Shown here piece after piece: positions 1 to 64,000 of a stretch of 64,000 nucleotides of DNA (the first letter of the stretch is position 1; each line of letters begins with the position of its first letter). The notes under the pieces were generated by a model. The model ran no database searches. It had not been told where the DNA came from and saw only the letters and a program-made list of their open reading frames with translations. The position numbers were made by a program, and so were the translations under genes. Source of the DNA: Hymenopellis radicata. Lineage: Eukaryota > Basidiomycota > Agaricomycetes > Agaricales > Physalacriaceae. The stretch is from NCBI GenBank assembly GCA_015501595.1, contig JADNRX010000244.1:1-64000 (forward strand). The letters are read 5' to 3'.

Positions 1-1740
1 TTTAGCGGGGGGGATACTATGCCTCACACCTCAGCGCCGTCCGTTTCTTCAAATAATAATGTCAACCCGGTTCTAGGCGAGGCCACAGGAAGCCGAAACC
101 TCAAAAAATGCACGTTCCTTATATATGGCAGTAGGTGAAACGACTGTCTTCACATCCTATAAAGTCGGGTTCCGAGACTATATATAAACTACCTCTGCGC
201 GATGGAAAGCAGCAGCTTGAGGCAAACCAACCAGCCACTTGACGACTGGCAGGACAAAGTATCTGGGCTCCTTGTCCTCAAAGCCACAAGAAGAAAAAGA
301 CTAGGACCACGATCGAAGTATAGCGTGGGTGACCGCTACACCACCTCTGCCATGGCCAACCTAGGAATCGAGTGAATCACAAAAGCATTGGACAGTAGCA
401 AAGGCAACAAATAACCGGTGAGTACTTGAGTGACTACTAGAGTCTGTCAGCAGAGGACTTGCGAAAGGCTCACGAACGGAGGGAGCCGCTCTTTTTCCAA
501 TTCAGGTCATGCGTAGGTGGGTAGACGTGGGTGAGAAGATGAACCTGCGCGCAGCAAGAAAAAAATTAGTTGGATTCCTCTTAGTTAACAGCTTAGAGCG
601 GAAACACATACGAACATCATATCTTGTGGCTTGGATGTCTTGCAGCCCGGTACTAAGCGCTTAACCGTCAGTTTCACGTCGGTGCCTATAGATTGGCACT
701 TAGATCCCTGTTTCTGAAAGCTGCGAGAATGTCATACATCTTATTCTCGCTGAAGAAAAGCAAGCCAGACGACTGATGATAGGAGGATGGAAAGAGGAAA
801 CACGGGATCACGTGCTGCTGCCGGCCGCGTGAAACGTCGCCACAATTCCCCCTTCCCCGCCAGCCTCCTCGTGGCTCCCAGTTAACCCGGCTGCATATTG
901 AAGGTCTGAATCTCTCCGTGAGCTCATGGACTGACCAGTCAGTGGGGTGATATGGCGATAATGTCACCTTGGCAAGTCAGTGAGTCTTTCGACAGCCGAA
1001 ACCTCAGGCTAAAAAATGGAACAACCCTAAGCATACGAATGGCGGAGGTAGTACGCGGAATGTTTTCTGCGTAGGCACACCCTCTTCCTTGACTTGAACG
1101 ATCACCTGGGCAAGTCGGTAGCAGAACCTCAAAAATTATCCTTTCAAACCCGTGGATATATGACAGTAAGTAGTAACCGCTGCACCACCTCTGCCGCCAC
1201 GGGGTCGTCCCGCAGTAAAACCAAAGCTGCTCGTCGCGTCCTTGGGTGCAGGTCTCACATCTTCCTCCCCCCGGCTTTCCGTTGACGCAATGACCAGAAA
1301 AGAACTTCCGCGCGATAACTGATAACTAGTATGTCCTTTCCTCCTCTCCTTGTTGCTCCTCTTAACGCGGGATGAAGAGCCCAAATACGTCGTGATGCGT
1401 GTGGCCCGGCATTTATGCTGTCTGACATATTCCCGGTCGCTTGAAAAGAAGACGCATTCCCCAATGCAAGTGGGAGCCAAAAATGCTTTGTTGAAGCCTC
1501 CCCTAAACGGCAGCACATAACCGGTGAGTTACTAGTCTGCCAGCAGAGGACTTGCAAAAGGCTCCAAGCGACCCCACCAGCGGAGGGAGCGAGACGCGAT
1601 AATGACAGCTCTTTCGACACACAGCAAGTCGAACCCAAAAAAGCGCGAATTATCCTACCGATCGGGCGATGGCAGTAGGTAACGGCTACACCACCTCTGC
1701 CGCCAGACGTTATACTAGATATTGAGAACGGGAGGAGGTG
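1..1740 (-). repeat. tRNA-head-like repeat modules, left field
   Basis: This gene-free stretch holds minus-strand copies of the module seen at 40,957-47,860. Clear heads lie at 327-357, 1,160-1,200 and 1,666-1,706; a degenerate one lies at 125-212. Each reads, on the minus strand, GGCAGAGGTGGTGTAGCGG followed by TTA and a short inverted CTGCC. The middle part resembles a tRNA gene A box (TGGTGTAGCGG). Open frames of up to 182 codons here have no start context and no recognisable product, so I do not call genes. Confidence 0.75.
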
Positions 1741-1805
1741 GTGGATGGATAAACCCAGGCTTTCGGACCACGTGCAGTTACGTGCATGGAGGCGAGTTTG
1801 CAATT

Positions 1806-2353
1806 GGAATAATCTATTTGGGAACCCCGGTTCGTCACGTTTGTGACGCGAACCCTCCTCGGCCCGGTCATCCGACCGGGGGTCCTCAGCTGAGTTCGAC
1901 CTTAAGAGTCTAAGTACATATCTTTGTCGAGTTCAGGATGAGGAAGTAGCCATGTAGTAGTCATATAACATGGATACTGCCACTCTTGCTCTCACAGTGA
2001 CTCCGAGCTGGCAAGTAACAACATTTAAGTCTGGTCCACCGTCCGAGACGGCGGCGGGACCTTCGTCAGCATCCAAAAACAGTTTCCAAGTGCTAGTTAG
2101 TTTGACGGTAGGTGGATTGAGAGGCGGCCTACTTCTATAAGTATAGGTGTATTACACAAGTGTGGGGTGTGGCATACTTAATGGGTGCTTCTTGTTGTGA
2201 CTTTCAGTGTCTACCTTGTGCATAACCTCTTAGAGCAGCTCTTACAACTTACTGGTCCCTTCGCTTGTTGGGAAATGCTCGTTTACGCCACAGAATTTCG
2301 CCGGGGTTCGTGTCACAAACGTGACGAACCGGGGTTCCCAAATAGATTATTCC
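1806..2353. mobile_element. MULE-like MITE with 9-bp target duplication
   Basis: The element is 548 bases with terminal inverted repeats of more than 40 bases; the outer bases are GGAATAATCTATTTGGG. It is flanked by the direct repeat TTTGCAATT at 1,797-1,805 and 2,354-2,362. The other arm has the empty site with one copy of TTTGCAATT (near 40,864-40,876). A 9-bp duplication and long inverted repeats are typical of Mutator-like elements. No transposase is encoded, so the element is non-autonomous. It inserted after the arms were duplicated. Confidence 0.88.
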
Positions 2354-2537
2354 TTTGCAATTCGATCTTGTTTTCCTCGGAAAACCCATTGCACGCGCAA
2401 TACTTACTAGTTCAAAGTCAAGAAGAGACCTGTGGCGCAAATACGGCTATTCTCCATTCCTAGTCTTGCTATGTACATTGAAGCCAGCTTCGAATGTGTA
2501 TTTGAGTTACAACCTTTGCAAAGACTGTACGTTGGGT

Positions 2538-5163
2538 TCAAGCCTTCACTAACGCTAGATCCTCTGCGATAATGAGAGCCGCCTTCTCCCCAATGATCAA
2601 CGCCGTGTTGTACGTGTTTGCCGAAACATTGAGCGGGGCGATGCTCATATCTTTGAACAAGACATCAAGTGGTGCCGAGTATGTTGACGAGCGTTAGGGA
2701 CTCACCAGCAACCTTGAGATTCTTGACGCCGTAAACATTCAGACGCGAGTCGACAACACCAGAGGCGGCTCTCGGCTTCATCGCGCATGTTCCCAGCTAC
2801 ATTACATTTCAGCGCAAAGTTTCAAAGCGTTCGAGAAGAGCAGCATACCGAATGCCACGTTGTTTCAACTACAGTTTTGTCAGCCCAGAAAAGGAAGTAG
2901 CTGATGGTAAAGCACATACCGGTCTGACGGTGCCAGGCGTCAATCGCCTCATCATCTTCCTTGGAGTACACAATATCTGGTGCGGTGGGGTCAACTGGCT
3001 TCAACGGTTCGACGGCAGCGGCCGGACTGCCTGCGGGGAACTGGGGGTGGTCGGGTGCATGGTCTCCTTTGTAGCACGCCATCCTCCGAATGTATTCTCG
3101 TGTACGTTTGTACGCCCACCTGGCGGCGATGACATCAAACTTGCTACAAGTTCACGGGTCAGTACGGAATCGTCTGACGAGAAGAGACGCACTGGGTTAG
3201 ATAACCGCAATCAAAGTAGGGTGGCGTATACGGGTCGGCCGACGCAATGTGAACGCGTCCGATAGACTTCAAGTATTCCTGATAGCGACAACAAGTCATT
3301 TCAACCGTAAAATAGCAGGGTCAATTGACCAGCACGTACAGCGTAATAGATCATGTGCATAAGCCTTCGGTTTGAGGCGTGTCTCCCGATGTATCTATTA
3401 AGCAACGGTCACTACCTTGCGGAAAGGAATACATACAGAACTCACCCAGCAATAGGTCCGATGTAATACAGAGGTTTATCGGGCGCAGGCGCGTAGAACG
3501 AGTTCCAGACATCCTGGAAATCCGATCCGAGGCTAGCAACGTCTTGCGGCGTGGGGCGAATTTTGATACCGGCGTCGATACCACTGAGCGGCGCAGAGTG
3601 TTAAGCATCCTACTAGGGAAAGACACTATGAAACTTACTTGTGAGCCATGAGTCCTCTACCACCCTCTTTCCAAAGAGCTTCGTGTTCTAAGACATATCA
3701 TGAGCCACGGCATCAGTGGGAAAACGAACAAATCCGTACTCGCTATAGCCTCCTTGTTTCCTCCGAAGAGATCGTTCATTGTGTCCGTCCTCTCGTCGAC
3801 AAAGTATGCGGGAAAATAGACGTTGTGATCTACCATGTCGTCCATCAAATACAATAGCAGGAAGGCGGACAAAAGTACCATTATAGTTTTCTCCCACCCC
3901 GGGCAGATCGACGACTTGAGGGATCTTGCATTCATCCAGAATGTTCTTAGCACCGATACCAGACCTGCCAACAACGTGGAGTAGTCAGATCTCTAACTTC
4001 TTAAGTGAGACGGAAATGATGTACCGTTCGAGGATAGTCGGGGAACCAAAAGCACCTGCCGAAACGACGACAAGACGCACAGCCTTGAACACCGACACTT
4101 GAGAAATGCTCCCTCCTTCATCAACACACTCCACACCACATGCGGTGATGCCTTCGAAGATAACCCGCTTGACCCGCTTACCAGTGAGAATGACCAGATT
4201 GGCATTTTGACGTTTGTTATAGATGTAGAAATGCGCCGCATCTGATCGCCTTCCACTTTCGTGGCCTATGTATCTATGGAGCGTCAGAATCCAGGTTACG
4301 CGATAACTGACTGCGCTCACTTCGCCCAACGCTGCAATCATTTCTCAGAAAAATGCTCAAAATATAGATGTAAAAAACATACCCCATATGAGTCACAGGT
4401 GCGGAAATCGTTGATGTCTTTGGCAAACGATCGATTGTGGTCGTACTTGGCGGCCATTTCGAGGAACTGTTCGCCAATGTCCGTCCTGTGCCCGCCGGGA
4501 GAAACTTGTATGGGACCAGACGAACCATGGGTCGACATGTCCTCGTCACTGAAGGGCTCGTATGATTCCAACTAGAAACAAACATCCTCAGTCGAGCACG
4601 CAGTGTCGTACAGTTTCACAAACCTTGCAAGCCAGAGGAATCAAGTCCTTGGAACCCCATCCTGGGTTACCTAATTTCTCCCAGTCGTCGTAGTCAGACG
4701 CAGAGGCCCTCGTGTACATCATAACTAATCAAGACGCGTGAATACTAGTTCAAAGGGAGGGAGGAAGAGCACTACAGTTTACCGCGGAGCCACCAGCGAT
4801 GCATTTCCCGGTGGGGACGACAATCTTTCGACCCCTAGTGCGTCGCTGGGCTCGGAACTATAACGCGAAAACGTGGTTTCCGATGCAAGATTCGCCAGAT
4901 ACCGTGCCGGTTGTACATGAACGTCGACGTTCTCGGTGTGAGGACCAGGTTCAATAATCTAGCTTCGTAGTCAAGTTCAATTCACACGATCGACGTGGGA
5001 CAACCACGAACCAGTATTCTGAGCGATGGTGATAGTTCGGCCAGACGTCCTGCTGTCACACAGGCCGCGGTGCCTCCTGGAAGTATACAGTGAGCCGTTT
5101 GTGAGATGACCAGACAAGAATTTACTGACCGCCAGCGAAGATGATATCGTATGTGTCCGTCAT
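2538..5163 (-). CDS. Alcohol (methanol) oxidase, GMC family, left copy
   Basis: An FAD-dependent oxidase of the glucose-methanol-choline family, closest by motif to fungal alcohol oxidase, which turns short alcohols into aldehydes plus H2O2 in peroxisomes. About 17 exons give roughly 600 residues. Visible landmarks in order are MTDTYDIIFAGG with the dinucleotide-binding glycines, VPTGKC then GGSAVN and MMYTRASASDYDDWE, the GMC signature SAGAFGSPTILERSGIG, DLPGVGENYND, and near the end TTWHSLGTCAMKPR with the catalytic His, then APLNVSANTYNTALIIGEKA. The C-terminus is VKA, with no PTS1. Every intron I followed is GT-AG and frames stay open, so it looks functional. It shares a 420-base intergenic region with the divergent hydratase gene. 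The right-arm paralog is at 38,052-40,682. Confidence 0.9.
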
Positions 5164-5583
5164 GGCCGCAGGTCAAGTCAGCAAATGCCAGATAACTTTG
5201 GAAGAAGAAGAAGAATGGCGTCCCAACGATTGACGACTGATCATTTATATAGAAATGGAGTACAAACATAAAGGGGCACAGAGGGGAGAGTGAATGGCAG
5301 TTTTAGGGTGCTTGTCAGCCATAACCGCCACATTGAAGTCCGTGGCAGTAACGATCGAAAGCATGTTTGGTGAGCGGGATTTTCTCACCACCCGTGAGGA
5401 CTGCGACGGCAGTACTGAAAATCGGAGAGATTTGGAGAATTAGCTGGTTCCTCATCAGAGTTTCTGGTAAAGTTGCAAACCACGATGTCTTGGATTAGCG
5501 CGATCAACCGTTTCACGTAATCGGCAACCGGATGTCCGTTACCCGATTGCCGCTCCTTGCTTCCCCCCCAACATCACCTTCAA
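5164..5583. promoter_or_regulatory. Shared divergent promoter region, left arm
   Basis: This 420-base spacer separates the start codons of the alcohol oxidase (minus) and the hydratase (plus). The matching spacer in the right arm is 37,676-38,051. A bidirectional promoter is inferred from the head-to-head arrangement. No further motif was identified with confidence. Confidence 0.5.
5243..5251 (-). promoter_or_regulatory. TATA box of left alcohol oxidase
   Basis: The minus strand reads TATATAAAT about 80 bases before the ATG at 5,163. The same box, TATATAAAT, stands before the right-arm copy. This is positional evidence only. Confidence 0.6.
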
Positions 5584-6748
5584 ATGGCTTCAGAATTCTC
5601 GACTAATTGGTTGATTGTCTCAGAACCCTCTTCTCATGTTTATCACGTCGAGCTAGCACGGTATATCCCGATACTCAGCCCTCTCGGTCTGATCAATATT
5701 TACAACATTTGATAGAAAACCAGTGAATGCGTTTTCTATGGAGTAATTACGCGTCTTCGAGTCCATAACTCCCACCTAACACGCCACGACAGGTTCTGGA
5801 CTGACTATGGTCGTTTGTTTGACAACTTGACGCACAGTGGTGCCGACGTTCGCGTTGTTGTGCTGTCTTCCAGTTTGCCAAAGATCTTCACGGCTGGAAT
5901 TGACCGTAAGTGAAAGCAAGCTGCAGTGACGTATAATACTAAGAGGTTTGTAGTCTCCTCTTTGAATAATTCACTCAGCGCTGCCGAAGATGACGGTGCT
6001 CGAAGGGCGTTTTCGCTCACCAGCATCATCCGGGAGTTCCAGCACCACATCGGTGCACCACTACGATGTCCTTTTCCCGTTATCGTCGCGGTTCATGGAC
6101 CGGTAATTGGTCTCGGCGTCGATATAATCTCTGCATGTGATATACGATACGCTGCATCGAATGCAACGTTCTCTATCAAGGTCGGTTCACGGCTACATCA
6201 ACAGCTACATGTGCTGAGTTGTCATGAGGAAACAGAAATCGGGCTGGCTGCAGATATCGGCACCCTCTCGTACCTGCCCAAGGTAGCAGGCAATCTTTCA
6301 CTGGTACGCGAATACGCATACACGTCCAGTTCTTCGACGCCACGGTGGCGCAAAGGATGGGGCTAATATCAACTATTGTCGCCGGCGGCCGAGTCGAGGT
6401 CGTGCAAGCCACGTTGAACTTGGCTAAAGCGATCGCCAGTAAAAGTCCGGTTGCCGTGGCTGGAACCAAAAGATTGATATCGCATGCCATTGATCATAGG
6501 CGAGCGCCCGCCCTCATCTTGAAGTTGTTCTGTGACTCATTCTCCCTTAGTATCGCGCAAAGCTTGGACTACACTGCGATTTGGAACTCAGCTGCTCTGC
6601 AAACGAACGTGAGTTGATCCGTCGACCTTTTGCCCCGGCCGTGCCCGTCTCAACGATCACTCAGGACTTGGCGGAAATTCGTACTGCAATGATGGAGAAG
6701 AGAGCACCTCGATTTGAGGCCTTGAAGAAACCCGGACCGAAGCTGTAA
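5584..6748 (+). CDS. Dienoyl-CoA isomerase / enoyl-CoA hydratase family
   Basis: A crotonase-fold enzyme resembling peroxisomal delta3,5-delta2,4-dienoyl-CoA isomerase of unsaturated fatty-acid beta-oxidation. The start MASEFSTNWLIVSEP is followed by short exons giving KPVNAFSME, FWTDYGRLFDNL, VVVLSSSLPKIFTAGIDL, then PVIVAVHGPVIGLGVD and ACDIRY. After an intron come KETEIGLAADIGTL and MGLIS. The three acidic positions of the isomerase family (D in CDIRY, E in KETEIG, D in AADIG) are present. The C-terminus PKL is a plausible weak PTS1. Two oddities: the frame shifts by one base near 6,321-6,331 (between REYAYTS and FFDATVAQ), which is a mutation or a sequence error, and the intron at 6,500 begins GC instead of GT. 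The right-arm copy is destroyed. Confidence 0.8.
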
Positions 6749-8253
6749 AGGTATCATACAGTCTAGTATGTTCTCCTTGCCTCGAGTGTCAGATACGTTG
6801 GTGACCGTTGAGCAGATTTATACCACTCATCTTGACTATCATCCCCGTAGCAACGGATATCTATTCCTTCGCGATATGTTCTGTCTGAATTGAGGAGCTA
6901 ACGTGTGCTGTATGGTGCTAGAAAGCACAACCCCCCTGAGATATGTGTTGTATGTTTGATGAACGCAGTGTCCCTCGATACATGTTGCTTGACGTGCGTT
7001 TAGCAATGCGGGAGGATACTTGACCTCTCCGAATATGATATAAATGCTTTCAAGAACGCAGAAAGGAGCCGTCGATTTCCAAAGATCAAGTCTTTCTGTG
7101 GTCACGTCTGCACCGCGCTGCCGCCGCAGCTCCGAGAGATTCGCTAAAGAAACCAAATGATGCTTCAGCCGTTAGCCTCCGCTTTCCTCCAGCTGTCAAG
7201 TATCGTTAAGGCTCGCCCAGGTTGATGACATTTCCGGTTGGGCGTACGACTCCAAGAAGCCGCGCTGGTGAACTTATCCCAAGAGCGGTTGATGTCAGGT
7301 TAAAGCTACGATCTTCGTTCAGAACACTTTCGTTCTGGTCTTTCGCGAGGTGTTAAAGACTGCTAAATCTTGTCCGTGCAGATACATAGCTCGGATTGGT
7401 GACAACAGATTGGATGATGACCGCGTCGTGGAGTCCAAACCTTCCGGGAGGCCGAGGAGGACATTAATAAGAAATGTATCAGCGGGAATTAATACACGAC
7501 AGGTATGCAAGTCATCCTCCAGATCTGCGAATGTACATCGTTCGCAGACCGTTCGTCGTGGTCAACTTGACCAGAGTCCTGGGGGTGTCATCCAGAGAGA
7601 GCGAACGTTGAGCCATGAGTGTTAAAACAATTAAGAAGGGAGAAAGAAGTAGATGAGAAAATACCGAGTTTCCTCATTGAAAGTGGTGGTGGCGGTGAAC
7701 AAAGGAGATCGTGAGTATGAATATGAGTATGAGGAAGGTAATACACCCGACGGCCGAGTTCTTACGGCAACCGGGTCCCGTATACTGCCTCGCCGGCTCA
7801 GGCAGCCACGGGCCACTGAGCGAACAGCGCTTCGTAGCGACAAAACTAGTTGCCGGCTCACGCGTCCCACTCAGCAGGCGACGAACACCTGCGCTACCCC
7901 CCACGCAGGGTTCCAATTCCCGGCGCTCAACACGACTTGGCTTGCTGTCTGGAGACGCTTGCAGCAGTGTCTCAGAATGTCTCACATTCCACCACCACCC
8001 ATTTCTGGCAAACACGCAGGCGAGACCCATAACCCGTAACTCGTAACCCATAACCCATAACAACATAACAGCAGAACAGGATGATGATGATGGGAGGATG
8101 TGGTGGGAGGAGGAGCAAGGTTGTGCGCATCACGTGGTCGCAATTCTCTTTTGGGAAGTTCCAAAACCACGCACTGTATTTTGAGTTGACTAGCTACGGC
8201 GCCCTCTTTTACTTGACTACTGTTGTACAATGCCACTGCAGTTTCCGTGTCTC
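6749..8253. other. No supported gene; inner end of arm
   Basis: Bases 6,749-7,710 are shared with the other arm but have no ATG-started frame that I recognise. A minus-strand frame from about 7,616 (MAQRSLSLDDTP) is also present in the other arm (35,698) and stops quickly in both, so it may be a decayed 5' exon. Bases 7,711-8,253 lie outside the duplication. Four imperfect copies of ataacccrta lie at 8,026-8,060, with simple GAT and GGA runs nearby. Confidence 0.4.
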
Positions 8254-9828
8254 CTAAAGGTGGGCAAGAGTTGCCTCAGAGACTGTTAAGTCCTTCTCCA
8301 ATTCGTTCACCAAGCCAAGGACCTATCGGCATGTCAGGAGCCAGCCAACTATAGTAGACGTAGAACAGACTCACGTCTCGTGCACAGCCAAACGATAAGG
8401 TGAAGCCACTCCCGCCATGACCATAGGTGTGAATGGTTCTGCTATCACTTTTCCTGGTCTCCCGCTCGACACGAACATTGGTGCCGCGGAACGGCCGCAA
8501 GCCTTGAACGAGGGGTGCATCGGGATCATACTCGGCGTTCTCGAGACCTGGTACAAAGTTGTTGCACCGTGCGCGCATCCTTTGGATCTCCGGACTGTCC
8601 ATCTTCAAGTCAAGGTTGTGCTCGTGTGGTTGGACAAGTCCTAATGCAAGCCTTGATCAGAAGAAGTTATACTCGAAGAAATTTATGCTTACCGCCAACA
8701 ATGAGAATGTTGTCGTTTCGGGGAACAATGAAGACGATATCTTCATCCTCTCCTCGCGTATTGTCATGAGTGACAACAAGTGCTTCAGTGACCTTGGGGA
8801 AGATCTTGCCATCGTTCACTACTCGTACAAGGGCGCCACGAAGCGGATAGACCGACTCGTCGCCAGCGAGATCATGCGATCCCAGACCAGTGGCGTTAAC
8901 AAGGATATCAGCGTTGTACTCGGAGAGTAGTTGTTCTTCCTGGAATAAGAGATCTCCCTCCACCTTTCGGGTGTACAATTCAGCACCCTTGCAGGTCACC
9001 ACGAACTGGAGCCAGCGCATATACGCATCGGTGTCAATCATTGGCGACATATGCTGGTAAGAGTCGACGACACCGGCCTTCTTGTTAACTTGGTGGCGAT
9101 TTATGAGTGTTGGGTCGCGTTTAACGCCCTTGATCTACACATAACAAAGTCAAGGCGTGATAGAAGTGCGTGTCGGGTGAGACTTACCTCTGGGGACATC
9201 GCTTGAATTTCATTCCATTTGTCTAATTGACCGACATCGGCCATTTCTTCTAGCTTCTCGACGAAGAAAAAGTTGGCCATGCCCATGCGTACGCCATGGT
9301 CGAAAGCTTTCAAGTTTCCGACGGGCGGCATCCATTCCTGGAGCTTGTCGAAGATGTGGTACGAAGTCATGCACCAATTCTTGGATTTTTCGAGTGAAAT
9401 GACCTGAAGAATGCTTTAGGTTGAAGCCCTTTGATAACGCAAAATGGACGTACGTCAGTGTGCTTGCCACAGACGGCGGGCGGCCACTCCCATCTGTGGA
9501 AATGTTGTTAGAACCGCGGCTAATAGCAATGGAATGTACATACAGAGCACCTGCGATCTGAGAGGCGATGCGATCCTTTGGGTCCGCCCAACGGTCAGAG
9601 ACAATGGTTACTTGGTATCCAGCGTCCAAGAGCGTCCAAGCAGTCTGAGAACCGTCATAAAACAAGGACATATATTTGTGGAATCGCTCCTACAGTAAAT
9701 CCAGTGACGCCGCCACCGACGACCAGAACACGCTTGTTCTTCGGGGTTGCCGGGGATTGACCTCGCTCGAGAACGAGCTCATTGCGAGCTTGGATGAGGT
9801 GGAAGTTCGGGGTGTATGCGAAAGACAT
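8254..9828 (-). CDS. D-amino-acid oxidase family FAD oxidoreductase
   Basis: A flavoprotein of the DAO/DASOX family, which oxidises D-amino acids to keto acids, ammonia and H2O2. From the ATG, about 430 residues over six or so exons read: VLVVGGGVTGFTTAWTLLDAG (FAD-binding GxGxxG-like), SQIAGALWEWPP (the conserved turn after the Rossmann fold), ADILVNATGLGS, YPLRGALVRV, FIVPRNDNILIVGG, then RPFRGTNVRVE and YGHGGSGFTLSFGCA near the end. The last three residues are AHL, which fits the PTS1 consensus and suggests peroxisomes. A TATA box stands at 9,875. The frame is intact through all GT-AG introns. The substrate preference cannot be read from sequence. Confidence 0.88.
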
Positions 9829-9874
9829 GTTTGTTGAGAAGGCTGATGATGAGTCTCCGTGCAGTTTATTGGGC

Positions 9875-9882
9875 CTTTTATA
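9875..9882 (-). promoter_or_regulatory. TATA box of D-amino-acid oxidase gene
   Basis: The minus strand reads TATAAAAG about 47 bases before the ATG at 9,828. Confidence 0.55.
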
Positions 9883-10695
9883 CGAGTTGGAGTACGCTCG
9901 TATAAGGCATTTCGTCTGGACTTTCGGAAATTGATGTCGGGAAAGTTCATCAACAACAACCGTTGATGAAGACGCGAACTGTGGAGAAAGACGTAGTCCA
10001 TAAAGAATCGATTCCCTTCTGGGGCCCGAAGCCTATTATTTCAGAGCAAACATCCTATAAGCCCTTTAGCGTCGAGGGAAGCCTCAATTAAGCGTGCACT
10101 GGCCAATTATGCATTCCCCTTCGAGGCTGAGATAAATGATGGATGGCGACATTGCACGTTCCGAAATGCGTCTGCGGTTGTTGCGGCCAAGTTGCGGCGA
10201 GTCTAGACTTGTCCGTATATTCGATTCTGGTCAGGAGACGTCCGTTCTGTCAGTGATAACATGCATGACCTTGCGCTGTCAGCATCTTCCAAGAAACGCG
10301 AAACAACGGAACTGTCGACTTACGGAGGTCCACTTCTGCATCAAACCGTTAGACAGCGTTACATTCTACGCTCTGCTTTAGAAGTGTTTTTTTGCAATGA
10401 TTGAATCAGCAGCATGGTCTCCCGAGTTGTACATCGATGACAGTGATGAAGGTGGGAAGGAAGAAGCAGGCAATCGATCGCCATCAATTTGCTGCGAGTC
10501 AATCTTTGCTGAGGCTTTCGCTTTGCTCGCAGTTCACAAATAAGGCAAGGAGGGAGCAAAAGTGCGGACGGGGTTAGATAACGCGTCGATAAAGAAGAGG
10601 GTCACGACGAGGTGTGTTTCCGGTCGCGATCCAAAGACGTATAATTTCACCCGGTTGAAGTTACAACATTACAGTGTGTGATTTTACATTCAGTG
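9883..10695. other. Intergenic, nothing recognised
   Basis: I see no coding exon, repeat or RNA gene here. It contains the upstream region of the flavoenzyme and the 3' flank of the permease gene, which is transcribed towards it from the other side. Confidence 0.4.
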
Positions 10696-12907
10696 TTAAA
10701 ATATGGGAACAACGGTCGCTAGCTCTTCAACTACCATGACCTTTTCATTTGAGTCATCGCCTGCTGTACCCTCCCGAAAGGCAACATTAATTGTCGACAC
10801 CGGTCCAGTGAACCAATATCTTCCACCATAGACAGGAAAAAAGTAGTAGGCCATCGAGAGCGTCACAACGCCCATGAACACGACTACACCATAGTTCATT
10901 TCGTCGACCAAAGGATGCGGCTCCAAGGGAAAGAACAACACTACAGCCATGAATGACATGAACGATGACGCAACGAAAGCGACCGGACGACCCTACGGGC
11001 ATAAACACTCGACTCAAAGAGATGTATGCCGAAACACTCACCCATGTTCCGAGGCTGAACGGTCCCGGGACGAACTCCTTCCCTGCGAGAAAGCGCGCCA
11101 TGATGGGAATGGTGAACGTCACATACTGGCAGATGACGGGAATCGTGAACACGGCGTTGATGGCGGCGGGACTCGCAAACATGAGAAGTCCAAGAAGAGA
11201 CGCCCCGGATGCGCAAGCCACGGTACAATTGACTGGCGTGCCGGTGTGTTTGTTGAGTCGATAGAAGACTCTCGACATTGGCAGAGCACCATCCCTGGAG
11301 AATGCGAAAGTCTGGCGTGACGCCGCCATCATCTGGGAGATAAACACTGTCATCGGGTAGAATCTAAGGAGGAACGAGTCCGAGCTTACTAGATCAGCTA
11401 AACCGGCGTAGCTGTAGGCGGACTGTCAGGTGGCGAAAAGATTCGGTTCAGACTACTTACAACGTTATGATAATGAAAGTCCAAAATATTAGCATGCCTT
11501 TCTGACCGAATGCATGAAAGAGGATCTGCGTCAAGTTACACGTCAGTAAAATGAAATTCTGAGCTGAGCTGTGGCATGCATACCGAGGACATGGGTTGTT
11601 CAATCGGGTCGGACAAAAGAAGCTCCAAATCCGGACCCATATTGAACGCCAAAGCAATATTCACCGCTGTATGACAAGTCCGGTAAGCGGGGTGTGGATA
11701 TGCTCAAAGAATACGCACCCCAGCCTAAGAGGGCGCTGATGACAGCCGAAAGAATGATGGCTTTCGGGACGGCCATACCAGCATTCTTCGCCTCTTCGCT
11801 GATGTGTACACTAGCGTCTAACGCAGCTACGATACATGAGCCTATTTTATTAGAGAGGGGGAAAATGACGCTCACATATAACCCACGCCGGAGCAATGAA
11901 TGAGAGGATAAATGCAAAACCATCGGGCCAAAGGGAGACTGTCACATGATCAGCGTAACGGATAGAGGCGTGTAATTTTAAAGGTCGCGTACGGTTCTGG
12001 AAGGACCCGAACACAAAGCTGGGAGAATTCTTGAATTCGGAAGGCGTGGCTGCAGGGAGGGCGATTATAATGCCTAGAAAAAGTCTAGAAATGGTTCCGA
12101 TTGGTTGCAGTTCGAAAATGTACCGTTCTACGCGAGTTGAGATATGCACTGACCCCACATTGAGAACGATGAATAGTGATTGTAGGCGTGCGACAACTCG
12201 GGTTGCCATACTCGACACGACGGCTTCGCTTACGAGTACAGCCACCATCAGCGCGCTGGAAGACATTCAGAATGGCGACGTGAGGAAAGTGATGGCAATA
12301 TACTAAGTTTGACCAGTTGTTGGTGCGAAGGTATCGCGTCCAATGGAAGCAGCAGACATCATTAAAACGGACAGCGCATATCCGCCACTTGCTACAGCCG
12401 AGATATAGGTAATGGTGTTGATATCTACAAGTCCACCGTGAGAATCAGTCATCTAAGGCAAGGCAGTAGAACATACATCCGACGAGCCATGAAAGCACGT
12501 TCCGGTATTTATCAGAACAGTAGAAATGCGTCCAATAGTATAGCCCCCCACATGTCGGCTGAGCGGATCCCAGCTCAGCCAAAGCAAGGGCTATGCAAAC
12601 TAGAAAAACAGATGCGACAAGCCACTGTCCTGGTATCAGTTCTGGATCTCAGTTGATTTCGAAGGAGAAAACACGGACCCCCCATATCATAGAGACGGGA
12701 CCGCCATAGGGAATGGAGAAGACGAGGACGGCACTAGATATCTTGTAAGTCTTGATAACAACTCGTGTAGAGCACATACGCAATGGATGGGACTACACCA
12801 ATGATAGTGAAAGACAACCCCACCAGCTCAAACCAACTGAAATGACGCTTCAGCTCTTGCTTGTAGCCGAGCGCAGCTAGGACGTCTTCGTCTTTTGACG
12901 GGGACAT
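10696..12907 (-). CDS. Amino-acid/GABA/choline permease (APC family)
   Basis: A plasma-membrane transporter of the fungal GABA/choline permease group (Uga4/Hnm1-like). Read from MSPSKDEDVLAALGY, it continues KRHFSWFELVGLSFTIIG, FSIPYGGPVSMIWG, ALAELGSAQPTCGGLYYWTH, VVARLQ, IIALPAATPSEFKN, DGFAFILSFIAPAW, DASVHISEEAKNAG, and SRQTFAFSRDGALP. The end is MAYYFFPVYGGRYWF and VPIF. About ten GT-AG introns of 45-80 bases are needed. One intron (start near 12,285) removes two apparent stops and rejoins QTY to ALMVAV. Around 12 hydrophobic segments fit the family. Frames are open, so it is probably functional. An alternative in-frame start upstream near 12,982 is GTG/TTG-type and is not preferred. Confidence 0.9.
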
Positions 12908-13768
12908 GGGGGACGAAGGCAAAAATGTGACGCATATGGACTTTGAGCTTATCAGTGTCGTATTCAATGACAAGGAACACATTCAAATCATCACCAGGTC
13001 AAGCTCAACGCCGACTTTGAGAAGGCGAGGTCCCACAGTTGTCAGAACATGACTTCGGGAGAAGAGAGCCCATCCATCAGGTGACTGATGGCGGACGAGA
13101 CGAGACCCGAAGCTTTGCAGAAATCACAAATGCAGCAAAAGCGCTGAACTGAACCCGAGGGCGGTGATCCTATGTCCAAAGTAGGCGGGAAGCGGTCTGA
13201 GCATGCCGTGCTCTAGAACGCGCCAGAAAGCGTGTCGAAGCTGTCCTCTTTCTGGGATTGACGAGCACAGGATGTTCTTGAAGCTATACGCAGCGTGAGC
13301 ATTTGATTAGTAGGAAATCCCGGAAACGGTCCTGAGGGTTCGTATTTTTAAGCGGAGTATCAACTTCTGCCCGGCATCCGGCATCGGCACGAGCACGTCT
13401 CTTGAGTCTTGACTCTTCAGAGTCTTCACCACGTATAAGCAGAATATATTTTTGGATCTCGACTCACTCACATTTTGGTCATCCCGAATGCCTTAGGTTC
13501 TGTTGTATCGACCGCTTGAGACTCTCAAACCCCGCACACCGCGCAAACCTCCCCGTCCTCGTTCCGAAACAAGTGATAGCTGTGTCTCGCCCACGATGCC
13601 TTGCGTTCCCTAATGTGGGCTCAAGCCTCGAGGTACAAAAGCCTTCCCTCCTCCTCCTTGATATCCTCATTCACTTTCTTCACACCACCTTTTGATCACC
13701 TTTCTTCTTCTTCGAAAACTGATCCTTTTCAACTTGTTATTTCTATTTTAGTTAACTTTTCTTTCAAC
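12908..13768. other. Intergenic, 5' region of secreted-protein gene
   Basis: No gene is recognised. From about 13,640 to the ATG at 13,769 the plus strand is pyrimidine-rich, as is usual for well expressed fungal promoters. TACAAAAG at 13,634 is a weak TATA candidate. Confidence 0.4.
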
Positions 13769-14423
13769 ATGTTCGCTTCATCCATCGTTGCTCTTTCCAT
13801 CGCTGCTTTCGCCTCTGCCTCTCCCTTGGCCGCGCGTGGCGGGTCCAGCTGCTCGCCCAACTTTGAGGGCGCGGGTCTCCGCGTCGTGGACTCGTTCTGC
13901 TCATTGGAATTCGGTCCTTCCGCTGCCAATGCGCTCGCGCCCGTCATCTCCAGCAGCTTCCGCGGTGCTAATGCAGTCGACTGGCACTTCCAGCAGACCG
14001 GTCAGCCCGTCGTTGGCTACATCATCAAGTACGTGTTTCTCCATCCTCCCATATTACTTCTTGCGTTCTCATCTTGATACGTAGGGATGTTGCCAACAAC
14101 AACCTCGCTGTCTCTGCCCGTGTAGACGGCAGTATCCTCCTCGACAAGGCCTCTGACAGCGGTAACGCCCCGTTAGTATCTTCCGATACATTTTCCCGGT
14201 CAGTAGCACTAACAACTTTTTGTGCAGTGACCAGATCTGGACCGTTCAGTGTGACACTTGCGCTACCGGTATTTCGGGAATCCACGGCAGAGTCGCTTCT
14301 CAGTGCACCATCCGTTCGTCTGGCCTCAACGGCGGATGTGTCGCCGTTGGACCTGACGCCAAGAGTCCCGCCTATGTCACCAACAGCGGTGCTTGCCAGA
14401 AATTCGACTTCTTTACCAACTGA
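13769..14423 (+). CDS. Small secreted protein, unknown function
   Basis: The start MFASSIVALSIAAFASASPLA is a clear signal peptide ending near residue 21. Three exons, joined by GT-AG introns at about 14,028-14,083 and 14,171-14,236, give about 175 residues ending in QKFDFFTN. The mature part has Cys in SSCSP, DSFCSL, TVQCDTCATG, SQCTI, GGCVAVG and GACQKF. The repeated W.VQC / QCTI / CVAVG pattern faintly recalls carbohydrate-binding trefoil repeats, but I cannot assign a family. It is likely extracellular. Confidence 0.8.
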
Positions 14424-15060
14424 GAGCTGGATGAAGCACGCTAGAGTTGATGATAGATGATGATGATGATGATGTTTCGGTTTTTACCATGGACTTTACT
14501 TTTTTACGAGCGTTGTAGTGGAGTGGCTTTATATATCGGTGTGTGCACACCAACATGGCAACGGGCTGAAACTAAGCAAGATTTTTGGCAAGTAAGTACT
14601 CCGCACTGCTCACATTTTTTATGTCAGGATCAGCCAAGAACGCAATTGACGCAGTGACTGTGGATCCATGACTGTATGTTTCTCTGGCGTTGCTCGGACC
14701 GCAAGCAAATGTGGCACATTCTTAGAGGGCCAAATCTTTCTTACCGACACTGATGAGAAGCGCGCTTGAACTACCGCGACCGTGACGGCTGTAGGCTGAA
14801 ACATCGAAACAAGGACGAGTGCCAGTGCGAGTCAGTTGCGTGTCCGCTGACATATTCATCTGTAGCCTGCGCGCTGATCTTCATTGTATTGAACCTACTC
14901 TGCTTGAGAATTCTCCCTGTCCGAGCTGCTTTGCGGCTTGCTCACTTGCTTGCGTCGGGGTATAAAGCAGGGTACTAATGCTTCATCGTCCCACACCCCC
15001 GGCAAATTCTCCTTCTCTCGTCATGCACTACAGCGTTTCACTATCCTCCTCGCCATCTCA
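14424..15060. other. Intergenic with TATA for next gene
   Basis: No gene is seen. A short GAT repeat lies at 14,457-14,473. TATAAAG at 14,961-14,967 is the probable TATA box of the next secreted-protein gene. Confidence 0.4.
14961..14967 (+). promoter_or_regulatory. TATA box
   Basis: TATAAAG lies about 63 bases before the ATG at 15,024 and 100 before the ATG at 15,061. It makes the upstream in-frame ATG at 14,938 unlikely to be transcribed. Confidence 0.5.
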
Positions 15061-15647
15061 ATGGCAAAAGCAACACCTACCGTTTTAGTTGAGGAAAGCT
15101 TCGTTAGTAATCTGTTTGTTCCCCCTTTGTTCGCCGTTGAGCATATAAGCTTTGCCTTCTCAGCGCCACGAAAGAGGCTCGGATGCGTCGGCCTGCCCGG
15201 CTCAGTGGAAATCCCACATTATGGAGCTCAACGCCCTAAAGGTGGGCTCCGGGGACGCGTATGAGTCCTTTTGCAAGAATCCCAGCACCGAGACAGCCCA
15301 GCCGCTCTGTGCTTACATGAACAACAAGAAAGAGCGCAGCACCTTGACGGAAATTCTAGACATCGTTCGTGGACTTCTCAATGAACTTTTGGTACCTTTT
15401 CCCTCTCATTTCATTCTCGATTGGATGCATAACCACTGGCAGGGGACCAACTTTTACACCGACAGGTGCCAAGGCGCTCAACATGTTAAGAAGGACGACC
15501 AGTCGGATCATGTAAGTATCTAAGTGTCTGTTTCTCTTTCACTTGTCCTTCCTCAATCGAAACTTGCAGACAACGGCGTGCGAGTCTGACTTCGACGCGG
15601 CGGGCAGCGATTTTGCGAATAGCTTGGATGCGTACTGCAAGGGGTAG
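15061..15647 (+). CDS. Small cysteine-containing protein, start uncertain
   Basis: Four exons are joined in frame: MAKATPTVLVEESF, then RHERGSDASACPAQWKSH continuing to GLLNELL, then GTNFYTDRCQGAQHVKKDD, then TTACESDFDAAGSDF ending DAYCKG. Cys residues lie in ACPAQ, SFCKN, PLCAY, DRCQG, TACES and AYCKG (six). Just upstream, in the same frame, RFTILLAISM would complete a signal peptide but has no ATG; the ATG at 15,024 is one base out of frame. So the gene either begins at 15,061 without a secretion signal, or the signal peptide has been broken. The function is unknown. An inverted-repeat element starts three bases after the stop codon. Confidence 0.6.
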
Positions 15648-15650
15648 TTA

Positions 15651-16586
15651 CCATTTGTACCACAGTCACACTGGTGGGCTACACACACACACTGAAAAGG
15701 TTAATACACAGTCACACACTCGTTGCATCCGTACACACTGAAGTCGTCCCGAAGTGCCGTCATGGCAGCCACGGAACATCTATCCTCATTTCCGCTTGTT
15801 CCCACGGTTCGCTTTCTCTCATTGACCACATCCCTGCCACATCTTGCGCGCCCTCATCTTCGCCTCCTGGCGCTCCCCGCCAACCGGTCATGGCGCACCT
15901 GCGTGCGCGTGGATGTCGCCATGAAATCGACCGAATTGCGCACTCCCGACTCAGCGTATAGACCAGGCAACCGGACGACGACCGAAACCTGATGCCTGCC
16001 ACGATGTCAGCAAGGCTGGTGGAAACGCTCCCACTTTCGAGAGGCGGGGACACGGGGAACGTGAAGCTCTGGATAGGTGCGCTTTATAGGTCAGTACTAA
16101 TAGCGATGCTAATGTTCGATTTATATAACAGCACCGACGCAAACACAAGTAACCCCCTCCCTTCCCGACCCCGATCCCCAACATCATGTACTCTTTCCCA
16201 CTCGCTGTCTAGAATCCCGCACCCGCGCACTTGGCGCGCCACGCATCTGTCGGATTTGGTTACGGGGCTTCGCCTTGTCATACTGGAAAAGGTCTTTAGT
16301 GCTCGTAGATAATCGTATTATCTACCTTAGTGACAATTTATTAGAATAGTATATGCAATCCCTTTTTGAGCTTCGCAGCTTTCGCTCTCAGTTCCTTAAA
16401 AGTTGTGCCCAAATCTGACATGGCGGCGGCGGGGCTAACGTCAGCTGCCGAGATGCCGGGCCGTACACACTCGATGAACTGGTGTTGAGTGTGTGCAAGA
16501 ATTTTGGTGTGTATCACAATTTTAAGTGTGTATTGATTTATTCAGTGTGTGTGTGTGTCCGGTCAGTGTGACTGTGGTATAAATGG
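15651..16586. mobile_element. Inverted-repeat (MITE-like) element, 936 bases
   Basis: The ends CCATTTGTACCACAGTCACA (15,651) and its reverse complement (16,564-16,586) match with one mismatch. CA/TG-rich subterminal stretches (acacacac and tgtgtgtg) lie inside. No transposase frame is present. The target duplication is not clear; TA is possible. It begins three bases after the stop codon of the gene before it. Confidence 0.65.
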
Positions 16587-16936
16587 ATATTCCCTTACTG
16601 CAAGAACTCGAACGATCAAACCAAGAAGGTTATGTGCGACGCTTTGTCCGCTGTGGCGGTACGTTCTGATCGCAACTCAAACTTTATTCTCATGGCTTTG
16701 GTAGCATAACCTTGATAGCGACAAGTTATCTGCGGTGATTAGAATTTGTGGGGGACATAGTGGTTCAAGCGTTGGCGGGAAGACAACGCTCGTAGGGACG
16801 AAAACGAGCACAACACTCGGTGGGAAAACAACTTCCGGAGTCGGTGGGAAAACAACTTCGCTTGGCGTACCACAACGCTCGGCCACCGCTTGACTGCTGA
16901 TCGGTCATTTTTTCTGAGATTGATGTATAGAAAGAC

Positions 16937-18182
16937 TCAGTTTGTGATAATGTCAGTGCTCTTGGTAACGTCAGCCCATTCATCTTGATTCTTCAAAGCC
17001 TTCTTCAACTCTTCTTGGACTGCCTCATAGCAATCCGATCCTAACAAGAGCGAAGACGGCATCGTCTTCCCCGAAGCGGTGCCTTCTCCATGCAGGACAT
17101 CTACGATGATTAGAGCCCCTCGACGCGGATCGCCGGGCTGCTTGAGACTGGCGGCTGTCAAACGACACCATCAGGACTGTGGTGGTGGTAAGAAAGTCAA
17201 GGTAGAACTGACCTCTGAGAACCCCGTCCCCATGCGTTGCATAGGATTTGTAGTCCTCTATGCGAGGGATGTAAGGAGTACGCTTTGTGTCTGAAAGAAC
17301 AGGAGTTCGGAAGAAGCCAAAATCGACAGAGATGCTTCGCAGTCCAAGAGGGGAGATTTCGAGGTCTAAACTCTCCGAGATGCCTAAAAACTTTCGTAAA
17401 GAATAAACGAAGCGAGTGTTCATAGCTCGTTACCTCTTAACGCGTACTTGCTAGCATTGTAAACCCCGGTCGCAACGGCCGAAGGACTGGAAGTGTTTCA
17501 ATACTTTGAACTGGTAGAATGAATTTCACTTACTGCCATCCGAAACGCGATCCAATCCAGACAATAGTACCAGACCGTTTTTCCCTCATGAAAGGCAGGA
17601 CAGCGCGCGCGACATTCATGGCTCCAAATACGTTGGTGCTGTGAATCCGGAGCAAGGTTAACATCGACTTGTAGCTGGGATTGGGTCGGCTACTGACTTG
17701 AACATGTTGAACGTTTCCTGTGGTCTATGAACTATTAGTATCAGAAAACGTTCAATGATCTGCGAAGGATGGCGCTTACGTGCTTTCCTCGATTGTACCA
17801 GTATGAAGATAGCCTGCGAATGTCGCATTTGAGTGATGTGCGTGACGACTCTGAATGAATATTTAATCACCAGCATTGTTAACAAGAACATCAATCCTTC
17901 CATAGAGGTCCGCCGCAGCCTGGGCAGTGGCGTGAAGAGAGTCCAAGGGAGCAGTAACATCGAGTTCAAGGACTTTGGCTCCGAGAGATTTCAGGTCGTC
18001 TAGGTTGGAAAGGGAGGCTGAGCGAGCAGTGGCGATGACGTGGTCGCCTCTTTCTAGAGCAGCGAGAACGAGCTCGTGGCCTATACCAGATCTAAAACCG
18101 AAGGCGTTATTAGGAAGGAGTCAGAAATGCAGGAGGTTGGGTACGATGTTCCAGTGATTAGCCAGACGAGCGGGGGCGACAT
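16937..18182 (-). CDS. Short-chain dehydrogenase/reductase, copy 1
   Basis: An NAD(P)-dependent oxidoreductase of the classical SDR type, about 290 residues in seven exons. It has MSPPLVWLITGTS joined to SGIGHELV (the TGxxxGIG cofactor motif), ARSASLSN, LELDVT, VLVNNAG, and then GTIVWIGSRFGW. The active-site pair is YNASK (YxxxK), followed by ALRGISESLDLEISPLGL. The C-terminal part SLLLGSDCYEAV and EWADVTKSTD matches copy 2. The frame is intact. A TATA box lies at 18,316. The paralog at 22,026-23,215 is on the same strand with the ferroxidase gene between them. The substrate is unknown. Confidence 0.88.
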
Positions 18183-18315
18183 GATGGTAGAGGACAAGAG
18201 ATAGAGTAACAGCACCGATAGATTTGACACCAACCGGCGCTTCACCAAGCCGATCAATCAAAAAGCTGGCATCATGAATAATTGAATGGTTCGAGAAGTG
18301 GCACAGCGCTCCAAA

Positions 18316-18323
18316 TATTTATA
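18316..18323 (-). promoter_or_regulatory. TATA box of SDR copy 1
   Basis: The minus strand reads TATAAATA about 135 bases before the ATG. A five-codon upstream ORF (MMPAF) lies between the two, at about 18,270. Confidence 0.45.
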
Positions 18324-18558
18324 CCCAGGATCATTTTGGGTTACTTCAACGCCACAAGGAGGGGATGGTATGCGGTGAGATCACTGTCTTCTACTGGTGA
18401 TCCTCATCATTCAATGTGGCCAGAACGCCGATGAAAGCGTTGTGCCAGGAAGTGGGCATAGTCGAATGCTTCGTTTACGAATAGATATAGCGTACCTGCA
18501 TCAACCAAGGTCCGGCGAATAGATGCCCATCCTAGCGAAGGAACGTGTTCGGACCAGG

Positions 18559-19100
18559 TTGTTGTTGTTGTTCAACGTTGTGTTACAGCCAGGACCGGCT
18601 CGCAAGAGGTGCGCACGCGATGACATCGTTATGAGATATCACCCGTACGTCTCTTGCGCTGTCTACCATTCCAGGAAGCCGAGCTCACTGCACGCCGACG
18701 GTAGAACTTCAAACATCAAGGTCCGGAAGGAGCTAGGAAGTTCAAACGAGAGATGAAGCTCGGCTTATTCGGCATGCTTTTGTCATCCAGCAAGCAGCCA
18801 CCGAAAAATTTAGAGTCCTCGAAAACAGACAGGATGCAGGATAGAGAGAGGAAATAGAACATTGTCATTCTTACATGCTCGGGGTGTAGTTTGTTGCACA
18901 GAATCAGCATACATTTTCGGCTTGACTATCAATTCCTGCGTGACGGCAAGTCAAGCACACGCCCATCGCGCTCGGGTCGTGGCCATCAAACTGAACGTAG
19001 CATACGCCTATCGAGCTCGGTTCGTGGCCTTCAACGCGCAAAGAAATGTAGTTAAGGCAAAGGTGGCATAAATGGCGGCGGTGGTGGTGGTGGTGGTAGG
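18559..19100 (+). mobile_element. TTG-repeat/GGT-ended non-autonomous element, copy 1
   Basis: This stretch shares its full organisation with 36,662-37,375: a start of TTG repeats, a block including caagaggtgcgcacgcg, and a tract with two copies of the string CTATCGAGCTCGG (imperfect here). It ends with GGCATAAATGG and GGT repeats. The second copy is a proven insertion because the other arm has the empty site. No protein is encoded. The element class is unknown; termini are simple repeats without inverted ends. Confidence 0.7.
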
Positions 19101-19151
19101 AGACCAAGATGGGTGGCTATATCTTATCGAAGAGGGCTTTTCTTGCTCATC

Positions 19152-19160
19152 TTATCAGAT
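19152..19160 (-). promoter_or_regulatory. Iron GATA-factor site (ATCWGATAA)
   Basis: The minus strand reads ATCTGATAA, a perfect match to the consensus bound by fungal siderophore/iron GATA repressors (Urbs1, SREA, Fep1). It lies 248 bases before the ferroxidase ATG, which suggests iron-responsive repression. Another TTATC lies at about 19,117. Confidence 0.6.
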
Positions 19161-19407
19161 TAGATGCCCAAAGTAGTCTTTTCTGAAGCACAATGACCAT
19201 CAGATTCAGGACCATCATCAAGATATCTTCTTCATCATGACAATGGGCTCAATATTCAGGACACATATGTGCAAAAATGCCGCAGAAATGCGGGGCGGAA
19301 CCAGTCTTTGCATTTGTTTCCCCTGACCAATTCGGCTTTCTTCACGACCACGACGGCAACGACAACGACTTCATCGGTAACGACGACTAGACTGACGCCG
19401 ACGAGTC

Positions 19408-21600
19408 ATGATCACCACGGCGGCTGCGGCGCTGCTCCTCGCTGCCCCGCCCTTGCTGGCGTCCGTGAGGTCTGGTGGGACATCACTTACGTCGACGCCA
19501 ACCCCGATGGCCTCTATCCACGTCGTGTTATCGGCGTCAATGGAACGTGGCCGTGAGTTGTACACCTCATTCTATTGCTGCTTCTCAAACAAGCTCAGAC
19601 CGCCGCCCATTCAAGTCAGCTCGACCGATTCTCTCTTGGTGCACGCCCACAATTCGCTAGACGAGCCGACGACACTGCATCACCATGGAATGCTTTTTAA
19701 TGGCTCGTCTTGGATGGACGGCGCTCTGGGGCTCTCCGAATGGTTGGTTATTTTCTACTCTATGCGCCAAAATGCCTCATTATTCGTAGTGGTATCCCCC
19801 CAGGCGGCGACTTTGACTACGTGATACCTATCGATGCTTCTGGGCAACACGGTACCTTTTGGGTCCATGGACATTCAAGAGTATGCCCTAATTCAACGCA
19901 TATATGCGTGCCATTCTAACGATTTCTTGTAGGGCCATTATGTAGACGGCTTGCGAGCACCAGTTCTCATACACCCGCCCCATGAAGCGCACACTTACGA
20001 TGACGAGTTCACCGTTGTACTCGGTGACTGGTATCACGATGAACATGCGGTCTTGATGAAGGAATTCCTCAGCACCGATAATCCCGATGGAGTCGAGCCA
20101 GTTCCGGACTCTCCTCTTCTCTACTACTCGCATGTCCCAACAGCGTTCAACGAGAATGCAACACTGTCATTTGAGGCGGGCAAGACTTATCGCCTGAGGA
20201 TCATCAATACCTCTGCCTTTGCGATGTTCATGTTTTGGATAGACGGTCACGATATGCGCTTGGTGAGCATCTTGACGTCTTAAAGAAAATTTATTGAGAG
20301 TTCGTTAGATTGAAGTAGACGGCATAGATATAGAGGAATCACCCATAGATCTCATCAGCCTCAGTGTTGCTCAGCGTTATTCCGTGCTAGTCACGGCTCG
20401 CAATGACACCAGCTCGAATTGGGCGGTGCATGCTAATATGGATACCAGTATGTTCGACGAAGTTCCAGAAACCCTTAATCCTAGTAAGTATCTAGATATC
20501 ATGGCAACTTTGGGTTGACTGCTCTTCACAGATTCAACATCCACTATCGTATATTCTTCTGATGCTAAGACTGTCGACCTCGGCTTCATCACGGAATATT
20601 CGATCGTTAATGACACAGCTCTCACCCCACTTGAAGCATTTGCGGCGCCTCCTGCGACCCGTACGATTGAACTCGTCGCAGATTTCAACGAGATGACAGA
20701 TGGTACTAACCGTGGTATGTTCAACGAAATCACATACACGGCACCTCTTGTCCCCGCTTTGTTTAGCGAGCTCACTCTCGGCCCCAACGCGACTGTTGCG
20801 ACAGCGTATGGTCCTAATAGCTTCGTCCTGGAACACCTTGAAGTGGTTGATTTCGTGATCAAGAATGCTGACGACAACATGCACCCTTTGTACGTCCTCC
20901 TTCTTCCGCCTTTCCATGGGCGATGAAGTTAACCAACGCCATAGCCACTTCCACGGACACGTCCCCATGATTGTCAGCCGCTCTCCTGACTACGAGTCTG
21001 TCCCGTCATACCCACCACCCTCGGCCTATCAACCCAATCCCATGCGACGCGACACCATCGATGTGCCCGCTGGCGGATCCGCGACACTGCGCATCATCGC
21101 TGACAACCCAGGCGCGTGGTTCATGCACTGCCATATCGAATGGCACCTCGAGTCCGGTCTTGCCATCCAGCTCATCGAGGCCCCCCTAGTGGCGCAAGAG
21201 CGCTCTGAAGGTCGGGTGCCCAGCATAATGGCGGAACATTGTAATGCCGTAGGGATGAAGCACAGCGGTAATGCTGCAGGTCATAATTCGGCGGAGGATT
21301 TGAGTGGGTGGCCGTTGGGCCCCAAGCCAAAGGGTGATGAATTGAGAAGAGGAAAGGGATGGAAGATGAGCGGTGGTCTTTGGCTCGCATATTGGCATTT
21401 CGGTGCGATCGCTGGGTATGCGTTTTTGTTCTTCAATAGCGCGATGTGTCTGATTGTGGCTCTGAAGATTGACTTTGGCGGCGTTGGGTACAGCCATCTG
21501 GTACTCTGTGATTGCCAAACGCCCGGAACCAGAGTTGGACGAAGAAGTGCAAGAAGAGGAGAAGAAGGTGTTGTTGCCCATCTCGGAACTGAAACTGTGA
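19408..21600 (+). CDS. fet3: Fet3-type multicopper ferroxidase
   Basis: A membrane-anchored multicopper oxidase that oxidises Fe(II) to Fe(III) for the high-affinity iron permease. Seen in order: VREVWWDITYVDANPDGLY, copper ligands in TTLHHHGML and FWVHGHSRGHYVDG, VLGDWYHDEHAVLM, YRLRIINTSAFAMFMFWIDG, HPFHFHGH (usually HPFHLHGH), and HCHIEWHLESGL. The C-terminal membrane segment AIAGLTLAALGTAIWYSVIA comes after an intron at 21,410 and ends in an acidic cytosolic tail. Eight introns are GT-AG. The signal peptide MITTAAAALLLAAPPLLAS at 19,408 is one base out of frame with VREVWW, so the gene is broken there or the sequence has an error. No ftr1 permease is next to it. Confidence 0.87.
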
Positions 21601-22025
21601 AATTAGTAATCTGCACTCACGAGGATATCAACTTGACTTATTTTAGGCTCTTGTTCTAGAGGGAGACGTGTAGATGGACGTCTCATCGTCTGTGGAGTCT
21701 GCGCCACGACTACATAAGTAGGTCTGTACAGCCGCGTCTCCCATCCGTCGTTAGTTTAATGTCGAGGACTGTGCACTGGCTTTCTTCCTCGGGCCTCTTT
21801 CGCGAAATTGTGCTTTGTCCCTGTAAACGACGCTAGATGAACATTGAAGCCCATTTCATGCTCAAGTTTATACTTGACCTTTTCAAGTTGCTATCTGCGA
21901 ATCAAGGTTTCATTTTACAAGTCGTCAATCTGAGAACAATACAGTACTAATACAATCGTGTTTGTCTGAAAGAGAAGCATACATCTACCAACTGATGTCC
22001 TCCAACTAGTACGCACAGCAATTAA
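21601..22025. other. Convergent intergenic region
   Basis: This 425-base gap separates the 3' ends of the ferroxidase (plus) and SDR copy 2 (minus). Nothing else is seen. Confidence 0.4.
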
Positions 22026-23215
22026 TCAAAAATCAGTACTCTTCGAAACATCCGCCCACTCCTCCTGCATCCTCATCACCCTCTTCACTTCCTTCTGCGC
22101 CATCTCAAAACAATCACTCCCCAGCAGCAAAAACGACGGCATCCCGCCCGCCCTCCCCTTCGCAACCCCCTCACCCCTCACAACATCCACAATAATCTCC
22201 ACGGCCTTGCGCGTATCGCCCGGCTGCTTGCCGTCCACGTCCCTAATCAGCTTCTCGAACGCCTCCGTCGGCGCCCTGTAGTCGTCAATCCTTGCTGTAT
22301 ACGGCACGTGGTGCGTCGTGTCGATGAGCCCCGTGCGGAAGGTGCCAAAGTCCATGCAGATGCTACGCAGCCCGAGCGGCGCGAGCTCCTGGTCGAGCGT
22401 CTCCGAGATGCCTGTTATCGTGTTGGATGGAAAGAACTTTCGAGGCAGGGTAAGTACTCACCCCGGAGCGCGTGTTTCGCGGACGCGTAGACGCCTGTCA
22501 TCGGCGCCGGGCTGCGTGTTGATTTAGTCAGTCTCGTTGAAGAGGCATTATGCAACGTACATCCAGCCGCCCACAGACCCGATCCACACGAGGGTCCCGG
22601 ATTTCCTTGGTCTCATGTATGGAAGGAAAGCGCGTGCGACGTTGATTCCCCCGAACAGGTTGGTTCTGAGGGAGTAATGTCGATGAGAAAGGCCTGTCAG
22701 CACGGAAAACGACATTACATACTGGTAGATATTAAGCGTTTCCTGCGCACTGAAAACCAATCATCAATATGAACTGACAGTGACACCTGCCGACAAAAAC
22801 ATACGTATTATCTTCGATAGCGCCCACCAACAAACGCCCTACAGACGCGTCATTAGAACACTGACACTCAACAGAAAAGAATACCTTAACTCGCCCGCAT
22901 TATTGACTAGAACATCGATCCTCCCGTGGATGGCGATCGCCTTCTTCGCCGCCTCGCCAATCTCATCCACAGACGAGGTTACATCCAGCTCGAGCACGTC
23001 CGCACCCGCGGATTTCAGATCCTCCAGCTGAGATATCGAGCGCGCCCGGGCAGTCGCAATAACCTTGTCGCCCCGCTTCAGAGCAGCAATGACGAGCTCT
23101 CTCCCGATCCCGCTTCTACAGTCCTACGTCATGAGGAGAACTCGGGAGTGCAGATCGAGAATGCGTACGAAGTCCCCGTAATAAGCCAAACAAGCTGTGA
23201 GGAAGGAGAAGACAT
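22026..23215 (-). CDS. Short-chain dehydrogenase/reductase, copy 2
   Basis: A paralog of the SDR at 16,937. MSSPSSQLVWLITGTS joins SGIGRELV, then ARARSISQLEDLKSAGAD, VLVNNAG, RLLVGAIEDN, LFGGINVARAFLPYM, and VWIGSVGGW. The catalytic YASAK is followed by HALRGISETLDQELAPLGL and FLLLGSDCFEMA. The intron after VNNAG must start GC (gcgagt) to keep frame; in copy 1 the same intron starts GT. Otherwise the frame is open and the gene looks functional. The substrate is unknown. It ends 425 bases from the ferroxidase stop codon. Confidence 0.87.
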
Positions 23216-23925
23216 GATGGGTCTATGAAGGGTGCCCATCATGAAATCTTATACTTATCGCTGGTACGCAAAATGTAATCCTCCATTTGGATCGTAAGAA
23301 CCGGGAACCCGACCAAGCATGCAGCCCGCAACGGAGGATGATTCAGGGAAGCGACGCGTCATGGCGGCTGGAAGGCGACGCGTCGTTTCGGCTGACAAGT
23401 GAGAACTGCATAAGCATGCCTTCACCACTGGTGATATTCCCACACAGTGATATTGGGGCGCCGTCAACAAACAAAACTAATCTCGGTCAGTCGTCCGCGT
23501 TAACACACCAAGGTATGTTTCTAGACTAGCCTGTGAAAGGGATTCTGATTTTCTCCTAGTAGCGCGACGAATGGAGCTTCCACAAGGAATCATGAATGAT
23601 GGAAGTTATTGGAATGAGAGTCCTTTAGTTGTAAGTGATAGAAATAAGTGAAGCTATATAAGCATCTTTAAGCGCCAAGCACTAAGCTTCACTTGAGACC
23701 CCAACGCCAATTGTCAGCGGGCCCACGCATCAACTGCTGTCTCGATTTAATGTCCAAGTACATCCACGAAATCATACAACTGGAGCCCGCAAATACTTCG
23801 TCCTATACATGGAATCCACACTATCGAGGTAGTACGCACCCGGCCAAATATTCTCCACCAAACCCTCAGGCGTATACGAAACCCTACTATGGTTCTTTTC
23901 CCTTAGCTATCAAGTAATCAGTCAT
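23216..23925. other. Intergenic, nothing recognised
   Basis: Upstream of SDR copy 2 and downstream of the HMG-CoA synthase pseudogene. No exon, repeat or RNA gene is supported. Confidence 0.4.
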
Positions 23926-25364
23926 CTACAGCCAGCCAAAAAAAACACAAAAACACACCGCAAGCGCATCAACAAAATCCTGACAAGGCACAACCTTCAT
24001 CGTGGCTAACCGATCAAGGAGATCCAGCTTCGCCCGGATTTCAGAGGTATCGCCCTTGACACGCGCAGTCCAGAACGACGAGGCGCTTCCGCCTCCAAAC
24101 GCAAAGAAGCTGACGCGCTTGTTCAGCAGAGTCGCGGGCTCCACGGTAGACAGCAACGATGCAAGGCACCCGTACAGGGACCCAGTGTACATATTGCCGA
24201 GGCGGCGCGAGCACGCCATGGCGGGGTCTACCTTCTCCTCGAAGCAGCCCTTCACAGCGTTGATGAAGGTCTTCTCGACGTCCTTGTCTACCAGCGAGGC
24301 GGCCTGGGAGAGGGAGAGGATAGATTCGCGGTTGGCAATGTTAGCGTATTGAGGCGCGGAGGGGTCGGACAAGAAGTCGTTGTAAGCCATGCGCGCATGT
24401 CCCTTGACAGCTAGCTTGCCGTAGGGACTGTGGAACAGGGCGTAGTCTACGCTGTCAAGCGAGAAGGAGTACTGCTGGCCAGTCTTCGGCTCAGAGGTCC
24501 TGTCAGTTCGCTGCCTGAACGCGGTGTACGCATGGTCGAGGGCAGAAAGGTAGGTGACGATAGAGAGTACGCCATCAACCTTGGGGTATTCCGAAGACAG
24601 ATCAGGCTTATAAAAGTCGTACGTGTTGGCCATGTAGGTTCCGTGTATGGCTGTACGTGAACGTGTGAGGCGTGTTACATATTGAACATGCAGTGGAGCT
24701 TACGTTCAAACACGACAGGGGCGTTGGGGCCAATGAGGAGCGCGACGGCACCAGCACCACCAGCTGGACGCGCCGCGCCCTCAGCGTAGACGGCAATGTC
24801 ACCAGCAACAACGATGGCGTTACGGCCGTCCCAAGAGCTGGACTAGACCCAGTTGATGGCGTTGAAGAGGGCGGCTGTGGAACCCTAACAGGCGTGCTTG
24901 GAGTCGATACCCTCGATGTCAAAGTTTCCAGACTCTGCGAAGAGGTCCATGAGATGCGTCTTGACGGACTTGGACTTGTCAATCATCGTTTCCGTCCCGA
25001 CATCAATTCGACCGATTGATTTGGGGTCGATGTTGTATTTATCGAGAAGACCAGAGACGGCTGCAAATGACTGTGAGCGTGCTGCTATCGATGGTAACGC
25101 AGGCGCATACCGTTCAGCGCGAACGAGTTGATGTCCTCCTGGTCGTCCGGCCAGGCCATGTATTCCTGGCCAAGACCGATGGTGTATTTTCCCTTGGAGA
25201 CGCCGTCAAACTCTTCCAGGGCAGATTGCGAAATGCACTAGACCAAGATCAGTCAAGAGGATGCGAAAACAGCAAGGCCAGGCGCACTCGGAGGGGGAAG
25301 TAGGCCTCCACGGCAAGGACACCGACATCCTTGGGCGGGTGGTCGAGGCATCACAGGCAGACAT
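23926..25364 (-). pseudogene. HMG-CoA synthase pseudogene
   Basis: The family condenses acetyl-CoA and acetoacetyl-CoA for the mevalonate pathway. Seen in order are [62 protein letters not shown] (catalytic Cys), [44 protein letters not shown], and GSLYGCLASLLS. Damage: a TAG directly after the catalytic Cys codon (24,885-24,887), a second TAG where the family has Glu after INWV (24,843-24,845), a one-base frame break between the ATG and KDVGV, and a missing C-terminus after CQDFVDAL. Two nonsense codons make this a pseudogene unless both are sequence errors. A functional copy is expected elsewhere because the enzyme is essential. Confidence 0.85.
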
Positions 25365-27466
25365 GGCGATGATGGCAGTGAGTGGGGATGGAGGCTACAG
25401 AACAAGACGCGGGGTTCTTATAGCAAAACAGAAAATAAGAATGGTGCCAGAATTCGATAAATGGGTAGTTCTAAATATTGTCATGGTCTGATTCGTCCCG
25501 TCGCCGTATGGGACACTCAGATTAGAATCAATCGCGCCAACGAGAGGAAAAAATGCTCCTGTAGCATACAGTCCGGCAGCGTGCGGCGAATACATCAAAG
25601 GCGATGAGGAGTCTTTGACGCGTCGTGCCGCGACGCATATTAGTGGAGGATACAGAGACGCTGTCGCCGATGATAGAGGAAGGGCGACGGTGCTGGATCC
25701 GAGGGAAAGGGGGAGCGAGGGTATAGTCAAACCACTGGCAAAGTCTGTGCACTCTGAGAGATACGAGGAGGCAGCGAGTACGCTGCGAGATGGGTCCGTA
25801 CCGGTTACTTGCTCTATATCTACTCCGTCCTGACGACCGAGACAGGCGGGGATCGGCCTGAGGTAGGAAACGGCCCAATATACACCTATGGAGCGAGATG
25901 ATGTACTGGGATGACATTGGCGCAGACGCTCACGAATGCAAGTCACCTGGAAACAGAGGGCTCAGCAAATCGATTGCAACGCACGAAAGGAACGCACCGG
26001 TACATAAGCCTTGCTCCAATCATGAAATTACCGAACAATCCAGACAAGGAAATGCACGTCACAGTAAGACGAAGGACAATTTTACTTAATTCATGAGGAG
26101 GGCAGAAACGGAGGGCCATGATGATCGATGATCATTGATGGCAGGCTCGATCAGGCACAGAAAACATCTACCATCTACAATCGCATCGACGACTTCGCCC
26201 ACCCAAATTTCCGCGCCTTGGTGACTGGACTACGTCCGACATGCTTTGGTCTCATAACAGACGAATGACGGCGACGAACTACGTGCGCAAGCGCTATCCC
26301 TTCCTACTTATCAGCAATTTTATCTTCGCGGCTTCCCACGCCGAGAGCCTTATCGTCACTCCTTACCAAATTCCTCAATACGGACCGCCACATCCAAGTC
26401 ACGCTGAAATGGCAGGATAAACGTGGATTCAAAGCAAGGTAGAATAATGCAAACCTGAAACGAGATCCGTGCATCACTATAAATCCTTGTCCTTGTCTAG
26501 GATTTATGCTGGCTCATGCGACGGGTTTGTTGTGGTTCGTCCTTGTCTTTCTGGTGGACTAACTATCGTTCTTCTGTTCTGTCCTCGTCGTCGTGGACTT
26601 TGCTCACCAAGTATCGATGCTCTTTATTTCGCAGTTATGTGACGTACATCATGTGCCGTGACAAGCCTCAACGAAGGAGAACCTTGAAACGTTTCTCAGT
26701 TTTCTCCTTGACGGTTTAAGGGTGCTACATGGCGCCTCACTGAACACGAGTTGCCGCAGCGCGCAGCGCAGTGATTCTGAAGCGGGTGAGTCTTAAGTAC
26801 CTTGTCTTCCGTATGACCGCAAGTGAGGTTAGCTGCTCCAAAGGCCAAGACTTTGAACTCGCTCCGGCTTAAGTCAACTTTCAGGAAGCACTCCACGATC
26901 AACATGCCGAGTGCCACACGTTGTTCATGGGGTGCATATTCGAGTCATTAGAAGCAGCGACTTGGTGCTAGAAGTTGTCAGTCGGAGAGACGGAGACAGC
27001 GTTCCGGAATTATTCACCGGATAGGACAATAAAACACGTTCTTCTCGAGTTTACCTCGCAATCGAGGGCTTCCAAGGATATTATCTCGGGAAGGGGGTCG
27101 AGGCCAGACGCGATCGCGAGATCGTAGAAGGTCAACAAGGTAAGGGGTGTTCCGCCCTTCGATCTCAGGCATGGGCGGATTCCAGTGGCAGATTGTCCTC
27201 TTCAGTAAAGTGTTGAGTGCGTGAGACCTAGCCGCACTCCAGGCGATGCTATCCAAGGGAACCAAGACGTGCGGTATAATCGCTGTTGGAACAAAGTCAC
27301 GGTGCTTTGCTAGCTTGAGTGAAGAGATGACGAGGCCGGGAGCAATAGTCCGATCCTGTCCCGATCACAAAGGCCCTCTTTTGGGTCTCCTTTAAACTCC
27401 CATGACCCATCATGCAATTGTTCCCTTGCTTCTTTGCTATCTGTGTACACGACACCAACGACGGCC
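25365..27466. other. Gene-poor interval
   Basis: No recognisable gene. A minus-strand frame at 25,395-25,946 (183 codons) is open but has no start-site context, homology memory or intron support, and an overlapping opposite frame is equally open. No repeats are seen at 26,000-27,466. Confidence 0.4.
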
Positions 27467-28126
27467 ATGTCCAAAATTCGCTTTGCGCCTCTCCCAGACC
27501 GCAAGACTGCTGCCGCCGGCTGCGACGCTCCTGATCCACTCCTTTTGAGCCCAGAGACGGAACGAAAACCAAGCACTCGCTCGTCGAGGAGGGCGTCGTC
27601 CCCCATTGGTACCCTATTCCCGTCTTTTAGTCCAGACGCCCCATCTTCAATGAAGACACAGTTTCTTCAAGTCTTCCGTTCGCCGGGGAAGGAGGTCAGT
27701 GGTTGTTGAGTCAAAGCGCTTGCACAGCAGTACTCAGGACCTTTTCAGGAAACTCGAGGGCGCACCAGCTCCCTTGATTCTAGTCCTACAACTGAACCTA
27801 AACCCCCTAAAGCACCCAAACGACGTGCGCCTTCACCTCCGCCGGAGGGATTACTGGCCTCAGTCCACTCGTCACGGACACCCAACCACCGCCTGCTCAA
27901 CGGGCGCGTATACGGAAAGAGAAATTCTGTCACCGACGCTGAGCCTACATTTGTAGAGTGGGGGTATGGCGGCATGGGCAGCGTCAAGAGCCAGCGCGAA
28001 GTCGGTGGGAGAATGTGGCGCAGAGTGGCGAGTGAATCCGGTATGGGTGGGGACGCTGAGGACGAGGACGACGGCAGCGGCATGAGCTGGTCAGACGACG
28101 GAAAGAGGCGCGCCAGCGACGTCTGA
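27467..28126 (+). CDS. Conserved hypothetical basidiomycete protein
   Basis: Two exons: MSKIRFAPLPDRKTAAAG and on to SMKTQFLQVFRSPGKE, then after an intron at 27,691-27,744 ETRGRTSSLDSS to SDDGKRRASDV, about 200 residues. The C-terminal block FVEWGYGGMGSVKS followed by VGGRMWRRV and DEDDGSGMSW looks like a family I recall from other mushroom genomes, with no known function. The protein is rich in Pro, Ser and Arg in the middle, so it is likely disordered outside that block. There is no signal peptide or membrane segment. Confidence 0.75.
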
Positions 28127-29179
28127 GCGAAATAATGACGCCTCCCACGGACAACTTTCCAGAAGACAAGGCATGAACTCGACGTATAATTCAGTGTAAT
28201 TATAGCATTATCAACGACTTGCAGTACATTGGGAAATGTATACCACGGCCCTTGGACCCCGCCTGTTTTCCATCTTCTGGAGTTCTTGATGGCCTACACG
28301 GGCCAGTCATGAATGAATGTCCTCCTCATCATGTGCATAATTCAACGCGTTAGTGGCGCAAACGGCATGGACCAATTGTGGCGCATGATATCCGTTTGTC
28401 ACCGCGACAGTTAAGAAAGTAGGCTGTAGAACATATAATTGAGTAGAAGTAGCCTACCACCTTTTCATAAGCGATTCATACTGAAGTTATAATGTTTGAG
28501 ACTTGCTTCCGGGTATTCGTAAGTAAGCAGCTCAGGCGGACACACGAAACGCGATAGAGGCGTCGAATCTATCTTTCGAAGGTCCGGCCAATAAACGGAC
28601 ATGAAGAATACTAATATTGGAATACAGCCGCAGGTCTCGGGTCCAGAAGTTGATCGCTCGTTCTCGCTCTGCATAAACAGACGAGTGAATTGGAAAGAAG
28701 AGCATAGCTACAGTTTTGAAAAGGGCTGAAAGAACAGAAGTTTGAGAGAACATTCCCAAGTGGGCCTATTCAAGAAGAGTCTCACAGCTCCAGAAGGCAG
28801 AGTATGAAGTCGCTGTAGCCATGTTGAGGGGAACCTTGAGCAAGTTTAAGGAATGGTCTGGTAATGGTTGAAAAGAAACGTGGACCGGCTGATCGGACCG
28901 AATTCCCGCATCTCTTCCTTGTACCGCCACAATACCTCCGTAGCGATGCAACGTTGAGAGCTATTTCTCCAGACTACACGTCAGTATCTATCCATACCAG
29001 ATCCTTATCCTCCTCGTTGCAAATACCCTCTTTGGCTTGAAGCGCGACACTAGCATGCGATGAACTTTGGCGAGTGTTATTTGTTCCTGGGACAGTGGGA
29101 CTCAGGCTGGCCGGGTTTCTCGTTCATTATTCGCACATGATTAACTTATTGCGACCAGGGCGCATAGGACATCTGTCCC
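28127..29179. other. Intergenic, nothing recognised
   Basis: No exon or repeat could be supported on either strand. Confidence 0.35.
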
Positions 29180-30245
29180 AGCATGTCAATTGGTGCGTCG
29201 ACTCGAAAGACATTGAATGTACTTGCTGCTGATGGCCGAAGAGGTTTTCCGTACTGATTGCCTTCCTTCCGGACGAGCCGAGCTACATCGCGTTATTGAA
29301 TCAACAGCACTTCCTTTTGCATTCAACCGGGGCGACTGGCAATCATATCTTAATTGGACAAAGTTGTTCGTTCCGCCTTCATCTCTGATGTATGAATCAT
29401 GAAACTGATATTGATATATAGACACGTACGTGTTCTAAGTATAGCGCGCTTTAACTTGTTATTGTTCAACAACCTCGCCCACCTTCTCAACAACTTTTCC
29501 AGCCTATCCAGGTCGGCGATATACAGCTCCGCCACCGCATCGTACTTCCTGGTCCTACTCGACTCAAGTCGGGCGATAAAGGAGTATTACTCTCAACGAG
29601 CAAGCCAATACGGGATGCTTCTCATCTCTGAAGCGACGCTCGTCGCCGCCTCAGGCGCGCAGCAGACATCAAAAGTCTACTTGAGGAGGACCCGTCCGAC
29701 CCGCTACCGTATGTTTCTGCGTCAGGTGTGCGATTGACGGGTTAAGAGGAGGCTCCTCGACCTTTGAGTATTCCCGAGATCGAGGAATACGTAGCGCTGC
29801 ATGCTCAGGCCGCAATCAACGCCACACAGCAAGCTGGCTTTGACGGTAAGCTGCCCCAGCATTACATCTTATCCAGCTGACACTGTCCTTAGGTGTTGAA
29901 ATTCATTTTTCCAAGATAAACCAAACAGGCGGACCGACAAGTATGGCGGGAGCCCAGAGAACCGGTGCAGGTTTGCACTCGAAATCGTCGAAGCCGTAGT
30001 CAAGGCGGTCGGCGCTACCAAGACGGGCATCCGCCTCTGTCCTTGGAATGGATTTCTCGGTCAGAACTTCTCTTTTCCTGTTCTTGACCTCATCTTTCTT
30101 TCAGAGATGCGCATGGACGCCCCTAAGGCGACTTACACCCACCTCGTCACTCAGATCAAAGAGCGCTTCCCCAACCTTGCCGACATCCACGTCGTCGAGC
30201 CCCGCATAAGCGGCGTGTTCACCCGCGAGACGTTCCGTCGCGTAT
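29180..30245 (+). pseudogene. Decayed old yellow enzyme copy
   Basis: An inverted copy of 60,350-61,740 including about 230 bases of 5' flank. Matching pieces are VGDIQLRHRIVLPG (as DNA, out of frame), [39 protein letters not shown] and ERFPNL. There are internal deletions: residues between SGDK and EYYSQ, about 120 bases encoding HFGQLW, and about 20 bases at the GANGY active-site region. Similarity stops abruptly after VFTRETF. It is clearly non-functional. Confidence 0.85.
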
Positions 30246-30648
30246 CGATAAAACAAGCGAGAGGAAGCGACAGAGACTGAAGAGCGTCGAGGCAAGAGCA
30301 ATCATGTGTCGTGCAGACATCATTTGTGCGGTCCGGGCAGGTGCAGTTCAGGTCAATCGTTCAGTACACAGATTGATCATGAGCGAGGATTACCAAGAGA
30401 GGTTAATCCCTTGAGTCACATCCGTACTTCCGACTGACTTCCGAAAAGAGAATATCCGTCTTCCACGTGGGTTGCCAATTGAAACGTTGAATGTTGACCA
30501 AACGTTGACCTCCAACAAGTATCATGATGCTACTCTAGCCTTTTCAAAAATAGCTGAAGGCTAACAATGGCAGAGACGCAGTTGTTACCACGTTCTAGCG
30601 TCATCACAATACTGATGGTTATCGGTTTCCTTTTTGACGGAAACGACC

Positions 30649-32385
30649 ATGTGTGGCCGTGATACTTTCTGTTCAGTACGTATCCTCTTCTCTCCTCTTT
30701 CCTTGGGCTAAAGAATGAGCAGTTTACTGGGGGTTGTTATTACTATTGCGAAGAGGTCATCCCGGATTGTTTCAAAGACTTAGATGCGCGTGGCTTTCTC
30801 CCTCAGAACGACCCGCTCATGCCATCGGATAGGATTCTGGAGCGACTGAAATACACGGCAGACGACGTTGATGTGAGAAAACGAGAGCGACGCGTCGATG
30901 AACAGGTGAGTTGGGAACTTGGCGGGACTGGACAGGTGCGGAATACCCGCAAATTCGAAACTGACTACTTACAGGACTCTTATACTCTACAGGTATGTAC
31001 TATGAATAGCATCGGAGGCTTGACTAATCTACGGCGGGAATGGTGGCGAGTCGGTGGTGATGGCACCGGTGGAGTGCGCCGGGATCGGGAGTACCGGTAT
31101 TGAGTGCAGCGATGCACTTGATATTCCAACAGTTGAAGGGTCTCAAGATCTCGTGTTACTCGTTCCCAAGAAAGAGGATGGCGAACTAGACATTAAGGAT
31201 TACGATGGGCCCAGTGCGTGAATTCTCCTTCTCTTTCTACTTGATCCGCTTAAATATGATGGACAGAACCGACTGTGTTTTCGGACTCTACCGTGGCGGC
31301 AGTCGTCAACTTCACTATCGGCTACTGTCCCGACGTCGGCGAGTTCAAGATTGTCTTCCCTGACGATCCCGACGCCGAAGACTTGCACGTCTCGATGTTC
31401 AACGGATACAACAAGTTCTACATCTTCTTATACGCGTATCGCATCCTCATCGGGCGCTTTCCGGAGCTAGACCCCTACATGATATACGCAATGCTCGCCA
31501 GCCCTCGGGGTTGGTGCACAGATGAAGAATATTCTAACATCGCGGACCGGTATGCGTGCTGGTTGCTAGTCGCGGACGTTGACGAGAACGACATAGAAAT
31601 GCCTGAAGACGACGGCTATGACAACCTTGGAAATTTGGAATACTTCTGGTTCAAGTTGTTATCTGCCGAGGACATGAGTGAGGACGAGATCGTCCGCGAG
31701 GCGTGGTTCGGAAAGGGAAGACTATATCATTTTGCGCGTGCAGACCTGTAAGCCTAGCTCCTGGCTCTTAATTTCTTTGCTGACCCACGCACCGACAGTT
31801 TTCCCAAGTCAGAACCCCTCGCATCGTTTCCAGCTGGACAGTCCGACACCTTGTTCTCCAAATTGCCGTTCGACGTCCTCGATTATCTCTGCGTCACGTA
31901 CCTCAGCGTTAGGGAGGCCTCCTCTCTCCTTTGCCTTAACCGTTCCCTGCGCGCCGCTCTTATTCCCTTCGTTAACACTTTCGCCCACAAGGCTATTGCT
32001 CGACATCATCCATATTGGCTGCCCATCGTCGCGCCATGTCTCAGAGGAGACGAAGAACAGCTCCGTTGGGAGCGGATGTGGGCGGGACTCGGCGGTGAAG
32101 TCCCGTGGGCGCCGTACGCGAGAGAATGCGCAAAGAGCCCGGGAATGAGAAATCGGCAGCGAAGTTGGGGGATGGCGGAGAGATTTAGGAACCGAGTGAA
32201 GGAGAAAGGGTGGTTAGACGGGAGGACATCGATTTGGTAAGTCGTCTGGTGTACGTAGGCGCCGCTTTTCGGGAGCAATTAACATTGAGCTATCTCCAAG
32301 GTTGTTCGGTGCCACGATGTTGAACGCGCAGATGCTCAAGGCTCGGGGAACGAGGGCCTCAGAGCATCTGCCAGGCCAAGCCTAA
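30649..32385 (+). CDS. F-box protein
   Basis: Likely a substrate adaptor of SCF ubiquitin ligases. Exons: MCGRDTFCS, then FTGGCYYYCEEVIPDC and on to RRVDEQ, a tiny exon DSYTLQ, SVVMAPVECAGIGSTG to DIKDYDG, a long exon with FYIFLYAYRILIGRFPELD, then the F-box LFSKLPFDVLDYLC and EASSLLCLNRSLR. The last intron at 32,237 is optional. If it is spliced, the protein gains WLFGATMLNAQMLKARG and ends at 32,385; if not, it ends at 32,240. The mini-exon is supported by a perfect branch site, ttgactaat, before its downstream acceptor. The Cys-rich N-terminus has no assigned role. All frames are open. Confidence 0.78.
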
Positions 32386-33030
32386 GGGACAGACGACCTT
32401 CTCTGATCGTGTAGATAGAACATGTCTTTCTTTGGGGATTCTCCATTAGGAAGTCGCGCGTCGTGTTCGCTGATCGCTCGCTCGTTTTCCTTCCCATCCT
32501 CCAACTCCCTCTCTGTCTGGATCCGTGTTCAAACGTTCAGGTCCGGGTCAACCTTCCACCCGAGTCCTGGCTGCCCGTGACGTCTCGGTTTCCCCCCTCA
32601 CATGCTGGTGTGGCGCCCCCCCGGAAACCGTTTCGTCTGCTGTCCCCCCCCGGACCTCACCCCAAACCACCCGGTATCACTGATACCGGTGCTTTGTCTC
32701 CTCATCGCGCACATCGTCACTTAGCTTGGCCGTGAATTCGATGGATTGTATGTACGCACGCTCTCGACACCCAACGTGAGTTGCGTGGAAACGCCACCCC
32801 CGGTTACACCGCTCAGAAGGGTCCGCAATACTGCGCGTAGCAGTCATATGGTGTCAATTGCCTTCTCCCATACGAGCTGCCAGTCATTTTGCATAAGTTC
32901 CTGGTCCCTGAGAAGGAACCGCGGGTGGGCTTTGCACAACGTCCTAAGCGGTATAAATTTTGACATACCAGTTGTAACCTCCCACCAAATGCCCTACGGT
33001 GTACCATCCCTCTGGCCTTTGGCACCTATC
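32386..33030. other. Intergenic with a palindrome
   Basis: No gene. A perfect 9+1+9 palindrome, CCGGTATCACTGATACCGG, lies at 32,671-32,689. Surrounding DNA is rich in C runs. Confidence 0.45.
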
Positions 33031-33317
33031 TGTTGAGAGTTGCTAACCACTCAACTACGCGTGGTTAGCAACTCTCAACAAAATGATCATCCGGGGGTGA
33101 GCCTCTTGGACTTCCTCCCCCTGGCCACACGTGTGGGGTGCATTCTCTCTCCCCGGTCCTCATGTGCGTCGATGACTGCAACATGCCAGCTCAGAGGTCC
33201 AGAGGTGATACGTGTCTGGATCGAACCGGGGTGTTAACCCTTTGGGGATTGAGACATTTTGTTGAGAGTTGCTAACCACTCAACCACGCGTAGTTGAGTG
33301 GTTAGCAACTCTCAACA
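33031..33317. repeat. Paired hairpins of one terminal repeat
   Basis: Two near-identical palindromes, 33,031-33,080 (20-base perfect arms) and 33,260-33,317 (25-base perfect arms, 8-base loop), both start TGTTGAGAGTTGCTAACCAC. The four copies of the arm bound a 287-base interval and run right up to the P450 remnant, so this may be a fold-back element or stacked ends of a transposon. Confidence 0.75.
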
Positions 33318-33352
33318 CTATCGTCGCTCTCCTCTGTTTATTCTCACAATGG

Positions 33353-35356
33353 ATGACTGCATCGCGATCGCGCCTTCCTCCTGGTCCTCCTCGATATCCA
33401 TTCATCGGCAACCTACGTTTCGTCATGGCGAACAAGTCCATACTGAGTGAGCGCGCTCTTAGAGGGGAGCTGCTGCACAACTGGGCTAAAGCTTACGGCG
33501 AGTTTGAATGGCTTCCATTTACTGGCGGCCCATTGACTGTATTTAGGCGACGTGATGTATCTTGAAGTCCTAGGACACAAGATACTCATCCTGGACTCTG
33601 TACGGGCCGCCAAAGACCTTCTCGATGACAAGAGTCTCAAGTATAGCGATCGACCGAGGGTGGCAATTCTTGATATGTGACCACATCGTCTCCAGTTACC
33701 AATAGTCGTTCCGGATCTGACTCACTGATAGGATAGGCTGGGAGAAAGTCCTCGGGATGCTTCCGTACGGGCCAGATCTGCACATAGAACGGGGGATGGT
33801 ACAGCGTTTTTCTCAGCCGGCAGGCTTGTGCAGAGTTCGAGTCTGTATACGCACGGGAGGCTCTCAAGCTAATTGGCGTGTTACTGAAAGGACCTGAAGA
33901 AGAACGTTACATGGCCTTGAAGCGGTTAGTCGTGGGTCGTCGTTGAAGCGATTCCGTTACTACAAAAGGTTCTTGCAGATACGTGGTTTCCGTGACTATG
34001 CGTGTCCTGTATGGACATGAACTTGGACCGTCAGATGACCATTTCGTATCGCTTGGACTTCTCGACGAGTTACTGGAGGTCATACAGCAGGCCGACTCAT
34101 TCGTCGCCGATTGCTTTCCTGGTTCGTAAGTATTCCCTTCTCCTCAGACGTTACAGTTACTTTACAGAACACGCGCAGTTGCCCGTCTACTCACAAGATT
34201 GTTTCCCAACTCGGCCTACGGAGAGGCATAGCTCGCGGAGCGCGCATCACGAAAAGCATGCTCAACGACCCGCTGAATGCCACCGGAAACTACACAGAAA
34301 CAAGAGGACCACCATCCTTTGTGGAAACATTTTTCTCCAATCCTGAATCACGATCAACGGAGGAATGGACCCAGCATGTCAAAAATGTTGCGGGTATAAG
34401 CTTCTGGGGGCTTGTGAGACGGTAGCTAATCCAAAGTTGTGATCGCGCTCGACTGCTCATGAAGTATTATAGGTTTCCGGAACACTCATTGCATTCGTTT
34501 TCGCTATGGTAGCACATCCCGAGATTCAGCGTAAAGCACAGGAGGAGATTGATCGCGTAGTCGGTCGCGAACGACTGCCACAGCTGAGTGATCGTCCGAG
34601 CTTACCTTACATCGAAGCTATCTTGCGCGAAACGCTGCGGTTTGTGTTTATCTAATATGCCATTATGAGAAATGTTGACCGCTGACTTCCAGGTGGCAAC
34701 CAGTTGCGCCAGTCGGTATGATCTCAGTCTCCTAAGTCTATCCACAGTGTCACCAACAAGGAGGTTAGGTGTTCCTCATGTATCAACGGAGGATGATATC
34801 TATCGCGGGATGCTCATTCCGAAGGGCGCTATGGTCATTGCCAATATCAAGTGTGTTCTCTTCCGGAATCACTGGAACATCCTAATACTGTCCTAGAGGA
34901 ATGACACTGGATGAAACTGTGTATCACGAACCGTATCGTTTTTGATCCAGAACGCTTCCTCTCAAAGGCCGATGGTGGCAGAGAAGAGCCATTCATCCAG
35001 CCGTATGGTTTCGCCGAAGGTGAGCATTACTACGCCACCGTCTGGCGGCGGCGGGGCAGCGGCGATGAACGTATTCCCGCAGGATATGTCCAGGTCGCTT
35101 CTTTGCGGACAGCAGCCTCTGGATCGCTGTTACAATGCTGTTGGCTACGTGCGAGCTGCGGTGCGCTGTCAATGAAGACGGGGAAGAAATGATTCCCGAT
35201 ATTGGGTTTACTCACAGTGTTGCTGTGTACGTAGAGGTTCCCTGAATTTGTACTTGCGCTCACAGTGATTATGACAGTACTTTGAAGCCTTTCCCCTTCT
35301 CGGTGTCACCTCGGACAGCAAATATCCTCGAACTAGTAGACCAGGTGGAAAAATAG
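33353..35356 (+). pseudogene. Cytochrome P450 pseudogene
   Basis: CYP family remnants in order: SRLPPGPPRYPFIGNL (proline hinge), [97 protein letters not shown] (ExxR helix), WQPVAPVG, DDIYRGMLIPKG, and KPFPFSVSPRTANI near the end. Faults: no start codon for the membrane anchor (TIVALLCLF follows the hairpin directly), a frame break at the YGEF/GDVMY junction, further breaks near 33,810 and at the T run at 34,941, and loss of the heme Cys (RI-PAGY where RICPGRY is expected, near 35,070). It cannot bind heme normally. Confidence 0.85.
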
Positions 35357-35603
35357 TAAGAGAATACTATACGACATATTATCGGTTGTAGAATGTCACT
35401 CCAAAGGAGGTTGACTCATTGGGTTGACTCAAACAATATTCGCAGTGATATCAACGTATGGCCTCTCAATCTTCTTCTGTACTCGTCGTTTGCTCCAGAT
35501 CCTTCGCTCCTCACATATTCACATCTCGTCTTACTACCGAATCATACTTCCCATCCTCGATATTCAAGCTGACCATGATCCCGTGGCGGCAGATATGCCT
35601 GCA
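35357..35603. other. Short intergenic before right arm
   Basis: Nothing recognised between the P450 remnant and the inner edge of the right arm. Confidence 0.35.
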
Positions 35604-36571
35604 TGATCTCCTTTGTTCACCACCATCACCACTTCCAATGACGAAACTCGGTATTTTCGGATCTACTTCTTTCTCCCTTCTTAATTGTTTCAACACTCAT
35701 GGCTAAATGTTCGCTCTCTCTGGATGACACCCTCAGGACTCTGGTCAAGTTGACCACGACGAACGGTGTGCATTCGCACATCTGGATGAGCATCTGGAGA
35801 ATGACTTGCATACCTGTCGTGTATTAATTCCCGCTGATACATTTCTTATTAATGTCCTCCTCGGCCTCCTGGAAGATTTGGACTCCACGACGCGGCCATC
35901 ATCAAATCTGTTCTCACCAATCCGAGCTATGTATCTTGCACGGACGAGATTTAGCAGTCTTTACCACCTCGCGAACGACCAGAACGAAAGTGTTCTGAAC
36001 GAAGAAATCGTAGCTTTAACCTGACATCAACCGCTCTTGGGATAAGGTCACCAGCGCGGCTTCTTGGAGGCGTACACCCAACCAGGGAATGTCATCAACG
36101 GGGAATGTCATCAACCTGGGCGAGCTTTAACGATACTTGACAGCTGGAGGAAAGCGGAGGCTTACGGCTGAAGCATCATCTGGTTTCTTTAGCGAATCTC
36201 TCGGAGGCTGCGGCGACCACAGAAAGACTTGATCTTTGGAAATCGACGACTCCTTTCCGCGTTCTTGAAAGCATTTATATCATATTCGGAGAGGTCAAGT
36301 ATCCTCCCGCATTGCTAAACGCACGTCAAGCAACATGTATCGAGGGACACTGCGTTCATCAAGCATACAACGTCTCAGGGGTCTGTTCTTTCTAGCACCA
36401 TACAGCACCCGTTAGCTCCTCAATTCAGACAGAACATATCGCGAAGGAATAGATATCCGTTGCTACGGAGATGATAGTCAGATGAGTGGTATCATCTGTT
36501 CAACGGTCACCGACGTATATGACATTCGAAGCAAGGAGAACATACTAGACTGTATGATACAGATCCGGCCT
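35604..36571. other. Inner right arm, no supported gene
   Basis: The counterpart of 6,749-7,710. A plus-strand frame from 35,698 (MAKCSLSLDDTLRTLVK) mirrors the one in the left arm, with differing downstream codons. I see no full gene. Confidence 0.35.
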
Positions 36572-37675
36572 TTACAGCTTCGGCCCTGGTTTCTTCAAGG
36601 CCTCAAATCGAGGTGCTCTTTTCTCCATCATTGCGGTACGAATTTCCGCCAAGTCCTGAGTTGTTGTTGTTGTTGTTACACAGCCAATTGGCCCACAGGA
36701 CCGGCTGGTCGCAAGAGGTGCGCACGCGATAACATCGTGAGATATCACCCGTACGTCTCTTGCGCTCTCTACCATTCCAGGAAGCCGAGCTCACCGTACG
36801 CCGACGGCGGTAGAACTTCAAGGGCCGGCAGGAGCATCCAAGGAGATAGGAAGTTCAAACGAGAGGAAGAGCTCGGCTTATTCGGCATACTTTCGTCGAC
36901 CCGCAATCGCCGCCAAACTGTACAGGAGCAGCCACCGAAAAATTTATGGTCCCCGAAAACAGACAGGATGCAGGATAGAGAGAGGAAATAGAACATCGTC
37001 GTTCTTACAAGCTCGGGGCGTGGTTTGTTGCACAAAATCAGCATACATTTTCGGCTTGCCTATCAAATTTCTGTTCGGGTAACGGCAAGACAAGCACACG
37101 CCTATCGCGCTCGGGTCGTGGCTATCAAACTGAACGTAGCATACGCCTATCGAGCTCGGGTCGTAGCTTTCAACGTCCTCAAAACAGGAGACCATTGTAG
37201 TCTGACCAAAGGACAAAAAATGCTTGTGCCTATCGAGCTCGGGTCACAGCAGAACGTAGCACACGCCTATCGAGCTCGGGTCGTGGCCTTCAACGCGCAA
37301 AGAAATGCAGGTAAGGCAAAGGTGGCATAAATGGTGGTCGATGGTGGGGTGCTGATGGGTGGGTGGTAAAAGGTCGAGTGATCGTTGAGATCGGCATGGA
37401 TGGGGCAAGAGGTCGACGGATCAACTCACGTTCGTTTGCAGAGCAGCCGAGTTCCAAATCGCAGCGTAGTCCAAGCTTTGCGCGATACTAAGGGAGAACG
37501 ACTTCAAGATGAGGTCGCTCACCTATGATCAATGCCATGCTTTCTATCAAATGTGATAAATATTCATCAGACCAAGAGGGCTGAATATTGAGATATACCG
37601 TGCTAGCTCGACGTGATAAACATGAGAAGAGGGTTCCGAGACAATCAACCAATTAGTCGAGAATTCTGAAGCCAT
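36572..37675 (-). pseudogene. Hydratase/isomerase remnant, right arm
   Basis: The counterpart of 5,584-6,748. Exon 1 (MASEFSTNWLIVSEPSS) is intact from 37,675. Then the segment matching left-arm 5,719-6,481 is missing (763 bases, the catalytic core). Next come the exon SIAQ.. to ALQTN and, after a 714-base element, DLAEIRTAMMEKRAPRFEAL ending PKL. It cannot encode an active enzyme. Its intron donor at 37,521 is GT, whereas the left copy has GC. Confidence 0.9.
36662..37375 (+). mobile_element. TTG-repeat/GGT-ended element, copy 2
   Basis: This 714-base insertion is absent from the left arm, where the flanks are joined (6,650-6,672). GAGT at 36,658-36,661 and 37,376-37,379 is a likely 4-bp target duplication. 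Inside are four copies of a repeat with core CTATCGAGCTCGGGTCG at about 37,103, 37,146, 37,229 and 37,268; copy 1 at 18,559 has two. No protein is encoded. It sits in the last intron of the hydratase remnant. Confidence 0.88.
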
Positions 37676-37994
37676 TTGAACTTTGAAGTTGGGGAGAAGA
37701 AGGGACTCCGGAGCGGCAATCGGGTAACATACATCCGGTTGCCGATTACTTACTTGAAACGGTTGGTCGGGTGCTCTGCAACGTGTGGCTGAGCACACAC
37801 GTTGTGCAGAACCGGGAGGTTGTACTAACAATCACCTGGATGCCATTCTTCTTCTTCATCAGTGAAATACTAGCTGATCGAGTCTGCTGATCGCGCTAAC
37901 CCCGCAACCGCCACGGACTTCAATGTGGCGGTTATGGCTGACAAGCGCCCTAGAACCGCCATTCACTCTGCCCCTTTACGTTTGTACGCATTCG

Positions 37995-38003
37995 TATATA
38001 AAT
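37995..38003 (+). promoter_or_regulatory. TATA box of right alcohol oxidase
   Basis: TATATAAAT lies 49 bases before the ATG at 38,052. It is conserved with the left copy. Confidence 0.6.
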
Positions 38004-38051
38004 GACCAGTCGTCGAAGGTTATTTGGCAGTTACTGACTTGATCTGCGACC

Positions 38052-40682
38052 ATGGCGGACACATACGATATCATCTTCGCTGGCGGTCAGTAAATTCTTG
38101 TCTGGTCATCTCACAAACGGCTCACTGTATATTTCCAGGAGGTACCTCGGCCTGTGTGACAGCAGGACGTCTGGCCGAACTATCACCATCGCTCAGAATA
38201 CTGGTTCGTGGTTGTGCTACGTCGATCGTGTGAATTGAACTTGACTACGAAGCTATAGATTATTGAACCTGGTCCTCACACCGAGAACGTCGACGTTCAT
38301 GTACAACCGGCACGGTTTCTGACGAATCTTGCATCGGAAACCACGTTTTTGCGTTATAGTTCCGAGCCCAGCGACGCAGTAGGCGGTCGAAAGATTGTCG
38401 TCCCCACCGGGAAATGCGTCGCTGGTGGCTCCGGGGTAAACTGTACTGCTCTTCCTCCCTCCCTTTGAACTAGTATTCACGCGTCTTGATTAGTTATGAT
38501 GTACACGAGGGCCTCTGCGTCTGACTACGACGACTGGGAGAAGTTAGGTAACCCAGGATGGGGTTCCAAGGACTTGATTCCTCTGGCCTGCAAGGTTTGT
38601 GAACCTATACGATACTTCGTGCTCGACTGAGCTTGTTTGTTTCTAGTTGGAATCATACGAGCCCTTCGGTGACGAGGACATGTCGACCCACGGTTCGTCT
38701 GGTCCCATACAAGTTTCTCCCGGCGGGCACAGGACGGACGTCGGCGAACAGTTCCTCGAAATGGCCGCCAAGTACGACCACAATCGATCCTTTGCCAAAG
38801 ACGTCAACGATTTCCGCACCTGTGACTCATATGGGGTATGTTTCTTACATCTCTATTTGAGCATTTTTCTGAGAAATTATCGCAGCGTTGGGCGAAGTGA
38901 GCGCAATCAGATATCGCGTTACCTGGATTCTGACGCTCCGTAGATACATGGGCCATCAAAGTGGAAGGCGATCAGACGCGGCGCATTTTTACATCTATAA
39001 CAAACGTCAGAATGCCAATCTGGTCATCCTCACTGGTAAGCGGGTCAAGCGGGTCATCTTCGAAGGCAACACCGCATGTGGTGTGGAGTGTGTTGATGAT
39101 GGAGGGAGCAGTGCTCAAGTGTCGGTGTTCAAGGCCGTGCGTCTTGTCGTCCTCTCGGCAGGTGCTTTTGGCTCCCCGACTATCCTCGAACGGTACATCA
39201 TTTCCGTCTCACTCAAGAAGTTAGAGATCTGACCACTCCACACTGTTGGCAGGTCTGGTATCGGCGCCAAGAACATTCTAGGTGAATGCAAGATCCCTCA
39301 AGTCGTCGATCTGCCCGGGGTTGGAGAAAACTACAATGGTACCTTTGTCTGCCTTCCTGCTATTATATTTGACGGACGACATTGTAGATCACAACCTCCA
39401 TGTACCCGCATACTTTGTCGACGAGAGTACGGACACAATGAACGATATCTTCGGAGGAATTGACAAGGAGGCTATAGCGAGTACGGCCTTTTTCGCTTTC
39501 CCACTGATGCCGTGGCTTATGATATGTCTTAGAACACGAAGCTCTTTGGAAAGAGGGTGGTAGAGGACTCATGGCTCAAAAGTAAGTTTCATAGTGTCTT
39601 TCCCCTAGGCATGCTTAACACTCTGCGCCGCTCAGTGGTATCGACGCCGGTATCAAAATCCGCCCCACGGCCCAAGAAGTCGCTAGCCTCGGATCGGATT
39701 TCCAGGATGTCTGGAACTCGTTCTACGCGCCCGCGCCCGATAAACCTCTGTTTTACATCGGACCTATTGCGGGGTGAGTTCTGCATGTATTCCTTTCCGC
39801 AAGGTAGTGACCGTTGCTTAATAGATACATCGGGAAACACCCGTCAAACCGAAGGCTTCTGCACATGCTCTGTTACGCTGTACGTGCTGGTCAATTGACC
39901 CTGCTATTTCACGGTTGAAATGACTTGTTGTCACTATCAGGAATACTTGAAGTCTATCGGACGCGTTCACATTGCGTCGGCCGACCCACATACGCCACCC
40001 TACTTTGATTGCGGTTATTTAACCCAGTGCGTCTGTTCTCGTCAGACGATTCCGTGACTGACCCGTGAACTTCTAGCAATTTTGATGTCATCGCCGCTAG
40101 GTGGGCGTATAAACGCCAACGAGAATACATTCGGAGGATGGCGTGCTACAAAGGAGACCATGCACCCGACCACCCCCAATTCCCCGCAGGCAGTCCGGCC
40201 GCTGCCGCCGAACTGTTGAAGCCAGTTGACCCCACCGCGCCGGATATTGTGTACTCCAAAGAAGATGATGAGGCGATTGACGCCTGGCACCGTCAGACCG
40301 GTATGTGCTTCAGCATCGGCTACTTACTTTTTCTGGGCTGACAAAACTGTAGTTGAAACAACGTGGCATTCGGTATGCTGCTCTCCCGAACACTTTGAAA
40401 CTTTGCGCTGAAATGTAATGTAGCTGGGAACGTGCGCTATGAAGCCGAGAGCCGCCTCTGGCGTTGTCGACCCGCGTCTGAATGTTCACGGCGTCAAGAA
40501 TCTCAAGGTTGCTGGTGAGTCGCTATTGCTCGTCAACGTACTCCGCACCTATTGATGTCTTGTTCAAAGATATGAGCATCGCCCCGCTCAATGTTTCGGC
40601 AAACACGTACAACACGGCATTGATCATTGGGGAGAAGGCGGCTCTCATTATCGCAGAGGATCTCGCGTTAGTGAAGGCTTGA
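38052..40682 (+). CDS. Alcohol (methanol) oxidase, GMC family, right copy
   Basis: A paralog of 2,538-5,163. Exon reading gives MADTYDIIFAGG joined to GTSACVTAGRLAEL, LIIEPGPHTENVDVHV, VPTGKCVAGGSGVN then FMMYTRASASDYDDWE, SGPIQVSPGGHRTD, SGRRSDAAHFYIYN, SAGAFGSPTILERSGIGAKN, and GVGENYNDHNLHVPAYF. A 52-base intron at 39,482 leads into KHEALWKEGGRGLMAQNG. Then follow DVWNSFYAPAPDKPLFYIG, TTWHSLGTCAMKPR (catalytic His) and DMSIAPLNVSANTYNTAL. It ends in VKA without PTS1. The GGSSAVN-type motif has G where the left copy has A. All GT-AG introns keep frame, so it looks functional. It is divergent from the ruined hydratase. Confidence 0.9.
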
Positions 40683-40956
40683 ACCCAACGTACAGTCTTT
40701 GCAAAGGTTGTAACTCAAATACACATAAGTTCGAAGCTGGTCTCAATGTACATGTAACATAGCAAGAGGAATGGAAAATAGCCGTATTTACGCCACAGGT
40801 CTCTTCTTGACTTTGAACTAGTAAGTATTGCGCGTGCAATGGGTTTTCCGAGGAAAACAAGATCGAATTGCAAACACGCCTCCATGTGCTACATAACCAC
40901 ACGTGGTCCGAAAGCCTAGGTTTCCTCCTCCCGTTCTCAATATCTATATAACGTCT

Positions 40957-43900
40957 GGCGGCAGAGGTGGTCTAGCGGTTACCTACTGCCATTGCCGATT
41001 GATGTGATGATTCGCGCTTTTTGGAGTTCGACTTGCTGTGTGTCGAAAGAGCTGTCATTATCGCGTCTCGCTCCCTCCGCTCGTGGGGTCGCTTGGAGCC
41101 TTTTGCAAGTCCTCTGCTGGCAGACTAGTAACTCATCGGTTGTGTGCTGCCGTTTAGGGGAGACTACAACAAAGCATTTTTGGCTCCCACTTGCAATTGG
41201 AATGCGTCTTCTTCTCAAGCGACCGGGAATAGTATGCCAGACAGCATCGACCCGGGCCTCGAACGCCGACTCGGAGCCCACACGTATTTGGGCTCTTCAT
41301 CCCGCGTTAAGAGGAGCAACGAGGAGAGGAGGAAAGGACACAGTTATCAGTTATCGCGCGGAAGTTCTTTTCTGGTCATAGGAACTTGTGCGTCAACGGA
41401 AACCGGGGGGGGGGGGGCAGGAAAGATGTGAGACCTGCACCCAAGGACGCGACGACCAGCTTTGGTTTTACTGCGGAACGACCCCGTGGCGGCAGAGGTG
41501 GTGCAGCGGTTGCTACCTATTGTCATATGTCCACGAGTATGAAGGCTAATTTTTTAGGTTCTGCTGCCGACTTGCCCAGGTGATCGTTCAAGCCAAGGAA
41601 GAGGGTGTGCCTACGCAGAAAACATTCCGTAGTCTCTTTGCTTGGCTTGGAGGACGTACTACCTCCTGCCATTCGTATGCTTAGGGTTGTTCCATTTTTT
41701 AGCCTGAGGTTTCGGCTGTCGAAAGACTCACTGACTTGCCAAGGTGACATTATCACCCCACTGACTCGTCAGTCCGTGAGCTCACGGAGAGATTGAGACC
41801 TTCAAAATGCAGCCGGGTTAACTGGGAGCCACGAGGAGGCTGGCGTGGGAAGGGGGAATTGTGGCGACGTTTCACGCGGCCGGCAGCAGCACGTGATCCC
41901 ATGTTTCGTCTTTCCATCCTCCCACCATCATCAGTCGTCTGGCTTGCTTTTGTTCAGCGAGAATAAAATGTATGACATTCTCGCAGCTCTCAGAAACAGG
42001 GATCTAAGTGCCAATCTATAGGCACCGACGTGAAACTGACGGTTAAGCGCTTCGTTACCGGGCTGCAAGACATCCAAGCCACAAGATATGATGTTCGTAT
42101 GTGTTTCCGTTTTAAGCTGTTAACTGAGAGGAATCCAACTAATTTTTTGCTTGCTGCGCGCAGGTTCATCTTCTCCCCCACGTCTACCCACCTACGCATG
42201 ACCTGAATCGGAAAAAGAGCGGCTCCCTCCGTTCGTGAGCCTTTTGCAAGTCCTCTGCTGACAGACTCTAGTAGTAACTCACCGGTTATTTGTTGCCTTT
42301 GCTGCTGTCCAATGCTCTTGTGATTCACTCGATTCCTAGGCTGGCCATGGCAGAGGTGGTGTAGCGGTTACCACGCCATACTTCGACCATGATCCTAGTC
42401 TTGCGGGCTTTGAGGACAAGGAGCCCAGATACTTTGTCCTGTCGTCAAGTGGCTGGTTGGTTTCCGTCAAGCTGCTGCATTCCATGGCGGCAGAGGTAGT
42501 GTAGCGGTTGCTATAACCTACTGCCATATACCAAGGAGTGTCGTATTTTTAAGGTTTCCGCTTCCTGTAGAACTGACTTGCCGAGGTGACATTATCGCGT
42601 CTCGTTCAGGAGGATGAGGTGTGGTCGAGTGGTCCACTAACACGGCACACGCTGAAATTCACTGGACCTCCCTCAAAATGCAGCCGGGTTGAGTCCTAGA
42701 AGGAGTTCAACTAGACTTACTCGCCTGTTCTAGGTACGCATGTCCTGAAACTGGACAGGTAGCGACTCGCATCTTCTTCTTGTAGGTTGAAGCCTTCTCT
42801 GCTAAGAGCCACATTGACGTAACGGTTACAAGTGTAGCTCATGAGAGAATGCTGCTTTCGGGCAATTTTTTTTTTTGCCTGGACACGAAATCGCAGCCGT
42901 GGCACGCGCGCATTTTCGCGAAAGTTTAAGTAATGGACGCCACCTCTGAGAACTCTTCCTTCGCTTTCATTAGAGCAATGCGTTGGAGGACTTTTTCCGG
43001 ATGCAAGTAACTTTGGGAGACGATTCGTGGCAAGGCATTGAAGAACGCTACATCGCGCGGTACATCGGACCGGGATTCCGTATGCTCTTTTCTTCTCATT
43101 GTCATTACAGTGGACCCGCTTGACAGGAGGAGGAAGGAGGAGAGCCGCAAATGCGTCAACCGTTGCCATTTCCCAGGGCGGGGTGAACTCGCCTCCTCTT
43201 AGGACCCTCCCCGTCTGTCTTGTGGATTGCGTACTGGAGGACGACGACCAGCTTTGGTTTTACTGCGGAACGACCCTGTGGCGGCAGAGGTGGCGCAGCG
43301 GTTACTACCTACTGCCATGCATTGGGAATGGCAAAGCGACTTCTTTATGTTCTGCTACCGACGTGCCGATAAAGAAGAGAGGATCAGATTGGGGAGTGTC
43401 TGGACGGAAGACACTCCCCGTAGTCTCTTTTCTTCTTGCGGGCTTGGAGGACAAGTTTCCAGATACTTTGCCCTGTTCGTCAAGCGACTACTTGGCGGCA
43501 GAGGTGGTGTAGTGGTTACTGCCATACGCTTGTTCCGAGACGATTCCATTTTTTAAGTTTCGGCTTCCTGTGGCCTCGCCTAGAACCGGGTTGACATTAT
43601 CGTTTGGAAGAAAAGGATGGCGCTGAGGTATGAGGAATATTATCCCCCTGTTAAAGCCTAACTCATCAATTGCGTAAATTCAGACCTCGAAACGCGGCCG
43701 ACTTGACCTAACGGTTAATAGGCATGTATACTCGTTTGTCATGTTTTTTTTTGCTTGGTGCCGATTCAACCCACCTCTTCTACGCACGACGAGGTGGCTC
43801 TCTCCGCTCGCATCTTCTTCTCGTCGCCTGGAGTCCTCTGCTGCAACGCTGTACTGTGCCACTAGAGCATGAGCGGTACATCGGACCGCGATTCCGTACT

Positions 43901-46900
43901 CTCTTTTCTTCTCACGTCGCAAAAACTTTACGATGAGCCGCGCGGCTGCCTGAAGGAGGACACCATATTCAGACGACACACCGTTTCCTGTCCTCACACA
44001 CACGCTGGGCCCCGATGATGCGAGCTAGTCGAGCGGCTTCCATCACGCAGAGGTGGTGGCGGCCATTTCACATGGAAGACACGGGGACGTACTAGCGCGT
44101 GAGAGAGGGATGCATTTGGGTGGGAAGATGTGAGGAGGAGGCTTACGCGCGCCTCTTCTGACCGCCCGACGTCGCCACCTTTTGAGGAGGAGACATACAC
44201 ACCGCCTTTTGGCTTTGACTGTTGTGGCCGTGGTACCTGTCCAGTACAATCCTGACCGGCTTACCGAGGAAGAGGAGGCGCGACTGCCTCTCGGCGCGGA
44301 TATTCAGAAACCATCGACAGCAATTAGTTGCCAACCATTAACAACTCTTTCTCGCTGTGTCATGCTCTCGCTCAATCTATCCGAACAGCGTCTAGGTATT
44401 TCCCACCCCGCAAGTACTTCCACTGTAAACTTATTGATGGCGTTCAGGCTGTCTCCCCGGAGTTGTCGCTCCAAAGTCTTCTTTCTCAAGCCTAGTTTGC
44501 TGCTGGCACGAGTAACTCAGCGGTTACTTGCTGTAAATGTGTTCTCACAACCTGCATTTTTAGCTCTTCCCCTTGTACACACTCAGAGGTGTTCTCTTTG
44601 CTCACTGGTGATTTGTTGCTGCGATTCTTGCATACCGAATGAGCAGGTTTGACGTAGCGGTTGAACGTGTGTTTGTGTTCGTAGCGGCTAGCCCAAGTTT
44701 TTTTTCCTGACCCACAGTCAACTGTGCGCGTAATACTGAGTGCTCCTCGTTAGAGCAAATGCCTTGAAGCACTTGAAGTTCCGGACGCGCCGTTTGTTTT
44801 CAGGCCACGATTCCTGGCAAGGCAAAAAGAAAACTGTACTGACGGCCCCAGATGAACGACATTTTACGATGGGCCGAGGCAGGTCGCACCGTTCAGAACG
44901 TGGAGGAAGCGACGAGGGATTACGTTGCTCGACAACCGGGCCCGATGAGAGAGAGTTGGAAGGTATGATGTCGAAGGAGCCGTAAGAACAAGGAGCAAGG
45001 CGGAGAAGAGCGTCTGGACGTCCCGCTAGGTGTGTTCGTTCCCCTAACCTCACCCACCAGCTTTGCGCAGCATTTTCCCCTTTATTTACCATATCCCCTG
45101 CGCAGAGGTCAAATGAAACTTGCGACTTGGAATTGACGCCTACTTGTATCCGCTCCCTTCCCCAGCGTGTGCTTCTATCGCGCTCGTGTTTCGAGGTCTG
45201 CGGAAAAAGGATTCCGGGATACGGAACTCTACTTGAATACTTACTATTCCAGCTACCTGCAGCGCTGTGGCTAACTGGCTACCTCGCTACATGCCTCTGC
45301 TAAGACTCCATGAAATTTTTGGTGACTCCTCAGCAGAAACGTACTAGGGACGGGTAGCTCACTTACTTATGAACAACTTTCTTTGAACTCGCGATTCCGA
45401 GTCTTCTGTCCGTACTATGTGGCGAGCCAGTTTGACATAACGGTTAAACTGGACATGGCTGTTAGGCTTACAGTTGTTCTTTTTGCTTGTCCTGGACCCG
45501 AAATCAATCCGCGTTGCAATCTCGTCGTCTCGTGCTGCAGAGTGGCGCCGGGTTCTTCTTCCGGTTGGAGTTTAAAGAGACTATTCCTAGCAAGGGTAAA
45601 AAAAACTCGAGTTGGCAGTCGCAATTTGCTACCTGTGCCGTTAGACCACGGGCGCTGCTAAGTATGATTCAAAAGATAACTGTGGGATGCCTACGGAATG
45701 CGCGCACCAGCGAGAGCGACTATGCAGCCATGAATCAAGCCTTGCAATAGTTATATGTGTTAGGAAGCTGAGAAGGAGAAGAACAAGTTGGGAGTCGTTT
45801 GCGACCTGAACGAAAGCGTGGGAGATCATTCCTGCGGAAAGCCGCTTCGAAAACATCAACTTATATGTGACGCACACGCCGACGCATATTATGACGTTAG
45901 CGTCGAGGTATCTAAATTTCTTACTTACCGCAACTCAGCTGACAAGCTTCCAGCTTCTGTGGCGAAGAGAGCGTGTTGTCTTCGCGTGGAATGCGCGCAT
46001 TGCAGTGGTGAGATGCCATGAAGCGTGAAAGCCGGCTTTGAACGGGAGGCATGGCAGTAGAGAGGATGGGGCGTGTTATGATTGAGTACGCATAACACAC
46101 GCCTGTACGAATTTCCAGGAAGAATTGAACGAAGGAGAAATGAAGAGGCTGCGAGACGTGAATTTGTTCATGTTTGGACATCCAGACCGCACTCCTAATG
46201 AACATCACCCGGGCGCGTTCGTCCTTCACGCCGCGTATAAGGCAGACGATGATACACCGAGGACGAAGTACACGTCTGTCAACGGACAACTCAGTGCACG
46301 TACTCAAACGATCGAGTGGCTGGCGGCAGAGGTGGTGTAGCGGTTACCTACTGCCATGGATCTTCCGAAAAATGCATTTTTAGGCTTCTGCTGGCTCTCT
46401 GCGAGGACAGATAATCCTTGCAAACAGAATCGGAGTGGAAAGGACGACTGTCATTGAGTCAACGCGGGGGGGCCTTCTGTCCTCGAACGCCGTTGGAGCT
46501 CCTCGTCATGCATTAGACATTCATATGTTCCCGTACGCGCTTCCTCACGCCCAGTCTTCGCCCCCGGGTTTCTTCATTCACAGCCTCCCGTCTGCCTTGT
46601 ATGGTGAAGGAATTGCGCGTATTGGAAGAAGAGCCAGCTTCAGTTCTACTGCGCAATATGGACTTCGCGCACGAGAGAGGAGGAGGCGGCGAGGCTTTCT
46701 ATGTGTCTCGCAGTCAGCGGCTATCAGCTCTTCTGACCGCCCCGTCTTCAACGATGTCGCGTCTGCTTGTGCACGGCACAGAACGCCCAGACTTGCTCTT
46801 GCGCTACACTTGATTCCTACTTGGCGAAGGGTGACTGGTGAAGCGGTTACCTATTGATAGGTGAATATTGTTTCCTCTTTTTGGGTTTAACGTCTGTGGT

Positions 46901-47860
46901 CGTGATACCTAATCCCAACCGACTCGCCGAGGACTCAGCCTGGAGGCGCGACTGCCTTCTTCATTGCCCGCGGATATTCAGAAACCCTTGACAGCGAATA
47001 ACGGTCCGACTCGTGCATTGTAACAATGTAAGAGTTTCCTTGCGCTCGCTATTAATCTTCTCTCCGGCGTCTCCGTCAGTTCTTCAACATATAAACTGAT
47101 CCGGGCTTTGCGCGCTCCCTGCGTCTTTGTCTAATCGAGCTCGTCGCTTCAAAGCCTTCTTTTTCAAGTTTGCTACTGGCACGAGTAACTCAGCGGTTAC
47201 TTGCTGTACCATCATATCGCGAGTAGGCCGATGCATTTTTGGCTCTTCCCTTGTACACACCCAGAGGTGTTTTCTTTGCTCCGTGATTTTTTCCGCGATG
47301 CTTTGTCCTCTCGACTTGAATGAATGAGCAGGTTTGACGTCGCCTCTGGACGGGCTGCTGCTTTTGTTGCTGGTGCTTTGATTTTTTCCTGATTCTGCGT
47401 TGCTGCACGGGGATCATCATTCTCAGAGTACTGAGTGCTCCTCATTGATTTCAAGTTCCATTAGAGCAATACCTGGTACTGGGAGGACACCAATGATGTT
47501 GGGAGACGATTCCCGGCAAGGCAAAAAAAAACTAGAGGGCCAGCTAGGCATCGGCAATTGCTACCTGTGCCGTTAGAGCACAGGTGCTGATAGGATTCAG
47601 TACTCAAGGCGAGTAATAGTATATGGGCGGAATTCTGCTTACGCTTTTCGTTTCGCTGATGCTACATTTACGATGGGCCGTGCCGCGGGAGGTCACAGTA
47701 TTCAGAAGCGGACTGGAAGACGGGGGAGGGAGTACGTTGCCGCGCTCGACAACTGACAACCGGGCACGATGATGCATTGGTAGAGAGAGCTGGAAGGTGG
47801 GATGGAGATCGTTGCCAGTGAAAGTTTGTGCAATAGTAGCCAGTCTAGCTTAACGGTTAT
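40957..47860 (+). repeat. Field of tRNA-head-like modules
   Basis: About 7 kb without a gene but with at least 16 modules. One family starts GGCGGCAGAGGTGGTGTAGCG plus GTTA and closes with CTGCC: about 40,957; 41,488; 42,345; 42,484; 43,279; 43,496; 46,320. About 55-70 bases later these have ATTTTTAGG then a TTCGGCTTCC-like string, and often GACATTATCGC. A second family has TTGACNTAACGGTTA: 42,814; 43,702; 44,648; 45,431; 47,840. A third has GAGTAACTCAGCGGTTACTTG: 44,509 and 47,177. Others are at 42,620, 44,021 and 46,830. The heads match the tRNA A box (TGGTGTAGCGG and variants), and the later string weakly resembles a B box. Reverse heads occur (GTTAGAGCA at 44,750, 47,463, 47,570). Confidence 0.72.
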
Positions 47861-48905
47861 ACTGATGCATGATGCCGGGGAGAGGAATTTTTAGTTCGTG
47901 CGAGCCTGGGCCTCAAGTCATTGTTTACTGTTCAAACGTTCAAGGGACAGTGGATGCCCGTTCCTGACTCAAAGGGCGACATTCAAATCGCATTCTGAGG
48001 CGATGTACATTTGAAGGGTACAAGTCCGAACTTGTCTTCTCCCCGTTATCTTGTGGTGTGTCTCCACACAGCTTTCACCGATTCACCCGCACCTCCTCCT
48101 AGCGATCCCCTCTCAATGGATGGATTGGGTATGCGAGCTAGAACCATGCACGTCTCTGAGTCTTCCAGCGGTCCTCAGTGTCTTAGGTACAGACAGCCCA
48201 ATGTCTCCCGAGCTCATATGGCCGACTGGCTATTTGCTCCATAGTTGTGATTCGCAAGTACATTTTTTCTGCTACCTAAGCCTTTGCGCTTCATCCGGCT
48301 TTGCAGTGAACAGTGGCCAACTCTAATGGGGGTTTCGACTCGGAAGAACGTGGGAAGAGGAGCTCCAAGCTCGCCTTTCTCGAGTCCAGCATATCTACCG
48401 GTAGACAAGATTCGGGCGCAAGTTATTTTGGGGCCTGCGACTCGGACAATGACCACTGGCAGCACTGAACGGCCGGTCCTAAAACGAGAATGGATATTAA
48501 CCCTGAAAGACATTAACAATTTTGCTACCCTCCCCGTACTCAGACTTGCCATGACTCCTGACGAAAGTTCATTTGAACTCTCATCACAAGGGAAGGCTGG
48601 ATACCCTGGACCCAGAGCCGCCATTTTCGACGTGTTTTGGACTGGCTTGGCACCCGCTCCGCGTGCACGCTTAGAACTCAGTGCATTCTGTAGCGGCATC
48701 TTCACAATACTGGCGTCCCCCAGCAACCGGGAACGCGTCATTCCCCCCTCACCCCGAGCGCGTGAAGTTTTTTGGCGGCTGCCGCCACAAACGATGACAA
48801 TCGTGCCAACCTCAATACATGAAGTCTAGAGGAGAAGTCCGACCGACGCAGTGAGACGTACATGAAGCTCACAACCAACATGTACGACGCGTAAATCACT
48901 CCTAG
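47861..48905. other. No supported gene
   Basis: Overlapping frames of 181 codons (48,284-48,829, plus) and 175 codons (48,214-48,741, minus) cover the same bases. I recognise neither, so at most one is real. No other signal is seen. Confidence 0.35.
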
Positions 48906-49400
48906 TCAGGCGATACAGCCGGGCCTATAGGACGCAAGCCAGAGCATCATTCTCCACCTCGTCTTCGTGTTGTCGTTGTGTTTCAGAGCTCGGATCAGCT
49001 TTCTGTAAGGTTTTGGTGTGCCAGGGATGACAATGACATCACCCGTATCGTACGAGTCGTCAAAGAAGACGGACGTATACGGCCAGCCGATAAGTTCGAT
49101 ACCTGCGATGGAATGGGGGAGTGTATCCCGCGGTGAGCAAAGGAGCTTGGCGAGCTCACTAGCATTGGCCGGGCAGGATACGACGAGCGTGAGAGATGGA
49201 AGGTAATGCCGACTGGTGTGGGTCCAAGTGGTGTGGACGAGTGCGCACGATAGAAGAGCGGCCTTGTCGTAGACCAGATAGGAAATGATAAGGTCGACTA
49301 GCTCTTGGGGTACACGCTCGAATGAGCCGGTCGTAGTATGTAGCCGGGGCTGTGGCTGGGTCCGCTTGGTGAACATGTTGCCGATGGTTTTAAAGATCAT
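48906..49400 (-). CDS. Short F-box protein
   Basis: A single exon of 164 codons: MIFKTIGNMFTKRTQPQP, then the F-box FERVPQELVDLIISYLVYD and ALLSCALVHTTW, then LASYRPGCIA at the end. Agaricomycete F-box proteins of this type usually run several hundred residues with leucine-rich repeats, so this one is short and may be truncated. Part of its DNA is duplicated at 49,590-49,815. Confidence 0.6.
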   Translation of the reverse strand: MIFKTIGNMFTKRTQPQPRLHTTTGSFERVPQELVDLIISYLVYDKAALLSCALVHTTWTHTSRHYLPSLTLVVSCPANASELAKLLCSPRDTLPHSIAGIELIGWPYTSVFFDDSYDTGDVIVIPGTPKPYRKLIRALKHNDNTKTRWRMMLWLASYRPGCIA

Positions 49401-49589
49401 GATGGTTACAGACAGAGGACAGAAGGTGGCTGTGCATCTCGACAGGACCTAAACCAGATCTTCGCGGCTGCGACCCTTTATTCACCATAACCTGCGATGC
49501 TCTCCAAAGGAAACGACCCCGGTCTCTCTGCATCGACTACAGCGCAACTTCTGATGCACTTTCCGACCTGCAGGACCAACAGTGCCAAT

Positions 49590-49815
49590 ACGAACGTGAA
49601 GCTCACGACCAACATCCGCAAATCACTCCGAGTCAGGCCTGATGCGCAAACACCTGGGCCTGAAGGAAGAAAGGCTAAGCATCATTCTCCACCTCTTCCT
49701 CGTGCTGTCGTTGCGTTTCAGAGCTTCTCTATACAGCCGTGGTGTACCGGTTTGAAAGATCATGATGATTACAGACAGAGGACAGTCGGTGGATGTGCAC
49801 TTCTACTGAGCGTAA
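49590..49815. pseudogene. Remnant of a tandem copy of the F-box gene
   Basis: Bases 49,600-49,725 match 48,857-48,990 (shared atcattctccacctc and gttgcgtttcagagct types of strings) and 49,760-49,810 match 49,393-49,440. The central coding part is missing. It reads as a second copy collapsed by an internal deletion. Confidence 0.65.
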
Positions 49816-49836
49816 GTTTCGTAGGCCACATGAGAA

Positions 49837-50288
49837 TCAAAGCCCTTTTCCATCAACTTTCTTCAGTGTCAAGGAATTGAGGTCGACATCGTCAAAAGTC
49901 CGAACCTGTTACACCAAAGCTTCAGTAAACCCCGGTTCATTGGTGAACTGACGACCCAGCTCACGTTGATCCCTTTCATGCACTCGAAGGCCCCGGGCAG
50001 CATAGATGTCCCGAAAATACTCGTGCCACACTTGGGGCAAAAGTCATGTACGAGTCGGCCTTGGCCAAAGGTGTAAGACTGAAATGAAGATCCATCGTGA
50101 GTAAACCAAGAAAAGCAGAACTTGATGGCATCATCCTTGAGATAGACGAAGAGGTAGCTGTTGCGTGCGCAGATGGAGCAGTTGCAGCTGATAACGTCGT
50201 GCCCGCTCTCAAGAGGGGGCGAGATGTTCGCAGAGAAGCTGATCTTGCCGCAATGGCAGCTGCCCTTGTAAGTCGCGGAGGATGACAT
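49837..50288 (-). CDS. GFA/CENP-V-like zinc-binding protein
   Basis: The family is named for glutathione-dependent formaldehyde-activating enzyme; most fungal members have no proven substrate. The start is MSSSATYKGSCHCGKISF with the CxC ligand pair, then CNCSICARNSYLFVY (CxC..C), YTFGQGRLVHDFCPKCGTSIFG (CxxC), and KGIN. After an intron at about 49,910-49,965 comes VRTFDDVDLNSLTLKKVDGK ending GL. About 130 residues is normal for the family. The middle stretch FCFSWFTHDGSSFQ may be an unspliced 45-base intron, since it is in frame either way. Confidence 0.83.
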
Positions 50289-52469
50289 TGGGTGTTAAAG
50301 TCGGGGGACGTTGACAGTACCAAGTTCTGAGTCCAGAATGGGTATGTCTCGTACCAGTCCCAATGTCCGGCTGAAAGAAGTTAGGTGTATGAACGTTCCC
50401 AGCATAGTTGAGCACTTGTAGAGCAGGTGCAGAAGTCGTCTCAGTTGATTGTCGGGACCAAGTCGGAGCACAGGCCAGGAACGCCGGATTCAAGCACGTG
50501 GCACCCTCAACTCTTTCCACGTCCACGTCCACTGCCATGTCAACGAATCGACGACCTTCGAGCGACCGTAATCTTTAAATCAGGATGCATCGTCACCGAC
50601 GCGGAAATGGGTTTGGTACCCACTCCTTTCTCACTCCGGCCTCCTGCTGACTTGTGGACAACTCGGACAGCACACGACTATTTCTCTTTCAATCGCTCCT
50701 GGCCTCACGCAGCTTAGCGCCGTGCTCCCTTACCAGACGTTGGTGGTCTTGTTTTCAGCTCGACGATCTCTCATTGACGTGGACGCGGAGCGAGGACTCA
50801 AGTCTCGCAGAATATAATCAAAGAGAATTAATGGCACCTTCCGCCCTAAAGAGTCGGTAACGTATCTCTCGCCGTTTGTAGGCACGATATTCTTCAAGAT
50901 GTCGCTGAGCTTTTTTTCTCCTTGTTCTCACCGTTGAACAGGCCTTCCCGTTCTATTCTTTCTCCGCTATGTGGTAATAACAGAGAGATGTTCCCCAGCC
51001 ACAAATGTCTGCGTTGATCACCTTACTAACCTTCGCTCGATATATCCCTTTTTCGGGGCTGCTAGACTCTATTCAAGTCTTTCGTCGATATTCAGCAGTT
51101 GTCCGCCGAGCGCATCGGCTTCTTGAGGAAGCTTCCCTGGACCGTAGGAGAGATGGCATGGCCACGATGCCTTCATGCGGAACAATGGAAGTCGGTCTTT
51201 CATTTCAAGTTCGTCTGCACATGAGACCAATCTCCCAGATAGTCTACCGAGACTGTAAAGTGTCCCGTTCTTCTCGGCCCTCAAGTCTCGCTAACAAAGG
51301 TCGTAGTGCCATTTCCTTGGTCATCTGCTACTTGCCTTTCCGGGGGCCGTCTCGTCTTGCGCTAGACGAATGCTCGCGGACGAACATGCATGGAATCAAA
51401 TCGGAGTTCGACGTCTCCCACCACAAGAGGCTTAACTGATAATCACGACCGCGTGATCTGGTACCGGAGACTTGTGTGTAAACCCAACTCTCTGTATCCG
51501 TTCTGAGGAACACGAGGACGTTAGTAATATCAATCATCAGACTTCATGGGTTCAGACCAAGGTGAACGACAGTTGATCCGCGGTAAAGTCTCGATGTCCG
51601 GTGTCCACATCTTCTATGGTCAACAGTATCGCGCTAGGCATTCATCCGTTCCTCGACATTTACTATTAGGGACGCCCGCCCGTGCCGACTGTTATCAGTG
51701 ATCTCGCGTCTCTGAGAATCAGAAACCAATGCTTGATCCAGTTCGTTATAGTGAATCGATAGCACCGATTTCAAGTCTGGACTCTGGAAGTACGGTTATT
51801 CCACCCCAACTTAACTCATGTTTAGTGCTATCAGCGGTCTTGCGGCCGCAGGGGGCTACTGGCGTCTTAATTCCGACCCAGCACATCCATCATCAACTAA
51901 GGAGGCGTATGGAGCCGCCGAGATGGCCAACTTGTCGCGCGCAAACCGTGGATGAAACGGTCCGGGCGTTCTAGGTGGAAGATCGCGTCAAGAGTAGATG
52001 CACAACGGACACGCTCAAGCTCGTGGGCAGCGATGGGTGGAGTCGTAATATGCTCATCGGTTTGATCCAACACGTGCATTTTATCGAGCGGGTGTTAGAA
52101 TGTGCTGATTCGGATTTCCAGTTTGGATTAGAAACGGAGGTCGTGAGACGCATCTTTTGGAGAACTAGGGTGATTGCGCGCGAACTAAAGTGGCCTATGG
52201 GTGGTATTAATCTTAGCTCGCAATATCCATGTACGTGTCGGTTCAAGTGGCGTTAACTATTTTTTTACGAAGGTCGTTTGCATAGTAAAGCTGGGTGGTC
52301 TTCGTACTCGCGGCATACCATAAGCCGCAGACGCTTGAACGTGGTACCATTATGCGAACACGTCGGAAGGAACTTGGAGGATGAAAACGAAATGGAAGTG
52401 ATATCTTAAAAGATGATCAAGGACAGGAACATTTTGAATGGAAAAATCCGAGGCACGACAACTCTCGTA
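50289..52469. other. Long gene-poor interval
   Basis: The longest frame, 51,005-51,439 (plus, 144 codons), has no recognised motif and is overlapped by open minus-strand frames. I see no repeat or RNA gene. Confidence 0.35.
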
Positions 52470-52965
52470 AGATTAGTTATTGTAGAATAACTAAAATTGG
52501 TCCTAATAACTTAAATTAGTGTTCAACTCGACGAAATACGCTCATCAATAACTGGAGTTGGCAAAATGCAGGTTCAATAACTGAAATGGGGAGTGCCGTG
52601 CCGCTCCTGCTTGGGGACCATGGCCGCCGGAGTGCGCTCTAGCGTGGCGCATCAACCCGCCTCTTTGATGTAGAGTTGACTGCTGTGTGCGAAGGTTTTG
52701 TCTAAGACTTGTTGGGGAGGCGGTTTCAGGACCCCGAGGAGTGCAAGGCAAGGGAATGGATGTGACTGAAGTGTCCACATTCACCACGAAGGCTCCGTGG
52801 ACAAGGGGACTGAGTATGTTACATTTGATCACCCAATCTACAGAGGCGGCGGCAGTTCTGGAAATACGCGCACACATCGGTGGCAGTGCCATGGAGGGCT
52901 GTCTCGCTGATTTCAGTTATTCGCCCAAATTTAGTTATTACAGCTATAACTTAGTCTCTTTAAAC
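52470..52965. mobile_element. AT-rich inverted-repeat element
   Basis: The left side (from 52,474: gattagttattgtagaa, then taactaaa) is mirrored by the right side (to about 52,960: gttatagctgtaataact in reverse, then taaatttggg). Several ataactgaaa-type strings repeat inside both ends. The length is about 490 bases with no protein. Exact edges and target duplication are unclear. Confidence 0.5.
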
Positions 52966-52969
52966 AGAC

Positions 52970-53022
52970 GTTCTATACACGATCGATTTCGGTAGTGTGA
53001 GGTGCGATCGATGTGTATAGAG
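52970..53022. repeat. Small hairpin
   Basis: The arms tatacacgatcgat and atcgatgtgtata face each other over about 20 bases, between two inverted-repeat elements. Confidence 0.45.
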
Positions 53023-53030
53023 TCTGTCGA

Positions 53031-54052
53031 TTAAGGTGGGGTCTGTACCGTTATTGGGTTTATTACATAAGTTACCCGGTGCCGCGTCCTCCACCATTTC
53101 CCTTGCGCGTCGCCATACTCTTCAGCGAGCTGACACCGCTGCACAAACTCATCACCAGCGCTGCCCTGGAGCTACAGCCACGGTTACTGCACTATGAAGA
53201 TGCTCGCATACGGCTCCGCAGGACCGCGCAGGACTCGGCGCACGATGACGAATCGGCAGCAGTCCGAAAAGTACCACTCTTTTACTGCCATGGACGACGA
53301 GCGCAGTGCCCGCAGAAGTGCGTCGGTGGACACGACGTCCCGGCAGGACCATATACGAGCATGGAAGATGTCCTGGCAACTGGACTAGGACCAATGACGC
53401 GATATAGCGGTGCAACAATTTCCCGAGCGACGACGCTGAGAGTACTAGTAGCATTCGCAGATGCGCGTTGGATGGCTTGACTGTAGGCGGGATTGGGTCG
53501 TGGTTGTGAATGGGACATCACGTATGATACTAGATGACTCCATACTATTCCATCGTGCGTCTCTCTCTCTCTCTGCCACTCTGCTTGCTCCGTTGCTTTG
53601 GGCGCGGAAATTCTTACCGGTGGCCATCACCGCGAAGGGACGTCCTTTTTCGAGCCCACGGAATCTACTCCTGTTGATCTCCTCCAGAATCACCTAGCGC
53701 CTCCTACTCCTGCTGTTACCACTGCTTTCTATTCCGTATCCATAACGGAGTACTCATGCAACTGTGCCCAGGCCCCATACGCGCCATCGTCGCGCCGCCA
53801 GCGCGTCACGTCTACGTTTGGAGACGCCATAGATGATGGCAGGTAAATGGTTGGGCTGCGAGGGATGGGACATAGCTCTAGTTTTCTTTCTACCGACATT
53901 ATCTGGACAATACAATTTTTTCTTCCTGCTCTATCGATGTGTGCGCGCTGCTTGAGCCTTGCTCTGGCGTCGCTCTATTACTTTTCGGCCGTCTGAGTGA
54001 GCTTACGTAGTTGACCAAAATAACTTCAATCACGGTACATACCCCACCTTAA
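53031..54052. mobile_element. TTAA-flanked inverted-repeat element
   Basis: The ends TTAAGGTGGGGTCTGTACCG (53,031) and the reverse complement of 54,033-54,052 match with one mismatch; the similarity continues about ten bases more. Both outermost tetramers are TTAA, as in piggyBac-type target sites. Inner frames (53,013-53,480 and 53,461-53,697) resemble no transposase. It is probably non-autonomous. Confidence 0.6.
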
Positions 54053-54259
54053 ACACTAGACTAGCTATAACTAATCTTACGATAGTTGTATATAAGTACT
54101 CGAAAAATCCTCAACCCGGTGCGGGATGCCAGCCTTTGCCAGGGTTACGCACCGAGAGTCTCTGCATCTAGTAGGTCCAGAGAATGCAAGCTCGACAAAA
54201 GGAGGGTGCAAAAGGGTTTTACAGACATGACACCATTTGAGGAAAGTCCCAATTTTCTC

Positions 54260-54267
54260 TATATAAG
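54260..54267 (+). promoter_or_regulatory. TATA box
   Basis: TATATAAG lies 61 bases before the ATG at 54,328 of the interrupted secreted-protein gene. Confidence 0.55.
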
Positions 54268-54405
54268 CCAACTGAACAAGCCAGAATCCTCAGACTGCAG
54301 TCCACCAGCCTCTTTCGCATAAACAACATGTTCAAGCTCACCGCCACATTCTTCGCTCTGCTCACGACCACCGCCTTGGCGATGTCCGTCGTAAACCGTG
54401 CGGAG

Positions 54406-55228
54406 TAGGGCTTGGTTTACTGTACGGTTTCGACCGCAAGTTCGCATAACGCGTCACGCGGGCCTGGGAACTGAACTTAGCTTAAAACATAACACATCAC
54501 GGACCTCAAATTCAGGGTCACATCGCCCAAAACGGCAAAAATTTCGCTCCCGCCTACGGCGGGACGTCCAAATATAGTAATTTAGACCCTTGTGCCTGGT
54601 TACGAACTTGTTCCATATAAGTTCGTAGCATAACACGTCACAGGCCGCGAACCTACGGTCGAAACCGTACAGTATAATAGATTCAAGGATTGAAAACGGT
54701 TTACAACTTTTTTCTCAAAATACAGGTGTTTCTAACGCGGTTTTTAACTCGCGGCCGAGATGCCCGAAGCGGTCCACGTGACACAAAAATTTCGCTTCTC
54801 GAGTGGCCATAAACTCCTCTTGTGCCATTATTTTCACCTCCAGTAAGCATATACTCCAGTATCAAGTGTAAATAGAGTCTGAATGGCAATGTGTTGTGCA
54901 TATGAGAGCTGTTCATGCAATGGCGGGTGAGTTGCGGATTGCTGGGATTGCTGGGAACCCTCAAGTACTCGGTAAATCTGACCAAAGTGCTCCGGGATGT
55001 TCTTACTGAACTGAGGATATCGGGTATACTAGAAAAATCTCCAACCAGACTTATGTTCAGCCTTCCGCAAGGCGCGATTGCGACGCGTCGGGAGGCAGGA
55101 ACATCACGTGTGCTGACATAATTGAAAACATTAAAAACAGGGGGGTCCAGCAGTTGGTCAGTTTATATCGTTTAAAACAGGCTGTTTTAAACGTTGTTTG
55201 CAAACATCTCCTTACTAACCAAGCCCTA
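54406..55228 (+). mobile_element. hAT-like MITE 'E', copy 1
   Basis: The ends are TAGGGCTTGGTT and its reverse complement. The flanks GTGCGGAG (54,398-54,405) and GTGTGGAG (55,229-55,236) form an 8-bp target duplication with one mismatch. The length is 823 bases, of which 253 (plus TA) belong to a nested element. It is inverted relative to copy 2 (57,809-59,167). No transposase is encoded. The 8-bp duplication is the hAT hallmark. Confidence 0.88.
54420..54672. mobile_element. TA-target MITE 'C', copy 1, nested
   Basis: 253 bases with ends CTGTACGGTTTCGACCG, flanked by TA on both sides. The uninterrupted sequence (ggtttataatag) is present in E copy 2 near 59,145, which is direct empty-site proof. 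A second copy of identical length lies at 57,516. The TA target suggests Tc1/mariner-type mobilisation. Confidence 0.9.
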
Positions 55229-55680
55229 GTGTGGAGAGCATCTCTCCCATCGCTTCGAACTCCGGCATCGAGCCCGGTCCCGATGCCATCACCATCTTCA
55301 GGACGTGCACCGATATCAACTTCGGGGGGTTCTGCGTCGTCTGGGTCTCGGACGTCTTGCCCTCCGGATGCGGTAGCCTAAGTGCTGCCGGACAACAAGA
55401 CTCCGTCTCGAGCGCCTCGACTCCTGCGGGCATCGCGTGTACCCTGTTCGAGTAAGCAATTTGTGCTACCAGCATGCATATAATGAATGGTCGTTGACTT
55501 CTACGCTCAGAGACGCGGGATGCTCGGGAAGAACTCAGCTTGTCGTTGGAACCATCAACGACTTGAGGACCGTCGGGTTCCAGGACACCGCGACGTCTTT
55601 CAACTGCCGTTCCACTTGAACGGAAGTTATGCTCAGCGACATTGAAGGTGATATATTTCTCCAGAACAAAGCATGATATA

Positions 55681-57107
55681 CTGTAGACTTTCATTCAATT
55701 CGTCGGGCCATGTGACCTGTGACCGGTCCGACGAAATTATGGTTTCGTCGAATTACCATATATGGTAATTGCCGCCGCAGCGGAGCTGCGGCGGGAGGCC
55801 GGCGGGTAGTGAATAGCCCGGGTCAGGCGACCCGGTCCGGGTCACGGATGCGGGTAGGTCAGGGTCCGGGTAGGGGTCTCGGTCTGAGCACCCGCGGTGA
55901 CCCGCATCACCCTTTGTTACCCGTGCCGTGGTCCAGTTGGACCACACGGCATAAGATAATCAATAGTATATGATTTTATGTAAATTATTATATTTTATTC
56001 GAGCTGAAACGAGCCCATCGTCGCCCAAAAACGACGTTGCCCAAGAATTTTTGAGATCGCCGAGATCGCCGACCGTCCCGGCAGTTGCCGGATAACGATC
56101 GATCTCCTCCGATCTCTGTTCTTTCCCTCTTACTACCACAGCACGACCTTCGTGTCGTGCTCGTCGGCCCCGGAACTTTCTCTGGGGCTTGTCTGAGTTA
56201 TTTTCTTTATTCTGCTTCTCTTTTTTTTTGTACGGTTTGGCTCTGTGCCGACCTCTGCGCCCTCGGATACGTTCCGGGGTGCATTCTGGTGTTCGTCTTC
56301 GCGACGACACCATTTCTATGAGGATCTGGGACGCGTAAGCCCTCAGGACGAGGCTGCAACGCTGTTGGAGGGCGCGTGTGGGCCGGGAGCAGCCGGACTG
56401 GCTCCTGCCTCCGGTCCTTAGGCGCGGCTGGACGTGTGCGCTCGTTTCTACAACGGCGCCAATTCAACAATGACTTGATAGTGTGGACGGCGCTAAATGC
56501 GCCCAATATCTGCTTGATTTACGCAGTAACAAGTAGGATTACGGGCTGGAAGGCGTCGTGGACGCGTCCAGCCTCAAATGTGCGTATTTCCTCCAACTTT
56601 TCTTTTCTTTTCTCACTTCCATTATGCAGCCTGTCATCACCTGCCTCCGGTCCACCGTCTCCTCGTGCGCGCCATCGCCTCACCACCGCGATATCCTCAC
56701 CACCACCCCTACCTTGATGCACTTGGTTGAGCCGCGGTTCTTGCTCTTGCAAGTAGCCGGGGCCCTCCCAATGCGTATCGTGCACGTCGTTGTCCCCCGC
56801 GCCATTGCTCGGGGGGTCGGCGGCGGGCACGAAGAGCGAATAGTGGGATGTGTTGTACTGGTGCGTCGTTCTGAGCCCAACCCGAGGCCTTTATGGCGGG
56901 TAACCCGCACCCGCACTGCGGGACCGGGTAAGTGGAGGGTACGGGTAGGGGTCCCAAACGAAATACCCTCGGGACACCCGCGCTACTCACTACCGGCGGG
57001 GGCCCCGCCGGGGACTTTTTCTCAATTTTCGCTGTGACTCTTGTGACTTTTCGTCGATTTCGGATCCTCTGTGACCCGTGACCGACGAATTGAATTAAAG
57101 TGTACAG
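55681..57107. mobile_element. TA-target inverted-repeat element 'F', 1.4 kb
   Basis: The ends CTGTAGACTTTCATTCAATT (55,681) and the reverse complement of 57,088-57,107 match with few changes. The TA flanks are at 55,679 and 57,108. GC-rich subterminal inverted parts (ggcgggtagtgaatagc and its mirror near 56,985) extend the pairing. The ends resemble element B. The 1 kb interior (56,060-56,880) is not transposase and may be captured host DNA. It starts 62 bases after the stop codon of the gene to its left. Confidence 0.75.
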
Positions 57108-57515
57108 TAATGCTAACATCACCCAGCCATAGTTGATTTTTTGAAGCTTCCAGTTTTTTCCCCCTCTGTTTTTCAATATTCGGCGTTATAAGAGAAATTG
57201 GGTTGTACTTACTTAGTTGTTTGAAAGTTGTTTTCCACATATTCTTGAAGTGTCGCGGTGCTGCGTGAGAACCCTTACTTTCGGTACAAACGGTACCCCG
57301 AGGACAAGCTGGCCACCACCATATACTACTCAGCAAGGCAGTAGACCGTGAAGAGAAAACACCAGATCAGTGTGTGCATGGTAGGACAAGGCGTTTGCAA
57401 AGCATAATCAAAGTCATCTCAGACGCAGCTAAGGATACGCCGCCACTTCTATCAAAGTCGTTCGTGCAATGATTTCCGCGCTGGACGGACTCGACGCGTA
57501 GGTACCTTCAGAATA
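57108..57515. other. No supported gene
   Basis: A short stretch between elements F and C copy 2. No frame or motif is recognised. Confidence 0.35.
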
Positions 57516-57768
57516 CTGTAGTGTTTCGACCGTAGGTTCGCGGTCTGTGACACGATATGCCGCGAACCTACAGCGAACAGCTTCGTTGCCAGGCACGGAC
57601 ACGGGAATTACCCAATTTGGACGTCCCGCCATGAGGCGGGCCCGAAAATTTCCATTTTGGGCGATGTGTGCCTTAAAATTTCGACCGTGACGTGATATGC
57701 TATATATATAGCTTCGCTTCGCAAGGGTCCGTGATCCGATATCCGAATTAACGGTCGAAACGGTACAG
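57516..57768. mobile_element. TA-target MITE 'C', copy 2
   Basis: 253 bases, flanked by TA at 57,514 and 57,769. The ends begin CTGTAGTGTTTCGACCG and match copy 1 at 54,420. The inner part includes a TA run (tatatatata near 57,706). Confidence 0.85.
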
Positions 57769-57941
57769 TAGTTGTATCTTCATAATCGCATACCGACTCG
57801 GACGACAGTAGGGCTTGGTTAGTAAGGGGATGTTTGTAAACAACGTTTAAAACAGGCTGTTTTAAATGATATAAACCAACCAACAGCTGGACCCCCCCAG
57901 TTTTTAATGTTTTCAATTACCTCAGCACACGTGATGTTCCC

Positions 57942-58446
57942 CAGTGTTGTCATTAAAGGTAAAGGCTTTAATAATTAAAGGCCTTTAATTAGGGTTTAAT
58001 AAAGAGCTTTAATTATGCAAAATTTTGATTAAAGGCCTTATAAAGACTTTAATATTTTAGTACTGCAGTAGTTCGACTGTTAATTCATACATCAGATCAT
58101 AGCACCTTTGGAGGCAAAGCTATACATACTGCATTTCACATTATGGCTAACATTTTCAGGGTTACCTTACTCAGAAAAGAAATTTTTGAACCTGCCTAGC
58201 AACAGATGCATCTAAATTAAATAAAATTTATCTCTATTCCTGATTATGAAGCTGTTTGTTGTAAGTTGATACTGTATCAAGTCACAGGCTATTTAATAAT
58301 CATTAATTTGAGGGCTCAGATAATGATTTTAAGAAGTAGTTAAGGGCTTTAATGACTGGCCTTTATAAAGGCTTTAATACATGCAAAGCCTTTATATATC
58401 TTTAATACAAAAAGATCCCTTTAAAAGGCCTTTAATGACAACACTG
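57942..58446. mobile_element. hAT-like MITE 'D', nested
   Basis: 505 bases, ends CAGTGTTGTCATTAAAGG and its perfect inverse, flanked by the 8-bp duplication ATGTTCCC (57,934 and 58,447). E copy 1 has the empty site. The interior is AT-rich with many TTTAAAGG / CCTTTAA repeats. Confidence 0.92.
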
Positions 58447-58537
58447 ATGTTCCCGCCCCCGACACAAGCCCCGACACGTCGCAATGGCGCCTTGCGGAAG
58501 GCTGAACATAAGTCTGGTTGGAGATTTTTCTAGTATA

Positions 58538-58801
58538 CTGTACAATTTCAATCAATTCGTTGGTCACAGGTCACAGAGGACCCAAATCCGACGAAATGTC
58601 ACACAGGTCACGCGTCCCAAAGCCATCCGACGAATTTACCAGCCGAAACTGACCCAAAAAAGCACCAAAAGCGGCCCAAAATCGACGAAAATGACGAATT
58701 TTTTTCCCGGGTCACGGCACCTTTGGCGCCGCGACGAATTCAAAATTTCGTCGCACCGGTCACACGTCACAAGGTGCGACGAATTGAACGAAATTGTACA
58801 G
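58538..58801. mobile_element. TA-target MITE 'B', nested
   Basis: 264 bases, ends CTGTACAATTTC with about 23 bases of inverted repeat, flanked by TA. The empty site is seen in E copy 1 (near 55,030). The ends resemble element F. Confidence 0.9.
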
Positions 58802-59294
58802 TACCTGATATCCTCAGTGCAGTCAGAACATCCCGGAGCACTTTGGTCAGATTTACCGAGTTCTTGAGGGTTCCCGGCAATCCCGGCAATCCGCAACCCA
58901 CCCGCCGTTGCATGAACAGCCCTCATATGCACAACACCTTGCCATTCAGAGACCATCGGGACTTGATGCCGGAGTATATGCTTACTGGAGGTGAAAATAA
59001 TGGCACAAGAGGAGTTTATGGCCACTCGAGAAGCAAAATTTTTGTGTCACGTGGACCCTCTCGGGCATCTCGGCCGCGAGTTAAAAACCGCGTTAGAAAC
59101 ACCTGTATCTCGAGAAAAAAGTTGTAAACCGTTTTCAATTCTCAGATCTATTATAAACCAAGCCCTAGACGACAGCGGAATAGATAGGATAACCCACGAG
59201 CACGATGATCAGCGTAGTCCCAGCAGCAATTGTCGGTCATCAGTTCTGAGTATTGCACACAAGATTCAGAACGGGAGAAGAATAGCCATCATGA

Positions 59295-59705
59295 TCAGAG
59301 ACGTTGGAAGGTATGAGCCTGTCGGCCGTAATTCGTGAGAAGGTGGTAGAGAGCCCGGCACGTCCGCGATAAAGCGAACATAACATCAAACTTGATACGA
59401 TACTCCTCAGGGAGTATCCCTGATTGCATGCATGGGATGGGCACAGAGGGTAGGTAAGATAGAATCTCTAGGTGAAGTTCCATCGGAAAGGTAGGCAGAC
59501 CCTTCGTGTTCGCGTCGGGAGGCAGAGGTGGGCGCCAGGAAAGCGCCACTGGTTCAGATGCATCCGATGGTTCATCATCACCCGACAGCTTCCTCCTAAC
59601 GCGTCGTTTCTTGGGTTCAACCGATGACTTGTTCTTAAGGCCAATCGTCGGTTGCCGCTTGGATTGCCTCCTGGTAGTTTCCTTTATGGTAGGCGCCTTG
59701 GGCAT
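59295..59705 (-). CDS. Truncated F-box protein
   Basis: 136 codons. A basic N-terminus (MPKAPTIKETTRRQSKRQP) is followed by the F-box FPMELHLEILSYLPSVP and FALSRTCRALYHLL; it then stops soon after at TFQRL. Related proteins continue for hundreds of residues. Its truncated 3' end lies about 120 bases from element E copy 2, so transposon-related loss is plausible. Confidence 0.6.
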   Translation of the reverse strand: MPKAPTIKETTRRQSKRQPTIGLKNKSSVEPKKRRVRRKLSGDDEPSDASEPVALSWRPPLPPDANTKGLPTFPMELHLEILSYLPSVPIPCMQSGILPEEYRIKFDVMFALSRTCRALYHLLTNYGRQAHTFQRL

Positions 59706-60017
59706 TATGGGATAGGTTGAGATAGCAGCTGAAGAGACCCGTTATCAGACGTGGAAGTTAAAAGCAAGCCCATTTCAAGTCTCATTGTCACCAAAACGCA
59801 CGATCACGTGATGGCACCTACTCATTGTTGAATTTCAATCTCAATTTTTTACCATATAAGGCCTATCGGCATTGTATGCCCTTCTGAGATATGAACTTGA
59901 ATGCACATTGCACATCGGATGCGACGAGCGCTCACGGAAGGTTTTATTGTCACCGCCACGGAACTCAGGAGAACAACACTTCTAATTTACGGCGTAGAGA
60001 GTCGAACAGAACTCCAT
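59706..60017. other. Intergenic, nothing recognised
   Basis: A gap between the F-box gene start and the old yellow enzyme stop codon. Nothing is seen. Confidence 0.35.
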
Positions 60018-61360
<1,343 letters not shown>

Positions 61361-62689
61361 TGTTTACTTGAGAAGGTGGGCGAGGTTGTTGAACAATATC
61401 CATTCCTCAACTTCCAATAAATAGCAAGCTAAAGGGTGCTATACTTAGAACGCATACGCATCCGTCTATAAACATCAGTTTCATGATTCAAACATCAGAG
61501 ATAAAGGCGGAACGAACAACTTTGTGCAATCAAGAGATGATTGTCAGTCGCCTCGGTTAAATGCAAAAGGAAGTACTGCTGGTTCAATAACGCGATGTAG
61601 ATGACTGCAGCTGGGCTCGTCCGGAAGGAGTACTGAGCACCTCTTCGGGCCATCAGCAGCAAGTCCTCTCAATATCTTTCGAGTCGATGCACCAATTGAC
61701 ATCAAAGCCATGCTGGGACAGAAGTCCTATGCCACAAACACGAACTCTAGTTAATTGATTCATTCATGTGAGCGTCTACTCCGAATCATGCACGAGAATG
61801 AGTCCCATGAACAAATGGCACTCACAGAATGTCATCACGAGCTGAAACGAGGATCGGATAAGGCTCCGGTACGGATAGTTTGGACAGACGCTGACGCGTA
61901 GCCTTGTGGCGGATCCGCGTAGCACACTCAAAAGAAAGATGTGCTTTCTGTCGTAGCATTCGTCTGGCTGCGGAAGGTTCCGTCTGGGGGACGTTAAGGA
62001 AGGGTGAATAAAACACTAGTCGGTGTACTCACAGTCGAGAACTAGTCTCGTAAACCCGCCTCTGCGAGAGAGAAAAGAGAATGCGCGTTTTGTCTCTGTG
62101 TAGAGAACTACGGTCTGACTACACGCGAGGCGGGTTGGCGGTGAATAGACCACCCAAGTCCCAGTCTCTGTGGTCATCTCGAGAGTCACTACGAGTAGAC
62201 CCGATCGTTGACGATCAACTTTGCAATTGAACATTGAGCATCGCGAAAAAAGAGCAAATAGAGGAATGAAGGGTAAGGTCAACGAGAGAAGTCCTATTAG
62301 TGGGCGTTGTAGATCCTGTGTAATTTTATTCCATGTCAGTGGAGCCTCGGGTTGAAGCTAAAACGACGGATGAGCAACTTGAACGTCGTTCGTCGTTGAC
62401 ATGGACTGTTGACATTGATGAAGCAGGTTAGAAACAGCTCCGATACGGGCCGCAGGTCCGAACCGATTGCTACGTCATCACGTGGTTGCTTTTCTTTTAA
62501 AACTTCAGCCACATCTGCTGGCACGGCGCACGCATCTCTCAATCAACGTGAGACTTCACGAATTTCCAAGGCTCCCATCACAAAGCATACTGCCGCGAAG
62601 CAGAGAAACAGCACGCCAACTGGTTCTCGTAAACCCAGGTCGGCCAAGAAACGACACATCTTAATTTATTTCTTCCTTTTGCCCTAGTT
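61361..62689. other. Intergenic; one weak candidate gene
   Basis: Bases 61,361-61,740 are duplicated (inverted) at 29,180-29,450 as the flank of the decayed copy. A minus-strand pair of frames at 62,016-62,235 (MFNCKVDRQRSGLLVV) and 61,822-61,990 (TEPSAARRMLRQK) could be two exons joined by a GT-AG intron, but I recognise no product. Confidence 0.35.
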
Positions 62690-63650
62690 CTAAATCCTTA
62701 ACACAGCGCTGAACCTTAGTCGCATGTACATCATCGCCCAGTTACCTTGACTATCCCTACAATCGACTTTGCAAATCTCATGCACTTCATCCATGATTGA
62801 CTCTGCCTCCTCATCGGACATATCCTGCAAGAAAGAGCTCCGCACGAACGTCATCAGCCACCCTTTGACATCTGTCGGTAGAGGGGTGAAACGGGGCACT
62901 AGCGTGACTTCGCTTGGGTCGAAGGATTCAGACTTGAGGAGCTATAGAACCCGACGTAAGTACCACTATCACGTCTGCGTTACAATCACGCTGACCTCAT
63001 TGTACTCCTCTTCAGAGGGGAAGAACCACGGGTCCAACTTTTCGGGTCATATCCTCGCGATTTTAGGACACGATGCAAGGTTCCTCGGATTCCTGTCTCG
63101 TACATCAGAACCGGCATGAGTCTTCTCACCTACGGACCCACCAATACAGTTCATGAAGCCTCCCATCTCTCCCACGAAACGTCCACCTGGCTTCAAGACG
63201 CGCTTAGCACTCTTGAGTACGCCCCTAGGATCACGTTTGCACCAGTGCAACGTCGCGTTCGTGAACACAGCGTCATACTTCACGTCAGGCGCGCCTGGAA
63301 GCTCCGGCAAGTCTTGAATATCAGCCACGAACGTGTACAGAAGCCCTCGTCCTTTCGCAGACGCAATCTATAAAACCATTGTCAATACATTCTCGTCGAC
63401 GCGGATTGCTTCGAACCATGCTCTCGCTGAAATCGACACCAACAACCAACCCTCCCTCTGCTTGCTTTACAATTTTCTCGATCTCCACCGTCAGCTCTCC
63501 ACTCCCACACCCAAAATCCATGATCTTCTCCCCAGGTTGGGGCGCGAGCATACCAACAACTGGAGCCGTAAACTTGTTGGAGTACACGAATGCAGCGTGT
63601 TTATTGTACAGGTTGGGAGACCAGCCCGTCGCGTCGGAGTCTGTCGCCAT
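62690..63650 (-). CDS. SAM-dependent methyltransferase, one frame break
   Basis: A class I (Rossmann-fold) methyltransferase like trans-aconitate-type enzymes; the substrate is unknown. MATDSDATGWSPNLYNKHAA, then VVGMLAPQPGEKIMDFGCGSG (SAM-binding motif I), GVDFSESM joined over a 48-base intron to IASAKGRGLLY, ADIQDLPELP, YDAVFTNATLHWC, VLKPGGRFVGEMGG, IRGTLHRVLKSRGYDP. Then PWFFPSEEEYNE, FTPLPTDVKGWLM, SDEEAESIMDEVHEIC and NWAMMYMRLRF. The frame changes by one base at the A run near 63,036-63,042 (between RGYDPK and LDPWFF), so the gene is either freshly broken or carries a sequence error. Confidence 0.83.
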
Positions 63651-64000
63651 GTCGAATGTCGTGTCGATGTGCCTTTGCTGTATCTCTGTCGAGATATACT
63701 CAGGCCGAAGGCCAGATGGACGCTCTTTAAAGCATCTTCCTGTCTTATCTTTCGGCGTATGTGGTCCATCGGCCGAAATAGGAACCTTTAATGCTTTGGC
63801 CTTGTCGGCCGATGTCCGCTTGAAAGCGATGGTGAACTCTTGGAGCTCAGTTATTACGCATACTAGAGCTTCATGCGAGAAACAATGCGTCTATGCGCAG
63901 GATGGTACGGGGGAATCGTCGCTCCCTGAAGTGGTCTGTATTGTGGCGTGGCGGCTTCGCTAAAATGTGCCGATTTTTTTTTGAGGATTTGAGGAATGAG
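63651..64000. other. Window end, nothing recognised
   Basis: Upstream region of the methyltransferase. No exon is supported. Confidence 0.35.

Follow-up and report, generated by a model that had tools for sequence, protein, structure and literature searches.

Arrays of A-box hairpin modules with variable spacers in a mushroom genome resemble a built-in guide-RNA library

Closest described systems

CRISPR arrays and Cas12-type crRNAs comprise many units in which a constant 5' hairpin scaffold is joined to a variable 3' guide. The yeast U6 gene, SNR6, encodes a short RNA and possesses an internal A-box, an oligo-T terminator, a TATA box and a B-box located downstream of the terminator, and the Neurospora milRNAs are fungal small RNAs that have been proposed to originate from Pol III transcription and have double-stranded precursors. 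A scaffold plus guide arrangement is also described for the omegaRNAs of TnpB/Fanzor in passages of one report (PMC10432273), and passages of three others present the type I piRNA (21U-RNA) genes of C. elegans as Pol II genes that have their motif upstream and give a 28-nt precursor (PMC6436959, PMC7917550, PMC11262695). Helenus TRIM elements, LTR retrotransposons with a tRNA-like Pol III promoter, occur in Agaricomycetes according to passages of a further report (PMC10886601); these elements (TRIMp3) are characterized by a pair of LTRs with the tRNA-like sequence, a PBS, a PPT and a 5-bp target-site duplication.

The arrays described here lie in a 64,000-nt stretch of the genome of the mushroom Hymenopellis radicata, which we analyzed as a whole and refer to as the window; 18 resequenced strains of this species are reported (PMC10847261). 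Like Cas12-type crRNAs and omegaRNAs, they combine a constant scaffold with a variable, guide-like part, a likeness of sequence arrangement; unlike CRISPR and Fanzor units, each module carries its own A-box and T-run, the modules are roughly 100-1000 bp apart, no common adjoining gene was seen in the stretches fetched, the TnpB/Fanzor domain has no match and, for the four spacers searched, no protospacer was found. Similarly to the C. elegans genes, the modules are clustered, short, independent units, each with a constant promoter-like element, its own short sequence and a termination signal, whereas in the mushroom the constant part takes the form of a hairpin, contains an A-box and probably lies inside the RNA. 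The internal A-box and the oligo-T terminator are shared with SNR6, but neither a TATA box nor, by the generic consensus, a B-box was found. Unlike the milRNA precursors, the spacers are unpaired, and the missing B-box sets the modules apart from Helenus.

We know of no family that this arrangement fits; it resembles a built-in guide-RNA library. Nuclear small RNA genes of Pol III type in which the 3' arm is hypervariable are not a class familiar to us, and none was found among the open-licence papers searched, for some searches among the top-ranked matches listed. Recognition devices under conflict are marked by sequence that changes between two constant ends and outpaces its flanks in doing so. 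If the RNAs exist, genome-encoded guide repertoires in fungi become directly testable; if no selection acts on the spacer, it represents a remarkable hotspot of mutation, with its position fixed by the hairpin and the terminator.

Anatomy and distribution of the modules

The region 40960-48268 contains 22 modules or decayed heads of five head families (F1-F5), where a preliminary description of the same DNA had listed more than 16 modules of at least three families. The order within a module is a short hairpin with the Pol III A-box (TRGYNNARYGG), a variable unstructured spacer and a T-run, so that what was previously called a T-rich spacer is in fact two parts, the variable spacer and the T-run behind it. 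On the plus strand, F1 is represented at 40960-41022 (hairpin head, variable spacer and T-run), 41491-41555 (with a spacer present only here and in the duplicate array C136), 42489-42550 (whose C136 copy has lost sequence by deletion from the 3' stem and the spacer start), 43283-43345 (a head with an interrupted T-run), 43497-43554 and 46325-46381, along with an F1-like module at 46836-46882, the head of which is altered in the C136 copy, and a decayed head without a T-run at 42349-42379. The plus-strand F2 modules are located at 42811-42876 (T-run of 11 nt), 43700-43752, 44646-44705, 45429-45484 (four paralogous copies of which carry four different spacers), 47331-47387 (decayed head) and 47842-47892 (spacer rebuilt in the C136 copy), and those of F3 at 41126-41181, 44510-44561 and 47183-47240, with a decayed F3 head lacking a T-run at 42272-42295.

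Two families had been overlooked in the preliminary description. F4 (45654 and 47586) occupies the minus strand at 45598-45654, with a rebuilt spacer in the C136 copy, and at 47523-47586. F5 (45268 and 48219) is found on the plus strand at 45258-45320, where it was detected through an island of divergence and a family-free scan, and at 48210-48268, just past the limits previously drawn, again with a rebuilt spacer in the C136 copy. Likewise unnoticed was a partial copy of the array, in inverted orientation, at 294-1701; it consists of minus-strand modules of F1 (1637-1701, 1131-1195 and 294-351) and F3 (1479-1534). The arrays themselves are duplicated.

Pattern counts place the heads far above chance in this region. 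On both strands of 40500-48000, three head patterns with at most 2 mismatches yielded 8, 4 and 3 matches, compared with means of 0.07, 0.01 and 0.02 in 100 shuffles. The family-free scan, which combined an A-box with at most 1 mismatch, a stem of at least 6 pairs and a T5 within 20-80 nt, identified 14 modules in 40900-48400 (shuffle mean 0.29, maximum 3), 2 in 5000-40000 and none in 49000-64000; some entries of the module lists, such as one on the minus strand at 58091, are chance matches admitted by the loosest mismatch limits. Modules also occur elsewhere in the genome and the head-to-T-run spacing is non-random, that is, this is not the single, irregularly spaced locus which the preliminary description had reckoned with as a possible outcome.

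The A-box consensus was matched, on average, at 8.7, 8.3, 7.5 and 8.2 of 9 positions in F1, F2, F3 and F4, respectively (28, 46, 12 and 5 distinct heads, scored by consensus match only), compared with 5.7-6.3 in shuffled heads. Because the heads were gathered with family patterns, the evidence lies in a box common to four families with unrelated stems and not in the single scores; the A-box-like head previously attributed to several families is, in this sense, borne out. The heads are near-palindromic. Stem covariation in F2 was considered and rejected, given that pairing (297/368) did not exceed column shuffles (mean 289, maximum 301).

The spacers are 13-37 nt long, with family medians of 25-28 nt, and the T-run follows about 45 nt after the A-box start, also across unrelated families. 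From the A-box core, the distance to the T-run, sought 8-60 nt past the head, is 41.8±4.1, 43.0±4.6, 42.2±2.9 and 40.9±5.5 nt in F1-F4. In a wide search of the fetched loci, the first downstream T5 was located 35-60 nt from the A-box start in 106 of the 217 heads and at 11-34 nt in none, compared with 4 heads that have a downstream A5 in the 35-60 nt range and, on the upstream side, 13 with T5 and 3 with A5; T5 was missing from the right place in 111 of 219 head-like matches, both head sets being drawn from the loci read in the respective analysis, with array-free parts included. T5 is found at the module distance in none of the 33 heads in module-free parts of the window and at 3.5% of random positions. 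Genome-wide, A-box + N22-40 + T5 produced at least 152 matches, a count in which long T-runs figure repeatedly and some places recur, against at least 12 for the reversed pattern, whereas the numbers for A-box + N1-19 + T5 were 4 and 6. The mean A-box-to-T-run distance of the genome-wide matches was set aside because the pattern itself limits it, and the set of 135 modules comprises those with a T4 run within the search range. The modules thus show two features of Pol III small-RNA genes, an A-box (by consensus) within the unit and, at a constant distance from it, an oligo-T terminator.

The B-box-like string at tRNA-like spacing that had been noted previously was not supported: within 60 nt downstream of the T-run, the best match scored no better than shuffled (5.46 against 5.51 of 9 positions in F1, 5.16 against 5.41 in F2, 5.14 against 5.36 in F3 and 5.09 against 5.09 in F4) by a generic consensus, which a diverged fungal B-box could escape, and no offset from -250 to +400 stood out. 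A search for an upstream TATA-like motif revealed nothing regular. With neither element detected, the Pol III promoter appears incomplete by the known rules. ARAGORN reported 0 tRNAs in the window, in line with the earlier statement that no module folds as a full tRNA, and a search of 38000-52000 against Rfam returned no family at threshold, only three weak matches below the gathering score, which agrees with the earlier impression that no named family is of this kind.

Spacer variability

The head remains constant while the stretch between it and the T-run changes. In F1, the information content of the first 23 head columns is 1.2-1.9 bits and that of the inner spacer columns 0-0.3 bits, and across the spacer columns of both F1 and F2 it is close to zero. 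Different loci have just the head in common; in the loci fetched, the same spacer is seen again only where a block is duplicated. The fold, bit, B-box, TATA, pairing and Sm tests used each distinct spacer a single time (n = 120 to 124).

The array in C136 is a duplicate that is 97% identical to the one in the window. In the best 4.8 kb of this comparison (1.8% diverged), 4 of 4 islands of divergence fall inside modules, from the A-box to the end of the T-run, although three of these are within 340 bp (45286-45624), a stretch whose remainder likewise exceeds the average divergence; two other islands, at 46141 and 48169, fall outside modules. Among 18 modules, a tally that leaves aside four decayed or altered heads, 12 spacers differ by at most 2 changes, replacement or heavy rebuilding affects 5, and the last one carries a deletion. 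For nine pairs with a mean flank identity of at least 0.96, there was at most 1 spacer change in 8 and ten in the remaining one (the deletion), and for five pairs at 0.92-0.96, at most 1 change in 2 and at least 11 in 3. When the worse flank was 80-95% identical, spacer identity was 0.65 or lower in 19 of the 36 pairs; random spacer pairs have a mean identity of 0.457±0.061. In reciprocal-best pairs, the spacers diverged on average only about 2-4 times as much as the flanks (0.043 against 0.015, 0.263 against 0.065, 0.203 against 0.119 and 0.337 against 0.186).

The spacers do not fold (mean z +0.22±0.07). Some appear palindromic by eye, and a second hairpin within the spacer was considered but rejected on the same mean z. 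Pairing of the spacer with the 5' leader, for which convincing folds can be drawn by eye, was rejected as well given that own pairs were no better than swapped ones, with mean ranks of 0.46-0.51 over four leader lengths; against shuffled spacers, pairing was slightly in excess (z -0.11 to -0.29), and for F1, with the leader set to 12 nt, the value against other spacers was -0.33±0.17. There was no excess of pairing between the spacer and the tail, nor of sense or antisense matches to the spacers in their own locus.

Possible function and rival explanations

The sequence itself displays how the modules are built, their A-box, their fixed length, a variable part enclosed by constant ends and the multitude of arrays; transcription by Pol III and the exact RNA ends are what we infer from them. 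We consider the chances to be evenly balanced that the modules are small-RNA genes of Pol III type with a functional variable arm. Each gene would begin with a constant hairpin, the loop of which is spanned by the A-box, continue with about 25 nt of variable arm that is unpaired, and close with an oligo-T terminator whose distance is almost constant, and would produce an RNA of about 60-70 nt with a hairpin scaffold, a variable 3' arm and a U-tail. The variable arm would be the business end, most likely involved in recognition, by base-pairing or as a ligand, and specificities could change largely via block-wise rebuilding of the arm. Because the arm most likely recognizes something, the arrays might represent a guide-like RNA repertoire; guide function, taken by itself, is a guess that we regard as doubtful.

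The main rival is that the modules are transcribed and the spacer is functionless, transcription and hairpin formation making it hypermutable while selection preserves only hairpin, length and terminator. Elevated mutation beside the conserved parts is a known trait of Pol III genes, some related spacers differ by few point changes (3 between C548c 3061 and C251 1565), intermediate divergence is common among the less similar pairs, with a mean excess over the flanks of only about 2-4 times, and no target was found for the four spacers searched. However, the length is tightly constrained and the change between the window and C136 is bimodal, with 12 of the 18 near-intact, 5 rebuilt and 1 with a deletion; on balance, we consider this explanation rather unlikely. 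The modules could also act as DNA-level sites, with hairpin-forming A-boxes bound by TFIIIC or a recombinase and with breakage and repair varying the junction of the hairpin and the T-run, as the near-palindromic heads, several block-like changes and the missing B-box would allow. Such sites do not account for a T-run on one strand and one side, in the place of a Pol III terminator (106/217 against 4, 13 and 3), and in the stretches fetched the array types did not share an ORF; we regard this possibility as distinctly improbable. Extra-TFIIIC sites are B-box sites; of the TFIIIC insulator initially suggested, the A-box fits, whereas the variable spacer and the fixed T-run are left unexplained.

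The derivation from mobile elements of tRNA origin (SINEs or Helenus-type LTR elements) or from decayed tRNA arrays, also suggested initially, is compatible with the D-arm-like A-box heads, the duplication of the arrays and the occurrence of Helenus in three Agaricomycetes, as given in passages of the report cited above (PMC10886601). A SINE would be expected to combine a B-box at tRNA spacing with dispersed repeats of a single body, and a tRNA gene or pseudogene to retain the cloverleaf with its anticodon and T arms. This derivation is contradicted by the lack of a B-box and a tRNA body, by a fixed T-run that, about 45 nt after the A-box start, comes too early for a tRNA, and by spacers that change while the head stays constant, with near-zero information in F1 and F2, only the head common between loci, and the four searched spacers unique to their own modules or duplicates; we view it as very unlikely. 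Some T-runs read ATTTTTG, which could suggest Sm-class RNAs (snRNA-like or spliced-leader) with the T-run as the Sm site, but this candidate was rejected as hardly credible: the A-T4-6-G form occurs in only 16 of the 122 T-runs, the 45 nt after the T-run fold barely better than shuffled (mean z -0.22±0.11), and no Rfam family reached threshold.

Under the small-RNA gene interpretation, the target and the protein partner of the putative guides are guesses. With up to 3 mismatches genome-wide, four spacers (two from the window, one from C136 and one from C752), that is, 4 of the 122 distinct spacers, searched in their own genome only, had no match beyond the modules they belong to and the duplicates of these, and thus no target. 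The F1 head was not found in viral contigs, and there were 0 matches to the TnpB/Fanzor zinc ribbon (PF07282) at E <= 0.001, although introns or divergence could hide one. A far-reaching version of the guide hypothesis, which we hold to be quite unlikely, is a programmable recognition repertoire in a mushroom nuclear genome, with single-guide RNA genes numbering well above a hundred, each made of a constant hairpin, a variable 3' guide and a terminator of its own, that exchange guides as blocks in conflict with viruses, transposons or rival nuclei, a eukaryotic counterpart of CRISPR arrays that would act via Argonaute or an unknown protein. Piwi-domain genes are present in the genome. In the fetched stretches, no ORF was common to different array types; the ORF clusters join duplicated copies and four pairs of loci (L010/L015, L051/window, L016/window and L016/L017), and among 10 ORFs compared with Pfam, one contained a reverse transcriptase domain and one had a sub-threshold O-fucosyltransferase match.

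Head families and module anatomy

Hymenopellis radicata is a saprotrophic member of the Agaricales, and the genome searched comprises 75.5 Mb in 1405 contigs, with the window representing positions 1-64000 of contig C568. The heads reported in the preliminary description exist and are well above chance: three head patterns (up to 2 mismatches) occurred 8, 4 and 3 times in 40500-48000, compared to shuffled means of 0.07, 0.01 and 0.02, and a family-free scan identified 14 modules in 40900-48400 vs 0.29 in shuffles, with 2 in 5000-40000 and 0 in 49000-64000. Where at least three head families had been proposed, we count five (F1, F2, F3, F4, which lies on the minus strand, and F5), to which 22 modules or decayed heads in 40960-48268 belong. 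Head-pattern and module searches also detected an inverted partial copy of the array at 294-1701.

Each head consists of a short hairpin whose loop is spanned by an A-box. The A-box consensus TRGYNNARYGG is matched, on average, at 8.7, 8.3, 7.5 and 8.2 of 9 positions in F1 to F4, respectively, compared to 5.7-6.3 in shuffled heads; because family patterns were used to collect the heads, the telling point is not these scores but that families with unrelated stems all share the box. The spacer that follows is 13-37 nt long (medians 25-28); its inner columns contain 0-0.3 bits in F1 and F2, and up to 1.4 bits are reached near the ends in F3 and F4, where copies are few and related. The spacers showed no folding (mean z +0.22±0.07). 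The spacer is followed by a T-run that measures 4-11 nt, and 5 or 6 nt in 91 of the 135 modules collected for comparison.

The position of the T-run is nearly fixed relative to the A-box, with a mean distance from the A-box core of 41-43 nt in each of four families (F1-F4). Among 217 heads in the fetched loci, the first downstream T5 lies 35-60 nt from the A-box start in 106 and at 11-34 nt in none; for the same 35-60 nt range, the controls gave 4 (A5 downstream), 13 (T5 upstream) and 3 (A5 upstream). A slightly different count places T5 in position for 108 of 219 heads, with the peak at 45-49; the corresponding figure is 0 of 33 for heads from those parts of the window that have no modules, and 3.5% for random positions. 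Neither a regular TATA box nor a B-box was found at the modules in searches by generic consensus, and the B-box-like string at tRNA-like spacing, described previously, is not supported. ARAGORN detected no tRNA in the window, and Rfam searches of 38000-52000 produced only three matches, all under their gathering scores.

Spacer change between related modules

The cleanest case of variability is the comparison of the window array with its duplicate on contig C136, which may represent the second nuclear haplotype or else a paralogue of this locus. Outside local islands of divergence, the two arrays are 1.8% different in 40920-45740, and all four islands fall between the A-box and the end of the T-run of a module: at 42514 (F1, where a deletion affects the 3' stem and the beginning of the spacer), 45286 (F5, a family unrecognized before this test), 45458 (F2) and 45599 (F4). 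Three of the four lie within 340 bp, a stretch the rest of which also shows above-average divergence. The blocks further right, shorter and more diverged, contain six more islands. Modules account for three of them (one at 47860, a pair in the 48219 module) and a decayed head for another (47341); those at 46141 and 48169 lie outside modules. Module-free control blocks showed 0 islands in 3083 columns and 1 in 2852 columns. Across 18 modules, a tally that leaves out four decayed or altered heads, the spacer was kept (at most 2 changes) in 12, rebuilt in 5, and affected by a deletion in 1. The module at 45429 has four copies (C568, C136, C1017 and C473) with four different spacers, and flanks that are 88-93% identical over 280-303 nt downstream and 68-93% identical upstream.

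Among same-family pairs, which are not independent because modules are shared between pairs, spacer identity was at most 0.65 in 19 of 36 and at least 0.9 in 10 of 36 when the worse flank was 80-95% identical; with the worse flank at 95% or more (n=7), the respective numbers were 1 and 6. Random pairs gave 0.457±0.061. In 42 reciprocal-best pairs, mean spacer divergence was about 2-4 times the flank divergence in every similarity class.

The window and C136 also share segmental duplications, inverted and direct, at 188-7092 and 36226-40868 (90-100% identical). Among the few other differences between them is a 13-G run at 41405-41417. The array flank remains co-linear with C136 for 4 kb more (48410-52144; 87-97%), including an ORF at 48906-49448 that we take to be F-box-like, and with C1017 up to ~51 kb. 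At the right end of the window, there is a methyltransferase ORF (H. radicata protein match, 94% over 45% of the query).

Distribution across the genome

The modules extend beyond one locus. F1 heads (up to 3 mismatches) were found in at least 68 places vs at least 3 for the reversed pattern, F2 heads gave at least 77 matches vs at least 16, and F4 heads occurred in at least 11 places, with 0 for the reversed pattern among the matches listed. The general pattern (A-box-CGGTY, 22-40 nt, T5) gave at least 152 matches, among which some places are repeated and long T-runs are counted more than once, vs at least 12 reversed; with the gap shortened to 1-19 nt, there were 4 matches vs 6 reversed. Additional head types occur elsewhere (contigs C193, C324, C529, C575 and C584, among others), where two modules have a common head and different spacers.

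Contig C752 holds 23 of the 77 F2 matches listed, and a dense array of F2-type heads spans C752:142239-183415, from which 11 modules were read. In the stretch fetched from it (176701-183600), heads form clumps in which they follow one another at ~150-260 bp; their leader is conserved and their spacers differ. At least one C752 spacer occurs both at 172101 and at 183186, which adds a further level of duplication. On C548 (three fetched loci), the unit pairs an F1 module with an F2 module ~200 bp away, and its repeats carry new spacers in both.

Possible products, targets and partners

The simplest reading of these sequences is an array of putative Pol III-type small RNA genes of ~60-70 nt. Of this, the layout of the modules and the way in which they change are seen directly, and both transcription of the modules and the type of polymerase are what we infer. 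The predicted RNA would start with a constant 5' hairpin, followed by an unpaired variable 3' arm ended by oligo-T. A scaffold that stays constant, an arm that varies and a length that is fixed suggest that the arm is the part that recognizes something; that it might act as a guide is a guess. The strongest rival explanation is a hypermutable spacer free of selection; the fixed length, and the bimodal pattern seen in the comparison with C136, the closest one, argue against this, though not decisively. The SINE and decayed-tRNA origins suggested in the preliminary description each fail on tested features, as does an Sm-RNA reading. Helenus elements, a further candidate, were compared on part of their features.

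Nematode 21U-RNA genes are close in concept to the putative small RNA genes, as are CRISPR or OMEGA guides (PMC10432273), but defining features of each are missing here. The titles and abstract openings listed for open-licence papers on fungal and Pol III small RNAs, SINEs, Fanzor, milRNAs, tRNA-gene mutagenesis and H. radicata describe no such genes.

When four spacers were searched singly against the genome (up to 3 mismatches), each matched only its own module or its duplicate; in the fetched loci, the only recurrences of a spacer were at the corresponding module of a duplicated block, and pairing of spacers with their own leader, tail or surroundings was no better than that of other spacers. 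Therefore, the targets, if any, would be foreign, imperfectly matched, outside the four, or not nucleic acid. In the fetched stretches (up to 10 kb), no ORF is common to different array types, and the TnpB/Fanzor zinc-ribbon family had 0 matches in the genome, where introns or divergence might hide one. Several places in the genome have Piwi-domain genes (18 matched pieces). A reverse transcriptase domain (PF00078) is located at L013:8596-9999, in a fetched locus, ~7 kb past the last module found on C136.
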